Assembly (NCBI RefSeq): GCF_004634425.1 | Contig: NZ_SBJL01000003.1 | Coordinates: 372,001-436,000 of the forward strand | Reading direction: 5' to 3' | Length of the DNA stretch: 64,000 bases | From: Vitreimonas flagellata | Lineage (GTDB): Bacteria; Pseudomonadota; Alphaproteobacteria; Caulobacterales; Aquidulcibacteraceae | Shown: in pieces, positions 1 to 64,000 of the stretch | How positions within the stretch are numbered: position 1 is the stretch's first letter | How the letters are laid out: each line of letters begins with the position of its first letter | Notes under the pieces: generated by a model | Told to the model about the DNA's origin: nothing | The model's database searches: none | Seen by the model: the letters and a program-made list of their open reading frames with translations, nothing else | Position numbers and translations under genes: made by a program

Positions 1-39
1 CGGGCGCCGCACTATGTGCTAGGTTTGCGCCCGAATCTC

Positions 40-1920
40 ATGCCCATCCGCCGTCTGCCCCCCGAAGCTGTGAACCGCATCGCCGCTGGCGAGGTGATCG
101 AACGCCCCGCCGCCGCCGTGAAGGAGTTGGTGGAGAACGCGCTGGACGCGGGCGCCAAACGTGTGGCGATCCGCATCGAGCGCGGCGGTTTGGGTCTCAT
201 CTCGATCGAGGATGACGGCGGCGGTATTCCTCGGGATGAGTTGCCGCTGGCGGTGGAGCGTCACGCGACGTCGAAGCTGGTCGCCGAGACCAATGGCGAC
301 GTCGATCTGTTGAACATTTTCACAATGGGCTTTCGCGGCGAGGCGTTGCCGTCGATCGGCGCAGTGGCGCGACTCTCGATCGTGTCGAAGGCGCGCGGCG
401 CGAATGATGCGTGGGCGATCGAAGTTGAAGGCGGCGCGCTGCATCCGGTGAAGCCTTCGGCTTGGGCGGCTTTGAGTGAGCACGGCACGCGCGTTGAAGT
501 CCGCGATCTTTTCTTTGCGACGCCTGCGCGTTTGAAATTCATGAAGTCTGAGCGCGCCGAGATGATGGCGGTGTCGGATGTGGTCAAGCGCCTGGCGATG
601 GCGCGGCCGGACGTGGCGTTTCTGTTGGAGCATGATGGCCGCGCCAATTTACGGCTGAGTGCGGAGGCTGATCCAGAGAACGAAGGCCGGCGCGCACGGC
701 TGGCCGCGATCCTCGGCGCGGACTTTGCGCCGAATTGTATTTTGCTCGATCAAAAGCGCGACAGTGTGCGGCTTTCGGGCTTTGCCGGTCTGCCGACGTT
801 TCATCGCGGCACGCGCGAGCACCAGCATTTGTTCGTCAATGGCCGGCCGGTGAAAGACAAGCTGATTGTCGGTGCGGTGCGCGCGGCGTATCAGGATTTG
901 TTGGCGCGTGATCGCCATCCGGTGGCGGCGTTGTTTCTGGATTTGCCGGCGGGCGATGTGGACGTGAACGTGCACCCGGCCAAGACGGAAGTGCGGTTTC
1001 GCGATGCGGCGTTGGTGCGTGGCTTGATCGTCGGTGCGCTGTCGCATGCGTTGGCAGGCGCTGGGCATCGTGCTTCGACGACGACGGCGCAGAGTGCTTT
1101 GGGCGCGGTGCGAGCGTATGAGGCGCCGCAGCCTTTCTTGCGCCCGGCGATGCAGAATTGGGCGCTTGCCGAGCGCGCAGCGGCCGGCGATTTCATGATG
1201 CCGAGCGGGCGTGTGGAACCCTCCCCCGTTTACGGGGGAGGCGCCGAGCGCGCGGAGGGGGGCGCACTCCCCCCTCATTCAGCTTCGCTGACAGCTCCCC
1301 CGCACGCGGGGGAGCATTACGCATCGGCTGATGCCGAGTATTTTCCGCTCGGCGCCGCGCGGGCCCAAATCCATGAGACGTATATCCTCGCGCAGACCGA
1401 AGACGGCATCGTCATTGTCGATCAGCACGCGGCGCACGAGCGACTTGTGTATGAGCGCATGAAGCAAATGCTCGCCAATGGCGGTGTGCGCAGGCAGGCG
1501 CTGCTCATTCCTGAAGTCGTTGAGCTTGATCCGAGCGAGGCGGAAGCGTTGGCGGCGCGCGCGGAAGAGCTGGGGCAATTGGGTTTGGTGATCGAGCCGT
1601 TTGGCCCAGGCGCTATTCTTGTGCGCGAAACGCCGGCGCTGCTTGGGCACATCGATGCTGCGGGGATGTTGAAAGACTTGGCTGACGACATCGCCGAGCT
1701 TGGCGAAGCGCATGCGCTGAAGGAGCGGCTGGAAGAGGTCTGTTCTTCGATGGCGTGTCGCGGTTCAGTGCGCGCGGGGCGCAGGCTCACGGGCGACGAA
1801 ATGAACGCGTTGCTCCGTCAAATGGAAGCGACGCCGTTTTCCGGCCAATGCAATCACGGCCGGCCTACCTACGTTGAGTTGAAGCTCTCCGACATCGAGA
1901 AGCTGTTCGGTCGGCGCTGA
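40..1920 (+). CDS. mutL: DNA mismatch repair protein MutL (endonuclease type)
   Basis: MutL couples mismatch recognition by MutS to strand incision. The ATG at 40 gives the canonical N-terminus ([11 protein letters not shown]); the in-frame ATG at 16 would add eight atypical residues. The N-terminal GHKL ATPase shows VENALDAGA (residues 31-39), DDGGGIP (58-64) and [11 protein letters not shown] (about 97-107). The C-terminal domain carries [12 protein letters not shown], which fits the DQHA(x)2E(x)4E metal-binding motif of nicking MutL proteins, plus the downstream ACR and GQCNHGRPT motifs, so it should be an endonuclease as expected for bacteria lacking MutH. The linker holds about 33 residues encoded by a palindromic repeat element (positions 1219-1316) inserted without breaking the frame. 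About 626 residues, normal length. Confidence 0.97.
1221..1314. repeat. C-rich palindromic repeat element, in-frame copy inside mutL
   Basis: Two perfect hairpins bound the element: ctcccccgtttacgggggag at 1221-1240 and ctcccccgcacgcgggggag at 1295-1314. Between them lies a third inverted repeat, gagggggg (1255-1262) and cccccctc (1269-1276). The same layout (outer C-rich hairpins around a gaggggg/ccccctc core with an agcttcgctgacag-like segment) recurs at 42625-42733 and 60685-60803, so it is a dispersed repeat family. Here it lies within the coding sequence, in the MutL linker, and is read through in frame as a Gly/Pro/Ala/His-rich segment. Confidence 0.85.
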
Positions 1921-2050
1921 CGTCTCAAATACCTTGAAAACGCCCCGATTGGGCTCGTTCCGCGCTTGCGTTCGCACGCGCGGAGGAGAACATTGCCGCC
2001 TTGAGAGGGAATGCGTCGGCTGCGCGCTTCGCGGTCATCTGGGGTGATTT

Positions 2051-2968
2051 ATGAAAACTCTTATTCGTTCGGCAGCCGTAATGGCTGTGCTCTGCATGGC
2101 GGCGACGCCGGCCTACGCGCAGAACCTGAACACCGGCGCCACCGGCACGCACGGCCAGGTGCGTTTGAATGCCGGCTTCGAGCCCGATCCGCATAGCGTC
2201 ACCGTGAACGCAGGCGGCGCCATCGAAGCAACGCGCGCCAATGAATCCTGCAACGCCGGCTTCATCGCGCAGCGCCCGTCCTACTCGCTTCGCTACACGT
2301 CCGGCGATTTCCCGCTCTTCATCTATGCGCAATCGGAAGCGGACACGACGCTTGCCGTACGTACGCCGGGCGGCGCCTGGGTGTGCGACGACGATAGCGG
2401 CGGCAGCCTCAATCCGCTGGTGAGCTTCCAAACGCCAGAGCGCGGTCGCTACCAGATTTGGGTCGGCCGCTTTGGCGTCGAAGGCGAAACCGCCTCGGCT
2501 GTGCTGAGCATTTCGGAGATTGGCGCGCCGGAGCAAGCTGCCGGCGGTGCACCGGATTTCTCGCTTGAGCCGGCGTATGGCGCGGTTGAACTCGCCGCGG
2601 GCTTCATCCCTGATCCGCACTCTGTTGAAATCGCGGCGGGTGGCGCGCTTGATGCATCGCAACTCGGCGGCTCATGCGTTGGTTGGGTCGCGCAAGCGCC
2701 AGACTTCCGCGTGAATTGGACGGCGAGCGAAACCAGCCAATTGCCGCTGACGTTCCACGTCACAGCGGAAACCGACACGGTGTTGGTGATCAACGACGCT
2801 GAAGGCAATTGGGTCTGCAACGACGACACGGATGGCGTTAATCCGGTTGTCTCGTTCCAAGGCGCGGTGTCGGGCCAGTACGACGTCTGGGTTGGCACGT
2901 ATTCGCAGGGCGATCTGCAGCCGTCGACGCTGCACGTGACCGAAGTTTACGGGATGCCCGCCGAGTAA
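2051..2968 (+). CDS. Secreted protein with two PPC-like beta-sandwich repeats
   Basis: The protein has 305 residues with a clear Sec signal peptide (MKTLIRSAAVMAVLCMAATPAYA, cut after AYA near residue 23). The mature part is a tandem duplication of about 125 residues. Each copy runs from a conserved GFxPDPHSV start, through a GGAxxA turn, to G(A/N)WVC(D/N)DD and a final GxYxxWVGxxS strand. The Asp-rich loop and the GxYxxWVG strand resemble the bacterial pre-peptidase C-terminal (PPC) fold, an extracellular beta-sandwich that often binds calcium or helps secretion. No catalytic domain is attached. An SD-like ggggtg precedes the ATG and a strong terminator follows, so it is probably monocistronic. 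The specific role is unknown. Confidence 0.8.
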   Translation: MKTLIRSAAVMAVLCMAATPAYAQNLNTGATGTHGQVRLNAGFEPDPHSVTVNAGGAIEATRANESCNAGFIAQRPSYSLRYTSGDFPLFIYAQSEADTTLAVRTPGGAWVCDDDSGGSLNPLVSFQTPERGRYQIWVGRFGVEGETASAVLSISEIGAPEQAAGGAPDFSLEPAYGAVELAAGFIPDPHSVEIAAGGALDASQLGGSCVGWVAQAPDFRVNWTASETSQLPLTFHVTAETDTVLVINDAEGNWVCNDDTDGVNPVVSFQGAVSGQYDVWVGTYSQGDLQPSTLHVTEVYGMPAE

Positions 2969-2991
2969 GCATTTCCTTCCGCGAAAACATT

Positions 2992-3030
2992 GGGCCGCGT
3001 TGCGACAGCAGCGCGGCCCTTTTGTTTTTT
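2992..3030 (+). terminator. Rho-independent terminator
   Basis: A GC-rich hairpin, gggccgcg (2992-2999) pairing with cgcggccc (3012-3019), is followed by ttttgtttttt. It ends the PPC-repeat gene, and the T-run overlaps the stop codon of the convergent gloA-like gene. Confidence 0.9.
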
Positions 3031-3469
3031 ACCAGGCGCCGGTGTTCTGCATCGACGCCCACGGCTCTTGCGGCGGCAAGCGATCGCCTTCTTGCAAGAG
3101 TTCGATCGAGATGCCGTCCGGCGAGCGCACGAACGCCATGTGGCCGTCGCGCGGCGGGCGATTGATCGTGACGCCCGCATCCATCAGCTTTTGGCAGAGC
3201 GCGTAGATGTCCTTCACGCGATAGGCGAGGTGGCCGAAATTGCGACCGCCGCCATATTCCTTCTCGTCCCAATTGTGGGTGAGCTCGACCATCGGCGCTT
3301 TGCGTTCACGTGCGAGGTCGACGTCTTCGGGGGCTGCAAGAAACACCAGCGTGAAGCGGCCCGCTTGGTTGTCCATGCGGCTCATCTCGACCAGGCCGAG
3401 CTTGGCGCAGAAGAAATCGAGTGCGGCGTCGAGATCGCCGACGCGGATCATGGTGTGCAAATAGCGCAT
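3029..3469 (-). CDS. gloA: Lactoylglutathione lyase (glyoxalase I)
   Basis: This cytoplasmic VOC-fold metalloenzyme isomerises the methylglyoxal-glutathione hemithioacetal to S-lactoylglutathione. The 146-residue protein has two beta-alpha-beta-beta-beta modules. The expected metal ligands can be placed: His5 in MRYLHTM, Glu in MVELTHNWD (about 62), His in NFGHLAYRV (about 79) and Glu in GISIELLQ (about 124). [18 protein letters not shown] is typical of GloA. The gene is convergent with the upstream secreted-protein gene and reads in the same direction as the Nudix gene behind it, 28 bases away, so the two may be co-transcribed. Confidence 0.93.
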
Positions 3470-3497
3470 GGAAACTCCTTGGCCGCTTATGTAGCGC

Positions 3498-3971
3498 CTA
3501 CCAATGCGCGCTCAATGGCGCGCCCTCGAACAATTCAGCGATGCGGCGACGCGTGCCCTTGGTGACGCCCTCCGGCAGCGCGTCGGCGGCGAAGAAGCCG
3601 CGCTCGGCGATCTCGCCTTCGCTTGAAGGCGGGCATGGGCGCCACGCATCGAAGCGGTAAAGTGCGATGTGGTCATTTGGGAAATTGGCATGGTTGGAGA
3701 AGAATCCGATCAGCGCGGGCGGGGCTGTGGCTTCGACGCCGCCTTCCTCGACCATCTCGCGCATGATGGCGTCGATGGCGGCTTCGCCACCCTCCACGCC
3801 GCCGCCGGGCAGGTGCCATCCGGCGGCGTAGGTGTGGCGTACGAGCAGGATGCGGCCTTCGCTGTCGAGTGCGACGCCGCGCACGCCGAGCGTCATCCCG
3901 CGCCGCATCCGCCACCAAGTGCGGAAGATCGGCGTGATCACAGGCTCGAAGCGCATACGCCATTCACTCAT
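3498..3971 (-). CDS. Nudix hydrolase
   Basis: The Nudix box [23 protein letters not shown] (residues about 55-77) fits GX5EX7REUXEEXGU, so this should be a Mg-dependent pyrophosphohydrolase acting on a nucleoside-diphosphate-linked compound. The start chosen is [10 protein letters not shown] at 3971; the open frame extends a further 35 codons upstream but that stretch would overlap the folP promoter region and does not look like a Nudix N-terminus. The substrate cannot be read from the sequence. The protein has 157 residues, typical of single-domain members. It is divergent from folP with 86 bases between the starts. Confidence 0.9.
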
Positions 3972-4057
3972 TGTTTCGACTTCAATTCTTTCATTTGCGC
4001 ACGTTTCCGTGAGAATGGTGTTCCGTTGCGCCGTCAACTGCGGAGGAAACTTGCGCC

Positions 4058-4909
4058 GTGGAACCTGCGCTGTCATCCGCGCCCGCCATGAGCCAATTCA
4101 TTTTTCCGCCGCCAAGATTGGTCGGCGGACCATACGTTATGGGCATCCTCAATGTGACGCCCGATTCCTTCTCCGATGGCGGCGCTGACGAAGCGGCGGC
4201 GCCGCGCGCGCTGGCCATGCTGGACGCTGGCGCAGACATCATCGATGTCGGCGGTGAGTCCACGCGGCCGGGTGCGGAGCCTGTGTCCGAGGGCGAAGAG
4301 ATCGCGCGCGTCGTGCCGGTGATCGCAGCTCTGCGCGCGGCGACGAAGGCGGCAATTTCGATTGATACGATGAAGCCGGGCGTGGCGCTGGCGGCCATGT
4401 CTGCGGGCGCGAACATTTGGAATGATGTGTTCGCACTGCAGGCGCCGGGCGCACTGGAGACGGCGGCGGCGCTGCATAAGCCGGTGGTGCTGATGCATAT
4501 GCAGGGCGAGCCGCGCACGATGCAGGCTGAGCCGCGCTACGACGACGTTGTGGCGGAGGTGATCGCGTTTCTGCGCGCGCGCGTGGCGGCGGCGGAAGCG
4601 AAGGGTGTGAGCGATATTTGGGTCGATCCGGGGATCGGCTTCGGCAAAACAGTTCAGCACAATCTGGCGCTGCTAAGCGCAGTGGCGCGGATCAAGCGCG
4701 AAGTTGGTCGCCCAGTGCTGATCGGCGCGTCGCGCAAGCGTTTCATTGCCTCGATTGACGAACGCGCGAAGAATGCCGCGAAAGATCGCCTCGGCGGCTC
4801 GGTCGCGGCGGCGTTGCTGGCGGCGCAGCAAGGCGCTGAGATGGTGCGCGTGCACGACGTGGCTGAAACCGTGCAAGCGCTGAAGCTCTGGCGCGCGACG
4901 CAAGGCTAA
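4058..4909 (+). CDS. folP: Dihydropteroate synthase
   Basis: FolP condenses 6-hydroxymethyl-dihydropterin diphosphate with p-aminobenzoate in folate synthesis and is the sulfonamide target. Signatures include VMGILNVTPDSFSDGG, a conserved (S/A)GADIIDVGGESTRPGA, IWNDV and a C-terminal GASRKRFI loop. The start is a GTG at 4058 preceded by ggagga at 4042-4047; an internal ATG at 4088 is an alternative that would lose ten residues. The stop overlaps the stop codon of convergent kptA by two bases. The length, 283 residues, is normal. Confidence 0.96.
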   Translation: MEPALSSAPAMSQFIFPPPRLVGGPYVMGILNVTPDSFSDGGADEAAAPRALAMLDAGADIIDVGGESTRPGAEPVSEGEEIARVVPVIAALRAATKAAISIDTMKPGVALAAMSAGANIWNDVFALQAPGALETAAALHKPVVLMHMQGEPRTMQAEPRYDDVVAEVIAFLRARVAAAEAKGVSDIWVDPGIGFGKTVQHNLALLSAVARIKREVGRPVLIGASRKRFIASIDERAKNAAKDRLGGSVAAALLAAQQGAEMVRVHDVAETVQALKLWRATQG

Positions 4910-5445
4910 ACGCGGCGCAGGTAGAGCGCGGGTACGGCATCCGTTAGCCACACTTGGTTTTCGGTGACGAAAAAGCTGTGGCCGTCGGCATGCATCCCGG
5001 AGGCGTCGATCGCGAGCAAGACTGGCTTGCCGCGGCGAGCGCCAACCCGCTCGGCGGTTTGAATGTCTGGCGATAGATGCACGTGATGTCGTTGCATCTT
5101 CTGGAGGCCGTCCGCGTGGATGGCGGCGAGGAAGCGGTCGACGGTGCCGTGGTAGAGTGTCTCTGGCGGTTGTGTTGGTGCGAGCGCCAGATCGACAGCG
5201 ACGGAATGGCCTTGCCGCGCACGAATGCGGTTTAGGTCCGGTGAAAGTTCGAAACGCTGTTTGTCGCTCTGCTCGACCAGGGCCAGCAGCGTATCGATGT
5301 CGTTCGGTAGGCCGTCGCGGCTGAGCGCGCCTGGGAGGTCATCGACGGCCGTCCAGCCTTGCGCATCGAGCGTCAGTCCGGCCGCGTCGGGCTGATGCCG
5401 TAGCCAATACGAAAGCGTCTTGGAAATGCGGACATAGTCGGCCAT
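4906..5445 (-). CDS. kptA: RNA 2'-phosphotransferase (Tpt1/KptA family)
   Basis: KptA/Tpt1 removes an internal RNA 2'-phosphate by transferring it to NAD. In eukaryotes this completes tRNA splicing, while in bacteria no matching substrate pathway is firmly known. The family landmarks are present: SKTLSYWLRHQPDAAG (residues about 8-23), RIRARQGHSV with the conserved Arg and His, LYHGTV, HVHLSPD and RRGKPVLLAIDA. The ATG at 5445 gives the standard start MADYVRISK; 179 residues is normal. The start codon lies only ten bases from the divergent thiD ATG, and the stop overlaps that of folP. Confidence 0.93.
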   Translation of the reverse strand: MADYVRISKTLSYWLRHQPDAAGLTLDAQGWTAVDDLPGALSRDGLPNDIDTLLALVEQSDKQRFELSPDLNRIRARQGHSVAVDLALAPTQPPETLYHGTVDRFLAAIHADGLQKMQRHHVHLSPDIQTAERVGARRGKPVLLAIDASGMHADGHSFFVTENQVWLTDAVPALYLRRV

Positions 5446-5455
5446 GTGAAGCCTC

Positions 5456-6277
5456 ATGGCACAAGCGCTCACAAAACCCAAAGGCCGCGTTCTCATTATC
5501 GCCGGGTCGGATTCCGGCGGTGGGGCGGGGATTCAGGCTGACATCAAGACGGTGACGGCGCTGGGCGGCTACGCGATGACGTCGATCACGGCCGTCACCG
5601 TGCAGAATACATTGGGCGTGACCGGCGTTCACGCGGTGCCGGTGGATGTTGTCAAAGCGCAGATCGAGGTCGTGATGGGCGATCTGGGCGCGGATACCTG
5701 GAAGCTCGGCATGCTGGGCTCTGCCGATCACGTGCGCGCCGTACTCGATGCATGGCATGCCTTTGGCGCGGGCGTGCCGATCGTGTTGGACCCGGTGATG
5801 ATCGCGAAGGGCGGCGCGTCTTTGCTGGCGCAAGACGCGATCGAAGTGATCCGCGAGCAGCTCGTGCCTGTGTCCGCGATCGTCACGCCCAACGCGCCGG
5901 AAGCGGAAGCGCTGACCGGCGTCGAAGTGCGCGATCTCGATGGGCAGATGATCGCGGCTGAGATTCTGGTTGAGCAATTGGGCGCGTATTCGGCGCTGGT
6001 GAAGGGCGGCCATATCGACGGAGAGATCGTGCGCGACGTGCTGCTGACCCGCGAAGGCTATCGCGTGTTTGAAAGTCCGCGCATCGACACGCGCGCCACG
6101 CACGGCACGGGCTGCACGTTGGCGTCGGCCATTGCCGCGTACAATGCGCAAGGGACGGACATCCCGAACTCAGTGGAGAAAGGCCGCGCTTACCTCATGG
6201 ACGCGATCCGCAATGCGCCGGGGTTTGGCCAGGGCCACCAGCCGCTTGGCCACGCTTGGCCCTGCAAGCTCGCCTAA
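5456..6277 (+). CDS. thiD: Hydroxymethylpyrimidine/phosphomethylpyrimidine kinase
   Basis: ThiD phosphorylates hydroxymethylpyrimidine twice for thiamine synthesis. It is a ribokinase-fold enzyme: IAGSDSGGGAGIQADIKT near the N-terminus binds the pyrimidine, DPVMIAKGG and TPNAPEAEAL are in the core, and THGTGCTLASAIAA is the anion-hole/catalytic Asp-Cys region of this subfamily. The length is 273 residues. No other thiamine gene is nearby. The promoter must overlap kptA on the other strand because the two start codons are ten bases apart. Confidence 0.95.
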   Translation: MAQALTKPKGRVLIIAGSDSGGGAGIQADIKTVTALGGYAMTSITAVTVQNTLGVTGVHAVPVDVVKAQIEVVMGDLGADTWKLGMLGSADHVRAVLDAWHAFGAGVPIVLDPVMIAKGGASLLAQDAIEVIREQLVPVSAIVTPNAPEAEALTGVEVRDLDGQMIAAEILVEQLGAYSALVKGGHIDGEIVRDVLLTREGYRVFESPRIDTRATHGTGCTLASAIAAYNAQGTDIPNSVEKGRAYLMDAIRNAPGFGQGHQPLGHAWPCKLA

Positions 6278-6351
6278 CAGGCGAGCGGACTTCACCCTTG
6301 AACGGGGTTGGCGCTGGCGCGGGCGCGCGCCACCTTGCATAGGTGAACCCC

Positions 6352-7335
6352 ATGAAAATCTGGATCGTGCACGCCTTCACGGATCGCGTTTTCGCCGGCA
6401 ACCCCGCCGCGGTGGTGCCGCTTGAGCGCTGGCTGCCGGACGCCACGCTGCAGGCGATCGCGACCGAGAATAAGCTCTCCGAAACCGCGTTCGTGGTGCC
6501 GACGGGGCTGAAGGGCAATTACCAGCTGCGTTGGTTTACGCCGGCGACGGAAGTGCCGATCTGCGGTCACGCCACGTTGGCGGCTGGCGCCATCCTGATC
6601 AGCGAAATCGATCCGACGCTTGAGGTCGTGGTGTTCGACACGCACGCGGGCGCGCTGATCGTACGCAACACGCCTGAAGGCTACACGCTCGATTTGCCGC
6701 GCAAGCAGCGCACGCCGTGGACGCCGGATGATGACGTGAGCGCAGCGCTTGGCGGCTTTGAGCTGATCGATGCTTTCGTCGGTGAATACGCCAACGTCGT
6801 GCTCGACAGCGAAGCTGAGCTGCTGGCGATGAAGCCCGATATTGCCGCGATCAACACGGTGGTGCGTGGGCCGCGTCAGGGCTGCTTGGTGGTGTCGGCG
6901 CCGGCGGATGAGGGCAAGCCGTACGATTTCGTGCAGCGTTTCTTCGCGCCGGGCGCGGGCGTGGATGAAGACCCGGTGACGGGTTCGGCGTTCGCGGACA
7001 CCGCACCCTATTGGTGCGATCGCTTCGATCTGGAGAGCGTGGTCGGCAGCCAGATGTCGCGGCGCGGCGGCTTTGTGCGTGCGGTGCAGACGCTCGCGAG
7101 TGTGCGTTTGCTGGGGCAAGTTGCTGTCTATCTGCGCGGCGAACTCGATCCGTCACTGGCGCGACTGCACAACCGCATCGAAGCGCACCCGGAAGCGCCG
7201 AAGCGCAAGAAGCGGCGCGCGCGCGCGGCCAAGCAGCTGCCGGCGATCTTCGATGATCCGATGCTGCCAGGCTTGGAGGCTGCGCCGCCGCCGCCCACCT
7301 CGCATCCCGCGCCGCCTGACGGTGACGCGAAGTAA
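6352..7335 (+). CDS. PhzF-family epimerase/isomerase with C-terminal extension
   Basis: PhzF-family proteins are two-lobed, diaminopimelate-epimerase-fold isomerases that use an acidic residue as the general acid/base. Present are AFTDRVFAGNPAAVV, the catalytic KLSETAFV (Glu about 44), ICGHATLAA and DEDPVTGSA (about residue 203). The ATG at 6352 has aggtg just upstream and is preferred over GTG 6343. The family fold ends near residue 265; the last 60 or so residues are a basic patch (RKKRRARAAK) followed by a Pro/Ala tail and are unusual. The physiological substrate is unknown. Confidence 0.88.
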   Translation: MKIWIVHAFTDRVFAGNPAAVVPLERWLPDATLQAIATENKLSETAFVVPTGLKGNYQLRWFTPATEVPICGHATLAAGAILISEIDPTLEVVVFDTHAGALIVRNTPEGYTLDLPRKQRTPWTPDDDVSAALGGFELIDAFVGEYANVVLDSEAELLAMKPDIAAINTVVRGPRQGCLVVSAPADEGKPYDFVQRFFAPGAGVDEDPVTGSAFADTAPYWCDRFDLESVVGSQMSRRGGFVRAVQTLASVRLLGQVAVYLRGELDPSLARLHNRIEAHPEAPKRKKRRARAAKQLPAIFDDPMLPGLEAAPPPPTSHPAPPDGDAK

Positions 7336-7336
7336 T

Positions 7337-7488
7337 CAGCTTTCCGCGCGCTATGGTTAGCGGGAAATAGCTGACGCTGCGGTCGAGATATTCGACGCAT
7401 TGCAAAAACTCCCAAACGCAGGCAGGTGGTATGTGGGCCATCCGCTCCCAACGGCGGACGCTCATCTGTGAGGATGGGAGACAAGTTG
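7337..7488 (+). ncRNA. Candidate serC leader RNA upstream of the serC-serA operon
   Basis: The serC RNA motif is a known alphaproteobacterial 5'-UTR element before serC. The 150 bases here hold a hairpin, cagctttccgc (7337-7347) with gcgggaaatagctg (7360-7373), then a segment where ccatcc (7438-7443) can pair with ggatgg (7472-7477). That pairing would mask the gggag Shine-Dalgarno at 7476-7480, eight bases before the serC ATG at 7489. A competing stem, tccgc (7441-7445) with gcgga (7454-7458), is mutually exclusive with it. The structures are read from the sequence; identity with the Rfam family is inferred from position and taxon. Confidence 0.5.
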
Positions 7489-8652
7489 ATGAATACCCCC
7501 GCTAAGCCGGCGCTGCGCCCGGCTGACCCCCGCTTTTCGTCGGGACCCACCAAAAAACGCCCTGGCTGGACAGCCGATGCGTTGAAAGACGCACCGCTCG
7601 GTCGTTCGCATCGCGCCAAGCCCGGCAAAGCCAAGCTCAAGGAAGCCATCGACCGAACGCGCGCCGTGCTCGGCGTGCCGGCTGATTTCAAGATCGGCAT
7701 CGTGCCCGCGTCCGATACGGGCGCGATCGAGATGGCGATGTGGTCGATGCTTGGTGCAAAGCCGGTCGATATCTTCGCCTGGGAAAGCTTCGGCGAAGAA
7801 TGGGTGACCGACGCCAAGCAATTGAAGCTCGATTTCAAGGCCCACACGGCCAGTTACGGCGCGCTGCCCAACCTCGCCGCCGCGCGCAAAGATGCGGACA
7901 TTATCTTCACACAGAACGGTACGACGTCGGGCGTGAAAGTGCCGAATTTCGATTGGATCGCCGCTGATCGCGACGGCATCACGATCAATGATGCGACCAG
8001 CGCTGTGTTTGCCCAGGCGATCGATTGGTCGAAGTGCGATGTGACGACGTTCTCCTGGCAGAAGGTGCTGGGCGGCGAAGGCGCGCACGGCATGCTGATC
8101 CTGAGCCCCCGTGCGATTGCGCGGCTGGAGAGCTACACGCCCGATCGGCCGCTGCCGAAGATTTTCCGCCTCACCAAGAAAGGCAAGGTCGATCTCGAAA
8201 TCTTCGAAGGCGCGACCATCAACACGCCGTCCTTGTTGGCCACGGAAGATTATATCGACGCGCTGAAATGGGCTGAATCGCTGGGCGGTTTGGAAGCATT
8301 GCAAGCGCGCGCTAACGCCAACGCGAAAGTGTTGGTCGATTGGGTGGCGAAGACCGATTGGGTCGATTTTCTCGCCACTGATCCGGCGACGCGTTCGAAT
8401 ACGAGCGTGTGCTTGAAGGTGGTCGATGCGCGCGTGACCGGTTTGAGCGAAGAGGCGCAAGCCGAGTTCGCGAAGAAGCTCGCGGCGTTGCTGGAGAAAG
8501 AGGGCGTGGGCCTCGATATGGGCTCGTATCGCTCGGCGCCTCCGGGCTTGCGCATCTGGTGCGGCGGCACGATCGAAGCATCTGATGTCGCGGCGCTGAC
8601 GCCGTGGATCGAGTGGGCGTTCGCAACGCTCGTCGCTGAGCTTCCCGCTTAA
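7489..8652 (+). CDS. serC: Phosphoserine aminotransferase
   Basis: SerC makes 3-phosphoserine from 3-phosphohydroxypyruvate and glutamate in serine synthesis, with a second role in pyridoxal phosphate synthesis. It is a PLP-dependent fold-type I enzyme: the Schiff-base lysine lies in [17 protein letters not shown], and NGTTSGV and NDATSAVF are cofactor-pocket motifs. The N-terminus [13 protein letters not shown] is typical of the alphaproteobacterial/actinobacterial-type enzyme. The start ATG at 7489 follows gggag. First gene of an apparent operon serC, MazG-like, serA. Confidence 0.96.
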
Positions 8653-8676
8653 TCCACTCCATCACGGAGCATCGCC

Positions 8677-8973
8677 ATGCCGCGCGAAACCAGCGCTAGC
8701 ATTGCCGCTTGGGGCGCTGAGACGTTCGGCGAGGTCAACGATCTCGCTGTTCTGATCCAGCGCGCCCGCGCCGAGTTCGAGGAATTGTCCGCCGCCGTGC
8801 GCGCGGGCGACGAAAACGAGATCGGCGCGGAAGCGGCGGACGTGATGATCCTGCTGCACCGCGTGCTCGGTATCCTCGGCAAAGATTTGGCCGAGGAAGT
8901 CGACGCGAAAATGAACATCAACCGAAACCGGCAATGGCGCCTGAGCGGCGACGGCGTCGGGCAACATGAGTAA
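8677..8973 (+). CDS. MazG-like nucleotide pyrophosphohydrolase
   Basis: This small all-alpha protein of 98 residues has the acidic MazG arrangement EFEELSAAV (about residues 30-38) followed by EIGAEAADVMILLHRV, i.e. ExxE with a downstream ExxD, which binds Mg in MazG/dUTPase-2-type pyrophosphatases. The tail KMNINRNRQW is common in this group. It lies 24 bases after serC and 13 bases before serA and so is almost certainly co-transcribed with them. The nucleotide substrate is not apparent. Its link to serine biosynthesis, if any, is only positional. Confidence 0.82.
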   Translation: MPRETSASIAAWGAETFGEVNDLAVLIQRARAEFEELSAAVRAGDENEIGAEAADVMILLHRVLGILGKDLAEEVDAKMNINRNRQWRLSGDGVGQHE

Positions 8974-8986
8974 GTGAGAGAGACCG

Positions 8987-10567
8987 ATGCCAAAAGTTCT
9001 GATCAGCGATGAACTCAGCGAAGCCGCCGTCGAGATTTTTCGGTCGCGCGGGCTCGAGGTGGATTTTCAGCCGCAGCTTGGTCCCGATGCGGCGAAGCTG
9101 AAGGAGATCATCGGCAATTATGATGGCCTGGCCATTCGTTCGGCGACGAAGGTGAAGTCGGATATCATCGCCGCGGCGAAAAATTTGAAAGTGATCGGCC
9201 GCGCCGGCATTGGCGTCGATAACGTCGATATCCCCGCCGCCACCGCGCGCGGCATCGTGGTGATGAACACGCCGTTCGGCAATTCGATCACGACGGCCGA
9301 GCACGCGATTGCGCTGATGTTTGCAGCGGCCCGCCAACTCGCGGCGGCGGATGTGAGCACGCAAGCCGGCAAGTGGGAAAAGAACCGCTTCATGGGCGTG
9401 GAGCTTTACGCCAAGACGCTGGGCCTGATTGGTTGCGGCAATATTGGCGGCATCGTCGCGGATCGCGCGCTGGGCCTGAAGATGAAGGTCGTCGCCTATG
9501 ATCCGTTCTTGAGCCAAGAGCGCGCGGTGCAGATCGGCGTTGAGAAGGTCGAACTGGACGAATTGCTGGAGCGCGCGGACGTGATCTCGCTGCACGTGCC
9601 GATGACGGAGAAGACCAAGAACATTCTCTCGCGCGAAGCTTTGGCTAAGACCAAGAAAGGCGTGATCGTGATCAACGCCGCGCGTGGTGGTTTGGTGGAT
9701 GAAGCCGCACTTCGTGAAGCGCTGGAAAGCGGCCATGTGTCGGCGGCGGCGTTCGACGTGTTCACGGTGGAGCCGGCGAAGGAGAACGTGCTGTTCGGCG
9801 CGCCGAATTTTATCGCCACACCGCACCTCGGCGCCTCGACCAACGAAGCGCAGGAGAACGTGGCGCTGCAAGTGGCCGAGCAGATGAGCGATTATCTGCT
9901 GACGGGCGCGGTCACCAACGCGCTCAACATGCCGTCGATCACGGCTGAAGAAGCGCCGCGTCTGAAGCCGTTTGCGGCGCTTGCGGAAAAGCTCGGCGCA
10001 TTTGCTGGCCAGATTGTCGATGACGGCTTGGAAGAAGTTGAGATCGAGTACGAAGGCGAAGTCGCCAAGCTCAACATGAAGCCGCTGACGGCTTCGACGC
10101 TCGCTGGCCTGTTGCGCCCGTTGCTGCAGGACGTGAACGTCGTCTCGGCGCCAGCGCTGCTGAAAGAGCGCGGCGTGGCGCTCACAGAAAGCGTGCGTGA
10201 AAGCTCGCCCATCTATGACAGCCTGATCCGGATCAAGGTGAAAACGGGCGGCAAGTGGCGTTCGCTCGCGGGCACGGTCGTGGCCGGTGCGCCGAAGATC
10301 GCCGAAGTGAAGGGGATGCAGCTCGAAGCGCCTTTCCATCCAGTCATGCTGTTCGTAAACAATTCCGACAAGCCGGGCTTCATCGGCGCGCTCGGCACCA
10401 TGTTGGCGGACGCCAAGATCAACATCGCCACCTTCCACCTCGGTCGTGAAGGCGAGGGCGAAGATGCGATCGCGCTGGTCGGCGTCGATCAAATCGTCTC
10501 CGACGATCTGCTGGCCCGCATCAAAGCGCTGCCGCAGGTGCGTTACGCGAAAGTGTTGCGCTTCTAA
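8987..10567 (+). CDS. serA: D-3-phosphoglycerate dehydrogenase
   Basis: SerA oxidises 3-phosphoglycerate as the first committed step of serine synthesis. The 526 residues contain the substrate domain with AGIGVDNVD, the NAD-binding motif GLIGCGNIGGIVADRA (about residues 144-159), NAARGGLVDE and PHLGASTNEAQ with the catalytic Arg/Glu/His set, the intervening ASB domain (about 320-450) and a C-terminal ACT domain (about 455-526) for serine feedback. This is the long, four-domain form. It ends the serC operon; a strong hairpin follows. Confidence 0.97.
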   Translation: MPKVLISDELSEAAVEIFRSRGLEVDFQPQLGPDAAKLKEIIGNYDGLAIRSATKVKSDIIAAAKNLKVIGRAGIGVDNVDIPAATARGIVVMNTPFGNSITTAEHAIALMFAAARQLAAADVSTQAGKWEKNRFMGVELYAKTLGLIGCGNIGGIVADRALGLKMKVVAYDPFLSQERAVQIGVEKVELDELLERADVISLHVPMTEKTKNILSREALAKTKKGVIVINAARGGLVDEAALREALESGHVSAAAFDVFTVEPAKENVLFGAPNFIATPHLGASTNEAQENVALQVAEQMSDYLLTGAVTNALNMPSITAEEAPRLKPFAALAEKLGAFAGQIVDDGLEEVEIEYEGEVAKLNMKPLTASTLAGLLRPLLQDVNVVSAPALLKERGVALTESVRESSPIYDSLIRIKVKTGGKWRSLAGTVVAGAPKIAEVKGMQLEAPFHPVMLFVNNSDKPGFIGALGTMLADAKINIATFHLGREGEGEDAIALVGVDQIVSDDLLARIKALPQVRYAKVLRF

Positions 10568-10598
10568 GCGGAACTTGGCCGCCACGTCAGCGTTCATG

Positions 10599-10632
10599 CC
10601 CTCAGCCGCGCAGAGCCCGCGCGGCTTGAGGG
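10599..10632 (+). terminator. Strong hairpin after serA that overlaps the next gene's RBS
   Basis: ccctca-gccgcgc (10599-10611) pairs with gcgcggc-t-tgaggg (10619-10632), a 13-bp stem with one bulge and no T-run. The 3' arm contains gagggg, the likely Shine-Dalgarno for the ATG at 10642, so the element may both attenuate read-through from serA and limit translation of the PagL-like gene. Confidence 0.55.
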
Positions 10633-10641
10633 GATGCTCTG

Positions 10642-11241
10642 ATGAAGCTGAAGTTGTTTTGCTCGACGCTGTTGCTGGCTGTCGCGGGGATCGCTGCGCC
10701 GGCTTCGGCGAAGGTGGAAGAAATCCGCCTGGGGTATGTCGACAATATCCGCGACGATCACGGCGAGATCGTCGAAGGCAAGCACAGTGGCGGCAATGTC
10801 GAGTTCGAGATCGTGTCATCCTCGCCCGATTTTCTGAACATCATCGGCTCGCCGCGCCCGTATCTGATGGGCTCTTTCGCGACGAATGATGAGGGCGTGA
10901 ATTTCGGCGGCTTTGGCGTGTTGTGGCGTTGGGAATTCGCCGATGGTTGGGCCTTGGAGCCGGGCTTCGGCTACATCATCCACGATGGCGAGATCGACAA
11001 TCCATTTGCCGACGGAACGCCGGAAGCGGCGTCATTCGAGGCGGACAACCAATTGTTGGGCTCGGAAGATTTGTTCCGCACGACGTTCGCGCTGGAGCGT
11101 GAGTTCGGCGATCGTTTCGCGGCGCAGCTCTATTGGCAGCACATGAGCCACGGCCAGATCCTCGACAGCGGTCGCAACCAAGGCCTTGATTATGTTGGCC
11201 TGCGCTTTAGCTACCGGCTCGATCCCGATCCGGCAGACTAA
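10642..11241 (+). CDS. Outer-membrane lipid A 3-O-deacylase-like protein (PagL family), copy 1
   Basis: PagL-type beta-barrels remove the 3-O-acyl chain from lipid A. The protein has 199 residues with a signal peptide (MKLKLFCSTLLLAVAGIAAPASA) and alternating aromatic strands. The catalytic signature is YWQHMSHGQI followed by GRNQGLDYVGLRFSY, matching the His-x-Ser active site and the downstream N-x-G-x-D turn of PagL. It ends in a short Asp/Pro tail after the last strand. A paralogue follows 62 bases downstream; the two share the GSPxPYL, W(R)W(E/D)FA(D/E)GWALEPG, IDNPFADGTPEAA and GSEDLFRT segments. Confidence 0.82.
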   Translation: MKLKLFCSTLLLAVAGIAAPASAKVEEIRLGYVDNIRDDHGEIVEGKHSGGNVEFEIVSSSPDFLNIIGSPRPYLMGSFATNDEGVNFGGFGVLWRWEFADGWALEPGFGYIIHDGEIDNPFADGTPEAASFEADNQLLGSEDLFRTTFALEREFGDRFAAQLYWQHMSHGQILDSGRNQGLDYVGLRFSYRLDPDPAD

Positions 11242-11303
11242 GCTGCTTTTCATCGCCCGCCGCGCTGGCTAGGTTTGCCCGCACTTTCGGGGAGACAGAA
11301 TCG

Positions 11304-11888
11304 ATGCGGGGATATTTCGCGGGCGTTGCGGCGTTCGGTGCGGCGATGGCTCTTGCGCCGGCGGCGAATGCGGGCGTCGATGAAGTCCATGTCGGCGTGA
11401 TGGCGCACAATATCTGCGTCACCAATTGCAAGAATGCCGACAAGGAAGACGGCCCGAACGTCGAGTTTCAGGTGTCGTTTGACTCGCCCGCGTTCCTCAA
11501 TTGGGCCGGCTCGCCGCAGCCTTACATTTTGGCGTCGGTGAACGTCGCGGGTGAGACGAGCTTTGGCGGCGTCGGCCTTGAATGGCGCTGGGATTTTGCC
11601 GAGGGCTGGGCGCTGGAGCCGGGCGTCGGCTACGTGATCCATAATGGCGAGGTCGATAATCCCTACGCCAATGGCACGCCGGAAGCGGCGGAATTCTTCG
11701 AAGAGCACATTCTGTTCGGCTCGGAAGATCTCTTCCGCACCTCGCTCGGCCTGACGCGCGACTTCGCGGGCCCGCTCGAAGCGCAGGTGTTTTTCTCGCA
11801 TTTGAGCCACGGCCAAATCATCGGTTCTGGCCGCAATCAGGGTGTCGATCAGCTCGGCGTACGCATCGGCTATCAATTCGGCGGCTGA
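11304..11888 (+). CDS. Outer-membrane lipid A 3-O-deacylase-like protein (PagL family), copy 2
   Basis: This 194-residue paralogue of the preceding gene has signal peptide MRGYFAGVAAFGAAMALAPAANA. Catalytic signature: FFSHLSHGQI and GRNQGVDQLGVRIGYQFGG, ending in an aromatic-rich last strand typical of barrels. It has a distinctive Cys pair (NICVTNCKN) in the N-terminal region that copy 1 lacks (it has DDHGEI there), so the copies are not redundant at the surface. The SD is ggggaga before ATG 11304. The tandem arrangement shows a local duplication followed by divergence. Confidence 0.82.
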   Translation: MRGYFAGVAAFGAAMALAPAANAGVDEVHVGVMAHNICVTNCKNADKEDGPNVEFQVSFDSPAFLNWAGSPQPYILASVNVAGETSFGGVGLEWRWDFAEGWALEPGVGYVIHNGEVDNPYANGTPEAAEFFEEHILFGSEDLFRTSLGLTRDFAGPLEAQVFFSHLSHGQIIGSGRNQGVDQLGVRIGYQFGG

Positions 11889-11940
11889 CGTCGCGCGCTG
11901 CGCGACCTAAGATGCGGCCAGCTCCAGAAGGGGGATGGCG

Positions 11941-13113
11941 ATGGGGACACATCTACGCGCGCGGTTCGAGCGGCCTGGGCCGAAGCGCATTCTGGCGCTC
12001 GATGGCGGCGGTGTGCGCGGCTTGCTCACGGTCGGCATGCTGGCGGAGCTCGAGGCGCATTTGCGCCAGCGCTACAACAAGCCGGACATGCGCCTCAGCG
12101 AGTATTTCGATCTGATCGGCGGCACGTCGACGGGATCGATCATCGCCACGGGCTTGGCGCTCGGCATGAGCGTGTCCGAGATTTGGGCGCTCTACAAAAC
12201 TGTTATTCCGAAGGTGTTTAAGCGCTTCTGGTTTCAAGGCGCAGGCATCTTCGCGCCGATGTTCGTGAGTGGGCCGCTGACGAAGGCGCTGAAGGGCGAG
12301 TTCGGCGGGCGCACTTTGGAGAGCGAAGATTTGCAGTGCGGCTTGGCCGTGCATTGCAAACGCATCGATACGGGCAGCGCCTGGATTCTGCTCAACAACG
12401 CGAACTGGAAATATTACCCGCACAATTCGGGCTTCCGCTTGCGCGACATCGTGCAGGCGAGTGCGGCGGCGCCGCACTATTTCAAAGGCGTGCTGCTCAA
12501 CCTGCCGGCGCCCGGCGATGCGGATCGTTCGACGGCGGCGTTCGTGATCGATGGCGGCGTCGCAGGCTACAACAATCCGGCGATGGAATTGGCGATTGCC
12601 GCGACCGATCCGGCGTATGGCTTCAATTGGAAGCCAGGCAAGGACAATCTCTATATCCTCTCGCTCGGCACCGGCTTCTTCCGCGAACGGATGGACGCCA
12701 ACCAATATCGGAAGAAGACGTTCGTCGGCCAAACGCTCAACGCGTTGCGCGGCATGATCAATGACGTGTCGTTGCAGCAGATCGCCTACATGCAGGCGAT
12801 CTCGGAGAGCGGCGCGCGCTGGTACATCAATTCCGAGAAGGAAGATCAGCCGTCAGGCGCGTATCTCGCGATTGATCCGGTGCTGCACTATCAGCGCTAT
12901 GACGCGCGCATCGAGAACATCGAAGAAAGCGCGCGGCGGCCGGAACACGCACAGAATCTGCTGGGCCGCGAACTCGACGCAGCAGAGATCAAGGCGATGA
13001 GCGAAATCACCAATGGCGACGCGGGCAATTTGGCGCTGTTGGACGATATCGGCCGCCGCGCTGGGCGGCATTTCCTGTCGGTGGCCGCGCCGCCGGCCAA
13101 GTTCGACATCTGA
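11941..13113 (+). CDS. Patatin-like phospholipase
   Basis: Patatin-fold acyl hydrolases use a Ser-Asp dyad. Oxyanion-hole motif LDGGGVRG (about residues 19-26), nucleophile elbow GGTSTGS (about 60-66) and catalytic Asp in IDGGVAGYNNP (about 204) are all present, so the enzyme should be active. No signal peptide, so it is cytoplasmic or peripheral. The start ATG at 11941 is six bases behind agaaggggg; ATG 11935 is a close alternative. It follows the PagL pair by 50 bases, suggesting a lipid-remodelling neighbourhood. Patatin effectors of CBASS look similar, but no nucleotide cyclase of that type is adjacent, so immune function is not supported. Confidence 0.88.
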   Translation: MGTHLRARFERPGPKRILALDGGGVRGLLTVGMLAELEAHLRQRYNKPDMRLSEYFDLIGGTSTGSIIATGLALGMSVSEIWALYKTVIPKVFKRFWFQGAGIFAPMFVSGPLTKALKGEFGGRTLESEDLQCGLAVHCKRIDTGSAWILLNNANWKYYPHNSGFRLRDIVQASAAAPHYFKGVLLNLPAPGDADRSTAAFVIDGGVAGYNNPAMELAIAATDPAYGFNWKPGKDNLYILSLGTGFFRERMDANQYRKKTFVGQTLNALRGMINDVSLQQIAYMQAISESGARWYINSEKEDQPSGAYLAIDPVLHYQRYDARIENIEESARRPEHAQNLLGRELDAAEIKAMSEITNGDAGNLALLDDIGRRAGRHFLSVAAPPAKFDI

Positions 13114-13140
13114 GCCGCGGGGCATAGGCGCGCAGGCTCG

Positions 13141-13225
13141 GGCTTTTGACTGCTAAAGCCTTGCGCCAGAAGGGGAACCGCGCCAATGAGGCGCGGTCAA
13201 AACACAACGCGGGCTGAGACGCCCG
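13141..13225 (+). promoter_or_regulatory. Structured 5' region of purA (three inverted repeats)
   Basis: Three hairpins lie between the patatin gene and purA: ggcttt/aaagcc (13141-13160), accgcgcc/ggcgcggt (13177-13197, eight perfect base pairs, loop aatga) and cgggc/gcccg (13210-13225). The SD gcgagg follows directly. No known riboswitch was recognised. The middle hairpin might end transcription or form a leader structure. Confidence 0.35.
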
Positions 13226-13238
13226 GCGAGGTAAACGC

Positions 13239-14528
13239 ATGTCTGGCGTAGTGGTTGTCGGTGCTCAATGGGGCGATGAAGGCAAGGGCAAGATCGTCGA
13301 TTGGCTGTGCAATCGCGCCGACGTCGTGGTGCGTTTCCAGGGCGGCCACAATGCGGGCCACACGCTCGTTGTTGGCGACACCACCTACAAGCTCGCGCTG
13401 CTGCCGTCGGGCGTGGTGCAGGGCAAGCTCTCGATCATCGGCAACGGCGTTGTTGTCGATCCGTGGGCGCTGATCAATGAGATCGAGAAGATCACGGCGC
13501 AGGGTGTTGCGATCACCCCGGACATGCTGGTGCTTTCAGATCAAGCCAGCCTCATTCTACCGTTCCACCGCGATCTCGACGCGGCGCGTGAAGCGCAAGC
13601 CGGCGCGGCTTCGATTGGCACCACCAAGCGCGGCATTGGCCCGGCATACGAAGACAAAGTCGGCCGTCGCGCCATCCGCGTCGCCGACCTCGCTGATCCC
13701 GAAGCGATTGATTGGAAGATCGAGCGCCTCACGGCGCACCACAATGCGCTGCGTAAAGGGCTCGATCTGCCGGAGATTGATGTCGCGGCGTTGAAGCAGG
13801 AATTGGCCGAAATCGCGCCGAAAGTGCTGCCGTTCGCGCAGCCGGCGTGGCGCGTGCTCGATGGCGCGTTTCAGCAATCGAAGCGCGTTTTGTTCGAGGG
13901 CGCGCAGGGCGTGTTGCTCGACGTCGATCACGGGACGTATCCGTTCGTGACTTCGTCGAACGTTGTGGCTGGCCAAGCGAGCGCGGGTTCGGGCGTTGGC
14001 CCTGGCAAGATCAGCTACGTGCTTGGGCTGGTGAAGGCGTACACGACGCGCGTCGGCGGCGGGCCATTCCCGACTGAGCTCAATGACGACATCGGCAAGA
14101 AGCTCGGCGAGATCGGTCGTGAGGTCGGCACCAATACGGGCCGCGCGCGCCGCTGCGGTTGGTTTGACTCGGTGCTGGTCCGCCAGTCGATCGCGCTTTC
14201 GGGCGCTGACGGCATCGCGCTTACGAAGCTCGATGTGCTTGACGGCTTCGACGAGATCAAAATCTGCACCGGCTATAAGATCGGCGACAAGGTGATCGAT
14301 TATCTGCCGGCAAGCCTGAAGGATCAGCAGCGCGTCGAGCCGGTTTATGAAACGCTCGATGGCTGGAAGAAGACGACGCGCGGCGCGCGCTCGTCGAAGG
14401 ATTTGCCGGCCAAGGCGATCAAATATATCCGCCGCATCGAAGAGCTGATCGGCTGCCCGGCTGCCCTGGTGTCGACCAGCCCTGAGCGCGACGACGTCAT
14501 CCTGATGCGCGACCCGTTCAAGGCGTAA
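13239..14528 (+). CDS. purA: Adenylosuccinate synthetase
   Basis: PurA joins IMP and aspartate using GTP, the first step towards AMP. The protein has 429 residues with the GTP-binding N-terminus [14 protein letters not shown] (residues about 7-20) carrying the catalytic Asp, GGHNAGHT with the catalytic His, [36 protein letters not shown], and the aspartate loop [10 protein letters not shown]. The sequence is complete and normal in length. It is followed at 97 bases by the Yip1-family gene on the same strand. Confidence 0.98.
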
Positions 14529-14625
14529 GCGGCTCCGGCTGCACACCTGACAAGAGAGCGGTTTGAGGCTCCCCTTGGCCGCCTTGAGCGGCTAGACTCG
14601 GCTTTGCGATTTGCGGAGGAGCCGA

Positions 14626-15279
14626 ATGTCGGCAGGGGATGAAGAGCGCGGCGAAGGCTCGGGCAACCGGCGCTTTCATTTCGATGCCGAGCAAGCGCGC
14701 GCGGGCGCGCAAGCGGCGCTGCATAAATCTGAGTTCATCCTCTCGCGCGCGTTCGGATTGTTTCAGAACCCCACCAAAGAGTGGGAGCAAATTCGCGACG
14801 AGCAAACCTCGATCCCGAATATTCTGCTGGGCTATGTCGCGCCGCTGGCGGCGATCCCGCCGGTTTGCGATCTGATCGGCCAATCCTTGTTCAATGGCTT
14901 GCTCGGCGCCGACGCCGGCGGCGCTCTGATCAATGCAGTGGTGACGTGGATCGTCAGCATCGCCCTCGTGTTTTTGCTGGGCATCATCATCAATGCGCTC
15001 GCGCCCAATTTCGACGCCGATAAGAGCGAGATTTCGGCGCAGAAGGTGGCGGCGTATTCGCTGACGCCGGCGTTTCTCTCCGGCTTCTTTTCGCTGTGGC
15101 CGCCGCTCTGGTGGCTTTCGCTCTTCGCTTTGGCGGCGATGGTTTATCTGATGTATCGCGGCTTGCCGGTGCTGCTGAAGGCGCCGGAGGATCGCGCGCT
15201 TGGGTATGCCGCGAGCGCCACGGTCGCGGTAATGGTGGCGGCGATCGTGCTCTTCGCGATCGCGGCCGCGGTGACCTAA
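14626..15279 (+). CDS. Yip1-family integral membrane protein
   Basis: The protein has 217 residues. A polar N-terminus leads into ARAFGLFQNPTKEWEQI (around residue 45), the typical entry of bacterial YIP1 proteins (RILFSPKKEWEKI-like). Four to five hydrophobic segments follow: about 63-80, 100-120, 145-165, 168-180 and 190-215. ATG 14626 follows ggagga at 14615-14620. The function of bacterial Yip1 proteins is not established. The stop overlaps the stop of the convergent AsmA-like gene. Confidence 0.8.
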   Translation: MSAGDEERGEGSGNRRFHFDAEQARAGAQAALHKSEFILSRAFGLFQNPTKEWEQIRDEQTSIPNILLGYVAPLAAIPPVCDLIGQSLFNGLLGADAGGALINAVVTWIVSIALVFLLGIIINALAPNFDADKSEISAQKVAAYSLTPAFLSGFFSLWPPLWWLSLFALAAMVYLMYRGLPVLLKAPEDRALGYAASATVAVMVAAIVLFAIAAAVT

Positions 15280-17408
15280 CCTTCCTCGCGCGTACGTTGC
15301 TCTTGCCGACCGGCGAGCAGCGCGCCGCAATTTGCGTCTTCGGCGAGACCCGCGTCCACGAACGGTAGCACCGCCGCGAGCGGGGCTACCAGTGAGCCGA
15401 GCAATGCGGCGACGCCGCCTTGCCCGAGCGCGCCTTCCGCTTCCACGCCCACGCGCGGCGCCCGCAAGCTGCCTTCAATCGTGATCGGCGCTTCCAGACG
15501 CACCAGGCGCGGCTCTTTCGGTTCGCCTTGAATGCGGACCGACATGGTTTCGTCGCGCAAGCTGATCTGGCCTTCACCGCCGATCAGGACGTCTTTGGTG
15601 TCCACCACGAGCGTGCGCGTACGTGCGATGCCGTTTTGAACGCGGAAGCTGACGACGCCGCACCGGACATTGGTGGTGCTGTCGTCGTCGGAGAGCAGCA
15701 GGCCAAGGCCGCGGGTAACATTGATGCCGGTGAGTTCGGCGAACGCTTCGCGCACTTCGCCGCCTTGGGTGACAAGCACGATGTTGCCGTTCGCGTTGGC
15801 GGCGGCGTCGCGAACGGAGGCTCCCGAACCGCTAAATTGCGCACGGCCAGAGAGCGGGCCGGTGACGGGCGGCTGGCCGCTGAGTGCGATGATGGATTCG
15901 ATGCGCGTGTTGGTGAGGCGTACATCCATATCCACGCGCGGCGTTTCATGGCGCGCATTGATGCTGATTGCGCCGCCGAGGCGGCCTCGGCTGAGTTCGA
16001 GCTGGAGCGGATCGAGGAGGAGCAAGCCTTCGTCAATCGAGACATCGACGAAAAGTCCGCGTAGCGGGAAGCGATCACTGCGGACGCGTGCGGCGCGATA
16101 GGAGACGCGCGCATCCATGTTGCGGACGCGGCTGATGTCGAGGCGCGCGTCGGGGAGGATGCGACCTTGCGCGGCGAGCTGCGCGGCGATGGCTTGTTGT
16201 TCGGGCGACGCGGTTTCGCGCGTCGATGGCGCGCCGCCGAGCACGGCGAGCAAATCGTCGAAATCGAGCGAATTGGATTGGAAGTCGCCGTCGAGCAAGA
16301 GGCGGCCATTGCGTTGGCGCGTGGCGGTGAAGGCGCCGCGTAGATCGCTATCGCCGACGCGGCCTTGCACGTTTGGCATGCCGTAACGCTGGCCGTTGCG
16401 CTCGACGCGGCCGGTGAGATTGTAAGGCGGCGTGTTGGGCAGTGCGAGGCCGATCAGCGGATAGAGATCCGCCAGATCAGAGCCGCGCGCGCGAATATCC
16501 GCACCCCACACGCCGAAATCGAACGGGCGATTGATCGCGCCATTGGCCTCGATGTGGGTGGCGCCAGCGTGCACCTCGGCGACGAAATTGTAGGGGCGGT
16601 CGCGGCGGACGTTTAGGAGTGGCGCACCGCTTAGTGCAATGGTGAAGGGGCGGCGATTGATGCGGCCTTCGCCGTTGAGTTCAAAACTGCCGGGATTGCT
16701 AGCGTCGGCGCTTTCCTGCGTGGTGAAGGTGGCGTCGAGCACCATGTTGCGTTTGTCGTCCTCGAATTGGACGCGGCCGTTGCGCAGCGCAAATTCGCGG
16801 ATGGCGGGGAGATTGAATTGGCGGCCTCGGCCGGCGTTTGGGCCCGCGGACCAGTTGGAATCGCCCTCGGCGCTGCGATAGAGCGCGACATGTGCGCCAT
16901 CGAGGTCGAGGCGGACGATGTCGAAGCGGCCGATGAAGAGCGGCAGCAGGCGTACGGAGACCTCTGCGTTCTGCACCTCGGCAAAGGCGCCGCGCTCATG
17001 AAAGCGTGCGGGATTGCCGATTCTGAGACCCTGCACATCGGCCTCGGGTGTCCACGACCACGGATTCACATCGAGATTGCCGCCAATGATGATCTGGCGC
17101 CCGGTCGCGGCGGAGGCGAAGCGGCTGATTGGGCCGCGCAGCGCATTCCAGTCTGCGAAAGTGAGAAACAGAACGAGCGTCAGCGCGAATGCGGCGACAA
17201 TGCCGCCGGCCCAGATGCCGATGCGCGGCCAAGGTTCAGAGCTGACGCCTTCACCCACGCGCGCGCCGGCGCGCTTGAGCCAAGCGCCTGTCGCATTCGC
17301 GCGGGCTTTAAGCCGTGTGGTGAAGAAATTGAAAGACAATGCATTGTTCCGGTTCGATTTTTGAACGTTTGGTGGAAAATCGAGTTCCGGGAACTGCGCG
17401 ACGCGCAA
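15276..17408 (-). CDS. AsmA-family envelope protein
   Basis: AsmA-type proteins are inner-membrane-anchored, mostly periplasmic beta-rich bridges linked to outer membrane lipid homeostasis. The 710-residue frame has one N-terminal membrane segment (GIWAGGIVAAFALTLVLFLTF, about residues 63-83), then AsmA-type text: ATGRQIIIGGNLDVNPWSWTPEADVQGLRIGNP, SVRLLPLFIGRFDIVRLDLDGAHVAL. The C-terminal AsmA_2-like part has ALSGQPPVTGPLSGRAQFSGSGASVRDA and ANGNIVLVTQGG. The frame opens with a TTG and no ATG occurs before the membrane segment; a TTG about 17339 or a GTG about residue 50 are other possible starts, so the start is uncertain. Confidence 0.88.
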   Translation of the reverse strand: MRVAQFPELDFPPNVQKSNRNNALSFNFFTTRLKARANATGAWLKRAGARVGEGVSSEPWPRIGIWAGGIVAAFALTLVLFLTFADWNALRGPISRFASAATGRQIIIGGNLDVNPWSWTPEADVQGLRIGNPARFHERGAFAEVQNAEVSVRLLPLFIGRFDIVRLDLDGAHVALYRSAEGDSNWSAGPNAGRGRQFNLPAIREFALRNGRVQFEDDKRNMVLDATFTTQESADASNPGSFELNGEGRINRRPFTIALSGAPLLNVRRDRPYNFVAEVHAGATHIEANGAINRPFDFGVWGADIRARGSDLADLYPLIGLALPNTPPYNLTGRVERNGQRYGMPNVQGRVGDSDLRGAFTATRQRNGRLLLDGDFQSNSLDFDDLLAVLGGAPSTRETASPEQQAIAAQLAAQGRILPDARLDISRVRNMDARVSYRAARVRSDRFPLRGLFVDVSIDEGLLLLDPLQLELSRGRLGGAISINARHETPRVDMDVRLTNTRIESIIALSGQPPVTGPLSGRAQFSGSGASVRDAAANANGNIVLVTQGGEVREAFAELTGINVTRGLGLLLSDDDSTTNVRCGVVSFRVQNGIARTRTLVVDTKDVLIGGEGQISLRDETMSVRIQGEPKEPRLVRLEAPITIEGSLRAPRVGVEAEGALGQGGVAALLGSLVAPLAAVLPFVDAGLAEDANCGALLAGRQEQRTREEG

Positions 17409-17558
17409 TCGCGCTTAAGCTTGATTTCGCGCAACATTCGCGTGTCGCGCGCGTGCGATGTATCAAGCGGCCTCCTTCGACGTGACCCGAATGGCGCGAG
17501 CGTGCGAAGGCGCCACCCAAACTTGGTTCAATGCATCGGTTCCATTCGGAGAACCGCC

Positions 17559-17855
17559 ATGACAGCAAAACGCAACGGCGCGCGTTCGACGCCGGATTTA
17601 CTCGCCCCCCTCAATGCAACTTCGTTTGCCGCCTCGCAGCGCCTCGCGCTGGAAGCCGCGCGCTTTTGGGCGCGGCGCATGCATGCCTACGCGGATCAGA
17701 TGGAGGCGTTGAGCAAATGCACCTCCGCTGACGATCTGATGAAGGCGCAGCGCGGATTCATCGACCGCATGCAGCAAGATTATGCCGAGGAGAGTGAGGC
17801 GTTCACGCAATTGCTGTCGTCGAGCGCGAAAGCCGACGAGCGGCCGGGCACATAG
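17559..17855 (+). CDS. Phasin-family small helical protein
   Basis: The 98-residue protein is strongly amphipathic-helical: FAASQRLALEAARFWARRMHAYADQMEALSKCTSADDLMKAQRGFIDRMQQDYAEESEAF. The W/Y-rich helix followed by (C/A)TSxxDLMxAQxxFxxxMxxDYxxE is the usual pattern of Phasin_2 proteins, which coat polyhydroxyalkanoate granules or act in stress-linked variants. ATG 17559 has cggaga nine bases upstream. phaA, phaB and phaR occur elsewhere in this window, which supports the granule link. A strong hairpin follows the stop. Confidence 0.78.
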   Translation: MTAKRNGARSTPDLLAPLNATSFAASQRLALEAARFWARRMHAYADQMEALSKCTSADDLMKAQRGFIDRMQQDYAEESEAFTQLLSSSAKADERPGT

Positions 17856-17857
17856 GG

Positions 17858-17888
17858 TTCGGCCCTCGCTGGTGGAGCGAGGGCCGAA
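17858..17888 (+). terminator. Perfect 13-bp hairpin between phasin and rpoH
   Basis: ttcggccctcgct (17858-17870) pairs with agcgagggccgaa (17876-17888) across loop ggtgg. There is no T-run. It lies three bases after the phasin gene and between convergent genes, so it probably works as a transcript end or stabiliser for the phasin mRNA. Confidence 0.65.
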
Positions 17889-17962
17889 GGTCGCGCCATG
17901 GGCGGAAGGCACGACTGGCGCGGGTCAGGGGGAGGAGCTGAACCCGCGCAAGGGACTTGGTG

Positions 17963-18877
17963 TTAGGCGTTGGCCTCTGCGAGAAGCCCACGCTCAGCTG
18001 CGACCTTCTTCATCGCCTTTTGCAGCTTCTCGAACGCGCGCACTTCGATCTGACGCACGCGCTCGCGGCTGACGCCGTATTCGACCGAGAGTTCTTCCAG
18101 CGTCGCCGGCTCATCCTTCAAGCGGCGCTCTTGGATAATGTGGCGTTCGCGTTCGTTGAGCTCGCCCATCGCTTCTTGCAGCAGCGTCATGCGCGCGTCG
18201 AATTCTTCGCTGTCGGCGAGACGCGTTTCCTGCGTGCCTTCGGCTTGGTCGTCGGCGAGCCAATCCATCCATTCGGCATCGCCTTCGCCGGCCGCGCCGC
18301 CGATCGGCGCATTGAGCGATGCATCGCCGCCGCCGCTCATGCGGCGGTTCATGGAGACGACTTCCTCTTCCGTCACTGCGAGCTTGTGCGCGATCGACGC
18401 AACATGCTCAGGCTTGAGGTCGCCTTCTTCGAGTGCGGCCATCTCGCCCTTCATGCGGCGGAGATTGAAGAAGAGCTTCTTCTGTGCGGCGGTGGTGCCC
18501 ATTTTCACAAGCGACCATGAACGCAGGATGTATTCCTGGATCGAGGCGCGGATCCACCACATCGCGTAGGTCGCGAGGCGGAAGCCCTTATCGGGATCGA
18601 ACTTCTTGACGGCCTGCATCAAGCCGACATTGCCTTCGGAAATCACTTCGCCGATCGGCAGGCCGTAGCCGCGATAACCCATCGCGATCTTGGCGACGAG
18701 GCGAAGGTGGGAGGTGACGAGCTTGTGCGCGGCTTGCGTGTCGCCGTGTTCCTGCCAGCTCTTCGCCAGCATGAACTCGTCTTCCTTGCTCAGCATAGGA
18801 AACTTGCGGATCTCAGAGAGATACCGTTGCAGTCCTTGCTCAGGGGACAGTGCGAGCGTCAGCGCTGTTGAAGCCAT
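17963..18877 (-). CDS. rpoH: RNA polymerase heat-shock sigma factor (sigma-32)
   Basis: RpoH directs RNA polymerase to heat-shock promoters. Region 2 is intact: LVTSHLRLVAKIAMGYRGYGLPIGEVISEGNVGLMQAVKKFDPDKGFRLATYAMWWIRASIQEYIL, including the RpoH box-like start of region 2.4/3 with RSWSLVKMGTTAAQKKLFFNLRRMK. Region 4.2 helix-turn-helix: LEELSVEYGVSRERVRQIEVRAFEKLQKAM. The length, 304 residues, is typical. The gene has its own long upstream region (18878-19155) and is convergent with the phasin gene. Confidence 0.96.
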   Translation of the reverse strand: MASTALTLALSPEQGLQRYLSEIRKFPMLSKEDEFMLAKSWQEHGDTQAAHKLVTSHLRLVAKIAMGYRGYGLPIGEVISEGNVGLMQAVKKFDPDKGFRLATYAMWWIRASIQEYILRSWSLVKMGTTAAQKKLFFNLRRMKGEMAALEEGDLKPEHVASIAHKLAVTEEEVVSMNRRMSGGGDASLNAPIGGAAGEGDAEWMDWLADDQAEGTQETRLADSEEFDARMTLLQEAMGELNERERHIIQERRLKDEPATLEELSVEYGVSRERVRQIEVRAFEKLQKAMKKVAAERGLLAEANA

Positions 18878-18961
18878 GATGTGTAGAACCCCTCATGTGA
18901 CGGGCGGGTGGGCCTCACTCTCTTACGTACGAGAGGGCGGCTCGGTTGCCGTCACGCTTGC

Positions 18962-18991
18962 TAATATAGGAAGCGGTTCAGCAGTTTGAAG
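18962..18991 (-). promoter_or_regulatory. Possible rpoH promoter
   Basis: On the minus strand, cttcaa (18991-18986) and cctatatta (18970-18962) lie 15 bases apart, resembling a heat-shock-type -35/-10 pair (CTTGAA and CCCATnT) or a weak housekeeping promoter. The surrounding 18878-19155 stretch is AT-richer than its neighbours and otherwise holds only a ctctc/gagag inverted repeat (18918-18935). The assignment is tentative. Confidence 0.3.
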
Positions 18992-19155
18992 GAACGGAGG
19001 CGGCGCGCCCTATTCGGCTCGCACACCAGAAACTCACTACTTCCTAACGAATGGAACATAGCAAGAACTATCCGATTCGGCAAGCGAAACGAAATCAACC
19101 AATAGAATCAGCGCCATGAACATTCGCGAACGACCCCATAGGGATTGATTCGCGC

Positions 19156-19788
19156 TTACGGACTCGAGTTTGTTTCTTGCTCAGGACGGAAGGGCGGCGG
19201 ACGGCATGGACCGCCCAATCCGCCTTCCTCGCAAACCTGCTCGGCGCTGCGCGATGGCGGGGGCGGGGGCGGGCCAATACGGATGCAGCCGCTGGGCGGG
19301 CAAGGCGGCATAACGATGGTCCGCTGCTCGGCGCGGGTGAAGGCGCGGTCGAGGTCGACGGGTTCCTCGGGCTCGAAATCGCCGCCGGTGGGCAATTGCG
19401 GACGACGCCAATCCTCTGGTCGAGGCTCGCGCGGGCAATCGGGTCGGCGGGCCGCGATGCGCGGGTTGGCGCAGCCAAGCATGTGGGAGAGCATTTGAGC
19501 GTCGACACTGGGCTGTGTTGGCGTTGGCGTGGGTGCGGCGTTCGGCGCGCCGGGCGTGGCGCGCTGAACGGTGGGCGCTTGCGGGAGACTATCGGGCGGC
19601 GGTGGGCGTATTTCGGTCAGCACTTCGACGCCAGCAGCGGGGCGCTCGGGGCTGATGAATGTGCGTGAACTCATGAGCAGCAGCGCCGCGAACAAAAGGC
19701 AAAACAGAACGCCGCCGCCGCGCGCCAATAGACGCACGCGCCAATCGGCCAATTGCTCAGAACGACCCAACCCCATCGCGCGCCTCAC
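19156..19788 (-). CDS. Proline-rich, single-pass membrane protein (TonB-like N-terminus)
   Basis: The 210-residue frame has a short basic cytoplasmic N-terminus, one membrane segment (GGGVLFCLLFAALLLMSSRTF, about 24-44), and a long Pro-rich periplasmic region with IRPPPPDSLPQAP, APTPTPTQPS, MPPCPPSGC and IGPPPPPPS. Several Cys residues (GCANP, DCPREP, PPCPPSGC, EQVCEEGG, GPCRPPP) could form disulfides. The architecture is like TonB but the conserved TonB C-terminal domain is absent. It lies with the small gene 19857-20135 upstream of it on the same strand, and both are divergent from a TonB-dependent receptor. No function can be assigned. Confidence 0.65.
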   Translation of the reverse strand: MRRAMGLGRSEQLADWRVRLLARGGGVLFCLLFAALLLMSSRTFISPERPAAGVEVLTEIRPPPPDSLPQAPTVQRATPGAPNAAPTPTPTQPSVDAQMLSHMLGCANPRIAARRPDCPREPRPEDWRRPQLPTGGDFEPEEPVDLDRAFTRAEQRTIVMPPCPPSGCIRIGPPPPPPSRSAEQVCEEGGLGGPCRPPPFRPEQETNSSP

Positions 19789-19856
19789 TGGCGCGACGAA
19801 TGCGGCGGAACAATGCAGGTCTTATGGCGCCCTCGGATTGGCGCGACGAACGGCGC

Positions 19857-20135
19857 TTAGCTGCGCACTTTGGCCTGCTGGAAGGTCTCGATGAGCGCCC
19901 AGATGGCCAGTGCGGCGGTCAGCCCGGCGAGTCCCCAACGGAGGCTCATGTCAAACACCGAGAGATAGACCTGCGCCGGCGCGTCGCCGATTTGCATCCA
20001 GACGGCATGCACGCGCCCGTCGCCCGGATCGGCGCTACGCGGCAGCGATTGGAACATCCGCACTTCGTTCAGCGTGAAGAGCAACAGCGCAACCAACGAG
20101 GCGAGCAAGCGCTCGACATTCGCAAACAGCGTCAT
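19857..20135 (-). CDS. Small membrane protein with two membrane segments
   Basis: A 92-residue protein with hydrophobic segments at about 8-24 (RLLASLVALLLFTLNEV) and 64-85 (MSLRWGLAGLTAALAIWALIET) and a roughly 40-residue loop between them containing VHAVWMQIGDAPAQVYLSVFDM. It reads in the same direction as the Pro-rich protein gene, 68 bases downstream, so the two are likely co-transcribed. I do not recognise the family. Confidence 0.6.
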   Translation of the reverse strand: MTLFANVERLLASLVALLLFTLNEVRMFQSLPRSADPGDGRVHAVWMQIGDAPAQVYLSVFDMSLRWGLAGLTAALAIWALIETFQQAKVRS

Positions 20136-20209
20136 GGAATTTCCGCCCCAAACTTAACCGCGCGCGCAAGGTAACCTGGGTCGCCGACGCGCGGCAGGGA
20201 GCAAGTGCA

Positions 20210-20226
20210 TGTTCCGCGCAGGAACA
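20210..20226. promoter_or_regulatory. Inverted repeat upstream of the TonB-dependent receptor
   Basis: tgttcc (20210-20215) and ggaaca (20221-20226) flank gcgca in the 240-base divergent region 20136-20375. It is a candidate operator; no known regulator motif was recognised. Confidence 0.25.
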
Positions 20227-20375
20227 GGTGGATGTGGCGATCGGCTCAGCGGCGCTGCCGCGCGCCTGAGCATTTCGCGCGGTGGGCGAAGCGCTTGGTA
20301 ATGTTCCCCCGTTTGCTGTTCACAGTGCCGACATAAATGGACCCTGGCCGGTGAAGGGTCGAAATGGGGGTCTTC

Positions 20376-22556
20376 ATGCTTAGAACGAAGCGTCTTACGC
20401 GGGCTGTCACGCTCGCCATTCTCTTGTCCACGGCGGCGTTTGCGCCGTCCGCTTTCGCGCAAACTGCTTCGGACGAAGCAGGGCTTGAGGACATCTACGT
20501 CGTCGCCCAACGCCGTTCTGAGAATTTGCAGGACGTGCCGGTCGCGGCGAGCACGATTGACGATGAGCGCTTGAGCGCATTGGTCAGCGGCGGTGGCGAT
20601 GTGCTGCAGCTCGCCGGTCGCGTGCCGGGTCTTAATGTGGAATCCTCGAACGGCCGTGTCGCGCCGCGCTTCTACATTCGCGGCCTTGGCAATACCGATT
20701 TCGATCTCGCGGCTTCGCAGCCTGTGTCGGTGATCATCGACGACGTGGTGCAAGAAAACGTCGCGCTGAAATCGTTCCCGATCTTTGACGTCGAGCAAGT
20801 TGAAGTTCTACGTGGCCCGCAAGGTTCGCTGTTCGGCCGCAACACGCCGGCTGGCATCGTGAACTTCCGCTCAGTGCGTCCGAGCGATGAATTCGATGCG
20901 CGCCTGAACGCAAGCTATGGCAGCTTCGGCACGTCGGTGCTGGATGGCGCCGTGGGCGGCGGTATCGCGCCGGGGATTTCGGGCCGCGTGGCGCTCTCCT
21001 ATCGTCACCGCGACGATTGGGTGGACAACACTTTCGATGGCAGCGAACTCGGCGGCTACGATGATTTCGCCGGCCGCGCGCAAGTGTTGTTTGAGCCGAC
21101 GCCGGAATTCAGCGCGTTGCTCAATCTGCACGGCCGCACCTATGAGGGCACCTCGACGCTCTTCCGCGCCAACGTGCTGACGACGGGCTCGAACGAGCTG
21201 AACGGCAATTTCGATCGCGACAGTGTTTCGTATAATGGCGGCGGAGGCAACAATCAGGCCTACGACCAACTCGGTGGTTCGGCGACGTTGAGCTATGATT
21301 TCGGCGGCCTCACGCTGACTTCGATCACGGGCTACGAAACGCTCGACGGCAATTCGCGCGGCGATATCGATGGCGGCGTTTCCGGCGTTGGTCCGGGCTT
21401 CATCCCGTTTGACTCGGACACGACCGACTCGATCGACGATCTGACGCAATTCACGCAAGAGCTGCGCATCGCCAGCGAAGCCGGTGCGTTCAATTGGCAG
21501 GCCGGCATCTTCTATTTCGACTCTGAGCTCACCGTGAGCACGGTCGGCGCGGGCTTCCCGCCGCTAACGACGCTTGAGCACACCAACACGTCGTGGGCGG
21601 TGTTCGGCCAAGTCGGCTACGAAGTGAACGATCGCCTGACGCTCTCAGCTGGTCTGCGTTACACCGAAGACGAAAAGGACATGGTGGGCATTCTCACCTC
21701 GATCCCGGTCGCGCCGGTGAACGTCTCGGACGAGCATCTGAGCTGGGATCTGAGCGCGGTGTATGAGGTCAATCCAGACCTCAATCTCTATGGCCGCGTC
21801 GCGACGGGCTTCCGTGCGCCGACGATCCAAGGCCGCGATGTCGCGTTCTTCAATCCGCCGTCTGTTGCGAACTCGGAAACGATCCTCTCGTACGAAGCCG
21901 GTGTGAAGGCTGACCTGCTCGACAATCGCGCGCGCTTGAATGCGGCGGTCTTCTATTACACGATCGAAGACCAGCAATTCTCGGCGATCGGCGGCCTCGG
22001 CAATTTCAACCAACTCGTCAACGCCGCTGAAGGCGAAGCCTATGGCTTCGAAATCGAAGGCGAGTGGGCCGCGACCGACAATCTCTTCCTGACCTCGTCG
22101 TTCAGCTACAATCACACAGAGATCAACGATTCCGATCTCGTGGTTGGTCCGTGCGGTTCCGGCCAATGCACGGTGCGCGATCCGGGCGACGGCTTGGGCA
22201 ACGTCTTCATCGACGGAAACCCGTTTCCGCAGGCGCCTGAATTCACGTTCGACGTCACGGCCGAATACGAGCATCCGCTGGCCAGCGGCGCGTCGCTCTT
22301 TGTGGGCACGGATTGGACCGTGCGCGGCTCGTTCAACATCTTTCTCTATGACGCCGTCGAATACGAAACCGACACGCAATTCGAAGGCGGCCTGCGGGCT
22401 GGCTATCGCAGTGCGGACGGCCGCTACGAAGCGGCGGTGTTCGGTCGCAACATCACGGACGAAGAGAACGTGATCGGCGGCATCGACTTCAACAACAACA
22501 CCGCGTTCGTAAATGAACCGCGCGTGATCGGCGTGTCGCTCAGCGCGCGCTACTAA
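20376..22556 (+). CDS. TonB-dependent outer-membrane receptor
   Basis: The protein has 726 residues from the ATG at 20376, which follows ggggg at 20366-20370 and starts with a proper signal peptide (MLRTKRLTRAVTLAILLSTAAFAPSAFA). Plug domain: LEDIYVVAQRRSENLQDVPVA with a TonB-box-like start, FYIRGLGNTDFD, and VEVLRGPQGSLFGRNTPAGIVNFRSVRP. A 22-strand barrel follows and ends in an aromatic (IGVSLSARY). The sequence resembles receptors for uncharacterised organic ligands in Caulobacterales and Sphingomonadales. No transported ligand can be named, and there are no siderophore genes nearby. Confidence 0.94.
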   Translation: MLRTKRLTRAVTLAILLSTAAFAPSAFAQTASDEAGLEDIYVVAQRRSENLQDVPVAASTIDDERLSALVSGGGDVLQLAGRVPGLNVESSNGRVAPRFYIRGLGNTDFDLAASQPVSVIIDDVVQENVALKSFPIFDVEQVEVLRGPQGSLFGRNTPAGIVNFRSVRPSDEFDARLNASYGSFGTSVLDGAVGGGIAPGISGRVALSYRHRDDWVDNTFDGSELGGYDDFAGRAQVLFEPTPEFSALLNLHGRTYEGTSTLFRANVLTTGSNELNGNFDRDSVSYNGGGGNNQAYDQLGGSATLSYDFGGLTLTSITGYETLDGNSRGDIDGGVSGVGPGFIPFDSDTTDSIDDLTQFTQELRIASEAGAFNWQAGIFYFDSELTVSTVGAGFPPLTTLEHTNTSWAVFGQVGYEVNDRLTLSAGLRYTEDEKDMVGILTSIPVAPVNVSDEHLSWDLSAVYEVNPDLNLYGRVATGFRAPTIQGRDVAFFNPPSVANSETILSYEAGVKADLLDNRARLNAAVFYYTIEDQQFSAIGGLGNFNQLVNAAEGEAYGFEIEGEWAATDNLFLTSSFSYNHTEINDSDLVVGPCGSGQCTVRDPGDGLGNVFIDGNPFPQAPEFTFDVTAEYEHPLASGASLFVGTDWTVRGSFNIFLYDAVEYETDTQFEGGLRAGYRSADGRYEAAVFGRNITDEENVIGGIDFNNNTAFVNEPRVIGVSLSARY

Positions 22557-22581
22557 GAGCTGGTCGGGCTGCGGCGGTTCG

Positions 22582-23613
22582 TTAGAGCCGCCGCAGTGCC
22601 GTCAGCAAAGCATCCATGTCCGCAGGCAGCGCGCTTTCGAAGCGTAATTCCTCGCCGGTGATCGGATGCACAAACCCCAACACAGCGGCGTGCAGCGCTT
22701 GGCGCGGGAAGGCGGCGACGGCTTCGGCGGCTTCGGCTGCGTGGGGGCCTTCGGCTTTGAAGGCGCGTTGCTTGCCGTAGAGCTGATCGCCAATGAGCGG
22801 GCAGCCCAGATGCGCGAGGTGCGCACGGATTTGGTGCGTGCGGCCTGTGTGGAGGCGGCACTCCAGCAGCGCGGCGGCGGGATGCCCCGCTGACACATCG
22901 GGCTGCCGCCCAAAGCTCTCGATCGTCCAATATTGCGTGATCGCGTGTTTGCCAGCTTCGCTTTTGGGATCTCGGACGACAACGTATTTGCGGCGATCTT
23001 CGGTGGAGCGGATGAGGCGGTTTTCGATCGTGGCCGCGCGCTCCTTAGGTGCGCCGCGCGTCACGGCGTAATAGACGCGATCGAGATCGTGTTTGGCGAA
23101 GAGTTTGGCGAGGCCCTGGTGCGCCGCGTCGTGCTTGGCGACGACAACGAGACCAGTCGTATCCTTGTCGATGCGATGGACGATGCCGGGGCGGGCGACG
23201 CCGCCAATGCCGGAAAGGCTGTCGCCGCAATGCGCGAGCAGCGCGTTCACGAGCGTGCCGCGCATCGAGCCGGGGGCTGGGTGCATGGCCATGCCGCTGG
23301 CTTTGTCGACGATGATCAGGTGTTCGTCTTCGAACACGACATTGATCGGCAGTGCTTCGGGCTGAGGTGCGGCCGGTTCTGGCGGTGGTAGAACGAGTTC
23401 GTAGCGGGCGCCCGCGCGGGGCTTGTCCTTCGCGTGCGTCACCGGCGCGCCATCCACGCTGAGTTTACCGGCGCCAATCAAGCCTTGTACGCGCGAGCGG
23501 GAGAGGTCCGGCCAGAGCTTGCCCAGCCACGCATCAACGCGATCGCCGGCGTCTTCAGGGGCGATCGCTTCTCGGACCTCGCCTGTCTCAAAATCTTCGT
23601 CGTGGTCGGACAT
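22582..23613 (-). CDS. rluD: Ribosomal large-subunit pseudouridine synthase (RluD type)
   Basis: RluD-type enzymes isomerise uridines in helix 69 of 23S rRNA. An N-terminal S4 domain (DRVDAWLGKLWPDLSRSRVQGLIGAGKLSVDG, about residues 23-55) precedes the catalytic domain with VHRIDKDTTGLVVVAK, whose Asp is the nucleophile, plus RLHTGRTHQIRAHLAHLG and HPITGEE. The start is the ATG at 23613 (MSDHDEDFETGEV). The length is 343 residues. The target could also be that of RluC; assignment to RluD rests on domain length and general resemblance. Confidence 0.9.
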   Translation of the reverse strand: MSDHDEDFETGEVREAIAPEDAGDRVDAWLGKLWPDLSRSRVQGLIGAGKLSVDGAPVTHAKDKPRAGARYELVLPPPEPAAPQPEALPINVVFEDEHLIIVDKASGMAMHPAPGSMRGTLVNALLAHCGDSLSGIGGVARPGIVHRIDKDTTGLVVVAKHDAAHQGLAKLFAKHDLDRVYYAVTRGAPKERAATIENRLIRSTEDRRKYVVVRDPKSEAGKHAITQYWTIESFGRQPDVSAGHPAAALLECRLHTGRTHQIRAHLAHLGCPLIGDQLYGKQRAFKAEGPHAAEAAEAVAAFPRQALHAAVLGFVHPITGEELRFESALPADMDALLTALRRL

Positions 23614-23685
23614 TTGGCCCCTCAATAGCGACTTGCGCGGGCAGGGCCAGCCCCCATAGTGCGCGCGGGAGGACGCGAAACGCCG

Positions 23686-24723
23686 ATGAAGCGGGCGCTC
23701 ATCATATTGGCCGTGTTGATTGCGGCGGGCGCGCTCTACGTGGCCGCTTTTCTGGCCGTGAACCACCAGGTCTCGGCCGAAGCCTCCGATATTCGCCGCA
23801 CACCGGGTGAAGCGCTGGATGAGGCGGACGACACGCTCGACATTCTGATCTGGAACGTCGGCTATGGCGGCTTGGGCGCCGATAGCGATTTCGTTTCGGA
23901 CGGCGGCGAGCATTTGTTTCCGCCGTCGCGCCAAGCCGTGCGCGCGAACGTGGCCGGCATTGAATCGCTTCTGCTGAGCCAAGCCGACGCCGATGTTGTC
24001 GTCATGCAAGAGACGGCGCGCGGCGGGCCGGTAAATTATTGGATCGATGTGCGGGCGCGGGCCGAACACGCGCTGCGCGATCGCGACAACACGTTCTTCT
24101 CGGATTTCAAAACGCGCCTATTGCCGTGGCCGCTGCATCTCGAGCATGGGCAGGCGCTCTATGCGCGTGTCGCCGTGCAGGGCGCGGACATTGTCGCGCT
24201 GCCGGCGGAGGATAGCGGCTTCCTCGGCGTGCGACGGCGCTACGCGTCGCCGCTGATCCGGCTGGCGGGAGATGAGAATTGGACCATCGCCAGCGTGCAT
24301 CTCGCGGCGTTCGACGAAGATGCTGTGGTGCGGACGCGGCAATTGCGCGAGCTGATGGCATGGGCGCAAGGGGAATATGAGGGCGGGCGGCGCGTCGTGA
24401 TTGGCGGCGACTGGAATTTCCAACTGGCCCAGACGGATTTCCCGCACACGACCGATCAGCGCTTCCTGTTTTGGCTTTTCCCTTTCCCGCAAGACGCGCT
24501 GCCGCCCGGCTGGCGCATCGCGGCGGATGCGACGATCCCGAGCGTGCGGACCAATCACAAGCCGTACGTGGCGGGGGAGAATTACGTGACGACGATTGAC
24601 GGCTTCGTCGTTTCGCCAAATGTCGCGGTCGAAAGTGTGCGTGGCTTTGACCTTGGCTTCGAACACACGGATCACCAGCCGGTGCGCTTGCGCGTGCGGG
24701 CCATTGAAGGGGCGGGCGAATGA
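23686..24723 (+). CDS. Membrane-anchored endonuclease/exonuclease/phosphatase-family protein
   Basis: EEP-fold metal-dependent phosphodiesterases include nucleases and lipid or sugar phosphatases. One N-terminal membrane segment or signal anchor (ALIILAVLIAAGALYVAAFLAV, about 3-24) puts the domain in the periplasm. Metal and catalytic motifs in order: LIWNVGYGG (about 52-60), VVMQETARGG, VHLAAFDED, GGDWNFQ (Asp-Asn), DGFVVS and TDHQPVRL at the end. ATG 23686 is chosen because it opens at the membrane segment. The gene overlaps the PhoD-like gene by four bases, so both are translationally coupled and probably work together in extracytoplasmic phosphate-ester breakdown. Confidence 0.87.
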   Translation: MKRALIILAVLIAAGALYVAAFLAVNHQVSAEASDIRRTPGEALDEADDTLDILIWNVGYGGLGADSDFVSDGGEHLFPPSRQAVRANVAGIESLLLSQADADVVVMQETARGGPVNYWIDVRARAEHALRDRDNTFFSDFKTRLLPWPLHLEHGQALYARVAVQGADIVALPAEDSGFLGVRRRYASPLIRLAGDENWTIASVHLAAFDEDAVVRTRQLRELMAWAQGEYEGGRRVVIGGDWNFQLAQTDFPHTTDQRFLFWLFPFPQDALPPGWRIAADATIPSVRTNHKPYVAGENYVTTIDGFVVSPNVAVESVRGFDLGFEHTDHQPVRLRVRAIEGAGE

Positions 24724-26579
24724 GCAAGCGTGTATGGACACGGCGCGGCGCGCTGGCGGCGGTGGCGACGGCGGGTGCAACGGCTGCATGTGGGTCGCCG
24801 AATGTCGAGACGCCGGCCTATGAGGGTGAGGTCGCGTTCAACCACGGCGTCGCTTCGGGCGATCCGAAAAGCGATCGCGTCGTGATCTGGACGCGGGTGA
24901 CGCCGTCGAACGCGGGCGCTGTGCCGGTGCGCTGGATCGTGGCGCGCAATCGCGAGCTGACGGATGTGGTGAAGACGGGCGTCGTCGAGACCAGCGAAGC
25001 ACGCGACTACACGGTGAAGGCGGATGTGACGGGCCTCCGCGCTGGTGCGCCATATTTTTACGGCTTTCGCGCAGGCGCCGCATCGAGCGCCGTGGGGCGC
25101 ACGAAGACGCTGCCGCGCGGCAGTTTGGCGGAGCTGAAGCTTGCGGTGCTGTCCTGCGCGTCGTTCTCGCACGGCTTCTTCAACGCCTATGGCGCGCTGG
25201 CTGCGCGTGACGATGTCGACGTCGTCCTGCATCTGGGCGATTACATCTACGAATACGGCCTCTCCGGCTATGGCGGCGACACCGCGATCCAGCTTGGCCG
25301 AGTGCCGTCGCCGGAAGTGGAGCTGACGCGCATCGAGGATTATCGCGCCCGCCACGCGCAATACAAAACCGAAGCCGAATTGCAGGCGGCGCATGCGATG
25401 GCGCCGTGGATCGTGGTGTGGGACGATCATGAGACGGCGAATGACTCGTTTTCGACAGGTGCGCAGAATCACCAGCCCAACGAAGGCGAATGGGCCAATC
25501 GCAAGCGCGCGGCGTTGCAGGCGTATTACGAATGGATGCCGATCCGCGATCCGGAGCCCGGCCGCGCGTTCGAGGCGATCAATCGCTCGTTCCAGTTTGG
25601 CGATCTGGCGACGTTGGTGATGGTCGAAACGCGTTTGCTCGCGCGCACGCAGCAATTCGACTACGCGACGCAAATGCCGATCGAGATGCAGCGCTGGAAT
25701 TTCAGCAATCCGGCTGCGCCCGTTGCGCTGCGCGAGCATGAGGCGGATGTGCCGGCGATGCAGCGCTTGCCGGCGATCTACGAAAATGTCGGTGATGAAT
25801 TGCGTCCGGTGCTGGATTGGCGGCGTGCGCAGGGCCTGATCTCTGCTGTGCCAAATTTGCCGAACGGCTTCTTCATCGCGCCCGATCTTGAGACGTTGAA
25901 CACAGCGCTCTCCGCGCCCGATCGTGCGCTCTTGGGCGAAACACAGGAGCAATGGCTGTCGAGTGAGCTGGCTGGGTCGGCGCAAGGCGGCACGACCTGG
26001 CAAGTGCTGGGCAACCAGGTGCTGGTGGCGCCGCTGACGGCGCCTGATCTTTCCGCGACGCCGCCGACGTTGGCGCAAGCGTTGGAGCGCTTGAGCCCCG
26101 GCGTCACGCAATTGCTGAAGCTCACGCGCTTCCCGCTGCCGCTGAATGTCGATGCGTGGGACGGCTATCCAGCGGTGCGCGCGCGCCTGTTGCAATCGAT
26201 CCGCGCGGCCAGCGGCAATGCGCTGATTCTTACCGGCGACACGCATATCGCCTGGGCGAACGAAGTCGCGGACGAGCAGGGCCGTGTTGCCGTTGAGTTT
26301 GGCACGACGTCGGTGACGTCGCCAAGCGAGGCGGCGTATTTCGCACCGTTCGGCGTGGATTTCGCAGCGGGCGTGCGCGCGCGCAATCCGCACATCAAAT
26401 TCACGGATCCCGAGCATCATGGCTTCTTGCTGCTGACGCTCTCGAAGCAGCAGGCGCTGGCCGAATTCTTCGCCGTTTCCACCATCCTCTCGAAGACTTA
26501 CGAGACGACGCGCGTGGCGGCGTTCAATGTCGCGCCGGAAGACGGCCCCGCCGTTGGCGCGATTACGCCTGTGACTTAA
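24720..26579 (+). CDS. PhoD-like alkaline phosphatase/phosphodiesterase
   Basis: The N-terminus SKRVWTRRGALAAVATAGATAACG has a twin-Arg motif and a lipobox-like AAC, so the enzyme is probably exported folded by Tat and may be lipid-anchored. A PhoD N-terminal domain (FNHGVASGDPKSDRVVIWTRV, about 40-60) is followed by the metallophosphatase core: LSCASF, HLGDYIYEYG, WDDHETAND, and ILTGDTHIAWANE, which are the metal-ligand blocks of PhoD (Fe/Ca enzymes). The protein has 619 residues. ATG 24720 overlaps the EEP gene's stop. No Pho box was recognised upstream. Confidence 0.93.
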   Translation: MSKRVWTRRGALAAVATAGATAACGSPNVETPAYEGEVAFNHGVASGDPKSDRVVIWTRVTPSNAGAVPVRWIVARNRELTDVVKTGVVETSEARDYTVKADVTGLRAGAPYFYGFRAGAASSAVGRTKTLPRGSLAELKLAVLSCASFSHGFFNAYGALAARDDVDVVLHLGDYIYEYGLSGYGGDTAIQLGRVPSPEVELTRIEDYRARHAQYKTEAELQAAHAMAPWIVVWDDHETANDSFSTGAQNHQPNEGEWANRKRAALQAYYEWMPIRDPEPGRAFEAINRSFQFGDLATLVMVETRLLARTQQFDYATQMPIEMQRWNFSNPAAPVALREHEADVPAMQRLPAIYENVGDELRPVLDWRRAQGLISAVPNLPNGFFIAPDLETLNTALSAPDRALLGETQEQWLSSELAGSAQGGTTWQVLGNQVLVAPLTAPDLSATPPTLAQALERLSPGVTQLLKLTRFPLPLNVDAWDGYPAVRARLLQSIRAASGNALILTGDTHIAWANEVADEQGRVAVEFGTTSVTSPSEAAYFAPFGVDFAAGVRARNPHIKFTDPEHHGFLLLTLSKQQALAEFFAVSTILSKTYETTRVAAFNVAPEDGPAVGAITPVT

Positions 26580-26782
26580 GCGGCGCGCCGCTTCGCGTCT
26601 TCGCGCTTTGGCGGTTCGACGCGATCGACCTGGATCGCGCGCATCAGCATGCCGTGCACGAATAGATTGGACGCATTCGTGTCGCGTCCGGAATGTTGCG
26701 CGTAGGAGCGCAATGCTTCGGCGAGGGCCAGGAATTGATCTGCGTTCATGGCGCGCATGGTTCGCGGATTCGGCGACGGCAT
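26576..26782 (-). CDS. Small hypothetical protein
   Basis: A 68-residue frame with a helical core (MNADQFLALAEALRSYAQHSG) and a basic C-terminus (EPPKREDAKRRAA). ATGs at 26782, 26758 and 26749 are all possible; the last gives the compact MNADQFLALAEAL start. Its stop overlaps the stop of the convergent PhoD-like gene. A GANTC-containing hairpin sits immediately upstream. I do not recognise it, and coding is supported mainly by composition and neat packing between genes. Confidence 0.45.
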   Translation of the reverse strand: MPSPNPRTMRAMNADQFLALAEALRSYAQHSGRDTNASNLFVHGMLMRAIQVDRVEPPKREDAKRRAA

Positions 26783-26783
26783 C

Positions 26784-26801
26784 GTGACTCGTCTGAGTCA
26801 C
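26784..26801. promoter_or_regulatory. Perfect inverted repeat with two GANTC sites
   Basis: gtgactc (26784-26790) and gagtcac (26795-26801) form a seven-base perfect palindrome around gtct. Each arm contains a GANTC, the CcrM methylation site of alphaproteobacteria. It lies between the flavoenzyme gene and the small gene 26576-26782, covering the region expected to hold that gene's ribosome binding site. Confidence 0.45.
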
Positions 26802-26811
26802 AAATGTGACC

Positions 26812-27915
26812 TTACGTTTTTTCACCTCCGAGGCGGTTCACGTTGGCGCGTCGTGCGGGCCCGAATGCCGCCAATTCCTCGGTTTCCTTACCATTCAGCC
26901 AATCTTCGGCGATGGCGCCAAACATCGGCGCGAATTTGAAGCCGTGCCCGGAGCAGGCTGAGAACAGCAGAACGCGCTCGTTGATGCGGCTCGGCGTGAT
27001 GAGAAAGTGCTCATCGGGCGTGACGGTGTAGAGGCAGCGCGCCATGCGCACGGGTTCGGGATTGTGTGTGGGCAGAAGCACGCGCGCTTGTTCGCTGAGG
27101 AGTGCTGCGTCTTGCGCATCGGGTTCGCGCACATCGTCCGGATCAGTGGCGCCGCCGATCGCATGCAGACCGACCTTATAAAGACCGCGCGGCGCGGGCA
27201 TGCCATAGACGCCTTCATCGTTGTCGGCGCAGATCACCGGCGCCATGCGCGGGTTCGGTGATTCAAACCAGCCGACGACACGGCGCTTCACCGCAAGCTT
27301 GCCGGCAAATTCCGGCAGCAGTTTTCGCGCCCAGCCGCCGGCGGCGACAATCACCACATCGAACGCGCGCGCTTCATCGTTGATCTTCAACGAAAGCCCG
27401 TCGATCGGCGCTTCGATGCGTGCGTTGAAGTGAAGCTTCGCGCCCCAGCGCGGCGCTTGCTTCAAGAGAAACGCGCGCACCGCGTCGGCGGCGATGACAC
27501 CAGCATCTTCCTGGCGAAACACATCCCATTCATAGGGCATGGCGATGTAGCCGCGCGTCATCGCGTGGACGGCGTCGCCGCGCATGATGGCGGCGGGCGT
27601 GTGGCTGAGGTGTTGGCTTGCGGCCACGAAGGGCGAGCCGCGGGGGCCGGCCATCAAGCCGCCGGTCCACTCGATGAAAGGGCGCCCCGCCAAACCTTCC
27701 CAGGTGCGCCACATCTCTTGGGCGCGGCGCGCAAGCTTTACATAGATTTCGCCTTCGCCGGGCGTCAGCCGCATGATGCGTGTGTCGCCGTGCGAGGAGC
27801 CGTTCGTGTGCATTGGCTCGAATTGGTCGAAGCCAGATACGTCGTGGCCGGCGAGCGCAAAGCGCGCGCAGATGCTCAAACCAGCAATGCCAAGACCGAC
27901 CACGGCGATGCGCAT
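26812..27915 (-). CDS. FAD-dependent oxidoreductase, sarcosine/N-methyltryptophan oxidase type
   Basis: Monomeric sarcosine-oxidase-like enzymes demethylate or deaminate secondary amino acids. The dinucleotide-binding motif GLGIAGLSICARFALAGHDV opens the protein (residues 7-26). GSSHGDTRIMRL is typical of the family, and ARCLYTVTPDEHFLI contains the cysteine that in MSOX/MTOX binds FAD covalently. SACSGHGFKFAPMFG follows near the C-terminus. ATG 27915 is preceded by gaggggg. It is 367 residues long. The preferred amine substrate cannot be told from the sequence. It is divergent from the exported protein gene at 28044. Confidence 0.87.
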   Translation of the reverse strand: MRIAVVGLGIAGLSICARFALAGHDVSGFDQFEPMHTNGSSHGDTRIMRLTPGEGEIYVKLARRAQEMWRTWEGLAGRPFIEWTGGLMAGPRGSPFVAASQHLSHTPAAIMRGDAVHAMTRGYIAMPYEWDVFRQEDAGVIAADAVRAFLLKQAPRWGAKLHFNARIEAPIDGLSLKINDEARAFDVVIVAAGGWARKLLPEFAGKLAVKRRVVGWFESPNPRMAPVICADNDEGVYGMPAPRGLYKVGLHAIGGATDPDDVREPDAQDAALLSEQARVLLPTHNPEPVRMARCLYTVTPDEHFLITPSRINERVLLFSACSGHGFKFAPMFGAIAEDWLNGKETEELAAFGPARRANVNRLGGEKT

Positions 27916-28043
27916 GTCCCCCTCTACGCAGGTTTGCCACGCACCCGCAACATCGATCACGTCCGGGTGAAGCGATGTACTTCTGGTTGCCGCCAGTCTG
28001 CGCGCGGGCTTAGCGTTTTGGCAGGGCAATAGGGGAGGGGCTT

Positions 28044-28772
28044 ATGTTTCGCGGCATATTGGTCGGTGCGGCCCTGGCGTTGATGGGCGTGGGGCCGGCC
28101 TTTGCACAGGAAGAAGAGATCGTCGTTACGGCGACGCGCTATCGCGAGGCGTATGAGAATTTCAGTGTGCCGCACGTGTCGCTGGTGCGCCGCGCGGATT
28201 TCGCCGTGCAACAGATCACGATCGGCTCGGACACGCGCGAAGCGGCGCAACGCACCGCCGAATTGCGCCAAGCCTTGCAGAGCCTGACGCGCTACGCGGA
28301 CCGCAACGCACGTATCTCAGTGGCGTTGATCGAGGAGGATTCCGACGAATCCGGGCAAGCGCGCGTGGTGGCGTTCAACGTCGATAAAGCGATGGAATCT
28401 CTGCGCGGTGGTCCCCGGCCGGACACATCCTATGTGACGATCACGGTGCGCACGCGCGTCGCTGCTGGCGATGATCGCGACGCGGTGCGCGAGCGGTTTA
28501 CGCAATTCGTGACCAACATTCCGCGGCCGGGGCGGGTTGAGGTGTCGTTCGGCGAGATGCAGCTCACCTTGAATGATCCGCAACAATATCGCCCGTCGCT
28601 GATCGCCGCGATCGCGGGCGACGCCTCGCAAATCTCGAATGCGCTGGGCAACGGCTACGGCGCGCGGCTTGAAGGTCTGGAAAACCCGATCGCATGGCGC
28701 CGCGCCGGCGATTTGGACCTTCGCCTGTTCATCCCGTATCGCATGGTGATCCTGCCGCGTGAGGCGGGTTAG
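28044..28772 (+). CDS. Exported protein with TonB-box-like N-terminus (possible SIMPL domain)
   Basis: The 242-residue protein has a signal peptide (MFRGILVGAALALMGVGPAFAQ). The mature N-terminus EEEIVVTATRYREAYENF reads like the TonB box and plug start of outer-membrane receptors, yet no plug or barrel follows. The rest, with periodic strands and VTITVRTRVAAGDDRDAVRERFTQFV, may be a SIMPL/DUF541-like periplasmic domain, but this is weak. A bidirectional hairpin terminator follows. SD gaggggc before ATG 28044. Confidence 0.65.
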   Translation: MFRGILVGAALALMGVGPAFAQEEEIVVTATRYREAYENFSVPHVSLVRRADFAVQQITIGSDTREAAQRTAELRQALQSLTRYADRNARISVALIEEDSDESGQARVVAFNVDKAMESLRGGPRPDTSYVTITVRTRVAAGDDRDAVRERFTQFVTNIPRPGRVEVSFGEMQLTLNDPQQYRPSLIAAIAGDASQISNALGNGYGARLEGLENPIAWRRAGDLDLRLFIPYRMVILPREAG

Positions 28773-28782
28773 GGCGCAAGCA

Positions 28783-28810
28783 AAAGGGCGCGACTTGCAT
28801 CGCGCCCTTT
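28783..28810. terminator. Bidirectional terminator hairpin
   Basis: aaagggcgcg (28783-28792) pairs with cgcgcccttt (28801-28810). It sits between the stops of convergent 28044-28772 and folE, with A and T runs on its two flanks. Confidence 0.75.
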
Positions 28811-28832
28811 GAGAAATTCCTATTGGGTGGCC

Positions 28833-29447
28833 TCACCCATACCCCGCCAGCTTCAGGAAGCGGTTGCGGAGTTCGACATTCTCTTTGAACTCGCCGGTGA
28901 ATTGGGTGGTGACGGTGGTGACGTCCTTGTGGTGGACGCCGCGCGTGCTCATGCACTGGTGTTCGGCGTCGATCAGCACAGCCACGCCGCGCGGCTTCAA
29001 CGTGTGCTCGATCGCTTCGGCGATCTGGATGGTCATCGTCTCTTGCGTCTGCAGGCGCTTGGCAAAGATTTCGACCACGCGCGCGATCTTGGAAATGCCG
29101 ACCACGGCTTCGGTCGGCAGATACGCGACATAGGCCTTGCCGAGGAACGGCGCGATGTGGTGCTCACAATGGCTCTCCACGTCGATCTTCTTCAGCATGA
29201 CGATGTCGTCATAGCCGCCGACGTCTTCGAACACGCGGTTGAGTTCGGTGGTGGGGTCCTGGTCGTAACCGCCGAACCATTCGCGATAGGCTTCGATGAC
29301 GCGCTTGGGGGTGTCCTTCAGGCCCTCACGGTCCGGGTCGTCGCCGGCCCAGGCGATCAAGGTGCGCACCGCTTCCATCGCCGCTTCGCGCGACGGACGC
29401 TTTTGCGCAGCCTCGGCGGGCGTACGCCATTTCAAAATTTCACTCAT
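28833..29447 (-). CDS. folE: GTP cyclohydrolase I
   Basis: FolE opens the GTP ring to make dihydroneopterin triphosphate for folate and pterins. The 204-residue protein has the zinc ligands in [11 protein letters not shown] (Cys94, His97) and in [10 protein letters not shown] (Cys near 165), the substrate loop [20 protein letters not shown], and the C-terminal block TTQFTGEF. This is the type IA enzyme. It is 20 kb from folP, so the pathway is not clustered. The divergent region to cysS is 184 bases. Confidence 0.97.
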
Positions 29448-29631
29448 GAGGAGGTCTTAAGTCCTTAGTCTGAGGGACGGAGGTCGAGCCGGGAGGGTTC
29501 TGCTGATGGTACGCACCAGACGGACACCCGGACTTAACGCCCGCCCGAAATTCACCTCAGGCGACGGAGCCCTGAAACTTGGCCCCGATGGGATATGGAG
29601 TGTAGCACGGCCCGCCGCTAGAACCCAAATC

Positions 29632-31008
29632 ATGCAAATTACGCTGACCAATACGCTCACGCGGCGCAAAGAGCCGTTTACCCCCGCTGATCCAAGCCGG
29701 GTGACGCTCTATGTCTGCGGGCCCACGGTCTATTCCTACGCGCACATCGGCAATGCCCGCCCGCCTGTCGTGTTCGATGTGCTCTTCCGCCTTCTGCGGT
29801 TGACCTATGGTGAACGTGCGGTGATCTACGCCCGCAATTACACCGACATCGACGATCGCATCATTGCTGCGGCGATGGCCGGCAACGTGCCGATCGAAGA
29901 GATCACGCGGAAGTTCGAGCGCATCTACGAAGAGGACACGCGCGCGCTTGGCGTGCTGAGCCCGACGCTGACGCCGCGCGCGACGGCGCACGTCGATGAC
30001 ATGATTGCGCTGATCGAGCAGCTCTTGGCGAAGGGCGCGGCGTATCGGGCCGAGACCGGCGTCTATTTCTCCGTCGGCGCCGACGGAGATTACGGCAAGC
30101 TCTCGGGACGCTCGCAAGACGAGCTGAAAGCCGGCGCGCGCGTCGAAGGCGAGGACGATAAGCGTCACCCTTCCGACTTCGCGTTGTGGAAGACGGCGAA
30201 GCCGGGTGAGCCGTCTTGGGAGGCGTCGTTCGGCGCGGGACGACCGGGTTGGCATATCGAATGCTCGGCGATGATCGAAAGCGAGTTGGGTTCGCCGATC
30301 GACATTCATGGCGGCGGCATCGATCTCATCTTCCCGCATCACGAAAACGAAATCGCGCAGAGTGAAACCGCACATGGCCATGCGCTGGCGCGCGTGTGGA
30401 TGCACAACGGCTTCCTGACGATGGACAAGGAGAAGATGTCCAAATCGGTCGGCAACATTATCACGCCGCGCGAATTGCTGGAGCAAGGCTGGCAGGGCGA
30501 GACGATCCGGTGGGCCCTGCTCAGCGCGCATTATCGCGCACCGCTCGATTGGAGCGATGATCTCTTGAAGCAAGCGCAAGCGAGCTTGGATCGTTTGTAT
30601 GGCGCCGTACTTCGCTTGAAGGATGTGACTGCGGCTGAGGCGGCTGCGCCGTCAGCGTTTGTCGAAGCGCTTGCGGATGATCTCAACACGCCGGCCGCGA
30701 TCGCCGAGCTTTCAGCGCTGGCGACGGCGGCGAACATCGCCAAGAAGCCCGCTGATCAAGCGAAGGCCAAGGGCGAGCTGTTGGCGGCCGCGCATCTCAT
30801 GGGCGTGCTCCGCGAAGATCCCGAGCATTGGTTCAGAGCCTCGTTCGGCGAGCAGGCGGTCGAGATCGATCGCCTCGTGGCCGAGCGAGTCGCGGCGCGG
30901 GTGGCGAAAAATTATCCCGAGAGCGACCGTTTGCGTGACGAACTTGCCGCACGCGGCGTCGAAGTGATGGATGGCCCCAGCGGTTCGACTTGGCGGCGGA
31001 AGGGCTAG
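29632..31008 (+). CDS. cysS: Cysteinyl-tRNA synthetase
   Basis: This class I synthetase charges tRNA-Cys. Starting at ATG 29632 the N-terminus is MQITLTNTLTRRKEPF; the open frame extends 42 codons upstream with no synthetase character. Catalytic zinc Cys in LYVCGPTVYSYAHIGNARP, which also holds the HIGH motif, then zinc ligands in HIECSAM and HHENE, and the KMSKS motif in MDKEKMSKSVGN. The anticodon-binding DALR-like region ends the 458-residue protein. The 184 bases upstream contain no Cys-rich leader peptide. Confidence 0.97.
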   Translation: MQITLTNTLTRRKEPFTPADPSRVTLYVCGPTVYSYAHIGNARPPVVFDVLFRLLRLTYGERAVIYARNYTDIDDRIIAAAMAGNVPIEEITRKFERIYEEDTRALGVLSPTLTPRATAHVDDMIALIEQLLAKGAAYRAETGVYFSVGADGDYGKLSGRSQDELKAGARVEGEDDKRHPSDFALWKTAKPGEPSWEASFGAGRPGWHIECSAMIESELGSPIDIHGGGIDLIFPHHENEIAQSETAHGHALARVWMHNGFLTMDKEKMSKSVGNIITPRELLEQGWQGETIRWALLSAHYRAPLDWSDDLLKQAQASLDRLYGAVLRLKDVTAAEAAAPSAFVEALADDLNTPAAIAELSALATAANIAKKPADQAKAKGELLAAAHLMGVLREDPEHWFRASFGEQAVEIDRLVAERVAARVAKNYPESDRLRDELAARGVEVMDGPSGSTWRRKG

Positions 31009-31043
31009 GGGCTACCAAGGCCACGCAGAATCTGGGGAAATTG

Positions 31044-31556
31044 ATGAAGCGCTTTTTCGTCGCCGCGTTTGTGCTTGTGGTCGCCGCCTGTACGCCGCAG
31101 CCGGATACGAGCGAGGCGGAAGCCGTCATTCGCGATCTCTACGCGACGGTGGAAGAGCATATCGGGCGCGTCTCGACGCCGCTCGATGCGATCCCGATGA
31201 CGGATGAATTGGCGAGCCTGACCTCGCGCGCGCAGGTCGCAGCACTGGCGCGCAACGAGCCGTTCATCGAAGGCGACATCGCCGCCAATTGTCAAGATTG
31301 CACCAGCATCAGCGGTCTCGAAGTCGGCCCGCAAACTGGCCCGGAGCCTGTGCCGGCGGCGGAAGGCCATGTAATGTTGGAGGCGCGCTTCACGCTCAAC
31401 GGCAACGAGCCGCGCGCGGTGTTGTACGACATGGTGGAGACGCCGCAGGGCTGGCGCATCGACAACATTCTCACCGATGGCTTCAATTTGCGCACCGAAG
31501 CGCAATCGTATCTCGACGATAGCGCCGAGCCAGCGGACGAAACCCCGGCGCCTTAA
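31044..31556 (+). CDS. Lipoprotein, DUF3828-like
   Basis: 170 residues. The lipobox VVAAC lies at residues 12-16 of MKRFFVAAFVLVVAACTPQ. The mature part has EAVIRDLYATVEEHIG, a Cys pair (ANCQDCTS) and VLYDMVETPQGWRIDNILT, which resembles DUF3828/nuclear-transport-factor-2-like lipoproteins that end in a GWRIDDI strand. ATG 31044 lies 36 bases after cysS, with gggg upstream, so it may share the cysS transcript. Its stop overlaps the stop of the convergent GFA-like gene by four bases. Confidence 0.7.
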   Translation: MKRFFVAAFVLVVAACTPQPDTSEAEAVIRDLYATVEEHIGRVSTPLDAIPMTDELASLTSRAQVAALARNEPFIEGDIAANCQDCTSISGLEVGPQTGPEPVPAAEGHVMLEARFTLNGNEPRAVLYDMVETPQGWRIDNILTDGFNLRTEAQSYLDDSAEPADETPAP

Positions 31557-32029
31557 GCGCGCTTGCGTTTGCCGCGCGTCCAGACGACGCCCGGAAAGCC
31601 TTTGAGGGCGGAGAGTGCTTCGCCCTGATAGGTCCATTCCTGCATATGATCGATGCCGATGTGATAGCGCGGTTCGCGGCCTGTGCCGCTTGAGATGAGC
31701 GCGCGCGGCACGTTAATCATTTGCGGCGCGTGTGCGCGTTCATACGCGATGGGCGTGCCGCATTGACTGCAGAAGCTGCGCACGTGGCCTGTCTCTGGCT
31801 CTGTGAAGCGCGAGATTTCATCCTCGCCCTTCGTGATGCCAAAGCGGCTGCGATAACAGCCGACATAGGTGGCGTAAGCGGCGCCGTGGGCGCGGCGTGA
31901 ATTGGCAGTGTGGTCATGCCAAGCCCAGCGCGCCGGCACGCCGATCTCGAACTGCACCGCGCCGCACAGGCATTGGCCCGCTGCGCGGCTGGGGCCGCGG
32001 CGTTTCTCGGCGGCTTTGGCTGGTTTCAC
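31553..32029 (-). CDS. GFA-like (glutathione-dependent formaldehyde-activating fold) protein lacking the catalytic zinc cysteines
   Basis: The 158-residue protein aligns by eye with the GFA fold: GQCLCGAVQFEIG (CxC), a GAAYATYVG block, RSRFGITKGEDEISRF and SFCSQCGTPIAYE (CxxC). The CxC and CxxC pairs, which hold the structural zinc in Gfa, are kept. The central CHCxxCR that holds the catalytic zinc is replaced by WHDHTANSR, so Gfa-type activity is unlikely. A basic tail (RGKRKRA) ends it. It may be a binding protein or a repurposed enzyme. Confidence 0.75.
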   Translation of the reverse strand: MKPAKAAEKRRGPSRAAGQCLCGAVQFEIGVPARWAWHDHTANSRRAHGAAYATYVGCYRSRFGITKGEDEISRFTEPETGHVRSFCSQCGTPIAYERAHAPQMINVPRALISSGTGREPRYHIGIDHMQEWTYQGEALSALKGFPGVVWTRGKRKRA

Positions 32030-32137
32030 GCGTCTGCTCCCTCGTGGGTCGGTTTATGGCGGGCTGAGCTGGGCGTCGCGCCTTGAAGATGGCGCCCGAG
32101 GTGACTAAGCCCGTCAGCCTGGGGACAAGGAATTTTC

Positions 32138-32596
32138 ATGCGCGTTCTGATATTTGCGGCGCTCGTAGCGCTGGCGGCTTGTGCGACCGGCGGGGGCGAA
32201 AGCTCCAGTGATCAAGGCCGCAATGGCGATTTCCCGTTCCCGGTTGAGCGCGGCTCGGCCTTGCCGCCGCCGACGGGCGCTGGCGCCAGTCAAAGCGCGC
32301 CACCGCAGGGCGCGGGCGCCGGCGGGCTCGATTTCGGCCAATGGCGCGCAGCGGACCCCGTAGTGTACGCGCCTGCGTTCCAAACCCGCGTGCGCGAGCG
32401 TTTCGCTGGGCGCGATCGCGCCGCGATTAAGACGGATCTCGAAGCCAATGGGTTCCGTTGCGAAGATGGCGACCGCCTCGATTGCCGCATCGAGATTATG
32501 GAACAGCAGTGCGCTGTGGATTGGTATGTCGTATTAGAGCGCAACCGGGCCGAGCCAATCGCGGGCTTCGACCGCATGTGCCTCGGCGCAAGATAA
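32138..32596 (+). CDS. Small cysteine-containing lipoprotein, family member 1
   Basis: 152 residues with lipobox ALAAC (MRVLIFAALVALAACATGG), then a Ser/Pro/Gly linker and a conserved domain: DFGQWRAADP, RVRERFAGRDRAAIKTDLEANGFRCEDG, DCRIEIMEQQCAVDWYVVLE, AGFDRMCLG. It is related to the genes at 32636 and 34081: each has an R(F/Y)-rich helix, a (D)L…xGF(R/N/E)C step and two or three later Cys, ending in a RxC. Role unknown; the paired cysteines suggest disulfides in the periplasm. Confidence 0.68.
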   Translation: MRVLIFAALVALAACATGGGESSSDQGRNGDFPFPVERGSALPPPTGAGASQSAPPQGAGAGGLDFGQWRAADPVVYAPAFQTRVRERFAGRDRAAIKTDLEANGFRCEDGDRLDCRIEIMEQQCAVDWYVVLERNRAEPIAGFDRMCLGAR

Positions 32597-32635
32597 GAAC
32601 ACGCGCCACATAGTTGGCCAAAGGGATGGAATGAG

Positions 32636-33082
32636 ATGAAGCGTTTTGCGATCGCTGCGGCGTTGATGCTGGCTTTGGCTGCCTGTGAGACGACATCCGT
32701 GGGCGGTGTGTCGACGCCGTCTGGCCCGGCGAGCATTCCATCCTCGCCGCTGGAGCTGGGCGATTGGCGCAACGCAACGCCGGCTGCGACGCTTGCAGCG
32801 TTCGAACGCAATGTCGCGAGCCGCTATGGCGCGGGCTTGGAGCTGAGCGCGGTGTCGGGCGATCTGCGTCGCCAGGATTTCAATTGCGCGGCGGGTCCGC
32901 AGAACGGGCGCGGCGATCCGCCGGAGCAAGTCTGCCGTCGCACCACCAGCGCAAGCGGCTGCACGCACACATGGCAGGTCCATCTCTTCGATGAAGGCGG
33001 CAATGGCCGCTTGGCGCGTACGCGCGGGCTCTATGATCGCCGCTGCGGCAGCGATGGTCTGCTCGGCGGTCCTGGCCGCTAA
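32636..33082 (+). CDS. Small cysteine-containing lipoprotein, family member 2
   Basis: 148 residues, lipobox ALAAC in MKRFAIAAALMLALAACETTS. The mature part shares ELGDWRNATP with DFGQWRAADP of the gene upstream, followed by VASRYGAGLELSAVSGDLRRQDFNCAAG, CRRTTSASGCTHTWQVHLFD and YDRRCG, i.e. the same order of Cys and aromatic residues. It lies 39 bases after member 1 in the same direction and they are probably one transcript and an old duplication. Confidence 0.68.
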   Translation: MKRFAIAAALMLALAACETTSVGGVSTPSGPASIPSSPLELGDWRNATPAATLAAFERNVASRYGAGLELSAVSGDLRRQDFNCAAGPQNGRGDPPEQVCRRTTSASGCTHTWQVHLFDEGGNGRLARTRGLYDRRCGSDGLLGGPGR

Positions 33083-33589
33083 TTACGGATGCGGATGCGC
33101 CTCTGTCGGTGCGGTGTTGAGATAGCTCGCGACATCCGGCGGCTCGAGCGTGAGCATCGGCGCGAGGCGCCAATTCAGGATTACGTACTTTTCGCGCAGG
33201 CGCTCGAACGCTTCGCGGCCAGTGATGACCGCGCGCGGCGCAGCGGGGCCCATCACTTCGGCGAGGCGCGCGGCTGAGGTGAACACGAAGCCGGCTTGGC
33301 GGCCTTCGCCGAGCGCCAGCAGGCGCGGCGGCGCGTCGTCGAGATTGGATTGCAGCGCGAGCGCGACTTGGCTGTCGAGCAGCAGGCGGCGGAATTCGGG
33401 ACGCGCTTCTTCGTCGTGCAGCGCCGCGATAAAGGCGCGCTCAAGATCGTTGGCGGGCTCGATTTGGCGCGGGCCGGTGTTGGCGGGCGGGCGTGCGGGC
33501 GTCGTGCCGCTGGGCTGTTGCTGCGCCCAGGCCAACACGGGCCAAGCCACGCCAGCACTCGCGGCGATCAGGAATGAACGTCGTTGCAT
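33083..33589 (-). CDS. Tat/Sec-exported SseB-like protein
   Basis: MQRRSFLIAASAGVAWPVLAWAQ is a twin-Arg-type signal peptide (QRRSFL), and the ATG at 33589 opens exactly there; the frame continues 15 codons upstream without matching features. The mature part, from LERAFIAALHDEEARPEFRRLLLDSQVALAL to RAVITGREAFERLREKYVILNWRLAPMLTLEPPDVASYL, resembles the SseB N-terminal fold, in which a G(R/S)EAFER-like helix is followed by the GxxLxP(G)D(V/I) loop. The function of exported SseB-like proteins is unknown. Its stop abuts that of the convergent lipoprotein gene. Confidence 0.65.
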   Translation of the reverse strand: MQRRSFLIAASAGVAWPVLAWAQQQPSGTTPARPPANTGPRQIEPANDLERAFIAALHDEEARPEFRRLLLDSQVALALQSNLDDAPPRLLALGEGRQAGFVFTSAARLAEVMGPAAPRAVITGREAFERLREKYVILNWRLAPMLTLEPPDVASYLNTAPTEAHPHP

Positions 33590-33644
33590 CGGGGCAGCCT
33601 CCGTGGGCTTTGCATCGCCGTCAAGGAAGGCCACATAAAGGCGG

Positions 33645-34079
33645 ATGGAAGACCTCTACCACCCCCGGATTTTGGAACTGGCCGCCGACATGCCCCATGT
33701 CGGCCGGTTGGAAGCGCCGGATGGCGCGTCGACCAAGGTCAGCCGCGTCTGCGGCTCGGTCGTGACGGTAGAACTCAAGCTGAAAGATGGTGTGGTGAGC
33801 GAGATCGCCGTGCACCCGAAGGCCTGCGCTTTGGGACAGGCGGCGACCGGCGTGCTGGCGATGCACGCAATTGGGGCGAGTCCGCAGGAAATTCGCGAAG
33901 CGCGCGACGGCTTGCGCGCGATGCTGAAAGAGGGCGCACCTCCGCCGCAAGGCCGCTTCTGGGAACTCCGGCATTTGGAAGGCGTGCGCGAATATCCGCC
34001 GCGCCATACCAGCACGATGCTGGCGTTCGAAGCCGCTGTTGAAGCTTTGGATCAAGCCGCGCGCGCGAAGGCCAGCTGA
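33645..34079 (+). CDS. IscU/SufU-like Fe-S scaffold protein, incomplete cysteine set
   Basis: 144 residues. The opening MEDLYHPRILELAADMPHVGRL and Cys36 (SRVCGSVVTVEL) and Cys61 (HPKACALGQAATGVLAM) match U-type scaffolds. The residue usually Asp after the first Cys is Ser (CGS), and the third Cys near REYPPRHTSTMLAFEA is missing. It may therefore hold a cluster differently or serve another role. It opens a run of co-directional small genes: the lipoprotein at 34081 starts two bases after its stop. Confidence 0.82.
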   Translation: MEDLYHPRILELAADMPHVGRLEAPDGASTKVSRVCGSVVTVELKLKDGVVSEIAVHPKACALGQAATGVLAMHAIGASPQEIREARDGLRAMLKEGAPPPQGRFWELRHLEGVREYPPRHTSTMLAFEAAVEALDQAARAKAS

Positions 34080-34080
34080 G

Positions 34081-34410
34081 ATGGCGCGCTGGGGGATTCT
34101 CGCTTCTGTCTTGGTGTTGTGGGCCTGCGCAAGTGCGCCGGTGCGTGCGCCGTTGGATGTGAACGCGTTGATCGCAGACGCGCCGGCTTATGTGAGCGCG
34201 CGCTACGCGCCGCGTGACTTGCCGGCGGCGTTGGTGAGCGATCTCGGCGCGGCAGGCTTTGAGTGTGTGCATCACGCAACGATGAGCGAGTGCTCCAAGA
34301 CGCAACAAGCGTTTGCGTCGTGCTTCGATATTTCGATCGTGCGGATTTCGGCGCATGCGCCTGTGTATGCAGAGCGCATGCGCCGCTGCTTGGGCGTGCG
34401 GCCGGGCTGA
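34081..34410 (+). CDS. Small cysteine-containing lipoprotein, family member 3
   Basis: 109 residues, lipobox-like LWAC in MARWGILASVLVLWACASA. The mature part ALIADAPAYVSARYAPRDLPAALVSDLGAAGFECVHH, SECSKTQQAFASCFDISIV and MRRCLG keeps the family pattern of the members at 32138 and 32636 (xGFxC, two further Cys, terminal RRC) but lacks the long linker. The stop TGA overlaps the ATG of the next gene (TGATG), so translation is probably coupled. Confidence 0.62.
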   Translation: MARWGILASVLVLWACASAPVRAPLDVNALIADAPAYVSARYAPRDLPAALVSDLGAAGFECVHHATMSECSKTQQAFASCFDISIVRISAHAPVYAERMRRCLGVRPG

Positions 34411-34892
34411 TGCATATTCGCGCTGCGACGGACGCCGACGCCAATGCGATCTGGGCGATCCTTGAGCCGATCATCCGCGAAGGCGAGACACTGACTTTGC
34501 CGCGCGACATGAGCCGGGAGGCGGCGCTCGCCTATTGGTGTGCGCCGGCGCATGAGCTGAGCGTGGCGGAGCGCGATGGCGCTGTGCTCGGCGTTTCATA
34601 TTTGCGCGCAAATCAGCAGGGGCCGGGCGCGCACGTGGCGAACGCCGGCTACGCGACGGCGCCGCAAGCGCGCGGGCAAGGCGTGGCGCGCGCGTTGCTG
34701 CTGCATACGCTGGAACGGGCGAAGGCGCGCGGGTTTCGGGCGATGCAGTTTAACATCGTGATTTCGACTAACGAGCGCGCGGTGAAAACCTGGGTGGCGC
34801 ATGGGTTCGAGATCGTGGGGTGTTTGCCGGGCGCGTTTGAACATCCGCGCTTGGGCTTCGTCGATGCGCTGGTGATGTATCGCGCGCTTTGA
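34410..34892 (+). CDS. GNAT-family N-acetyltransferase
   Basis: 160 residues: MHIRAATDADANAIWAILEPIIREGETLTLPRDMSR is the N-terminal strand/helix common to YhhY/Pat-like acetyltransferases, and motif A is HVANAGYATAPQARGQGVARALLLHTLERAKARGFRAMQFN with the R/QxxGxA acetyl-CoA loop. The C-terminus WVAHGFEIVGCLPGAF follows family usage. The acceptor is unknown. ATG 34410 overlaps the preceding stop; the frame upstream of it reads through the lipoprotein gene and is not coding. Confidence 0.87.
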   Translation: MHIRAATDADANAIWAILEPIIREGETLTLPRDMSREAALAYWCAPAHELSVAERDGAVLGVSYLRANQQGPGAHVANAGYATAPQARGQGVARALLLHTLERAKARGFRAMQFNIVISTNERAVKTWVAHGFEIVGCLPGAFEHPRLGFVDALVMYRAL

Positions 34893-34907
34893 GCTAGGCT
34901 CGTGTGC

Positions 34908-35312
34908 ATGTCTGCATCACCGCCCCTGAGGCATCCGGATGGCAAAGCGCTGCGCAAGGCGGCGTTGGCGTATCCCGACACGGTCGAGGATTTTCCTTGG
35001 GGCCATAGCGCGTTCAAGGTCGGCGGCAAGAAGGTGTTTATGTTCATGGGCGGCGACGAAGACGGCGGCTTTTCGTGCTCGATGAAGCTGCCGTTTCGCA
35101 ATGAGGAAGCGCTCAAAGTGAAGGGCGCGAAGCCGACAGAATATGGCTTGGGCCGCGCGGGTTGGGTGACGTTCCAGTTTAGCGCCAAGGCCAAGCCGCC
35201 GATGGCGAAACTGACGGATTGGCTGGATGAGAGCTGGCGTGCGGTAGCGCCGAAGAAGCTCTCCGCCGCGTATGCGCCGCCGGCGCCGCCGAAGAAGCGG
35301 AAGGTGAGCTGA
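34908..35312 (+). CDS. MmcQ/YjbR-family protein
   Basis: 134 residues with the MmcQ/YjbR fold: LRKAALAYPDTVEDFPWGHSAFKVGGKKVFMFM (residues about 14-46), SMKLPFRNEEALKV, GWVTFQF and the ending (L)TDWLDESWRAVAPKKL. The fold is CyaY-like, described as DNA-binding-like in some members; function is unclear. A basic Pro/Lys tail (APPAPPKKRKVS) is added. Last gene of the apparent run from 33645. Confidence 0.8.
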   Translation: MSASPPLRHPDGKALRKAALAYPDTVEDFPWGHSAFKVGGKKVFMFMGGDEDGGFSCSMKLPFRNEEALKVKGAKPTEYGLGRAGWVTFQFSAKAKPPMAKLTDWLDESWRAVAPKKLSAAYAPPAPPKKRKVS

Positions 35313-35388
35313 CGTCCATAATTCACTTGGCCCTCCAGGGCGCGGGCGCTAGCGTCCGGGCCGCGCGTGGGGCGTTAGGGGAATTTCG

Positions 35389-35685
35389 ATGCTCAGACTG
35401 GTTTTGCTGCTTTTGGTTGTCGCGGGCGTCGCTGGCTATTTCACCAAGCCCGACGAGCCGGCCATGCGCGCCGCCGCCGAGCAGGTGCTGAACGACCCGC
35501 AGAACATCTCCGAAGGCTTCGAGACGATCGGCGCGGCGTTCGCCGGCACGAATGCGTATTCGGATTATTACGTCGCCTCGAAATATGTCGTCTCGATCGG
35601 CGATCGCCCGATCGTCGAGTGCTGGGGCGCGTTCACACAAGCGCAATGCAAGCGCGTCGAAGCGCCGGCTGAAGCAGCGCAATAG
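35389..35685 (+). CDS. Small membrane-anchored hypothetical protein
   Basis: 98 residues with one N-terminal hydrophobic segment (LRLVLLLLVVAGVAGYF, residues 2-18) that serves as anchor or signal. The rest contains a helical EPAMRAAAEQVLNDPQNISEGFETIG stretch and a C-terminal strand pair DYYVASKYVVSIGDRPIVECWGAFTQAQC with two Cys. The SD is ttaggggaa before ATG 35389. Unrecognised family. Confidence 0.65.
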   Translation: MLRLVLLLLVVAGVAGYFTKPDEPAMRAAAEQVLNDPQNISEGFETIGAAFAGTNAYSDYYVASKYVVSIGDRPIVECWGAFTQAQCKRVEAPAEAAQ

Positions 35686-35703
35686 GGCGCTACGAGTGTC
35701 CCG

Positions 35704-36051
35704 GTGAGATGGCTCCTCTCTGTATTGTTGTTTGTGGTGGCGTCATGCGCAGAGCGTGAGACGACCTACTACCACATCTATTCAACGAACGCGGCTGAGG
35801 CTGATGGGGACGCGTGGACTGAAGCTCTTATTGGGCTGTTCCAACATTATACCGACGGCGCATGTGGCGACGAGATGCCGATCATTGAGGACTTCAACAT
35901 CTACACGCCGTCGTGTGGGCTAAGCGAGGAACAGCTCGCTGAGGAATTGGCGTTTCTGCCGCCGGGGAGCTGGGCGATTTCGATCGTCCGACAGTCCGTT
36001 TATGCTCGGACCATAGAACGCAGCGAGCGAATGGTTTTGCGGCGACACTGA
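35704..36051 (+). CDS. Small hypothetical lipoprotein
   Basis: 115 residues starting with a GTG at 35704; lipobox VVASC in MRWLLSVLLFVVASCAERE. The mature part has TYYHIYSTNAAEADGDAW and NIYTPSCGLSEEQLAEELAFLPPGSWAISIVRQ. Codon usage is AT-richer than neighbouring genes (for example 35821-35960), so it may be a recent arrival or under weak constraint. No family recognised. Confidence 0.55.
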   Translation: MRWLLSVLLFVVASCAERETTYYHIYSTNAAEADGDAWTEALIGLFQHYTDGACGDEMPIIEDFNIYTPSCGLSEEQLAEELAFLPPGSWAISIVRQSVYARTIERSERMVLRRH

Positions 36052-36062
36052 CTTGCTCTTGG

Positions 36063-36091
36063 TTGAGCCCTTGGGGCGAACCATGTTATAG
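36063..36091 (+). promoter_or_regulatory. Promoter of the Thr-leader/yidD/thrS operon
   Basis: ttgagc (36063-36068) and ttatag (36086-36091) are separated by 17 bases, a good housekeeping promoter. Transcription should begin six to eight bases after the -10, at 36097-36099, which coincides with the ATG of the leader peptide. Confidence 0.6.
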
Positions 36092-36098
36092 GCGACTT

Positions 36099-36137
36099 AT
36101 GCAACGGCTCACGTCCACCACGACGACTACTTATTAA
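36099..36137 (+). CDS. Threonine-rich leader peptide of the yidD-thrS operon
   Basis: The 12-codon frame encodes MQRLTSTTTTTY and stops at TAA 36135-36137. Six of 12 codons are Thr (ACG, ACC, ACG, ACG, ACT, ACT), five of them consecutive. It lies 78 bases before yidD and 408 before thrS, directly behind a good promoter. A threonine run ahead of threonyl-tRNA synthetase is the classical layout of ribosome-mediated attenuation, in which low charged tRNA-Thr stalls the ribosome and changes downstream RNA folding. The predicted transcription start falls on the ATG, so the peptide is likely translated from a leaderless 5' end, as known for the trpL leader of rhizobia. Confidence 0.8.
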   Translation: MQRLTSTTTTTY

Positions 36138-36140
36138 AGC

Positions 36141-36212
36141 CGGCGGCGCGGGATCGGGCGCGCCGTAGCGGCGGCGTTGCGCCCCGGTCAGATCAACCGA
36201 AAACCTGTTTTT
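36141..36212 (+). promoter_or_regulatory. Candidate attenuator region between Thr leader and yidD
   Basis: Hairpin A pairs cggcg(g)cgc (36141-36149) with gcgcgccg (36158-36165). Hairpin B, cgccg-tag-cggcg (36161-36173), uses the same 36161-36165 bases and so excludes A. A third pairing, ggcgc (36157-36161) with gcgcc (36179-36183), is also possible. A ttttt run lies at 36208-36212 but has only weak pairing just before it, so termination is not clear and control might instead act on yidD translation. Confidence 0.45.
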
Positions 36213-36215
36213 GTG

Positions 36216-36548
36216 ATGTCGCCGAGCTTACCAGCACGGGGCCTTTTGGGCCTTATCCAGCTCTATAAATGGACGCTCTCGCCCCTGATCGGGCGCGATT
36301 GCCGCTATTTGCCGACCTGCTCGTCTTATGCGGCGGATGCGATCCGCAAGCATGGCGCGTGGGCGGGGAGCTGGATGGCGACGGCGCGGCTCTGCCGGTG
36401 TCAGCCCTGGGGCGGGCACGGCTGGGATCCTGCACCGGAGCAAAAGCCGCGCGCCGCATGGTACGCCCCGTGGCGGCTAGGGGATTGGAAAGGCGGCTAT
36501 CGCGCGCCGCCACACAACAACGACGAATCCGATAAGAGCACATCATGA
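36216..36548 (+). CDS. yidD: Membrane protein insertion efficiency factor YidD
   Basis: YidD is a small, amphipathic, membrane-associated protein that aids YidC-dependent insertion. [40 protein letters not shown] (residues about 8-47) carries the family's conserved Cys and PTCS-Y block, followed by [15 protein letters not shown]. The ATG at 36216 is chosen; it has no clear Shine-Dalgarno. The stop overlaps thrS (ATGA at 36545), so thrS translation is coupled to yidD, and both fall under the Thr leader. yidD normally accompanies rnpA/rpmH, so this partnership with thrS is different from the textbook arrangement. Confidence 0.92.
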
Positions 36549-38479
36549 GTATTTCTCTGCAATTTCCCGATGGCGCCGTGCGTGAGTACGAGGATGGCGC
36601 AACGCCGCTTGCTGTGGCCGAGGGCATTTCCAAGGGCCTGGCGAAGAAGGTGGTCGCCGCCAAGATCGATGGCGCGTGGTGGGATTTGACGCGACCGCTC
36701 GAAGGCGGCGGTAAAATCGAACTCGTCATGCGCGATAGCGCTGATGGGTTGGAAGTGTTGCGTCACGATGCGGCGCACGTTTTGGCGCAGGCGGTGCAGG
36801 AGTTGTTTCCCGGCACGCAAGTGACGTTCGGCCCGGTGACGGAGGACGGCTTCTATTACGATTTCGCGCGCGACGAGCCGTTCTCGACGGACGATTTCCA
36901 GAAGATCGAAAAGCGCATGCGCGAGATCGTGGATGCGGACCTGCCGATCATTCGCAAGGTCTGGGAGAAGGACGCCGCGATCGCGCACTTCCGCTCCATC
37001 GGCGAAATCTACAAGGCCGAGACGATCGATGAAGTGATCAAGCCGGGCGAGCCGATCACGATCTATTCGCATGGCGATAAATGGGGCGATCTCTGCCGCG
37101 GGCCGCACCTGCCGAGCACGGGTCGGTTGGGCAAAGCCTTCAAGCTGATGAAGCTTGCGGGCGCCTATTGGCGTGGCGATCAGAAGAACCAACAGCTGCA
37201 ACGCATCTACGGAACGGCCTGGGCCGATGAGAAGCAGCTTGAGGAGTATCTGAAGCGCCTCGAGGAAGCCGAGAAGCGCGACCACCGCAAACTCGGCCGC
37301 CAGATGGATCTCTTCCATATGCAGGAAGAGGGACGCGGCATGGTGTTCTGGCACGAGAAGGGCCTGACGCTGTGGCGCACGATCGAAGCCTATATGCGTC
37401 GCCGCTTGGAGAAAGCGGGGTACGTCGAAGTGCGCACGCCGCAAGTGCTCGACCGCGTGTTCTGGGAAAAATCAGGCCACTGGGACAAGTATCGACCGAA
37501 CATGTTCGTGTGCGAGACGGTGGAAGGCGAAACGCTGTCGCTGAAGCCGATGAATTGCCCTGGCCACGTGCAGATCTTCAAGTTCGGGCAGAAGAGCTAT
37601 CGCGATCTGCCGCTGCGCATGGCCGAGTTCGGCGCGTGCCATCGCTACGAGCCGTCAGGCTCGCTGCACGGCCTGATGCGCGTGCGCGCGTTCACGCAGG
37701 ACGACGCGCACATCTTCTGCCGTGAAGACCAGATCGAAGAAGAGACGACGCGCTTCATCCAGCTTGCCGCATCGATTCACGCCGATTTCGGCATGGCGAG
37801 CGATAAGATCGCGTTGGCGACGCGCCCAGAAATGCGCGTCGGCACGGATGAATTCTGGGACAAAGCCGAAGCGCAAATGCTGAACGCTGCGCGCGCGGCG
37901 GGCGTGGAGCCGGTCATCGCGGAAGGCGACGGCGCGTTCTATGCGCCGAAGCTCGACTTCTCGGTGAAGGACGCGATCGGCCGCGAATGGACGATCGGCA
38001 CGATCCAGCTCGATTACCAGCTGCCGGATCGGCTCGATGCGGAATATGTCGGCGAAGACGGCGCCAAGCATCGCCCGGTGATGTTGCACCGTGCGATCTT
38101 GGGCTCGCTTGAGCGCTTCATCGGCATTCTGATCGAGAACGTCGCGGGCGCGTTTCCGCTTTGGCTGGCGCCGACGCAGGTCGTGGTGGCGACGATTACG
38201 TCTGACGCCGATGGCTACGCGCAGGACGTCGCGGCGGCGATGAAGCAGGCGGGGCTGCGCGTGGAGCTCGATCTGCGCAACGAAAAAGTCGGCTACAAAA
38301 TCCGTGAGCATTCGCTGGCGAAGATCCCAGTGATCGCTGTAGTCGGCCGCAAGGAGGCGGAGGAGCGCAAGGTCGCGCTGCGTCGCTTCGGCAGCCAGGA
38401 TCAGAGCGTGCTCGGTCTGGATGAAGCGCTGGCCGCACTCGCCGATGAGGCGACGCCGCCGGATTTGAAGCGGGCGTAA
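36545..38479 (+). CDS. thrS: Threonyl-tRNA synthetase
   Basis: This class II synthetase charges tRNA-Thr and edits Ser-tRNA-Thr. The 644 residues contain an N-terminal TGS domain ([28 protein letters not shown]), the editing domain with [12 protein letters not shown] (HxxxH) and [15 protein letters not shown], the catalytic core with [39 protein letters not shown], and the C-terminal anticodon-binding domain with [22 protein letters not shown]. The zinc ligands Cys/His/His are at MNCPGH and later. A hairpin terminator follows. It is preceded by a Thr-rich leader peptide and yidD. Confidence 0.98.
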
Positions 38480-38482
38480 GAA

Positions 38483-38512
38483 TCGGGCCGTTGGCGTAAG
38501 CGAACGGCCCGA
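38483..38512 (+). terminator. Hairpin after thrS
   Basis: tcgggccgtt (38483-38492) pairs with aacggcccga (38503-38512) around ggcgtaagcg, four bases after the thrS stop. The stem has 10 base pairs with no clear T-run, so termination may need another factor. Confidence 0.65.
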
Positions 38513-38634
38513 ATTCGCTAAATCAGCTGTAACATCCGCGTGTTGTCCAGACTCGGACACACGCGACCCTAGACGCCGCCCTATATGCCATACAGGATGT
38601 GACTCGGAGACGGCTCCGGGGGCGGAGACAAAGG

Positions 38635-39537
38635 GTGGACAAGTTCCCCTCTCGCGAAAGATCAGCGACGGCGACGCTTGAGCCGCGCGTGACCGCGATT
38701 GTCGTCGCGCGTGCTGTCGCCACAAACGCCACCGGCCAATCGACGCTTGATCTGTGCTTACGCAGCGCGCTGTCCGAGCCGTGGGTGGATGATCTGGTAA
38801 TCGTGGATCAGGCCAATGCGCCGGCGGTGTCGTCGGCGCTGCGGGCGCTGCAATTGGATCGCCGCGATGTGCGCGTGGTGGTGGCCGATGCGCGCATGAG
38901 TGCGGCGGCGGCTGCGAACCTTGGCGTCGCGCAGGCGCGTGGGCGCTGGTTGTTGTTTCTGGATTCGGACGTCGTGCTGCAGCGTGGCGCGGTGCAGCGC
39001 ATGGCGACGTCCGCCAATGGCGCCGCGGCGCCGTGGATCGTCGGCGGGCGGCTGACCGACCTTGAAGGGCGTGAGAAGCGCGCCGCGCGCGGCGGTGCGC
39101 TCAACACGTTCTCAGCGCTCGCGGTGGCGATGGGTTTGCCCGGCGTGAAGCGTGCGCGCGGCAAGCGCAAATCATCCAAGCCGAGTGCGGCGGCGCCTGT
39201 GGCGTCCGTGTCGGGCGCGTTCATGCTGATCGGGCGCGAGGATTTCAGTGCGCTGGGCGGATTTGACGAAGCCTATGTGAGCGATGCGGCGGATTTGGAT
39301 CTATGCAAGCGCGCAGCGGATGCTGGCGGTTCGGTGCTGTTGCAAGCTGAAGCGTCGGGCGTGCAATTCGAGCGCCAGCGCAAAGGCCGGCGGCAAGCGC
39401 AAGGCTTGGCGCGGTTTGCCGTGAAGAGCGCGAAGACGCCGTTGGAAAGAATGTTTGCGCTGTTTGCGGGGCCAGCGATCGGCGCTTTGATCGGCTTGCG
39501 CGACGCTATTGGTGGGCGTCGGGGGGGGCGTCGCTAA
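38635..39537 (+). CDS. Family 2 glycosyltransferase (GT-A fold)
   Basis: An inverting nucleotide-sugar glycosyltransferase: VTAIVVARAV opens the Rossmann-like GT-A fold, RGRWLLFLDSDVVLQRGAV holds the DxD-type DSD motif, and GAFMLIGREDFSALGGFDEAYVSDAADLDLCKRAADAG is the acceptor/ED block of rhamnosyl/WcaA-like enzymes. GTG 38635 (MDKFPSRER) is preferred; GTG 38599 is an in-frame alternative with 12 extra residues. The 3' end overlaps the convergent ArnT-like gene by 32 bases. Confidence 0.82.
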   Translation: MDKFPSRERSATATLEPRVTAIVVARAVATNATGQSTLDLCLRSALSEPWVDDLVIVDQANAPAVSSALRALQLDRRDVRVVVADARMSAAAAANLGVAQARGRWLLFLDSDVVLQRGAVQRMATSANGAAAPWIVGGRLTDLEGREKRAARGGALNTFSALAVAMGLPGVKRARGKRKSSKPSAAAPVASVSGAFMLIGREDFSALGGFDEAYVSDAADLDLCKRAADAGGSVLLQAEASGVQFERQRKGRRQAQGLARFAVKSAKTPLERMFALFAGPAIGALIGLRDAIGGRRGGRR

Positions 39538-41230
39538 GCTTTCGTACGCGGCCGATATGCAAGGCCGTGTTCTCGCCGCGCCCTAAAGCAATGCCGCGCG
39601 CCGCCGCATCGACTTCCTCATAGCCGAGATCGCGCGCTTGCAGCAGCGCCAGCGTGCGTTCAAGCACACGGCCTTCGATCACAAGGCTGTCGCCGGGCTC
39701 AGCTTGCGCGGCCATTTCTTCCGGCTGCACCATGCGGATCGAGGTGCGGGTGAGGAAGATGAGGCTGGGTTGGCTGTAGCCGACGACCCAGAACGGCTCC
39801 TGATCGCGCGGCATCATGCGCGCGCGCGTGAGCGCAGCGACCGCCTCTTGGCTCACAAAGAGCGAGCGCGCTTCCGGCAACGTGCGTTCGCGCAGCGAGA
39901 AGGAAAGCGCCAGCGCGCAAGCGATGAGAATGCCGGCGCGCGCGGTTGGGCGCTTAGCCAGCGAAAGCCCAACGATCGAGGCGATGACGACCAGCGCGCC
40001 GATGATGCCGGCGCTGAGCGCGCGGCGGAAGTCGGCGTCGAAGCCGCCAGGCATGTAAGTCGCGACGAACGCGGTGAGGGCGACGATGAGTCCGCCGAAC
40101 AAGGCAAACAACACAGCGCCGAGCGGATGCATGGTGCGCCATTGCTTCATGCGCATGGCCATCAGGCCGGTCGCGCACAAGAGCGCAATCGCGGGGTAAG
40201 CCGGCAGCGTGTAGTGGACGAGCTTGGTCGGGAAGAGTTCGAACAGCACGAAGGTCGGGATCGCCCAGCAGAGTAGAAAGCGCAAAGCTGCGTGGGTTTC
40301 GTCGGTGCGCGGGGCGCGGATGGCGGCGAAGCTGATGCGCGCGGCGGCCGGAAGTGCGTACGTCGCCGGGAAAATCAGCAGCGGCAGAAGTAGCAGATAA
40401 TAGCCGGGGAAGCCGCTATGCGAGTGATCCGCGCCGGCGACTTTGGGGCCGAGTTCGTTGGCGAGAAGCTCGGTGTAGAATGCACCATTCGTGACGATGC
40501 CGATGGAGATGAGCCAAGGCAGCGTGATCGCGAGCGCGAGCAGCGGCCCAGGCCACCAGAGTAGCGGCTTCATCCATGCCGCCTTACGTTCCCAAGCATA
40601 GAGCGCGCCGAGCGTGAGCGCGGCGACGAGCGCGGTGATCGGCCCCTTGATCAAGGTGCCCGCGCCGATCGCCGCCCAGAACACCAAGCTCATCATGCGT
40701 GGGCGCGGCTTGCCGGCATAAAGTTGCGCGAGAGCGGCGACCGCGAGCGTGGTGAAGCCCACCATCACGGAATCTGTTTTCGCGATCATGCCTTCGAGGC
40801 TTGCGAGCAAGCCTGTCGCGAAAAGCCCTGCGCCGATCAGTGCAGTGCGATGCGGCAGCAGCGCGGCGCCAGCCCACATCGTCGCCAGCGCTGCGAGCGC
40901 GAGGCCAAGTGCTGAGGGAATGCGATAGGGCCAGATCGTGTTGAGCTTCGGCGTCAGCGGCTCGAACACATGCACGGACGCCGCTTGCAGCCAATGAATG
41001 CCGATCGGCTTTCGATTGCGGTCGCGATCCTGCAGGCGGATGCGGACGTAATCGTCGCTCTCGACCATCTGCCGCGTGGCTTGGGCGAAGCGCGCCTCAT
41101 CGATATCGAGCGGGGGAACCTTGGTTGCGCCAATGAGGCCGGACGCCAAAGCGATCAGCGCAATCAGCACATAGCCCCGCCAGCCCCGCGTGAATTGCTG
41201 GACCAGTGAAGGGGGCGGCGATTCCGTCAT
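39506..41230 (-). CDS. ArnT-like integral membrane glycosyltransferase (GT39/GT83)
   Basis: Lipid-linked-sugar glycosyltransferases of this type move aminoarabinose or related sugars from undecaprenyl phosphate onto lipid A or proteins. The 574 residues have a large N-terminal periplasmic-loop acidic pair in DIDEARFAQATRQMVESDDYVRIRLQDRDRNRKPIGIHWLQA (about 42-83), as in ArnT/PMT enzymes, and roughly a dozen membrane segments through residue about 430. A soluble C-terminal domain of about 110 residues follows. The start is ATG 41230. Together with two GT2 genes it forms a local envelope glycan set. Confidence 0.86.
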   Translation of the reverse strand: MTESPPPSLVQQFTRGWRGYVLIALIALASGLIGATKVPPLDIDEARFAQATRQMVESDDYVRIRLQDRDRNRKPIGIHWLQAASVHVFEPLTPKLNTIWPYRIPSALGLALAALATMWAGAALLPHRTALIGAGLFATGLLASLEGMIAKTDSVMVGFTTLAVAALAQLYAGKPRPRMMSLVFWAAIGAGTLIKGPITALVAALTLGALYAWERKAAWMKPLLWWPGPLLALAITLPWLISIGIVTNGAFYTELLANELGPKVAGADHSHSGFPGYYLLLLPLLIFPATYALPAAARISFAAIRAPRTDETHAALRFLLCWAIPTFVLFELFPTKLVHYTLPAYPAIALLCATGLMAMRMKQWRTMHPLGAVLFALFGGLIVALTAFVATYMPGGFDADFRRALSAGIIGALVVIASIVGLSLAKRPTARAGILIACALALSFSLRERTLPEARSLFVSQEAVAALTRARMMPRDQEPFWVVGYSQPSLIFLTRTSIRMVQPEEMAAQAEPGDSLVIEGRVLERTLALLQARDLGYEEVDAAARGIALGRGENTALHIGRVRKLSDAPPDAHQ

Positions 41231-41350
41231 GGAAACCGCCCATAACCCGGCAAAATGACTGTGTCTTGACGGCGCCCCTCAGGCGCGCGCTCTCGCCTCA
41301 GGGCGCCGAAGCGGCTAAGAGGGCCGCCTTCCTGGCCCCGGGGACAGCTC

Positions 41351-42082
41351 TTGCCCGAGACGATCGAATTCAGTGTTGTCGTGCCGGTCCACGACGAAGC
41401 CGGTAACGCCGCCAATCTGGCGCGTGAAATCGCCGGCGTGCTCGATGGCCGTTCCTACGAAATGATCTTCGTGGACGATGCGAGCCGCGACGACACGCGC
41501 GCTGAACTGGCTGCTTTGAAAGCGGAATTACCGGCGCTGCGGATCGTGGGGCACCGCAAGAATTCGGGCCAAAGCCGGGGCGTGCGCACGGGCGTGATTG
41601 CCGCGCGTGCGCCCATTGTGGGCACGCTGGACGGCGACGGCCAGAACGATCCGGCCGACCTGCCGCGCCTCTACGCCAAGCTGACGCGCGCCGATGCGCC
41701 TGCAAACCTCGGCATGGTCGCGGGCAAGCGCGCCAAGCGCCAGGACAGCTGGAGCAAGCGCGTCGCCTCCCGTGTCGCCAACAATATTCGCAAGGCCGCG
41801 CTCAACGATGGCGCGGATGACAGCGGTTCCGGCGTCAAGGTGTTCAAAAGGGAGGCGTTTTTGCTTCTTCCCTATTTCGACCACATGCATCGTTTCATGG
41901 CCGCACTGATGCTGCGCGAAGGCTATGCAGTCGAGTTTTTAGAGGTTAACCATCGTCACAGGGGCGCCGGGCGCTCGAAGTACACGAACCTAGGCAGGCT
42001 CGCCGCCAACATGACGGACCTGTGGGGTGTAATGTGGCTTCAGAGCCGGGCGCGGTCTCCTGGGGGTACGGACGAGCTATGA
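41351..42082 (+). CDS. Dolichyl-phosphate-mannose-synthase-like glycosyltransferase (GT2)
   Basis: 243 residues beginning with a TTG at 41351 behind ggggac. FSVVVPVHDEAGNAANLAREI, YEMIFVDDASRDDT and VGTLDGDGQNDPADLP (DxD) match polyprenyl-phosphate sugar transferases such as ArnC/DPM1; GADDSGSGVKVFKREAF, HRFMAALMLREGYAVEFLEVNHRHRGAGRSKY are the acceptor-binding part. Unlike ArnC it has no C-terminal membrane helices. The product would be a lipid-linked sugar used by an ArnT-like enzyme, which lies divergently next door. Confidence 0.88.
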   Translation: MPETIEFSVVVPVHDEAGNAANLAREIAGVLDGRSYEMIFVDDASRDDTRAELAALKAELPALRIVGHRKNSGQSRGVRTGVIAARAPIVGTLDGDGQNDPADLPRLYAKLTRADAPANLGMVAGKRAKRQDSWSKRVASRVANNIRKAALNDGADDSGSGVKVFKREAFLLLPYFDHMHRFMAALMLREGYAVEFLEVNHRHRGAGRSKYTNLGRLAANMTDLWGVMWLQSRARSPGGTDEL

Positions 42083-42171
42083 ACGACCGTGTAGATCCAG
42101 GCGAACGCATAGCGCTTCAAACGGCGGCGACGCGGGGGCGTCGAGCAGGCACGCAACAGCAGGGGAGTCCC

Positions 42172-42612
42172 ATGGGGGCGATTTTCAACGTCTTTCCGCT
42201 GATCCTTATCCCGGTTCTGACCTACAATGTCTGGGCCTTCGGGGCGACAGCGGCCGAGAGCGGCGATGGCGCCGGCGTACGCCGTCACCTCAACACGCCA
42301 TGGCTGGAAATTCCCATGGCCTCCGGCGCGGAATGGGTCGTCACCTTCGGCGACGTGATGGTGCTGCTCGCACTCATCCTGCTCTTCGTTGAGCTGCTGA
42401 AATCAACGTCGACCGGCACGGCGGCGATCTTCAATCACGCGCTGTCGATGCTCGTGTTCATCATCTGCTTGGTCGAGTTTCTGCTCCACCCGGCGTTCGC
42501 CACCAGCGCGTTCTTCATCATTCTGGTGATGGCGCTCCTGGATGTGCTCGCCGGTGTCGTGGTGACGATCATCTCGGCCCGCCGCGACGTCGAGTTCGCG
42601 GGCCAGCATTAA
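42172..42612 (+). CDS. Hypothetical membrane protein, four membrane segments
   Basis: 146 residues starting at ATG 42172 behind caggggag; an ATG at 42079 overlapping the previous stop would add a polar 31-residue stretch. Hydrophobic segments: about 3-22, 60-78, 88-108 and 110-132. A polar loop with PWLEIPMASGAEWVV lies between the first and second. Family not recognised. It is followed by a palindromic repeat element. Confidence 0.72.
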   Translation: MGAIFNVFPLILIPVLTYNVWAFGATAAESGDGAGVRRHLNTPWLEIPMASGAEWVVTFGDVMVLLALILLFVELLKSTSTGTAAIFNHALSMLVFIICLVEFLLHPAFATSAFFIILVMALLDVLAGVVVTIISARRDVEFAGQH

Positions 42613-42624
42613 GCTCGTTTCATG

Positions 42625-42733
42625 CTCCCCCGCTTGCGGGGGAGTTCTCGCGTCAGCGACTGAGGGGGCGTTTGTGCGCGCACTTGCCCCCCACGCTTCG
42701 CTGCGCTCAGCACCTCCCCCGCAAGCGGGGAGG
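42625..42733. repeat. C-rich palindromic repeat element, intergenic copy
   Basis: Outer hairpins: ctcccccgcttgcgggggag (42625-42644) and cctcccccgcaagcggggagg (42713-42733). Between them are tcagcgactgagggggcg and a cccccacgcttcgctgcgctcag segment, the same parts seen inside mutL and at 60.7 kb. It lies 13 bases after the membrane protein gene and could also act as a transcript-end structure. Confidence 0.85.
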
Positions 42734-42868
42734 ATGGCCGTCACAGGCACCACATTCCCAAAGCTAACGCGATTGAGAAGTCGAGCCAGCGGGCGAATCG
42801 GGGGAGGATGGCGGCCATGATCGGAGCGGACCTGCAGGTTCGGCGCCGGTTTGAACGTGGGTGGATCG

Positions 42869-43201
42869 ATGTCGCTTTTTTTTGACGCCGATTGGTTCGA
42901 CGCCAAGCTTGGTGAACGCGGGCTGGACCGGGGCGCACTGGCCGAGGCGGCTGGCATCGAACGCGCCGATCTGCATGCGATCTATGTAAACGAGCGCGCG
43001 GCAAGCGCGGCGGAACTAGATGCATTCGCTCGCGTGCTTGGCGCCGAGATCGTCGAAGTCACGCTGCGCAGTGGCGTCGCGACACGTGATGCCGCGCCGC
43101 GCGAAGACGCGGCGTCGCGGATCGAAAGCATCGAAGCACGGCTGGACGCCATCGACAGCTGGCTCGAAGAGTTCGAGCGCTCGACCAAGAAGAGCGCTTA
43201 A
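42869..43201 (+). CDS. Helix-turn-helix (XRE-like) protein
   Basis: 110 residues from ATG 42869; SD-like gggtgg lies upstream. FDAKLGERGLDRGALAEAAGIERADLHAIYVNERAASAAELDAFARVLG (residues about 9-57) has the spacing of an XRE/Cro-type HTH. The second half, RIESIEARLDAIDSWLEEFERSTKK, is a coiled coil that could mediate dimerisation. Regulatory targets unknown. It ends a few bases before the convergent small gene 43198-43431. Confidence 0.7.
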   Translation: MSLFFDADWFDAKLGERGLDRGALAEAAGIERADLHAIYVNERAASAAELDAFARVLGAEIVEVTLRSGVATRDAAPREDAASRIESIEARLDAIDSWLEEFERSTKKSA

Positions 43202-43431
43202 GCTTTTAGGTTCACCACGATGCCGCGGCGCGGCGTCAGTGTCGGCGCTGCATAGCTATGCGTGCATGTGGTTTCCGGCCGAGCGATCTGGTTGACGAGC
43301 GTGGCCGCGAACAGCGGGTCGAGCCGGTCGCACGTGGCGCGACGATCGCTCTTGCGGCGTTCACCGCGGCGTTGTTCGCCGATTTCCTCGAACTCGGCGT
43401 CGAGTGCGTGGGGGTGAGCCCGTTCCTCCAT
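43198..43431 (-). CDS. Small conserved-looking hypothetical protein
   Basis: 77 residues. A basic stretch GEQRRGERRKSDRRATCDRLD is followed by DPLFAATLVNQIARPET and a tail ending in LTPRRGIVVNLKA. The RR(x)ERR(x)DRR run followed by a (F/L)FAAxLVxQ helix is a pattern I associate with short alphaproteobacterial proteins of unknown role. An overlapping plus-strand frame (43258-43470) has no such pattern. The start ATG 43431 has only a weak Shine-Dalgarno. Confidence 0.45.
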   Translation of the reverse strand: MEERAHPHALDAEFEEIGEQRRGERRKSDRRATCDRLDPLFAATLVNQIARPETTCTHSYAAPTLTPRRGIVVNLKA

Positions 43432-43498
43432 AGGCTCGCCGCTGCATCGGGCGTGCCAAACGGAAATTAACCGCTATCGTTCGCGCAGGGAGAAAACC

Positions 43499-44923
43499 AT
43501 GCGCGAATACGCCGAATACGATGGCTTGGGCTTAGCCGCCCTGGTTCGGAAGGGCGATGTGACGCCCGTTGAGCTTTTGGACGCCGCCATTGAGCGGATC
43601 GAGCGCCACAATGGCACGCTGAACGCGGTTACTTTCAAAGCCTATGATGAGGCCCGCCAGACCGCCGCAGGCGCATTGCCGGACGGGCCGTTCAAAGGTG
43701 TGCCATTTCTGATCAAGGACCTTGGCCTGCGCGTAAAGGGTTGGCCGCGCACGTCCGCGAGTAAGTTCGCGCAAGTGGCGGCGGATGGTGAAGATTCAAC
43801 GCTCACAGCGCGCTACCGCGATGCCGGCGTGGTGCTTGCGGGCAAAACCAATACGCCGGAATTCGGTATCCCTGGCGTGACGACGTCGGCGTTGCTGGGG
43901 CCGTGCCGCAATCCTTGGAATCCCGAGCACATCTCCGGCGGCTCCTCCGGCGGCGCGGCGAGCGCGGTGGCGGCTGGCATGGTCCCACTGGCGCATGCGA
44001 GTGACGGTTTGGGCTCGATCCGCATTCCTGCGGCGTGTTGCGGCTTGGTCGGTATGAAGACGACGCGCGATCGCAATCCCAACGGCGTGCACGATACCGA
44101 TCGCGCGATGGGCTTTTCTGTCGATCACGTTGTCAGCCGCACCGTGCGCGATAGCGCCGCGATGCTGGACGCGACGGGCTATCCGGAGCCCGCGAGCCCG
44201 TTTGCATATCCTGCGAAAGAGCGGCCGTATCTGGAAGAGGTGGAGCGTGGGCCCGGCAAGCTGCGCATCGCGTGGTCCACGGAAACGCCATCGGGCAAGT
44301 CAGTGGATGCGGAGATTCAACGTGCATTGGAGCGCACGGCGGAGACGCTGAAAGCGCTCGGTCACGACGTGCGCGAGGAGGGGCTCGGCATCGATTATCG
44401 CACGCTCTATCGCGCGCAGGGTTTGGTCTCGGCGTCGAACTTCGCTGCGGGCATTCGGCGCTGGGCCGAAGTGAGAGGCCGCGAACCACAAGAAGGCGAG
44501 ATCGAGGGCTTGGCCTGGCGCGCGTATCAGGCGGGCAAGCGGATCAGCGGTGAAGACGCGATGTGGGGCTGGCAGCAGCTTCGGCTCTCAAACCGCGAAA
44601 TCCTGCAACGCTTCGAACACTGGGATGTGCTGGCGACGCCCGTGCTCGGCACGAACGTGCCGCGCGTCGATGAGCTCGATACGTTGACGGACGATCTGCG
44701 CGCCTTCGACAAGCGCCAAGCGCAAGCGTTTCCGTTCACGCCGCCGTTTAACATCACCGGCCAACCCTCGCTCTCGCTGCCGCTCTGGCAAAGCCAAAGC
44801 GGTCTGCCGATCGCTGTGATGTTCACGGCGAAATACGCCGACGAAGCCACGCTGTTGCGCCTCGCCGGGCAGCTCGAAAAGGAATTGCCTTGGCGGGAAC
44901 GCAAGCCCAAGCTCTGGAATTGA
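43499..44923 (+). CDS. Amidase (amidase-signature family)
   Basis: Amidase-signature hydrolases use a Ser-cisSer-Lys triad. Lys in GVPFLIKDLGLRV (about residue 74), cis-Ser in HISGGSSGGAASAVAAGM (about 149) and the nucleophile Ser in ASDGLGSIRIPAACCGLVGMK (about 174) are all present, so the enzyme should be active. The 474-residue length is normal and the C-terminal half has LATPVLGTNVPR and FPFTPPFNITGQPSLSLPL, as in aliphatic/aryl amidases. The substrate is unknown. SD aggga(g) lies before ATG 43499. Confidence 0.93.
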   Translation: MREYAEYDGLGLAALVRKGDVTPVELLDAAIERIERHNGTLNAVTFKAYDEARQTAAGALPDGPFKGVPFLIKDLGLRVKGWPRTSASKFAQVAADGEDSTLTARYRDAGVVLAGKTNTPEFGIPGVTTSALLGPCRNPWNPEHISGGSSGGAASAVAAGMVPLAHASDGLGSIRIPAACCGLVGMKTTRDRNPNGVHDTDRAMGFSVDHVVSRTVRDSAAMLDATGYPEPASPFAYPAKERPYLEEVERGPGKLRIAWSTETPSGKSVDAEIQRALERTAETLKALGHDVREEGLGIDYRTLYRAQGLVSASNFAAGIRRWAEVRGREPQEGEIEGLAWRAYQAGKRISGEDAMWGWQQLRLSNREILQRFEHWDVLATPVLGTNVPRVDELDTLTDDLRAFDKRQAQAFPFTPPFNITGQPSLSLPLWQSQSGLPIAVMFTAKYADEATLLRLAGQLEKELPWRERKPKLWN

Positions 44924-44939
44924 CGCACGCAAACGTGCG
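44924..44939 (+). terminator. Short hairpin after the amidase gene
   Basis: cgcacg (44924-44929) pairs with cgtgcg (44934-44939) around caaa, one base after the stop codon. No T-run follows; assignment as a terminator is tentative. Confidence 0.35.
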
Positions 44940-44965
44940 CGAACAGCGCAGGGAGGCGCAAACCC

Positions 44966-45094
44966 ATGGCCGAGCACAAGGAAAGCAATACCCATCTCGC
45001 TCCATTGGTCGGAGCGATTATCCTGACGGGCCTATGGGCCGCTTACACGGTGCTCATCGTCTATGAGATGGTCGTGCTGCCGGCGCCCGCTTAA
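44966..45094 (+). CDS. 42-residue single-pass membrane protein
   Basis: ATG 44966 follows a strong Shine-Dalgarno (gggagg, 44950-44955). The peptide starts MAEHKESNTHLAPL and has one membrane segment, VGAIILTGLWAAYTVLIVYEMVV (residues 15-37). It is followed by a terminator at 45114-45143, so it is transcribed as a short unit or with the amidase gene. The family is not recognised; the clean RBS, membrane helix and terminator support it being real. Confidence 0.6.
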   Translation: MAEHKESNTHLAPLVGAIILTGLWAAYTVLIVYEMVVLPAPA

Positions 45095-45113
45095 CGGCCT
45101 GCGAAACACCGCA

Positions 45114-45143
45114 AAACGGCCCGCGCTTGCGCACGGGCCGTTT
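45114..45143. terminator. Bidirectional terminator
   Basis: aaacggcccg (45114-45123) and cgggccgttt (45134-45143) form a ten-base stem with A/T ends, between the 42-residue protein gene and the convergent CsbD-like gene. Confidence 0.8.
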
Positions 45144-45161
45144 CATTAGATCGTGATCAGC

Positions 45162-45341
45162 TTAGTTCGGCTGCTTCTTCGTCGCGTCCTTGACGTCGCC
45201 GATGAATTCGCGCGCTTCGCCCTTGGCCTTGTCGATCTTGCCTTCAGCTTCAAGCTTCTTGTTGCCGGTCATCTTGCCAGCGGCTTCCTTCACCGTGCCC
45301 GATGCTTTGTCGGCAGCGCTTTTGACGTGCTCTTTGTCCAT
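45162..45341 (-). CDS. CsbD-family stress protein
   Basis: 59 residues: MDKEHVKSAADKASGTVKEAAGKMTGNKKLEAEGKIDKAKGEAREFIGDVKDATKKQPN in family layout, with the paired (A)xGKxxGNxxLExEGKxDKAKGxxxxxxGDxKDAxK pattern of CsbD proteins, which are small, highly charged, and induced by general stress in many bacteria. The start ATG at 45341 is the first Met that opens the CsbD sequence; SD ggaga is upstream. Confidence 0.88.
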   Translation of the reverse strand: MDKEHVKSAADKASGTVKEAAGKMTGNKKLEAEGKIDKAKGEAREFIGDVKDATKKQPN

Positions 45342-45573
45342 GAATCTTCTCCTTGGAATACGAGAAGAACGCCCGTTACGGGAGACAGTTCCGCGCCATC
45401 CGCAGCCCGCGCACATATCAGAAAATATATCTCGGGAGCGCACGTGATGTATTCGCTCGCTTTAAGCGCCTGTTCCCACCTGCACCCAAAGCACCGTCAT
45501 TGCCGCTGCTTGCGCGCGGGCCATGTGGGTTGGGCCGGTGTGTTTCCGGCGCAAATCACAAAGAGAATTCGTC

Positions 45574-45702
45574 ATGGCCGATCAACCCAAGAACGCGCCG
45601 CAACCTTCCACCCCGCAACAACAACCCGAGAAGCAGGCCGCGCCGCTCGGCGCGCCGACGAGCGCGCCTGTAACACCAATCGTTGAGCCGAAAAAAAGCT
45701 GA
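45574..45702 (+). CDS. Short Pro/Gln-rich protein
   Basis: 42 residues (MADQPKNAPQPSTPQQQPEKQ, then Ala/Pro-rich, ending VEPKKS). It is likely disordered. A weak aaagag Shine-Dalgarno precedes ATG 45574. A strong hairpin follows immediately (45707-45745). It stands in a run of small stress-linked or membrane genes; coding is supported by reading-frame integrity and local arrangement only. Confidence 0.38.
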   Translation: MADQPKNAPQPSTPQQQPEKQAAPLGAPTSAPVTPIVEPKKS

Positions 45703-45706
45703 GACA

Positions 45707-45745
45707 TAAGGCCGAGCGCGGCGATCCCGCCACGCTCGGCGCTTA
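45707..45745 (+). terminator. Long imperfect hairpin
   Basis: taag-gccgagcg-c-ggcg (45707-45723) pairs with cgcc-a-cgctcggc-g-ctta (45728-45745), loop atcc. It separates 45574-45702 from 45763-45960. The aaggag SD of the downstream gene follows directly. Confidence 0.55.
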
Positions 45746-45762
45746 CGTAGAAGGAGCGCGCC

Positions 45763-45960
45763 ATGAACTATTCCGTACGCTATCTCGACAAATCAGGCCG
45801 AACCACGAGTTCCATCTTCGAACCTTTTGACGACGACGCCGAAGCAATCGCCTTTGCACGCGGCAAGCTGCCAACCAACGCTATCGTCGAAGTTTGGAAT
45901 AATGATCGCTTGATCTCGCGCCTCTACCAGAACCCGATTTCTCAGGCCGCACCATCATGA
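45763..45960 (+). CDS. Small hypothetical protein
   Basis: 65 residues: MNYSVRYLDKSGRTTSSIF, then FDDDAEAIAFARGKLPTNAIVEVWNNDRLISRLYQNP. The beta-alpha-beta look with an Asp-rich step and a strand ending VEVWNNDRLISRL is seen in small uncharacterised alphaproteobacterial proteins. A perfect aaggag lies eight bases before ATG 45763. The TGA overlaps the ATG of the next gene (ATGA). Confidence 0.65.
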   Translation: MNYSVRYLDKSGRTTSSIFEPFDDDAEAIAFARGKLPTNAIVEVWNNDRLISRLYQNPISQAAPS

Positions 45961-46103
45961 GCAAACATCTCGGCGCCCCCGACCTTGGCCTAGGCGATAA
46001 GCGCACGCTCGCGATGCTGGAGATCGGACTTCTCCTCGCCGTCGCCGCACTCGGCGCATTTGCGACCATTTGGATCTATACCGGCGTGTATTCGCCACAA
46101 TAA
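45957..46103 (+). CDS. 48-residue single-pass membrane protein
   Basis: ATG 45957 overlaps the stop of the upstream gene. MSKHLGAPDLGLGDKRTLAM leads into one membrane helix LEIGLLLAVAALGAFATIWIYTGV (about 21-44). Translational coupling with 45763-45960 suggests a two-protein unit. Not recognised. The stop lies six bases from the stop of convergent phaB. Confidence 0.5.
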   Translation: MSKHLGAPDLGLGDKRTLAMLEIGLLLAVAALGAFATIWIYTGVYSPQ

Positions 46104-46109
46104 GCGGCG

Positions 46110-46838
46110 TCAGCCCGCGATGTATTGCGCGCCGTTCACGGTCATCGTCGCGCCCGTGATGAAGGACGCCTGGTCCGATGCAAGAAACGCCACCATCGCG
46201 GCGATTTCTTCGGCTTTGCCCAAGCGGCCCACCGGGATCGTTGCGATGATCTTCTTCAGCGCATCTTCTGGCACCGCCGCCACCATGTCGGTGTCGATGT
46301 AGCCGGGTGCTACGACGTTCACGGTCACGCCCTTGGCCGCACTCTCCTGCGCCAGCGCTTTGGTGAAGCCGATCATGCCGGCTTTCGCAGCTGAGTAATT
46401 CACCTGGCCGAATTGGCCCTTCTGGCCGTTGATCGAGCTGATATTGATGATGCGACCGAAGCCGCGATCGCGCATGCCCTCGATCACTGGGCGGGTCATG
46501 TAGAAGAGCGAGTCCAGATCGACGCGGATCACCTCGCGCCATTTCTCAGCGCTCATCTTGTGGAATTGGCCGTCGCGCGTGATGCCGGCATTGTTGACCA
46601 ATACGTCAATCGGGCCGAGTTCGGCGACGACCTTGGCGATGCCTTCAGCGCACTGGGCTTCATCGCCCACGTCCCACTTATAGACGCTGATGCCGAGTTC
46701 CTTAGCGGTCGCCTCGGCGCTCTCCGTGTTGCCCGCATAGTTCGCAGCGACCTTGAAACCGTCGGCCTTGAGCCGCGCCGAGATCGCCTTGCCGATCCCA
46801 CGCGTTCCACCCGTCACCAAAGCCACCCGCGCCATCAT
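46110..46838 (-). CDS. phaB: Acetoacetyl-CoA reductase
   Basis: PhaB reduces acetoacetyl-CoA to (R)-3-hydroxybutyryl-CoA with NADPH for polyhydroxybutyrate synthesis. This short-chain dehydrogenase has GGTRGIGKAISARL (NADP loop, about residues 10-23), NNAGITRD, the catalytic SSINGQKGQFGQVNYSAAKAG with Ser and Tyr-x-x-x-Lys, and the PGYIDTDMV substrate lid. GITRDGQFHKMS is diagnostic of PhaB over FabG. 242 residues. ATG 46838 and ATG 46835 are both possible. phaA and phaR are about 6-7 kb away. Confidence 0.93.
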   Translation of the reverse strand: MMARVALVTGGTRGIGKAISARLKADGFKVAANYAGNTESAEATAKELGISVYKWDVGDEAQCAEGIAKVVAELGPIDVLVNNAGITRDGQFHKMSAEKWREVIRVDLDSLFYMTRPVIEGMRDRGFGRIINISSINGQKGQFGQVNYSAAKAGMIGFTKALAQESAAKGVTVNVVAPGYIDTDMVAAVPEDALKKIIATIPVGRLGKAEEIAAMVAFLASDQASFITGATMTVNGAQYIAG

Positions 46839-47010
46839 TCTCTCCCGATTTTATCATTGGCCGGGACAAAGCCCGGAGACAGGCGCGCAGTTTGCGCGAC
46901 TCCGGACGCGAGGCAACATGCTGCAACGCGGAAACGAGTATTTTTCGGACAGGTGCGACGCTGACGCCATCGCCTAGCGCCTGACCGATGGTTCCGCCAA
47001 AGTGCCAGCC

Positions 47011-47424
47011 ATGACGCGGATCGTGATCTTTTATGCGCTGGCGCTCGCGGGCGGGGCGCTCGCCCTGCAATGGCTCCAATACCAATTCTTCGCCCGGGTC
47101 TTCGCGGTCGAGATTTACGTGGCGCTGATCGCGCTTGGGTTCGCCGGCCTCGGCGTATGGGCCGGCATGCGCTTGGCGCGTCGCGCACCCTCGGCGGCGT
47201 TTGTGAAGAACACCGCAGCGCTCGCCTCGCTCGGCGTGACCCAGCGCGAATTGCAGGTGTTGGAATTGCTGGCGGCGGGCAAAGCCAACAAGGAGATCGC
47301 GCAAGCCCTCGGCGTCTCGCCCAACACGATCAAGAGCCAAGTCGCCAGCCTCTACCAAAAGCTCGAGGTGCAGCGTCGCACCCAAGCCATCCAAAAAGCA
47401 CGCGAACTGGCGCTTATCCCTTAG
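47011..47424 (+). CDS. Membrane-bound LuxR-type transcriptional regulator
   Basis: 137 residues from ATG 47011 (GTG 47002 is an alternative). Two membrane segments (about 5-22 and 30-50) precede a LuxR/GerE HTH: TQRELQVLELLAAGKANKEIAQALGVSPNTIKSQVASLYQKLEVQRRTQAIQKAREL. There is no sensor domain, so DNA binding is tethered to the membrane. The DUF4199 gene 106 bases downstream is a likely partner, since this pair recurs in proteobacteria. Two inverted repeats lie between them. Confidence 0.85.
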   Translation: MTRIVIFYALALAGGALALQWLQYQFFARVFAVEIYVALIALGFAGLGVWAGMRLARRAPSAAFVKNTAALASLGVTQRELQVLELLAAGKANKEIAQALGVSPNTIKSQVASLYQKLEVQRRTQAIQKARELALIP

Positions 47425-47437
47425 AATTTTTCATCCA

Positions 47438-47473
47438 ATCGGCTGATTTGGCCGATTTCACCCGTTTGGGTGA
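47438..47473. promoter_or_regulatory. Two adjacent inverted repeats between LuxR-type and DUF4199 genes
   Basis: atcggc (47438-47443) with gccgat (47451-47456), then tcaccc (47458-47463) with gggtga (47468-47473). They may be an operator for the membrane-bound LuxR protein or a terminator for it. Confidence 0.4.
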
Positions 47474-47530
47474 TGTCATTTCCCGAGCCGAACCGCCCTA
47501 GTCTTACCACGACAATCGGGAGACTGAGTG

Positions 47531-48073
47531 ATGTTCGCCACTGCTTTGCGTTACGGCGCCGTATCGGGCGCGATCGTCATCGCCGTCATCATTCTCGGCA
47601 TCATGCTCGCGGGCGGCCAAGGCCACGGCCACGCGCTTTCATCGCAATGGCTGGGTTATTTGGTGATGATCGTCGCGTTGTCGATGATCTTCCTGGCCAT
47701 CCGCGATTACCGGAACAAGAAGCTCGGCGGCGTGATCAAATTCATGCCGGCGTTCGGTCTCGGCCTGCTGGTCGCGGCCGCGGCGGGCGTCGCGTATGTG
47801 ATCGGCTGGGAAATCTATCTCGCCGCCACGAACTACACGTTCATGGAGACGTACGTCGCCCAGTCCATCGAGACCAAACGCGCTGCTGGCGTCAGCGCCG
47901 CCGAATTGGAGGCTTACGCGGCTCAACTCGACCAAATCAAAGAGGCGTATCGCAACCCGCTGTTCCGTCTGCCCATGACGTTCGCGGAAATCTTTCCCGT
48001 GGGCCTACTGATCGCGCTCATCTCCGCCGCGATCCTGCGCAATCCGCGCGTGCTGCCGGCGCGCGCTCACTGA
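47531..48073 (+). CDS. DUF4199-family membrane protein
   Basis: 180 residues with four membrane segments: about 7-27, 35-52, 72-92 and 145-167. The DUF4199 look includes [47 protein letters not shown] and the loop [35 protein letters not shown]. ATG 47531 follows cgggag. Members often sit beside HTH regulators, as here. The function is unknown; sensing or transport of a membrane signal is conceivable. Confidence 0.83.
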
Positions 48074-48099
48074 TCAACCACTCAGCAAGGGGCCGCCCC

Positions 48100-48474
48100 A
48101 TGAAACTTGGCGCATTTTCGATCAGCCTAGCGGTGAAGGATATTGCGGCCTCGCGCGCGTTCTATGAAAAATTGGGCTTCACTGCGTTCGGCGGGAACCA
48201 GGATCAGCGCTGGCTGATCATGAAAAACGACACCACGCTCATCGGCCTGTTTCAGGGCATGTTCGAGAAGAACCTGCTGACGTTCAATCCGGGCTGGGAT
48301 AGCGACGGCCAAGCTTTGGCCAGCTTTACCGACATCCGCGAAATTCAGCAGAACCTGAAAGCATCAGGCGTCACGCTGGTCGCCGAGGTCGATGCAAGCA
48401 GACTCCAAGGGCCGGCGCACCTGACACTCGAAGACCCAGACGGCAACCAAATCCTGATTGACCAACACGTCTAA
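48100..48474 (+). CDS. VOC-family (glyoxalase/bleomycin-resistance fold) protein
   Basis: 124 residues with one VOC module pair: [22 protein letters not shown] (start), [32 protein letters not shown], and [13 protein letters not shown] at the end. The usual second-half metal His/Glu are not obvious (Ile-Asp-Gln in place), so it may lack a metal and bind a ligand. ATG 48100 is preferred over longer frames that cross the DUF4199 gene. It is in the same direction as the DUF4199 gene, 26 bases behind. Confidence 0.83.
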
Positions 48475-48539
48475 CCGCTGAGCCACGAGGGCAGCGGCGC
48501 CGGCTTTGGAACCATGCGAAGGTTTCGCGTCGCGCAGAT

Positions 48540-49076
48540 TCACCGCGAGCGCCGCGTATAGTGGATCACCCATTGATCCGCCCAGGTTGCGCCGCCGTCG
48601 GGTGTGCGTTGCCAGCGCCAGGTCAGGCTATTGGGCGTGATCTCTGTGAACACCATGCGCTGTACCGGCGTGTTATCGCTGACGCGCGAACTCACCAGTA
48701 CAAAATCATCGCCCTCGGGCCCGCCAACCAAAGCGAAATAGCCACCTTGGTTGTCGACCCAGGTCTGGCGCCAGTGCTGCAGCGGCGCGTGATAAGTCGA
48801 AACTGAATGACCGATCAGTCCGCCGGTTGCGGGCCCGCCGTCAAAAGCTTCTTGGATGACGCAATCACCGTAAGCGCGCGTGATCGTGTTGACGCCTTGG
48901 CCCGCTGGCATCCCAGAAGCGGCCTCCCAACGCACATCCCAAACGCCCACCCAGAAATCCATCTGGCGGAATTCAGGCATGCTGCACGGCGAGGCTGCGG
49001 CAGGCTGCGCTTGCGCCGAAGCACAGCCCACACACGCAAGCACCGCAAGAGCGGCGAGGATCGTTCTCATCATCAA
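48540..49076 (-). CDS. Exported DUF1579-like protein
   Basis: 178 residues with a signal peptide, MMMRTILAALAVLACVGCASAQAQ (a VGC lipobox is possible at about residue 18). The mature part FRQMDFWVGVWDVRWE, NTITRAYGDCVIQEAFDG, HSVSTYHAPLQHWRQTWVDNQGG and ITPNSLTWRWQRTPDGGATW resembles DUF1579/NTF2-like secreted proteins, with the DFWxGxW opening and W-rich repeats. The function is unknown. Confidence 0.75.
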   Translation of the reverse strand: MMMRTILAALAVLACVGCASAQAQPAAASPCSMPEFRQMDFWVGVWDVRWEAASGMPAGQGVNTITRAYGDCVIQEAFDGGPATGGLIGHSVSTYHAPLQHWRQTWVDNQGGYFALVGGPEGDDFVLVSSRVSDNTPVQRMVFTEITPNSLTWRWQRTPDGGATWADQWVIHYTRRSR

Positions 49077-49152
49077 CTCCCGCCGGGAGGCTGCGCCTGC
49101 CGAAGCGGATGTTTGAGCCGAGAGCGATGAATCGCCGCCGCGCCTCGACGAT

Positions 49153-49875
49153 TTACGCCGCCATCGCCGGCCAGACGCTTTCGCCGAAGAAGCGCCACTC
49201 GATGCGTTCGAGGTATCTCATCAAGTTTGTGTGCTCGCGCACCAACCCAGTGAGCGGCGTTTCGAAGAATTGTGTGGCGCAGGACGCCAGCACGCCGAAG
49301 GCGGAGGCGTCGACGGCCTTTGGCGTGTCGCCGAAGAGATAGGGCTTGTCGCCCAACACAGCCGCGATCGCCGAGATGTCGCGCTCGGCCAGCATCATTC
49401 GCTCTTCGCGTGAATGACGGCCGATGCCGTGGCGCACCATCATTGTGTGCAATTGCTCGCGCACGTCCTTGCACAGCGCACTTTGCTGCGGCTCCGGCAC
49501 GCCTTGGAAGAATTGGCGCGGGCCCTTGTCGAAATTGGCATCCACCAACCAGCGCTCATGCGCCATGATCATGCTGAGGCGGTCTTCGAGCATGCGCTCA
49601 AGCCCCCAGGCCATGCCGCGCTGCTCAAGCGTCAGCCCTTCATCGAGATCGTCGCCGAGCTTTTCTTCGAAATAGAGCCGGATGAAGGTGGAGTCCTCGA
49701 TGATGCGGCCGTCATCCTCAACATAAGGCGCCTTGTGCTTTGGCACGCGCTCCAGATCGGCGATGGCGCGCGTGAAATTCACGCCCAGCATCTGCAATTG
49801 CATGTCGCACTTGATCACGTAGGGGCTTGGGCTCGGCGCCCCGAACATCGGGCCCCAACCATACAGAACGGTCAT
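49153..49875 (-). CDS. Glutathione S-transferase family protein
   Basis: 240 residues. The thioredoxin-fold half is MTVLYGWGPMFGAPSPSPYVIKCDMQLQMLGVNF, with PKHKAPYVEDDGRIIEDSTFIRLYFEEKLG (cis-Pro and ED-S glutathione loop). The helical half has MLAERDISAIAAVLGDKPYLFGDTPKAVDASAFGVLAS, as in metaxin/FAX-type GSTs. It probably uses glutathione but the substrate is unknown. It is divergent from the WYL regulator with a nested operator between. Confidence 0.85.
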   Translation of the reverse strand: MTVLYGWGPMFGAPSPSPYVIKCDMQLQMLGVNFTRAIADLERVPKHKAPYVEDDGRIIEDSTFIRLYFEEKLGDDLDEGLTLEQRGMAWGLERMLEDRLSMIMAHERWLVDANFDKGPRQFFQGVPEPQQSALCKDVREQLHTMMVRHGIGRHSREERMMLAERDISAIAAVLGDKPYLFGDTPKAVDASAFGVLASCATQFFETPLTGLVREHTNLMRYLERIEWRFFGESVWPAMAA

Positions 49876-49918
49876 TTCTCTCTCCTCGCTTCGCTTGGAA
49901 AGAGGTCATAGCTCGCCC

Positions 49919-49950
49919 CTGCTGACAGCCTTGTGGCAGCAGGATGTCAG
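49919..49950. promoter_or_regulatory. Nested inverted repeats between GST and WYL regulator genes
   Basis: ctgctg (49919-49924) with cagcag (49937-49942), and ctgaca (49922-49927) with tgtcag (49945-49950). The tgtcag half runs into tataagtt, a possible -10 for the WYL gene at 49965. A TGACA-type palindrome fits the operators of YafY/WYL regulators, so autoregulation and control of the GST gene are likely. Confidence 0.5.
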
Positions 49951-49964
49951 TATAAGTTATCCCT

Positions 49965-50660
49965 ATGCGCCGCACCGAACGCCTTTTCCAGATTATCCAG
50001 ATCCTCCGCTCCAAGCGCCGGTCCGTCACGGGCCAAGAATTGGCCCATGAATTGGAGGTGTCGCTGCGCACGCTTTATCGCGACATCGCCGAGCTAATGG
50101 CCCAGCGGGTGCCGATCCGGGGGGAGGCCGGGACCGGCTACGTGATCGACAGCGATTACGACATGCCGCCGCTAATGCTGACACAGGATGAGCTGGAAGC
50201 AGCCGTGCTCGGCGCCGCCTGGGTGGCGCAGCGTGGCGATGCGGCTTTGGCGCGTGGCGCGCGCGATCTCATCGGCAAGCTCACCGCCGCCGTGCCGGAG
50301 CATCTGCGGCCTGTCGTGCTCGATGCGCAGCTCGCGCCAGTGTCGTCACATAAGCGCGCGATCGACGCGTTCGACCTCGCGGCTGTGCGCGGCGCGATCC
50401 GCGAACAACGCAAAATGCGCATCGCCTATGCTGACGAAAACGGCCGCACGTCGGAGCGCACGATCTGGCCATTTATGATCGGCTATTTTGAAACCGTACG
50501 GCTGGTCGTGGCCTGGTGTGAGCTGCGCGAAGATTTCCGCCATTTCCGCTCGGATCGCTTCCGCGACGCGGAAGTGCTGGAAACCCGCTATCGCCAACGG
50601 CCGGCGCAATTACGCAAGCGTTGGGAAAAAGAGCATACTGGGCGGGGGAGCAAAGCTTGA
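49965..50660 (+). CDS. YafY/WYL-domain transcriptional regulator
   Basis: 231 residues. N-terminal HTH: MRRTERLFQIIQILRSKRRSVTGQELAHELEVSLRTLYRDIAELMAQRVPIRGEAGTGYVI. The middle HLRPVVLDAQLAPVSSHKRAID leads into a WYL domain: REQRKMRIAYADENGRTSERTIWPFMIGYFETVRLVVAWCELREDFRHFRSDRF, where the WYL triad is replaced by MIG-Y/VVAWCELR, as is common in the family. Single-stranded nucleic acid or a small ligand may be the effector. It probably controls the divergent GST gene. Confidence 0.9.
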   Translation: MRRTERLFQIIQILRSKRRSVTGQELAHELEVSLRTLYRDIAELMAQRVPIRGEAGTGYVIDSDYDMPPLMLTQDELEAAVLGAAWVAQRGDAALARGARDLIGKLTAAVPEHLRPVVLDAQLAPVSSHKRAIDAFDLAAVRGAIREQRKMRIAYADENGRTSERTIWPFMIGYFETVRLVVAWCELREDFRHFRSDRFRDAEVLETRYRQRPAQLRKRWEKEHTGRGSKA

Positions 50661-50697
50661 GGCTTGCGCGCCACACCGATCGCGCCACACTCGGCGC

Positions 50698-51132
50698 ATG
50701 ACAGATGCTCTCGCCGAAGCCCGCCTGCAAACCGTCCGCGATCACATGGCGCTCGAGGTGACCCACGATTGGGACGCCGTGATCGCCACGTTCGAGCACC
50801 CGCGTTACGAAATGTATGGCGGCGGCCAAGTGTTCGACGGCGAAGCAGCCGTACGCGCCTATTTCACCGCCTCGCGCACGCCGTTTCCGGATCAGGGCAA
50901 CGAGATCATCGCCATCTCGCACGCCGACAACACAGTGCTCGTGGAATTTTGGCTGACCGGCACGCATCTCGGCCCGCTCAAAGTGGGCAGCCGCACAATC
51001 GAGCCGACGGGCAAAAGCTTCCGTATGCGCATGGCCGCGAGCTTCGAGTTCGAACCAGGCAGCGCCAAAATCCGCTGCGAGCGCCCGTATTTTGATCAGG
51101 CTGGGGTGCTACGCGAATTGGGGATCGCTTAG
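50698..51132 (+). CDS. SnoaL-like (NTF2-fold) protein
   Basis: 144 residues from ATG 50698. The NTF2-like cone fold is suggested by LQTVRDHMALEVTHDWDAVIATFEHPRYEMYGGGQVFDGEAAVRAYFTASRTPFPD and by alternating strands LVEFWLTGTHLGPL, RMRMAASFEFEPGSAKIRCERPYFDQ. It resembles ester-cyclase/SnoaL proteins. No catalytic assignment is possible. It follows the WYL regulator by 37 bases in the same direction. Confidence 0.8.
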   Translation: MTDALAEARLQTVRDHMALEVTHDWDAVIATFEHPRYEMYGGGQVFDGEAAVRAYFTASRTPFPDQGNEIIAISHADNTVLVEFWLTGTHLGPLKVGSRTIEPTGKSFRMRMAASFEFEPGSAKIRCERPYFDQAGVLRELGIA

Positions 51133-51854
51133 GAGCGCTCAAACAGCGGCCCAGACCGGAACGCCAACCACAGCGCCATGCCGATCGCCGGCCATTGCAC
51201 CCACCACGCGCCGCCCGTCATCCAATCGATGGCGAACAGCGCCGCGAGGATCAGCCCCAGCCGCGCCGCCTGTGCGATGAAGCGTTGCTTCTTCTCGCTT
51301 GCGGGCGCCGCGCTCTTCGCACGCGCCTTGCTGTCGCTCGCGCTGCCCTCGGCGCCGCCGACGCTATAGACGTTGACGCGCTCGGCGAAATTCTTCGGCT
51401 GCTTTTCGCCCAGATAGTGGAAGCCGACCGAGAGCTTCTTCTGCACCTGATCATAGACTTGCTGCGAAATCAGAATGCCGCCGGGCTCAGCCATGCTTTG
51501 CAGGCGCGCGGCGAGATTGACGCCTTCGCCCAGCAGATCGTCGCCATCGACCAGCACATCGCCCAAATGCACGCCGATACGGAAGCGCAAACCGCCTCGC
51601 GCATCGCTCGCCAATTCGCGCTGCACCTCGATGGCGCATTGTACCGCTTCCACCACAGACGGGAATTCCGCGATCAGCCCGTCGCCCGCCGTATTGGCTA
51701 TGCGGCCGTGATGGCGGGCAATGAACTGCGCGAATACACCGCGTGCGGCGCGCAAGGCCGACAAGGTGCCGACCTCATCGGTCTCCATCACGCTGCTATA
51801 GCTTGCAGCGTCGGCGGCGAGGATGGTGGTCAGTTTGCGTTGAACGTCGGACAT
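51129..51854 (-). CDS. Class III adenylate/guanylate cyclase with C-terminal membrane segments
   Basis: 241 residues. The cyclase domain opens with RKLTTILAADAASYSSVMETDE (metal Asp15) and NTAGDGLIAEF (metal Asp58), and shows the transition-state motif GEGVNLAARLQ. Dimers are required for activity. Two C-terminal hydrophobic segments (about 193-208 and 211-229) anchor it, an unusual placement since most put sensors or helices at the N-terminus. A basic, disordered linker (SKARAKSAAPASEKKQR) joins the halves. It is convergent with the SnoaL-like gene, overlapping its end by four bases. Confidence 0.87.
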   Translation of the reverse strand: MSDVQRKLTTILAADAASYSSVMETDEVGTLSALRAARGVFAQFIARHHGRIANTAGDGLIAEFPSVVEAVQCAIEVQRELASDARGGLRFRIGVHLGDVLVDGDDLLGEGVNLAARLQSMAEPGGILISQQVYDQVQKKLSVGFHYLGEKQPKNFAERVNVYSVGGAEGSASDSKARAKSAAPASEKKQRFIAQAARLGLILAALFAIDWMTGGAWWVQWPAIGMALWLAFRSGPLFERS

Positions 51855-51887
51855 CGCTGGGGATTTAGCCTGATGCCGGGCGGATCG

Positions 51888-52325
51888 CTACGGCTTCTCG
51901 CTGCGCAATATTTTCTCCATCGCTTTTCCCTTGGCGAGTTCGTCGATGAGTTTGTCCAGATAGCGGATCTCGCGCATCAGCGGCTCTTTCACCTGCTCGA
52001 CGCGCACGCCGCAGACCGTGCCCGTAATGAACGAGCGCGCCGGGTTCATCTTCGGCGCCTGCGCGAAGAAATCCTCGAAGCTCGTCTGCTTCTTGATGTG
52101 CGCATTGAGCGATTGCTGGCGATAGCCGGTGAGCCATCGAATGATCTCATCCACCTCCGCCCGCGACCGGCCCTTCTTCTCCGCCTTCGCGACATAGTGC
52201 GGATACACGCTGGCGAAGCTGATGGAATAGATGCGGTGGGGTTTGGCAGCGCCGGGCGCCTTCGCTGGCGCTGCCTTCTTCGCGGTCTTTACAGTCTTCC
52301 TTGCGGCGCTCACCGCTCCACGCAC
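51888..52325 (-). CDS. DUF2200-family protein with basic N-terminal extension
   Basis: 145 residues. The core [92 protein letters not shown] is the DUF2200 signature. The N-terminal 28 or so residues ([21 protein letters not shown]) are a Lys/Ala/Pro tail like those of nucleoid-associated histone-like proteins and are extra to the family. Its start overlaps the end of phaA by 16 bases on the same strand. Confidence 0.83.
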
Positions 52326-53482
52326 ACCGCGATGCCCATGCCGCCGCCGATGCAGAGCGTGGCCAGGCCCTTTTTCTTGCCGGCGCGTTGCAGTTCGTAG
52401 AGCAACGTCGTCAGCACGCGCGCGCCGCTGGCGCCGATCGGGTGGCCGATGGCGATGGCGCCGCCGTTGACGTTCACGATCGCCGGATCCCAGCCCATAT
52501 CCTTGTTCACGGCGCAGGCTTGCGCGGCGAAGGCCTCGTTGGCTTCGACCAAATCGAGATCGCCAACTTTCCAGCCAGCTTTCTCAAGTGCTGCCTTCGA
52601 CGCCGGGATTGGCCCCGTGCCCATGATGCTCGGATCGACACCGCGCGAGGCCCACGAGGCGATGCGCGCGAGCGGCGTCAGGCCACGCTTGGCCGCTTCG
52701 TCGGCCGTCATCAGCACGAGTGCGGCCGCGCCATCGTTCAAGCCCGACGCGTTCGCGGCCGTCACCGTGCCGTCCTTCTTGAACGCTGCGCGCAGACCAG
52801 CTGCGCCTTCGAGTGTGGCGTCGTGTTTGATGTATTCATCATTCTCAACCACCGTGTCGCCCTTGCGGCCCTTGATGGTGACGGCGACGATCTCGTCCTT
52901 GAACTTGCCGGCCTTCTGCGCCGCACTCGCCTTCTGCTGCGAGAGCGTGGCGAACTCGTCCTGCTGCTGGCGCGTGATCTGCCATTTCTCGGCGACGTTC
53001 TCGGCCGTGATGCCCATGTGATATTGATTGAAGACGTCGGTCAGGCCGTCCTTGATCATCGTGTCGGCAAACTCGACAGGCCCCATCTTCGTGCCGCCGC
53101 GCATGTTCTGCGCGTGCGGTGAGAGGCTCATATTTTCCTGGCCGCCCGCGACCACGATCTTCGCGTCGCCTGCCTTGATCTGCTGATAGCCGACCACGAC
53201 CGCGCGGAGCCCTGAGCCGCACACCTGGTTCAACGACCAGGCCGGGCTGTCATCCGGCACGCCAGCGGCGCGCGAGGCTTGGCGGGCCGGGTTCATGCCT
53301 TGGTTGGCCGTCAGCACTTGGCCGAGCACCACTTCCGACACGTCTTTGGCGTCGACTTTTGCGCGTTGCAGCGCGGCCGTAATCGCGATTTTGCCGAGCT
53401 CATGCGCGGGCGTTGCAGCAAACGAACCCAGGAACGAGCCGACAGGCGTACGGGCGGCGGAAACGATCACGATGTCGGTCAT
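52310..53482 (-). CDS. phaA: Acetyl-CoA acetyltransferase (beta-ketothiolase)
   Basis: PhaA condenses two acetyl-CoA to acetoacetyl-CoA, the first step of polyhydroxybutyrate synthesis. The 390-residue thiolase from ATG 53482 ([17 protein letters not shown]) has the nucleophilic Cys in [16 protein letters not shown] (about residue 89), [19 protein letters not shown] with the His-type site, [18 protein letters not shown] and the second Cys in [12 protein letters not shown]. Divergent from phaR with 199 bases between starts. The longer frame upstream has no thiolase features. Confidence 0.96.
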
Positions 53483-53681
53483 GCGGCAGGCTCCTGAAAG
53501 GCGAAGGCCTTGGATCGAAAAGAAGAGATTAACCGTCCTATCGCACAAGCGAAACGCGAAATCCAAGCGCGCCGGTCGCAATGGGCTGTCCTAACGGACG
53601 CTTTTTCTTGCAATGCGGCGAAGGAGAGCGGATTCTCTTGGAAAGCCCGGTGTTCGCGGGCGCAAAATAAAGGAAGCGATC

Positions 53682-54323
53682 GTGGCGGATGCAAACGGTC
53701 CAACGGCGGGGGAGGCCGGCGGCGAAGCTCAAGGTGAGGTCGTCGTTATCAAGAAGTACGCAAATCGGCGGCTCTACAATACCGCCGCATCGAGCTACGT
53801 GACGCTCGATCATTTGTCGGAAATGGTGCGCGAGGGCGTGGACTTCGTCGTGCTCGACGCAAAGAGCGGCGACGACATCACGCGCTCGGTGCTGACGCAG
53901 ATCATTTTCGAACAGGAGAGCAAGGGGCAAAACCTTTTGCCGGTGCAGTTCCTGCGCCGCTTGATCCGCTTCTACGGCGATCAGATGCAAGGTTTCCTGC
54001 CGCCCTATCTCGAAATGAGCATGGAGAGCTTCTCCAAGGGCCAAGATCAATTGCGCGAGAATTTCTCACGCACGTTTGGCGCAACGACGCCGATGGCCGC
54101 GTTCGAGGAGCAAGCCCAACGCAACATGGCGATGTTCCAGCAAGCCATGAAAATGTGGGCGCCGTTCGCGGTGCCAGGCGCGACATATACGGGCGGCGGC
54201 ATCCCCGGCATGCCAAAACCGCCGAGCGCTGACGACGAAGACAGCGATCAGCAAGTCGCCGAATTGCGTAAGCAAATGGAAGCGATGCAAAAACAGCTCG
54301 ACGCGATGTCGCGCAAAAGCTGA
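53682..54323 (+). CDS. phaR: Polyhydroxyalkanoate synthesis repressor PhaR
   Basis: PhaR represses phasin and pha genes and binds PHB granules. 213 residues from a GTG at 53682 behind aaaggaag. The PHB/PHA accumulation regulator DNA-binding domain is VVVIKKYANRRLYNTAASSYVTLDHLSEMVREGVDFVVLDAKSGDDITRSVLTQIIFEQES (residues about 20-80). The C-terminal half is helical and ends in a coiled coil (VAELRKQMEAMQKQLDAM). It is divergent from phaA and is likely to repress it and the phasin gene at 17559. Confidence 0.94.
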   Translation: MADANGPTAGEAGGEAQGEVVVIKKYANRRLYNTAASSYVTLDHLSEMVREGVDFVVLDAKSGDDITRSVLTQIIFEQESKGQNLLPVQFLRRLIRFYGDQMQGFLPPYLEMSMESFSKGQDQLRENFSRTFGATTPMAAFEEQAQRNMAMFQQAMKMWAPFAVPGATYTGGGIPGMPKPPSADDEDSDQQVAELRKQMEAMQKQLDAMSRKS

Positions 54324-54332
54324 GGCGGCGTT

Positions 54333-54362
54333 GCCGGCGCGCTCGTGAGCGCGCCGGCTTTT
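54333..54362 (+). terminator. Rho-independent terminator of phaR
   Basis: gccggcgcgct (54333-54343) pairs with agcgcgccggc (54348-54358) and is followed by tttt (54359-54362). It stands against the end of the convergent ChrB-like gene. Confidence 0.85.
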
Positions 54363-54363
54363 C

Positions 54364-54873
54364 CTACACCGCAGGCCGCCACGCATGGCGCTCGACGCTG
54401 GGCTGTGTCGCCCAGGCGTAGAGCGCGTCATATACGACGAGCCCTTGCGCCAAGAGCGCGTGGTCGTCGCCATAATTGCGGGAAAGCCCTAGCGAAATCG
54501 CGTGCAAACCAGCCGCTTCCGGCGCGAGCTCATGACGATCCGTATCCGCGCCGCGCACGATCAGAGCCAGACGTTGTAACGCCGTATCGCTCAACCCGAA
54601 CGCGCGCAAAAGCGTGTCGAAGCTACACAGATCGCCATCGTGTGAGATGGGTGCGCCCGGAATATCGAACGCCACCGCGTGCTCGCGCTCCGCAACATCG
54701 AAGACATCCTCAGTCGGCGCATAGAGAATACGCGCGTTCGCATCGATGAAGCGCAGGATCGCCCAGGGGCAGGCGATGCGATCGATCTTGGGGCGCTCGC
54801 GCGTGACCCAAGTGCTCGGGCGCTGGCCCGCGATCACGTCCTGCAAAATGGATTGAAGGCGAGGGTCCGTCAT
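54364..54873 (-). CDS. ChrB-like protein (chromate-resistance ChrB C-terminal domain)
   Basis: 169 residues. WVTRERPKIDRIACPWAILRFIDANARILYAPTEDVFDVAEREHAVAFDIPGAPISHDGDLCSFDTLLRAFGLSDTALQRLALIVRGADT covers the ChrB domain of chromate-operon regulators. The usual N-terminal ChrB region and a chrA transporter are absent nearby, so it is an orphan and resistance cannot be concluded. It may be a general redox or metal sensor. Confidence 0.8.
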   Translation of the reverse strand: MTDPRLQSILQDVIAGQRPSTWVTRERPKIDRIACPWAILRFIDANARILYAPTEDVFDVAEREHAVAFDIPGAPISHDGDLCSFDTLLRAFGLSDTALQRLALIVRGADTDRHELAPEAAGLHAISLGLSRNYGDDHALLAQGLVVYDALYAWATQPSVERHAWRPAV

Positions 54874-54996
54874 AAGTGCGCTCCTCCCAAACGGGATTGG
54901 AGCGGGACTTGGACGAACATCGTCTCACCGGGCGCCCGCGTTGCTGCCCGGTGAAGTGACTATCTCACCAAGGCGAACAGCACGCAAGCGCACTGC

Positions 54997-55404
54997 TCAC
55001 GGCTTGAAGACGTATTCGAGCTTCAGGCCGTCGGGGTCGGTGAAGAATACGGCGTAATAGCCGGGGCCGTATTTCGGATAATCGGCGGGCGGATCGGTGA
55101 TGTTGGCGCCGATGCTCTGAAGGTGCGCGTGCATCGCATCGACATCTTCGCGGCTCGCGGCGTTCCAGGCGATGTGATGCAGGCCCGCGCTATAGCGATC
55201 ATGAACGCGATCCGCGTGTGCGCCGCGCGCGCTCAAGATGCCGATGGACCAGAATGTATCGCCATCGCGGCAATCGAAATCGTAGCCGTTGGGATGCGCG
55301 TCGGCGAGGCGATAGCCCATGAAGCGAAGCACGCTTTCGTAGAACGCACGCGAGGCGTGCGCGTCTCTCACAGTAAGATCAATGTGATGAATGCCACCGC
55401 GCAT
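54997..55404 (-). CDS. VOC-family (glyoxalase-fold) protein
   Basis: 135 residues: MRGGIHHIDLTVRDAHASRAFYESVLRFMGYRL, TFWSIGIL, GLHHIAWNAASREDVDAMHAHLQSIGANITDPP and FFTDPDGLKLEYVF. Metal-ligand His (HHID, HHIAW) and Glu (KLEYV) positions are present, so it may bind a divalent metal. The ATG at 55404 overlaps the last base of the upstream adenosyltransferase stop. Third gene of an apparent operon with the HIG1-like and adenosyltransferase genes. Confidence 0.84.
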   Translation of the reverse strand: MRGGIHHIDLTVRDAHASRAFYESVLRFMGYRLADAHPNGYDFDCRDGDTFWSIGILSARGAHADRVHDRYSAGLHHIAWNAASREDVDAMHAHLQSIGANITDPPADYPKYGPGYYAVFFTDPDGLKLEYVFKP

Positions 55405-55973
55405 CAGCGGTTCGCGCCGGGTTTCCAGAGCAGATCCGCTTTGCCTTGGTCGTTGGCGTAGCGCGCGGCGACGAAGAGCAAATCCGACAGCCGGTTCATG
55501 AATTTGATCGCGTCCGGCGAAATCTCTTCAACGTCAGCGAGGGCGACAATGTCGCGTTCGGCGCGGCGGGCGATGGCGCGAGCGAGGTGCAGGTGCGCGG
55601 CCGCAGGTGAGCCGCCCGGCAGGATGAACGAGGTCAGCGGCTCCAGCTGTTCGTTGAGTTGATCGACTTCCGCTTCAAGGCGATCGACTTGGCTGGGTTG
55701 AATGCGCAGCGGCTCGAATTTGAGATCGGGCGCATGCGGTGTGGCGAGGTCGGCCCCGAGATCGAAGAGATCGTTCTGCACGCGCTCCAGGATCGCATCG
55801 AGCGTGGGCTTGGCGTTCGTATGCAGGCGCGCGACGCCTATGGCGGAATTCACTTCGTCCACCGCGCCGTAAGCTGCAACGCGGGCGCTGGCTTTGGAAA
55901 CGGGCTCGCCGGTGACGAGGCGGGTCTTGCCGCCGTCGCCAGCCTTGGTGACGATTTTATCTAGTCTGACCAT
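55404..55973 (-). CDS. ATP:cob(I)alamin adenosyltransferase (PduO type)
   Basis: This enzyme adds the 5'-deoxyadenosyl group to cobalamin. The PduO-type helical bundle of 189 residues shows the ATP-binding N-terminus KIVTKAGDGGKTRLVTGEPVSKASARVAAYGAVDEVNSAIG, the conserved FILPGGSPAAAHLHLARAIARRAERD and LNRLSDLLFVAARYAN. It lies directly after the HIG1-like gene and just before the VOC gene. Other cobalamin genes are not nearby. Confidence 0.94.
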   Translation of the reverse strand: MVRLDKIVTKAGDGGKTRLVTGEPVSKASARVAAYGAVDEVNSAIGVARLHTNAKPTLDAILERVQNDLFDLGADLATPHAPDLKFEPLRIQPSQVDRLEAEVDQLNEQLEPLTSFILPGGSPAAAHLHLARAIARRAERDIVALADVEEISPDAIKFMNRLSDLLFVAARYANDQGKADLLWKPGANR

Positions 55974-56174
55974 TTACCCGTAATGCTGCTTTGCCCACAT
56001 GGCCGCAACCAGGATCAGAATGGCGACGAATTGCGCGACCACGCGCATGCGCATCGCCTTGTTCGACCAGGAGCGGCCAAAATCGCCGCCGCGGAACATG
56101 GCGTAGATGCCAAAGCAGAGGACGCCGAAGACGACCACCAGGGCGACAGGGATCAAATATTCGATCGCGTTCAT
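55974..56174 (-). CDS. HIG1/twin-transmembrane-domain small protein
   Basis: 66 residues with two membrane helices: IPVALVVVFGVLCFGIYAMF (about 8-27) and AQFVAILILVAAMWA (about 47-61), joined by the short loop RGGDFGRSWSNKAMRMRV. The GRSNKxMRxRV loop between two helices is the HIG_1_N pattern, which in alphaproteobacteria occurs as a small subunit associated with cytochrome c oxidase. No oxidase genes are nearby. First gene of the operon with the adenosyltransferase. Confidence 0.82.
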   Translation of the reverse strand: MNAIEYLIPVALVVVFGVLCFGIYAMFRGGDFGRSWSNKAMRMRVVAQFVAILILVAAMWAKQHYG

Positions 56175-56240
56175 GTGGAGGAACCTACGCCCGAAGCGGG
56201 CAACAGGCCATGCGCCAGATCAACCTGATACACTGGCGCG

Positions 56241-57605
56241 ATGACCGAATCGCTCCTGCTTCTCCTCGCCCTGGCCGCCATCGGGGCGGCCGCCTTCTTC
56301 GCCTATCGCTCTGCAAAGGCTCAGGAATCTGCCGCAGCCGCGAAGGCGCGCTTTGAGGGGGTGGACATGATCCGGGCCGAGCGCGACCGCGCCGTGGCCG
56401 AGTGCGAGACGCTGCGGGCTGAGGCGAGCCGCCTGGGCGCGGAACTGGCGGCCGAGAAGGCGGGGGCGGCGGCGCGTGCGGCGGCGGCTGAGGAGCAGGC
56501 CAAGAAGGTCGAGCAACAATTCGTGGCGCTGGCGACGCAGGCTTTGGAGGCTAATCGGCAAAGCTTCATGGCGCTCGCGAATGAGACGTTCGAAAAGCAC
56601 AAGGCCGCTTCCGCGACGGGTGTGAAAGAGGTCCTGGCGCCGGCACAGGAGACGCTGACGAAGCTCGCGGGCTCTGTGGAGGCGCTTGAGAAAGCGCGGC
56701 TGCAGGACAAGTCGGCGATGAGCGAGCAGGTGAAGCAGATCGTCGATGCGGTCGGCTCCACCAACAAGACGACGACGCAATTGCTCTCTGCGTTGAAAGC
56801 GTCGCCGAAGATGCGCGGCCGCTGGGGCGAGCAGACGTTGCGCAACGTGCTTGAGCTTTCCGGCCTCGCGCCGAATGTGGACTTTACCGAGCAGGTGAGC
56901 ACGACGGATGGCGAAGGTTCGCGTCTGCGCCCCGACGTTGTGATCAATCTGCCGGGCGGGCGCTGCATCGTCGTGGATTCGAAGGTCGCGCTCTCGGGCT
57001 ACATGGAGGCGATGGAAGCGACAGATGATCTTTCGCGCCAAGCCAGCTTGAAGAAGCACGCGGCCGAGTTGAAGGCGCACGTGAAAAGCCTATCGTCCAA
57101 GGATTATTGGAAGCACGTGCCAGCGACCGCGGATTTCGTGGTGCTGTTTGTGCCGGGCGAGAACTTCCTCGCGGCCGCCGCAGAGCAAGACGCGAATTTG
57201 TTCGATGATGCGTTCGCGTCGAAAGTCATCATCACCACGCCGAGCACGATGGTGGCGTTGGCAAAGTCCGTCGCCTATGGCTGGCGCCAAGAGCAGAGCG
57301 CCAAGAACGCGCAAGAGATCGCCGATCTCGGCCGCGAACTCTATCGCCGCATGGCGGTAATGACCGATCACATGAGCAAAGTTGGCGACGCGATCGGTAA
57401 AACGGTGACGACCTACAACGGCTTGCTCAGCTCGGTCGAAAGCCGCGTGCTGCCGCAGGCGCGTAAGTTCAAGGAATTGGGCGCGGGCGATGCGGGCGTC
57501 GACATCGCCCAGCCTGCGCAGATCGAAGTCGCACCGCGTATCCCAGCGCCGCCGGAACAGCTGGAATTGATGCCGCCGCCGCAAACGGCGAAGCGCGGGC
57601 GCTAA
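56241..57605 (+). CDS. rmuC: DNA recombination protein RmuC
   Basis: RmuC is a nuclease-fold protein that limits DNA inversions at short inverted repeats. One N-terminal membrane helix (LLLLLALAAIGAAAFFAYRSA, residues 4-23) and a long coiled coil (about 25-150) precede the core: KMRGRWGEQTLRNVLELSGL, RLRPDVVINLPGGRCIVVDSKVALSGYMEAME, LKSLSSKDYWKHVPATADFVVLFVPGENFLAAA, and KVIITTPSTMVALAKSVAYGWRQEQSAKNA. Length 454 residues, complete. ATG 56241 follows an intergenic gap of 66 bases from the divergent HIG1 gene. Confidence 0.95.
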   Translation: MTESLLLLLALAAIGAAAFFAYRSAKAQESAAAAKARFEGVDMIRAERDRAVAECETLRAEASRLGAELAAEKAGAAARAAAAEEQAKKVEQQFVALATQALEANRQSFMALANETFEKHKAASATGVKEVLAPAQETLTKLAGSVEALEKARLQDKSAMSEQVKQIVDAVGSTNKTTTQLLSALKASPKMRGRWGEQTLRNVLELSGLAPNVDFTEQVSTTDGEGSRLRPDVVINLPGGRCIVVDSKVALSGYMEAMEATDDLSRQASLKKHAAELKAHVKSLSSKDYWKHVPATADFVVLFVPGENFLAAAAEQDANLFDDAFASKVIITTPSTMVALAKSVAYGWRQEQSAKNAQEIADLGRELYRRMAVMTDHMSKVGDAIGKTVTTYNGLLSSVESRVLPQARKFKELGAGDAGVDIAQPAQIEVAPRIPAPPEQLELMPPPQTAKRGR

Positions 57606-57686
57606 GCTCGCGGAAGTGTGCGTTCGTCGCAGTGCACGTGAAGTTCGTCGGGTGCAGCGCTAAATCCGCTGCCCGGAGGAACGCAC

Positions 57687-58475
57687 ATGAGACATTTGCT
57701 TTTGGCCGCTGCGGCGGCGTTGGCGTTGAGCGCTTGCGGGCAGCCGACGAGCGAGGCGCCGGTCGCGCCGCCGGCTGCGGTCGAGGTGTCGCCCGATGCG
57801 GCGAATATCGTAGCGGCGGTGGCTGATGCGCGCCGACCGGCTGCCGATCGCGACCGTGACGCCAGTCGACGCCCCGCTGAAATGCTGGCATTCGCGCGCA
57901 TTGAGCCGGGCGATCGCGTCGCGGACATTTTTCCGGGCGGCGGCTATTTCACACGGCTTTTCGCAGTGGCCGTTGGCGACGAAGGCCGCGTCTATCCGAC
58001 GATCCGACCCGATGGCGTCGCGGGCGAGTATGAAACGCCGGTCTTGGCCGTTGCGGCGGAATATCCGAACGCGGTGATGGCGCGCACACCGTACGACGCG
58101 CTCGCCTATCCTGAGCCGCTCGACGTCGTGTTCACGGCGCAGAATTACCACGACATGGCGCTGACGGCGTACGCACTGGGCGATCGCGCGGCGATGAACG
58201 CGTCAGCGTTCGCGGCGCTGAAGCCCGGCGGCCTTTACGTGGTCATCGATCACTCCGCCGTGGATGGCTCGCCGGTGGCGACGGATGCGGAAACAACCAC
58301 GCACCGCATTGATCAAGCGACCGTGCGTCGCGAAGTGGAAGCGGCGGGCTTTGTGTTCGACGGCGAAAGCGATGTGCTGCGCAATCCCGCCGACGCACGA
58401 ACCGCAAGCGTGTTCGATCCCACGATCCGTGGCCGCACGGATCAGTTTGTGATGCGGTTTCGGAAGCCGGAATAA
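57687..58475 (+). CDS. Predicted lipoprotein with class I methyltransferase-like domain, copy 1
   Basis: 262 residues. Lipobox LSAC in MRHLLLAAAAALALSACGQ, so the protein is likely exported. The mature part has VADARRPAADRDRDASRRPAEMLAFARIEPGDRVADIFPGGGYFTRLFAVAVGDEGRVY, with a GGGY motif and a second conserved block, DVVFTAQNYHDMAL, ALKPGGLYVVIDHSAVDGS, and a C-terminal TDQFVMRFRKP. These match Rossmann-fold SAM methyltransferases. How SAM would be available outside the cytoplasm is unclear, so the activity may be lost or another ligand used. A closely related gene lies at 59005. Confidence 0.8.
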   Translation: MRHLLLAAAAALALSACGQPTSEAPVAPPAAVEVSPDAANIVAAVADARRPAADRDRDASRRPAEMLAFARIEPGDRVADIFPGGGYFTRLFAVAVGDEGRVYPTIRPDGVAGEYETPVLAVAAEYPNAVMARTPYDALAYPEPLDVVFTAQNYHDMALTAYALGDRAAMNASAFAALKPGGLYVVIDHSAVDGSPVATDAETTTHRIDQATVRREVEAAGFVFDGESDVLRNPADARTASVFDPTIRGRTDQFVMRFRKPE

Positions 58476-58898
58476 TCAGTCGTGGTCGCGGACGCGACCA
58501 CGTTTTGATTTGACGTCAGAGCGCCTCGACTTCCCGTCGAGGCGCTTTTGTTTGACGGCGCGCGGTACTTTGGTTTTCACGCGGGGCTTAGGCCGGTGTG
58601 TGGCGCGCTCCACGAGATCGACCAGCCGCGCTAAAGCTTCGCTGCGATTGCGGTCTTGCGTGCGGTGCTCGTCGGCGCGGATGACGATCTCGCCTTCGAG
58701 TGTGAGCCGCCGCCCCGCAAGACGTTCCAGCCGCGCGCGTACGTCTTCCGGTAACTCGGTGTGACCGTTGAGATTGAAACGCAGCTCAACCGCCGTCGAC
58801 ACCTTGTTGACGTTCTGGCCGCCAGGGCCCGAGGCGCGGATGAAGCGCTCTTCGAGGTCGCGCTCGTCCAGAGCGAGGGAGGCGGTGACAGGAATCAT
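58476..58898 (-). CDS. arfB: Alternative ribosome-rescue factor ArfB (GGQ hydrolase)
   Basis: ArfB frees stalled ribosomes by hydrolysing peptidyl-tRNA without a stop codon. The 140-residue protein has the RF-type core FIRASGPGGQNVNKVSTAVELRFN with the catalytic GGQ (about residues 26-28) and a basic C-terminal tail (KQKRLDGKSRRSDVKSKRGRVRDHD) that threads into the mRNA channel. The ATG at 58898 is chosen; the open frame continues upstream without RF features. It is convergent with the lipoprotein methyltransferase, with the two stops directly adjacent. Confidence 0.95.
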   Translation of the reverse strand: MIPVTASLALDERDLEERFIRASGPGGQNVNKVSTAVELRFNLNGHTELPEDVRARLERLAGRRLTLEGEIVIRADEHRTQDRNRSEALARLVDLVERATHRPKPRVKTKVPRAVKQKRLDGKSRRSDVKSKRGRVRDHD

Positions 58899-59004
58899 GG
58901 GCGGCAGTGTAACGCGAAGCCGTTTCCAATCGTTCACATCGTTGGGAGAGGCAAGACAAGCGCGCCGCGCCGGGCTAAATCTCCCGCCAATTCGGGAGGA
59001 CGAT

Positions 59005-59775
59005 ATGCGGAAATTGTTGGCAGGGCTTGGGTTTGCGGCGGTTCTGGCCGCGTGCGCCGGTGGCGCTGTGCCGGGGCTGATGATGTCCATGCCGGCTGAA
59101 GTGACGGCCGCGTCTCCGCATATCGTGGCGGCCTTAGGCGATCCGCGCCGCCCTGAAGCCGATCGCGAGCGCGATGCGCTGCGCCATCCGGCGGAGATTT
59201 TGGCGTTCATAGGCGTGCGCGACGGTATGCGCATCGCTGATATTGGCCCCGGCGGCGGCTATTACACGCGGCTCTTCTCCGTCGCGGTCGGCGAGAGCGG
59301 GCGCGTCTATGGCGTGGATCGTCCTGGCGCGGCGGAGCGCCCGCGTCCGCTCGCTGCTATTGCGCCGCTCTATCCGAATGTCACGCATCTGACGGCGGGT
59401 TATCAGGGCTGGACGATCGATGAGCCGCTCGACGCGATTTTCATTTCGCAAATTTATCACGATTTCTACCTCCCGCAGCTGAGCATCGACGTGCCGCGCT
59501 TGAATCGTGAAATGTTCGCCGCGTTGAAGCCGGGCGGTGTGCTTGTGATCATCGATCACGCGGCGTCGGCGGGCAGCGACATCTCCGTCACGAGCACCCT
59601 GCATCGTATCGCACAAGAGCAAGTCGTCGCCGATCTCACGGCGGCGGGCTTCGTGCTTGATCAAGAGAGCCAAGTCCTGCGCAATCCAGCGGACGATCAT
59701 GCGCTACGCGTGTTCGAAGGCGATATTCGCGGTCGGACGGATCAGTTCGTGCTGCGCTTCCGTCGGCCCGCTTGA
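59005..59775 (+). CDS. Predicted lipoprotein with class I methyltransferase-like domain, copy 2
   Basis: 256 residues; lipobox AAC in MRKLLAGLGFAAVLAACAGG. Same layout as the gene at 57687: ALGDPRRPEADRERDALRHPAEILAFIGVRDGMRIADIGPGGGYYTRLFSVAVGESGRVYGVD, ISQIYHDFYL, ALKPGGVLVIIDHAAS and RGRTDQFVLRFRRP. ADIGPGGGYYTR is a better SAM-type loop than that of copy 1 (DIFPGGGYFTR). SD gggagg lies before ATG 59005. The stop overlaps the NudC start (TGATG), so translation is probably coupled. Confidence 0.8.
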   Translation: MRKLLAGLGFAAVLAACAGGAVPGLMMSMPAEVTAASPHIVAALGDPRRPEADRERDALRHPAEILAFIGVRDGMRIADIGPGGGYYTRLFSVAVGESGRVYGVDRPGAAERPRPLAAIAPLYPNVTHLTAGYQGWTIDEPLDAIFISQIYHDFYLPQLSIDVPRLNREMFAALKPGGVLVIIDHAASAGSDISVTSTLHRIAQEQVVADLTAAGFVLDQESQVLRNPADDHALRVFEGDIRGRTDQFVLRFRRPA

Positions 59776-60683
59776 TGTTGCTGCCGCATAACCCGAACGC
59801 GTTTACCCGTTCGCCGCTCGATCGCGCCGGTCATCACCGGCGCGATAAGGCGTGGCTGGAGGCAGCCCTCGCCGCGCCGGAGACGCAGCTCGTGCCCTTC
59901 TATCGGCACCAGCCGTTCGTCATGGAAGAAGGCGGCGTGGTGGGGCCTGGTTGGCTGAATGGCGCGGCGCGCACGCGGATTGCGCCGGCGGACGCGACTT
60001 TGCTGTTTCTAGGCTTAGATCCCAAAGGCGCCGCGCATTTTGCGCTCGATATCCCCGATCCGGCGCCTCTGGGCGATCTTGGCCGCTTCGAAGATTTGCG
60101 CGGGCTTGGGCCGCGTTTGTCGCGGGAGGATCTGGCGATCCTGGGGCCTGCAAAATCGATTTTCGAATGGCACGCGCGCAATGGCTATTGCGCCAATTGC
60201 GCAACGCCGACTTTGATCGTGGAAGCAGGCTGGCGACGCGATTGCCCGTCCTGCAGTGGCGAGCATTATCCGCGTCTTGATCCGGTCTGCATCATGGTCG
60301 CGACGTTCGGCGAGCACGTGTTTCTCGGCCGCCAACGCGCTTGGCCGAAGGGCATGTATTCCGCGCTTGCGGGTTTCATCGAGCCCGGTGAAGCGATCGA
60401 GGAAGCCGTCGCGCGCGAGACGTTGGAAGAAGCGGGATTGAAGGTCCGTGAAGTGCGCATGCATTCGACGCAGCCCTGGCCATTTCCGCATTCGTTGATG
60501 ATCGGGGTGCTCTGCGAAGTCGAAGACGATCGCGAGACGGTGGACACGACCGAACTCGAAAGCGGCCGTTGGTTCACGCGCGAAGAAGCCAAGCTTCTCA
60601 TCGCCGGCAAACATCCCGATTCCTGGGCGCCGCCGCCGTTCGCGATCGCGCATCAGCTGCTGAAGACGTGGAGCGAAGAATAA
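59775..60683 (+). CDS. nudC: NAD(+) diphosphatase / RNA decapping hydrolase
   Basis: NudC cleaves NAD(H) and removes NAD caps from RNA. 302 residues. Zinc ribbon Cys139, Cys142, Cys157 and Cys160 (YCANC and DCPSC) and the Nudix box GFIEPGEAIEEAVARETLEEAG (about residues 196-217) in the usual order, followed by SQPWPFPHSLMIG (substrate-binding SQPWPFPxS here as TQPWPFPHS). ATG 59775 is used; TTG 59772 is less likely. A repeat element follows immediately downstream. Confidence 0.94.
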   Translation: MLLPHNPNAFTRSPLDRAGHHRRDKAWLEAALAAPETQLVPFYRHQPFVMEEGGVVGPGWLNGAARTRIAPADATLLFLGLDPKGAAHFALDIPDPAPLGDLGRFEDLRGLGPRLSREDLAILGPAKSIFEWHARNGYCANCATPTLIVEAGWRRDCPSCSGEHYPRLDPVCIMVATFGEHVFLGRQRAWPKGMYSALAGFIEPGEAIEEAVARETLEEAGLKVREVRMHSTQPWPFPHSLMIGVLCEVEDDRETVDTTELESGRWFTREEAKLLIAGKHPDSWAPPPFAIAHQLLKTWSEE

Positions 60684-60684
60684 T

Positions 60685-60803
60685 CCTCACCCGCTTGCGG
60701 GGGAGGTGGCGAGCGTAGTGAGCCGGAGGGGGTAAGTCTGGTTCCGTTGCGCCACTCGCCCCCTCAGTCGCTTACGCGACAGCTCCCCCGTATACGCGGG
60801 AGC
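60685..60803. repeat. C-rich palindromic repeat element, intergenic copy
   Basis: Outer hairpins: cctcacccgcttgcgggggagg (60685-60706, one mismatch) and gctcccccgtatacgcgggagc (60782-60803). The middle has gagcgtagtgagccggaggggg and ccccctcagtcgcttacgcgacag, the same blocks as the copies in mutL and at 42.6 kb. It begins right after the nudC stop and ends ten bases before the stop of the convergent cation-exporter gene. Confidence 0.85.
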
Positions 60804-60812
60804 ATGAACATC

Positions 60813-61730
60813 TTAGTGGCAATCCACGCAATCGTCGCGCTGGGCGCGTTCGATTTGGATCGTGACGTGCTTGATACCGAAGCGTTTGCTGATCGTATCG
60901 GCGAGCTGGCTCAAGAACGCATCGTCGCCGCCCTCGGGGCGAACGAGATGCGCCGTCAACGCAGGCTTGGTCGCTGCCATCGCCCAAATGTGCAGATCGT
61001 GCACGGCGGTGACGCCGGCTTGCCCGGCGAGGAAGTCTCGCACCTCTGAAACATTGATGTGCGCTGGCGCCGCATCAAGCGCGAGATCGAGCGATTCACG
61101 CAGCAGGCCCCAGGCGCCCCAAAGGATCAGGAGCACGACGAGCACTGAAATGGCCGGGTCGATCCAGTTAAATCCGCTGAACCAGATCGCGGCGCCCGCC
61201 ACGATGACGGCGGCGGAGACGCCCGCATCCGCCAGCATATGCAGATACGCGCCGCGCACGTTCACGTCTTCCTTGCGGCCGGCGAGGAAGAGCATTGCGG
61301 TCGCGCCATTGATGAACACGCCAATCGCTGCAACCGTCATCACGAAAATCGGCTGCGTCTCTTCCGGTCGGAAGAAGCGCGAGGTCGCTTCCCAGAGAAT
61401 GCCGCCGCAGGCGATGACGAGCACAAGTGCGTTAGCGAGTGCGGCCAGCACGGTTGCTTTTGAATAGCCATAAGTGCGCTGTTCGCCCGCTTGGCGTTGC
61501 GCCAGCCAAGCGCCGCCGCCGGCGAGCGCCAAACCCAGCACGTCGGACAGATTGTGCGCGGCGTCCGAGAGCAACGCCGTGGAATTCGCAAAGAAGCCTG
61601 CCGCCGCTTCGACGATGACGAAGCCGAGGTTCAGCGCGATGGCGATTGTATAACGTTTGTCGGAAGGCTCGGGATGGTGATGCGCGTGATCGTGATGATG
61701 ATCGTGAGCGTGACCGTGATGCCCGTGCAT
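60813..61730 (-). CDS. Cation diffusion facilitator (zinc-type exporter)
   Basis: CDF proteins export Zn, Co, Cd or similar ions by proton antiport. 305 residues. His-rich N-terminus MHGHHGHAHDHHHDHAHHH, six membrane segments (about 27-45, 55-75, 92-112, 125-145, 162-182, 190-207). The transport site is HNLSD in helix 2 and HMLAD in helix 5 (His-Asp pairs), and a cytoplasmic ferredoxin-like domain ends it (RDFLAGQAGVTAVHDLHIW). A Cys-rich ending (DDCVDCH) is present. The His/Asp site favours zinc. Confidence 0.93.
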   Translation of the reverse strand: MHGHHGHAHDHHHDHAHHHPEPSDKRYTIAIALNLGFVIVEAAAGFFANSTALLSDAAHNLSDVLGLALAGGGAWLAQRQAGEQRTYGYSKATVLAALANALVLVIACGGILWEATSRFFRPEETQPIFVMTVAAIGVFINGATAMLFLAGRKEDVNVRGAYLHMLADAGVSAAVIVAGAAIWFSGFNWIDPAISVLVVLLILWGAWGLLRESLDLALDAAPAHINVSEVRDFLAGQAGVTAVHDLHIWAMAATKPALTAHLVRPEGGDDAFLSQLADTISKRFGIKHVTIQIERAQRDDCVDCH

Positions 61731-61817
61731 GGCGACCTTGTGCGAGGATTTCGCGCGATCTGCAAGCCATCGTTGACAGAGTTCGTGTAAGCCATCTCAT
61801 GCGCGCGAGGGAGTTTC

Positions 61818-62948
61818 ATGCATACACGGCGTAAGGTTTTGGCGTTGGGCGGCGCGGGGCTTGCGAGTTCGTGCGCGGCCGCACGTGGATTTAGCGAAGG
61901 GTTAGCGCGCGATCTTGGGCGTGCGCCGCCGCATCGCGCTGTGCTGCCGCCGGTGCATGTCTCGGAGGAGCGGATCATCCGTATTGACGTTGGCTTGCGG
62001 CCGTATCGGCCGAGCGGATTTCGCGTCGAACGCGTGCCGTTCGGCGACAAGATTGTCGTACACAATTACGGGCACGGCGGCGGCGGCATCACGTTGTCTT
62101 GGGGTACGGCCAAGCTCGCGGTGGACCTTGGCTACGATCCGGCAAAACCCGATTGCGCTGTGCTTGGTTGCGGCGCTGTTGGCCTAGCGACGGCGCGACT
62201 ATTGCAGGAGCGCGGCGCTAAAGTTCGCATCTATGCACGCGAACTTTCGCCGAACACGACATCCAACGTCGCCGGCGCGCAATGGTGGCCGGCGTCCGTG
62301 TATGATTGGCGCGTGGCGACGCCTGAATATCTGGCGCAGCACTTCCAAGCCGCGCAATTCGCGTTCCGGCGTTACCAGAGCTTGGTCGGCGATGCGTACG
62401 GTGTGAGCTGGGAGCGCAATTACAATCTCTCCGACGAGCCCATCACCCGATATCCGGCGCGAGAGAACGACGCGATGCGGGCGCTGGTGGTTAATCAGCG
62501 CGACCTCGAACCGCGCGAGCACAATTTTCCCAAGCGCTACGTGCGCCAGTTCGACACCATGATGATCGAGACGCCGCTCTATTTGCGTCGCGTCGAGGCC
62601 GACGTCCGCATGGCGGGGGCCGAGATCGTGGTGGGCGGGTTCGAAAACGTCGCGCAAATCCAAGCGCTGCCCGAGCGGACGATCTTCAATTGCACGGGCC
62701 TAGGTGCGGGCGCACTGTTCGGCGATGCCGAGATCACGCCCGTGCGGGGCCAACTCGTGATCCTGCTGCCGCAGCCGGAGATCGACTACAACACGATCGC
62801 GCAGGAAGGCTACATGTTCGGTCGGCGCGACGGCATAGTGCTCGGCGGCACCTATGATCGCGGCGAGTGGTCTTTGGAGCCCGACCCGCAAGCGATCGCA
62901 GGCATCATCAGCGGCCACAAGAGCATCTTCGGCGCGATGCGCGCTTAG
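61818..62948 (+). CDS. Circularly permuted D-amino-acid-oxidase-like FAD protein, Tat-exported
   Basis: 376 residues. The start [21 protein letters not shown] is a twin-Arg signal, possibly with a lipobox-like SSC. In DAAO/DASPO enzymes the order is FAD Rossmann motif, substrate domain, then a C-terminal GxRPxRP and HNYGHGGxG signature. Here [13 protein letters not shown] (Arg61) and [16 protein letters not shown] (82-96) come first, followed by [17 protein letters not shown] (113-130), the substrate region with NYN and [12 protein letters not shown], and the end GGTYDRGEW...SIFGAMRA. No second signature exists at the C-terminus. It is thus a circular permutation by sequence. An oxidase in the periplasm would yield H2O2 there. 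Confidence 0.85.
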
Positions 62949-63406
62949 AGCGGCATGAAGATGACCCGGCCGCCGAGGTTCGCCGCCGTGCGGCGCGCTT
63001 CGCGGCAATCGCCTTGTGCAGGTTGCGCATCAGCTTCAACGCCATCGATCCAAGCGCGGCAATAGCCGGCGCGCGGCAAGGCGTGTGCCGGGACGTCGGT
63101 GAAATCGTTGGCGCCGTCATACGACGCGCGTTCGATCATGCCAGCGCCGGTGCTTTCCATGACGCGACCGCCCCAGCGTTGCGCGATCCAGTTAGCGTGC
63201 TCACATTCCATCGCAGCCGGTTGGTGCGTTGCAGGGAGTGCGTCGTACTGGATTTGGCATTGGCCCAGATCGACCGCGCGCCGTGGCGCTTCAATGCGCG
63301 CAGGCGCTGCAGCGTCAGCGGCGGGCGCGGCCGGCTTGATCGCAGCCCCGGCCACCATCGCAATCGCGATGGCTGTGGCAAACCCGGAGGTGACTAAGCG
63401 TGACAT
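62945..63406 (-). CDS. Exported hypothetical protein
   Basis: 153 residues. Signal peptide [23 protein letters not shown], then an Ala/Pro linker and a domain with four conserved-looking Cys: [71 protein letters not shown]. The second strand ([17 protein letters not shown]) and the last ([19 protein letters not shown]) repeat the pattern (E/D)C(x)2A(x)(x)(x)AxxxGGRV, suggesting a duplicated unit. The stop overlaps that of the convergent DAAO-like gene. The start is ATG 63406. Confidence 0.72.
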
Positions 63407-63584
63407 GGCTCCCCAACTCCCCGAAACGCAAAAACGTTTCCTGCACTGAGGATGAATGTAGGAAGCGGTTTGGATGCACGATGTGACCGCGGGCACAGGG
63501 CAAACCTGGCCGCGATCACAAGAGCTTGAAGACTGGGAACGGATCGCGCGGCGGGCGTGGGAGGTCGCCCGCCGCGTGTATGGT

Positions 63585-63965
63585 TTACGCGGCCGCCGGC
63601 GCGCGCTTGAGGCCGATATATTGCAGCTCGGCGAGCACGCCCACGGCGATAGCCTGCGCGATGACGAAGGCGGCGCCGAACGGCGATGGCGTCAGCACGA
63701 AGAGCACTCCGATCGAGGCCAGCACCCACGCCACATTCAAGGCGATCACAGCCTGCGCGCCGGTGCGTGGGAGCTGGGTGGCGCGTGCGATCCAGAGCAG
63801 CGCGAGCGTCCACGGGATGAAGAACACGCCAGCGCCCACCAGGAGTTCGGCCGGTAAGTTGAGCAAGGGCGCGAGTGCTGCGCCGCCCACGATCATGACG
63901 ATGCCGGCGGCGCCGGAGAGTATCGCGTCGGCGAGCAGGGCGCGGCGGATGAGGGTCGGTTGCAT
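63585..63965 (-). CDS. Small integral membrane protein, four membrane segments
   Basis: 126 residues. Hydrophobic segments at about 9-32, 38-58, 72-90 and 95-118: [86 protein letters not shown]. It resembles short DUF-type SPW/DoxX-like membrane proteins common in alphaproteobacteria. The start ATG at 63965 is preceded by aggagga (on the minus strand). No function is known. Confidence 0.72.
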
Positions 63966-64000
63966 GTGTTCCTCCTGGGTTGATGGCGGGAGGATGGCGC

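Follow-up and report, generated by a model that had tools for sequence, protein, structure and literature searches.

The locus raises the question of how the expression of a threonyl-tRNA synthetase is controlled when another gene stands between the synthetase gene and the probable regulatory region. In the window (the whole stretch of 64,000 nucleotides of Vitreimonas flagellata DNA analysed here), thrS (36545..38479, + strand) codes for a threonine–tRNA ligase of 644 aa (TIGR00418, 702.1 bits). It is preceded by yidD (36216..36548, + strand), which codes for a membrane protein insertion efficiency factor of 110 aa (TIGR00278, PF01809), and the start of thrS overlaps the stop of yidD by 4 nt. 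Upstream of yidD lies a very short threonine-rich frame, followed by sequence that can fold in two ways. Does this region sense threonine, and which of the two genes does it control? On the basis of the sequences, we consider it probable (about 0.78) that the region is a threonine-sensing leader switch, that is, a ribosome-mediated attenuator of thrS that would respond to charged tRNA-Thr.

The leader frame (36099..36137, + strand) reads ATG CAA CGG CTC ACG TCC ACC ACG ACG ACT ACT TAT TAA, which translates into M Q R L T S T T T T T Y (MQRLTSTTTTTY, then the stop). The ATG at 36099 and the 12-codon frame in which six residues are threonine had been pointed out in a sequence-only reading of this DNA, and both are read directly in the letters. 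When both strands and nested starts are counted, the window has 590 ATG frames of 6–30 codons, and the leader frame is the only one with at least six threonines in eight codons. The locus therefore has the feature that characterizes ribosome-mediated attenuation: cognate codons abound in a short frame that precedes a gene of the same amino-acid pathway.

The same reading proposed to look for the threonine run in related genomes, where it is indeed kept. We picked 51 loci in the family for the presence of the downstream hairpin described below, and in 50 of them an ATG frame adjoins this hairpin; in the exception (L149) there is no in-frame stop ahead of it. In all 50 frames exactly 1 nt separates the stop from the hairpin, and the last threonine codon is the penultimate sense codon, so that one codon and then the stop follow it. 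The choice of frames preferred threonine-rich ATG frames at most 8 nt from the hairpin, so the threonine content of the set is skewed upward, but this bias is no explanation for the identical register of the stop and of the last threonine codon. Nine leaders, all from genus g6, have only 1–3 threonine codons (one in L151, two or three in the other eight), in the same register as the others. The codon between the last threonine and the stop codes for 13 different amino acids over the 50 frames. This register, with the last threonine codon fixed and the next codon free, gives a near-direct view of selection on the position of the ribosome.

It could be argued that a chance low-complexity frame happens to lie beside an unrelated conserved RNA, since GC-rich DNA can yield short threonine-rich frames. 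The register is nevertheless identical in 50/50 frames, threonine is kept with all four third-position bases (65 ACC, 63 ACT, 62 ACG and 14 ACA in the family leaders) and the frame is unique in the window, so that the probability of this explanation is negligible. Another hypothesis is that the frame codes for a functional small peptide that acts in trans, the RNA structure serving something else. Leader peptides have been reported to act in trans, such as peTrpL of Sinorhizobium meliloti (available text of PMC7298713). Against this, the length of the peptide (5–23 residues among the chosen frames) and its sequence outside the threonine run are highly variable, while the register of the codons relative to the hairpin is fixed; we regard a peptide acting in trans as very improbable. 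Threonine sensing by a translating ribosome is the reading that we retain.

How would the ribosome reach this frame? The sequence-only reading proposed a promoter that places the start of transcription on the leader ATG, and the promoter-like sequence TTGAGC-17-TTATAG (36063..36091, + strand) has the appropriate layout: TTGAGC at 36063–36068, TTATAG at 36086–36091, a spacer of 17 nt and a gap of 7 nt between TTATAG and the ATG, which would put the start of transcription at or next to 36099. The comparison between relatives also supports it. The best TATAAT-like hexamer lies 6–8 nt 5' of the ATG in 38/50 loci (shuffled upstream sequence gives 17.6%), and none of the 50 loci has any of the listed Shine–Dalgarno-like words at −20 to −3 of the leader ATG (two of the 50 starts were shifted upstream by hand for these counts). 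A strict sigma-70 scan of 26000–45900 does not have this promoter in its list; what speaks for it is the comparison between relatives. The leaderless character of the frame, which the same reading had advanced, is backed by the hexamer spacing and by the lack of Shine–Dalgarno-like words, and the leader frame is apparently translated from the very first base of the mRNA. Leaderless mRNAs are common in Caulobacter, where 375 are reported (available text of PMC4117421). Leaderless initiation would be a further constraint on a leader-peptide switch.

Downstream of the frame, two hairpins share bases and are hence mutually exclusive, and both are conserved. The first, H1 (36139..36172, + strand), pairs 36139–36150 with 36159–36172 through 12 pairs, according to the pairing in our alignment A1 and to the RNAalifold consensus; it would be the ON state (anti-attenuator). 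The second, H2 (36152..36189, + strand), pairs 36152–36158 with 36183–36189, with additional inner pairs, as supported by covariation and by the masked folding described below; it would be the OFF state. Mutually exclusive hairpins were part of the sequence-only reading, which was right about their exclusion; the limits it gave them, 36141–36165 and 36161–36173, are only roughly right.

In alignment A1 (29 distinct rows), all 346 of the 346 cells of H1 are paired. The covariation support for H1 is thin, because 9/12 of its pairs are invariant and double changes occur in two pairs, on the strength of one row each, apparently the hand-copied row of L033. In the case of H2, 96.1% of the cells are paired, and its covariation score is reached by none of 500 shuffles and by no slid control; its number of double-change pairs (3) is matched by one slid control and reached in 9/500 shuffles. 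The AT-rich relatives form H2 with other base pairs. In a permutation test of H2-type pairing on 12 hand-picked representatives of 9 genera, the energies of the pairing between the loop and the downstream sequence beat all but 1 of 20000 permutations; taken singly, L035, L068 and L154 have an unremarkable pairing energy in this test. No match to Rfam (release 15) was found at 36060–36215, either at the gathering score or under permissive conditions.

Which of the two structures forms depends on how much of the sequence is available. When the first 38 nt are folded alone, H1 is obtained in 43/50 loci. When ten bases of the 5' arm of H1 are masked, which mimics a ribosome at the stop codon, the 72 nt that follow the leader fold best into an H2-type structure in 49/50 loci, and in separate masked folding a bridging helix is also found in 49 loci; the masked folds are strong in the GC-rich members. 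In L154, folding gives neither the H1 nor the H2 pairing. Without masking, the best folds of the 72 nt are mixed (H1-type in 22/50 loci, H2-type in 13, a third pairing in 14 and another structure in 1), the third pairing joining the 5' arm of H1 to the 3' region of H2, and the best fold of the window's own sequence changes with the length that is folded. The switch therefore leans on the order of folding and on the ribosome. The structures, the register and the masked folding are as expected for exclusive structures placed so that the location of the ribosome chooses between them, a choice that would be made in the cell.

The front edge of a bacterial ribosome lies approximately 15–16 nt past the first base of the P site, which allows the two states to be described. 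Transcription would begin on the leader AUG, as the spacing of the promoter suggests, and the ribosome would then translate the frame. Under a shortage of charged tRNA-Thr, the ribosome would stall on the threonine codons; with the last of them in the A site, it would extend over only about the first 2–3 nt of the 5' arm of H1, so that H1 could form, H2 would be blocked and yidD-thrS would be expressed. With plenty of charged tRNA-Thr, the ribosome would proceed to the stop codon, where it would cover about nine of the twelve bases in the 5' arm of H1, prevent H1 and let H2 form, and expression would be lowered. We infer the response to charged tRNA-Thr from this arrangement. With this geometry, an H2-off switch would work on the same principle as a classical attenuator, and we somewhat favor this polarity, with H1 on and H2 off, over the reverse.

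What would H2 do to lower expression? A classical attenuator has an intrinsic terminator, a hairpin followed by a U-tract, which this element lacks: the 8 nt that follow H2 contain 2.0 U on average, and at least 5 U in only 1/50 loci. It may be that, under the same threonine sensing, H2 nevertheless acts as an ordinary intrinsic terminator and does so in spite of its poor U-tract. A ten-pair hairpin 3' of the thrS stop (38483–38512, + strand) also has no T-run by eye, which is why termination without U keeps some plausibility; terminator-like sites with T-runs in 26000–45900 are not above shuffles (13 against 18.7 expected), and the strength of the masked folds in GC-rich members points the same way. 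In the AT-rich genus g20, however, where T-runs are cheap, there is no T-run 3' of H2, and AAAAGC.. or AACAGUUUU is found there instead. Considering this genus together with the low U content after H2, we hold an intrinsic terminator to be unlikely. Since H2 has no U-tract, intrinsic termination is probably not how expression is lowered; Rho-dependent termination, or a lower translation of the message in which yidD and thrS are coupled, is more likely.

The spacer between H2 and yidD (36190..36215, + strand) bears on this choice. It is G-poor across the genus of Vitreimonas flagellata (14.7% G against 35.1% in the yidD region, in 26 genus loci), it is 26–30 nt long in 26/27 genus loci (L027 could not be parsed), and no Shine–Dalgarno-like sequence was seen in it by eye. 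Such a spacer fits the loading of Rho or a non-Shine–Dalgarno start. One could imagine a translational switch, in which the choice between H1 and H2 alters initiation at the start codon of yidD, with an effect on thrS through coupling; the low G content of the spacer, its lack of a Shine–Dalgarno-like site and the 4-nt overlap of yidD and thrS, which is found in 22/50 loci, would suit it. On the other hand, H2 ends 26–30 nt before the AUG, which is outside the usual footprint of a start site, and the distance from H2 to yidD is larger in genus g6 (roughly 80–100 nt). We find this alternative rather doubtful, and keep to a threonine-sensing attenuator whose off step would more likely be Rho-dependent termination or reduced translation. 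The missing U-tract makes the locus a good case in which to ask how leader-peptide switches work when intrinsic termination is not used.

The element is widespread in the family. A search for YidD in 61 genomes (own, genus, family and order) gave matches in 57, the four others (G013, G016, G028 and G032) being incomplete family genomes; among the 30 loci for which DNA was obtained, the exact word GCCGGCGGCGCG is present in 29, and the remaining one (L033) has a diverged form of this word and an unchanged leader layout. R1, a covariance model made from 30 rows that contain H1, finds a match in 42 of the 45 genomes of the family. The three others are the genomes of L155 and L156, which have no threonine leader of the kind linked to H1 and H2, and G144. 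By eye, no such leader is present at four weak extra matches of R1 in the family (L153, L157, L158 and L159). Class-wide, R1 matched 6/289 genomes, namely the window's own genome and five weak matches (26.7–32 bits) that were judged by their R1 score alone.

Which gene is the target? The sequence-only reading had the leader set the expression of both ThrS and YidD. The order leader-yidD-thrS is indeed found in 50/50 family loci (seven offsets of more than 100 nt between yidD and thrS are probably frame or assembly problems), and since yidD lies between the leader and thrS, YidD is probably co-regulated. In one genus outside the family, however, a probable leader follows yidD. In g9, a genus from another family of the order, all nine loci read (L082, L088, L091, L093, L095, L096, L098, L107 and L108), of which a first-pass screen had flagged 7, have a leaderless-looking frame between yidD and thrS that ends in LT[TPA]RTR[RQ]G[AT] before the stop. 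These frames are probable threonine leaders. They are followed by a long region in which, by eye, most of the loci have a similar GGGTGGGA...GGTAAAG..CGCGTTAAGC-like element before thrS. Elsewhere in the order outside the family, in the 60 thrS upstream regions covered out of 63, threonine-rich frames beyond those of g9 were unconvincing.

No separate threonine leader was seen in the f3 loci. There, the gene upstream of yidD ends in a conserved CGAACT, which by eye codes for R-T followed by a few mostly Ala or Gly residues (L102, L110, L112–L118, L123–L126, L130 and L133). Judging from its C-terminal sequence, this upstream gene resembles the SufU-like gene of the window, and in several of these loci a varying hairpin-like sequence lies just 5' of the yidD start.

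The survey was extended to the class, with thrS upstream DNA from 80 of 105 genomes (two pieces were shortened). Five threonines in six codons occur in 3/80 regions, while any other residue reaches this density in at most one on the sense strand; in the antisense control, threonine gives 0 and the maximum is 2, for Arg. A density of four threonines in six codons is found in 5/80 regions and is unexceptional, as higher counts are obtained for Arg, Ala, Pro, Ser and Leu. By eye, four of those five (L181, L187, L212 and L237) resemble threonine leaders upstream of thrS. The fifth, L224, was set aside as a threonine leader, its frame being far upstream of thrS. L212, from another alphaproteobacterial family, has a textbook threonine attenuator upstream of thrS at about 658–790, consisting of a leader (MFKRPTIETTATTTLLEGP, then the stop), an antiterminator arm at the end of the leader (GGAGGGTC) and a terminator followed by TTTTTT. 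These scattered threonine-rich leaders before thrS suggest either a repeated origin or an old, fast-evolving control.

Since the probable leaders of g9 sit between yidD and thrS in 9/9 loci, and threonine-rich leaders, as judged by eye, precede thrS in 4/80 regions of the class, thrS is the likely regulated target and yidD is probably a passenger under the same control. The conserved gene order of the family agrees with the joint control put forward in the sequence-only reading, and the position of the g9 leaders argues against yidD being more than a passenger. If the proposed control is true, the level of the membrane-insertion factor YidD would follow the charging of threonyl-tRNA. The complete picture is a family-wide leader RNA of Caulobacterales in which a leaderless threonine peptide toggles two hairpins, thrS is controlled via Rho or translation without an intrinsic terminator, and YidD tracks threonyl-tRNA charging; we propose this combination tentatively.

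Comparison with known systems helps to place the element. The leader of the enterobacterial thrABC operon likewise has a run of threonine codons and competing hairpins; unlike the yidD-thrS leader, it contains threonine and isoleucine codons, precedes a biosynthetic operon and uses an intrinsic terminator. In E. coli, thrS is not known to have a leader peptide and is controlled through a translational operator to which the ThrS protein binds; there too thrS is controlled by its own pathway, but by way of a protein-binding operator. Caulobacter crescentus belongs to the same order as the genome of the window. Autoregulation of thrS is mentioned in the available text of PMC2965389.

Among the closest published systems is thrL of Streptomyces lividans TK24, a leaderless frame of 18 residues with two threonines upstream of thrS (PMC8079986). 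Like the apparently leaderless frame before yidD-thrS, it is a leaderless threonine leader before thrS, with one hairpin and no U-rich sequence reported downstream; it differs in that it comes from another phylum and has two threonines, and the available text of that paper mentions neither exclusive hairpins nor yidD. The sequence-only reading had considered a threonine leader upstream of thrS with yidD in between to be non-standard: a leaderless one before thrS is published, but none with yidD between was found in the literature searched. In Alphaproteobacteria, uORFC-8-2 of Rhodobacterales is a cognate-codon uORF before a synthetase gene, cysS, for which ribosome-mediated attenuation is proposed (available text of PMC8632094). 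Its cysteine codons are inside the first stem and its consensus ends in a U run, as in an intrinsic terminator, while here the threonine codons precede the hairpin and there is no U-tract.

Other alphaproteobacterial leaders share part of these features. According to the available text of PMC10117765, trpL (rnTrpL) of Sinorhizobium meliloti is a leaderless leader frame, as the one before yidD-thrS appears to be, and is involved in attenuation, although for tryptophan, with a biosynthetic target and another RNA. A possible leader peptide of Sinorhizobium, SEP5, is likewise encoded by a small frame within a 5' UTR that has clustered threonine codons, but it has six threonine and three lysine codons, lies upstream of an aspartate dehydrogenase gene and comes with no mention of a structure in that text. 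In Caulobacter crescentus, a small leader CDS also precedes an aminoacyl-tRNA synthetase gene, in that case trpS, for tryptophan, and the available text of PMC4117421 does not mention an RNA switch. No description of the element or of a yidD-thrS leader was found in the literature searched, most subscription journals being outside it, and within that literature the conserved version of the leader before yidD-thrS appears to be undescribed. It is a testable example of probable control of an aminoacyl-tRNA synthetase by tRNA charging in Alphaproteobacteria.

Last, we note that the window contains two RNA elements of known families: a serC leader (RF00517) at 7431–7482 on the + strand, with 43.3 bits, and a chrB-b RNA (RF03086) at 54902–54951 on the − strand, with 45.6 bits.
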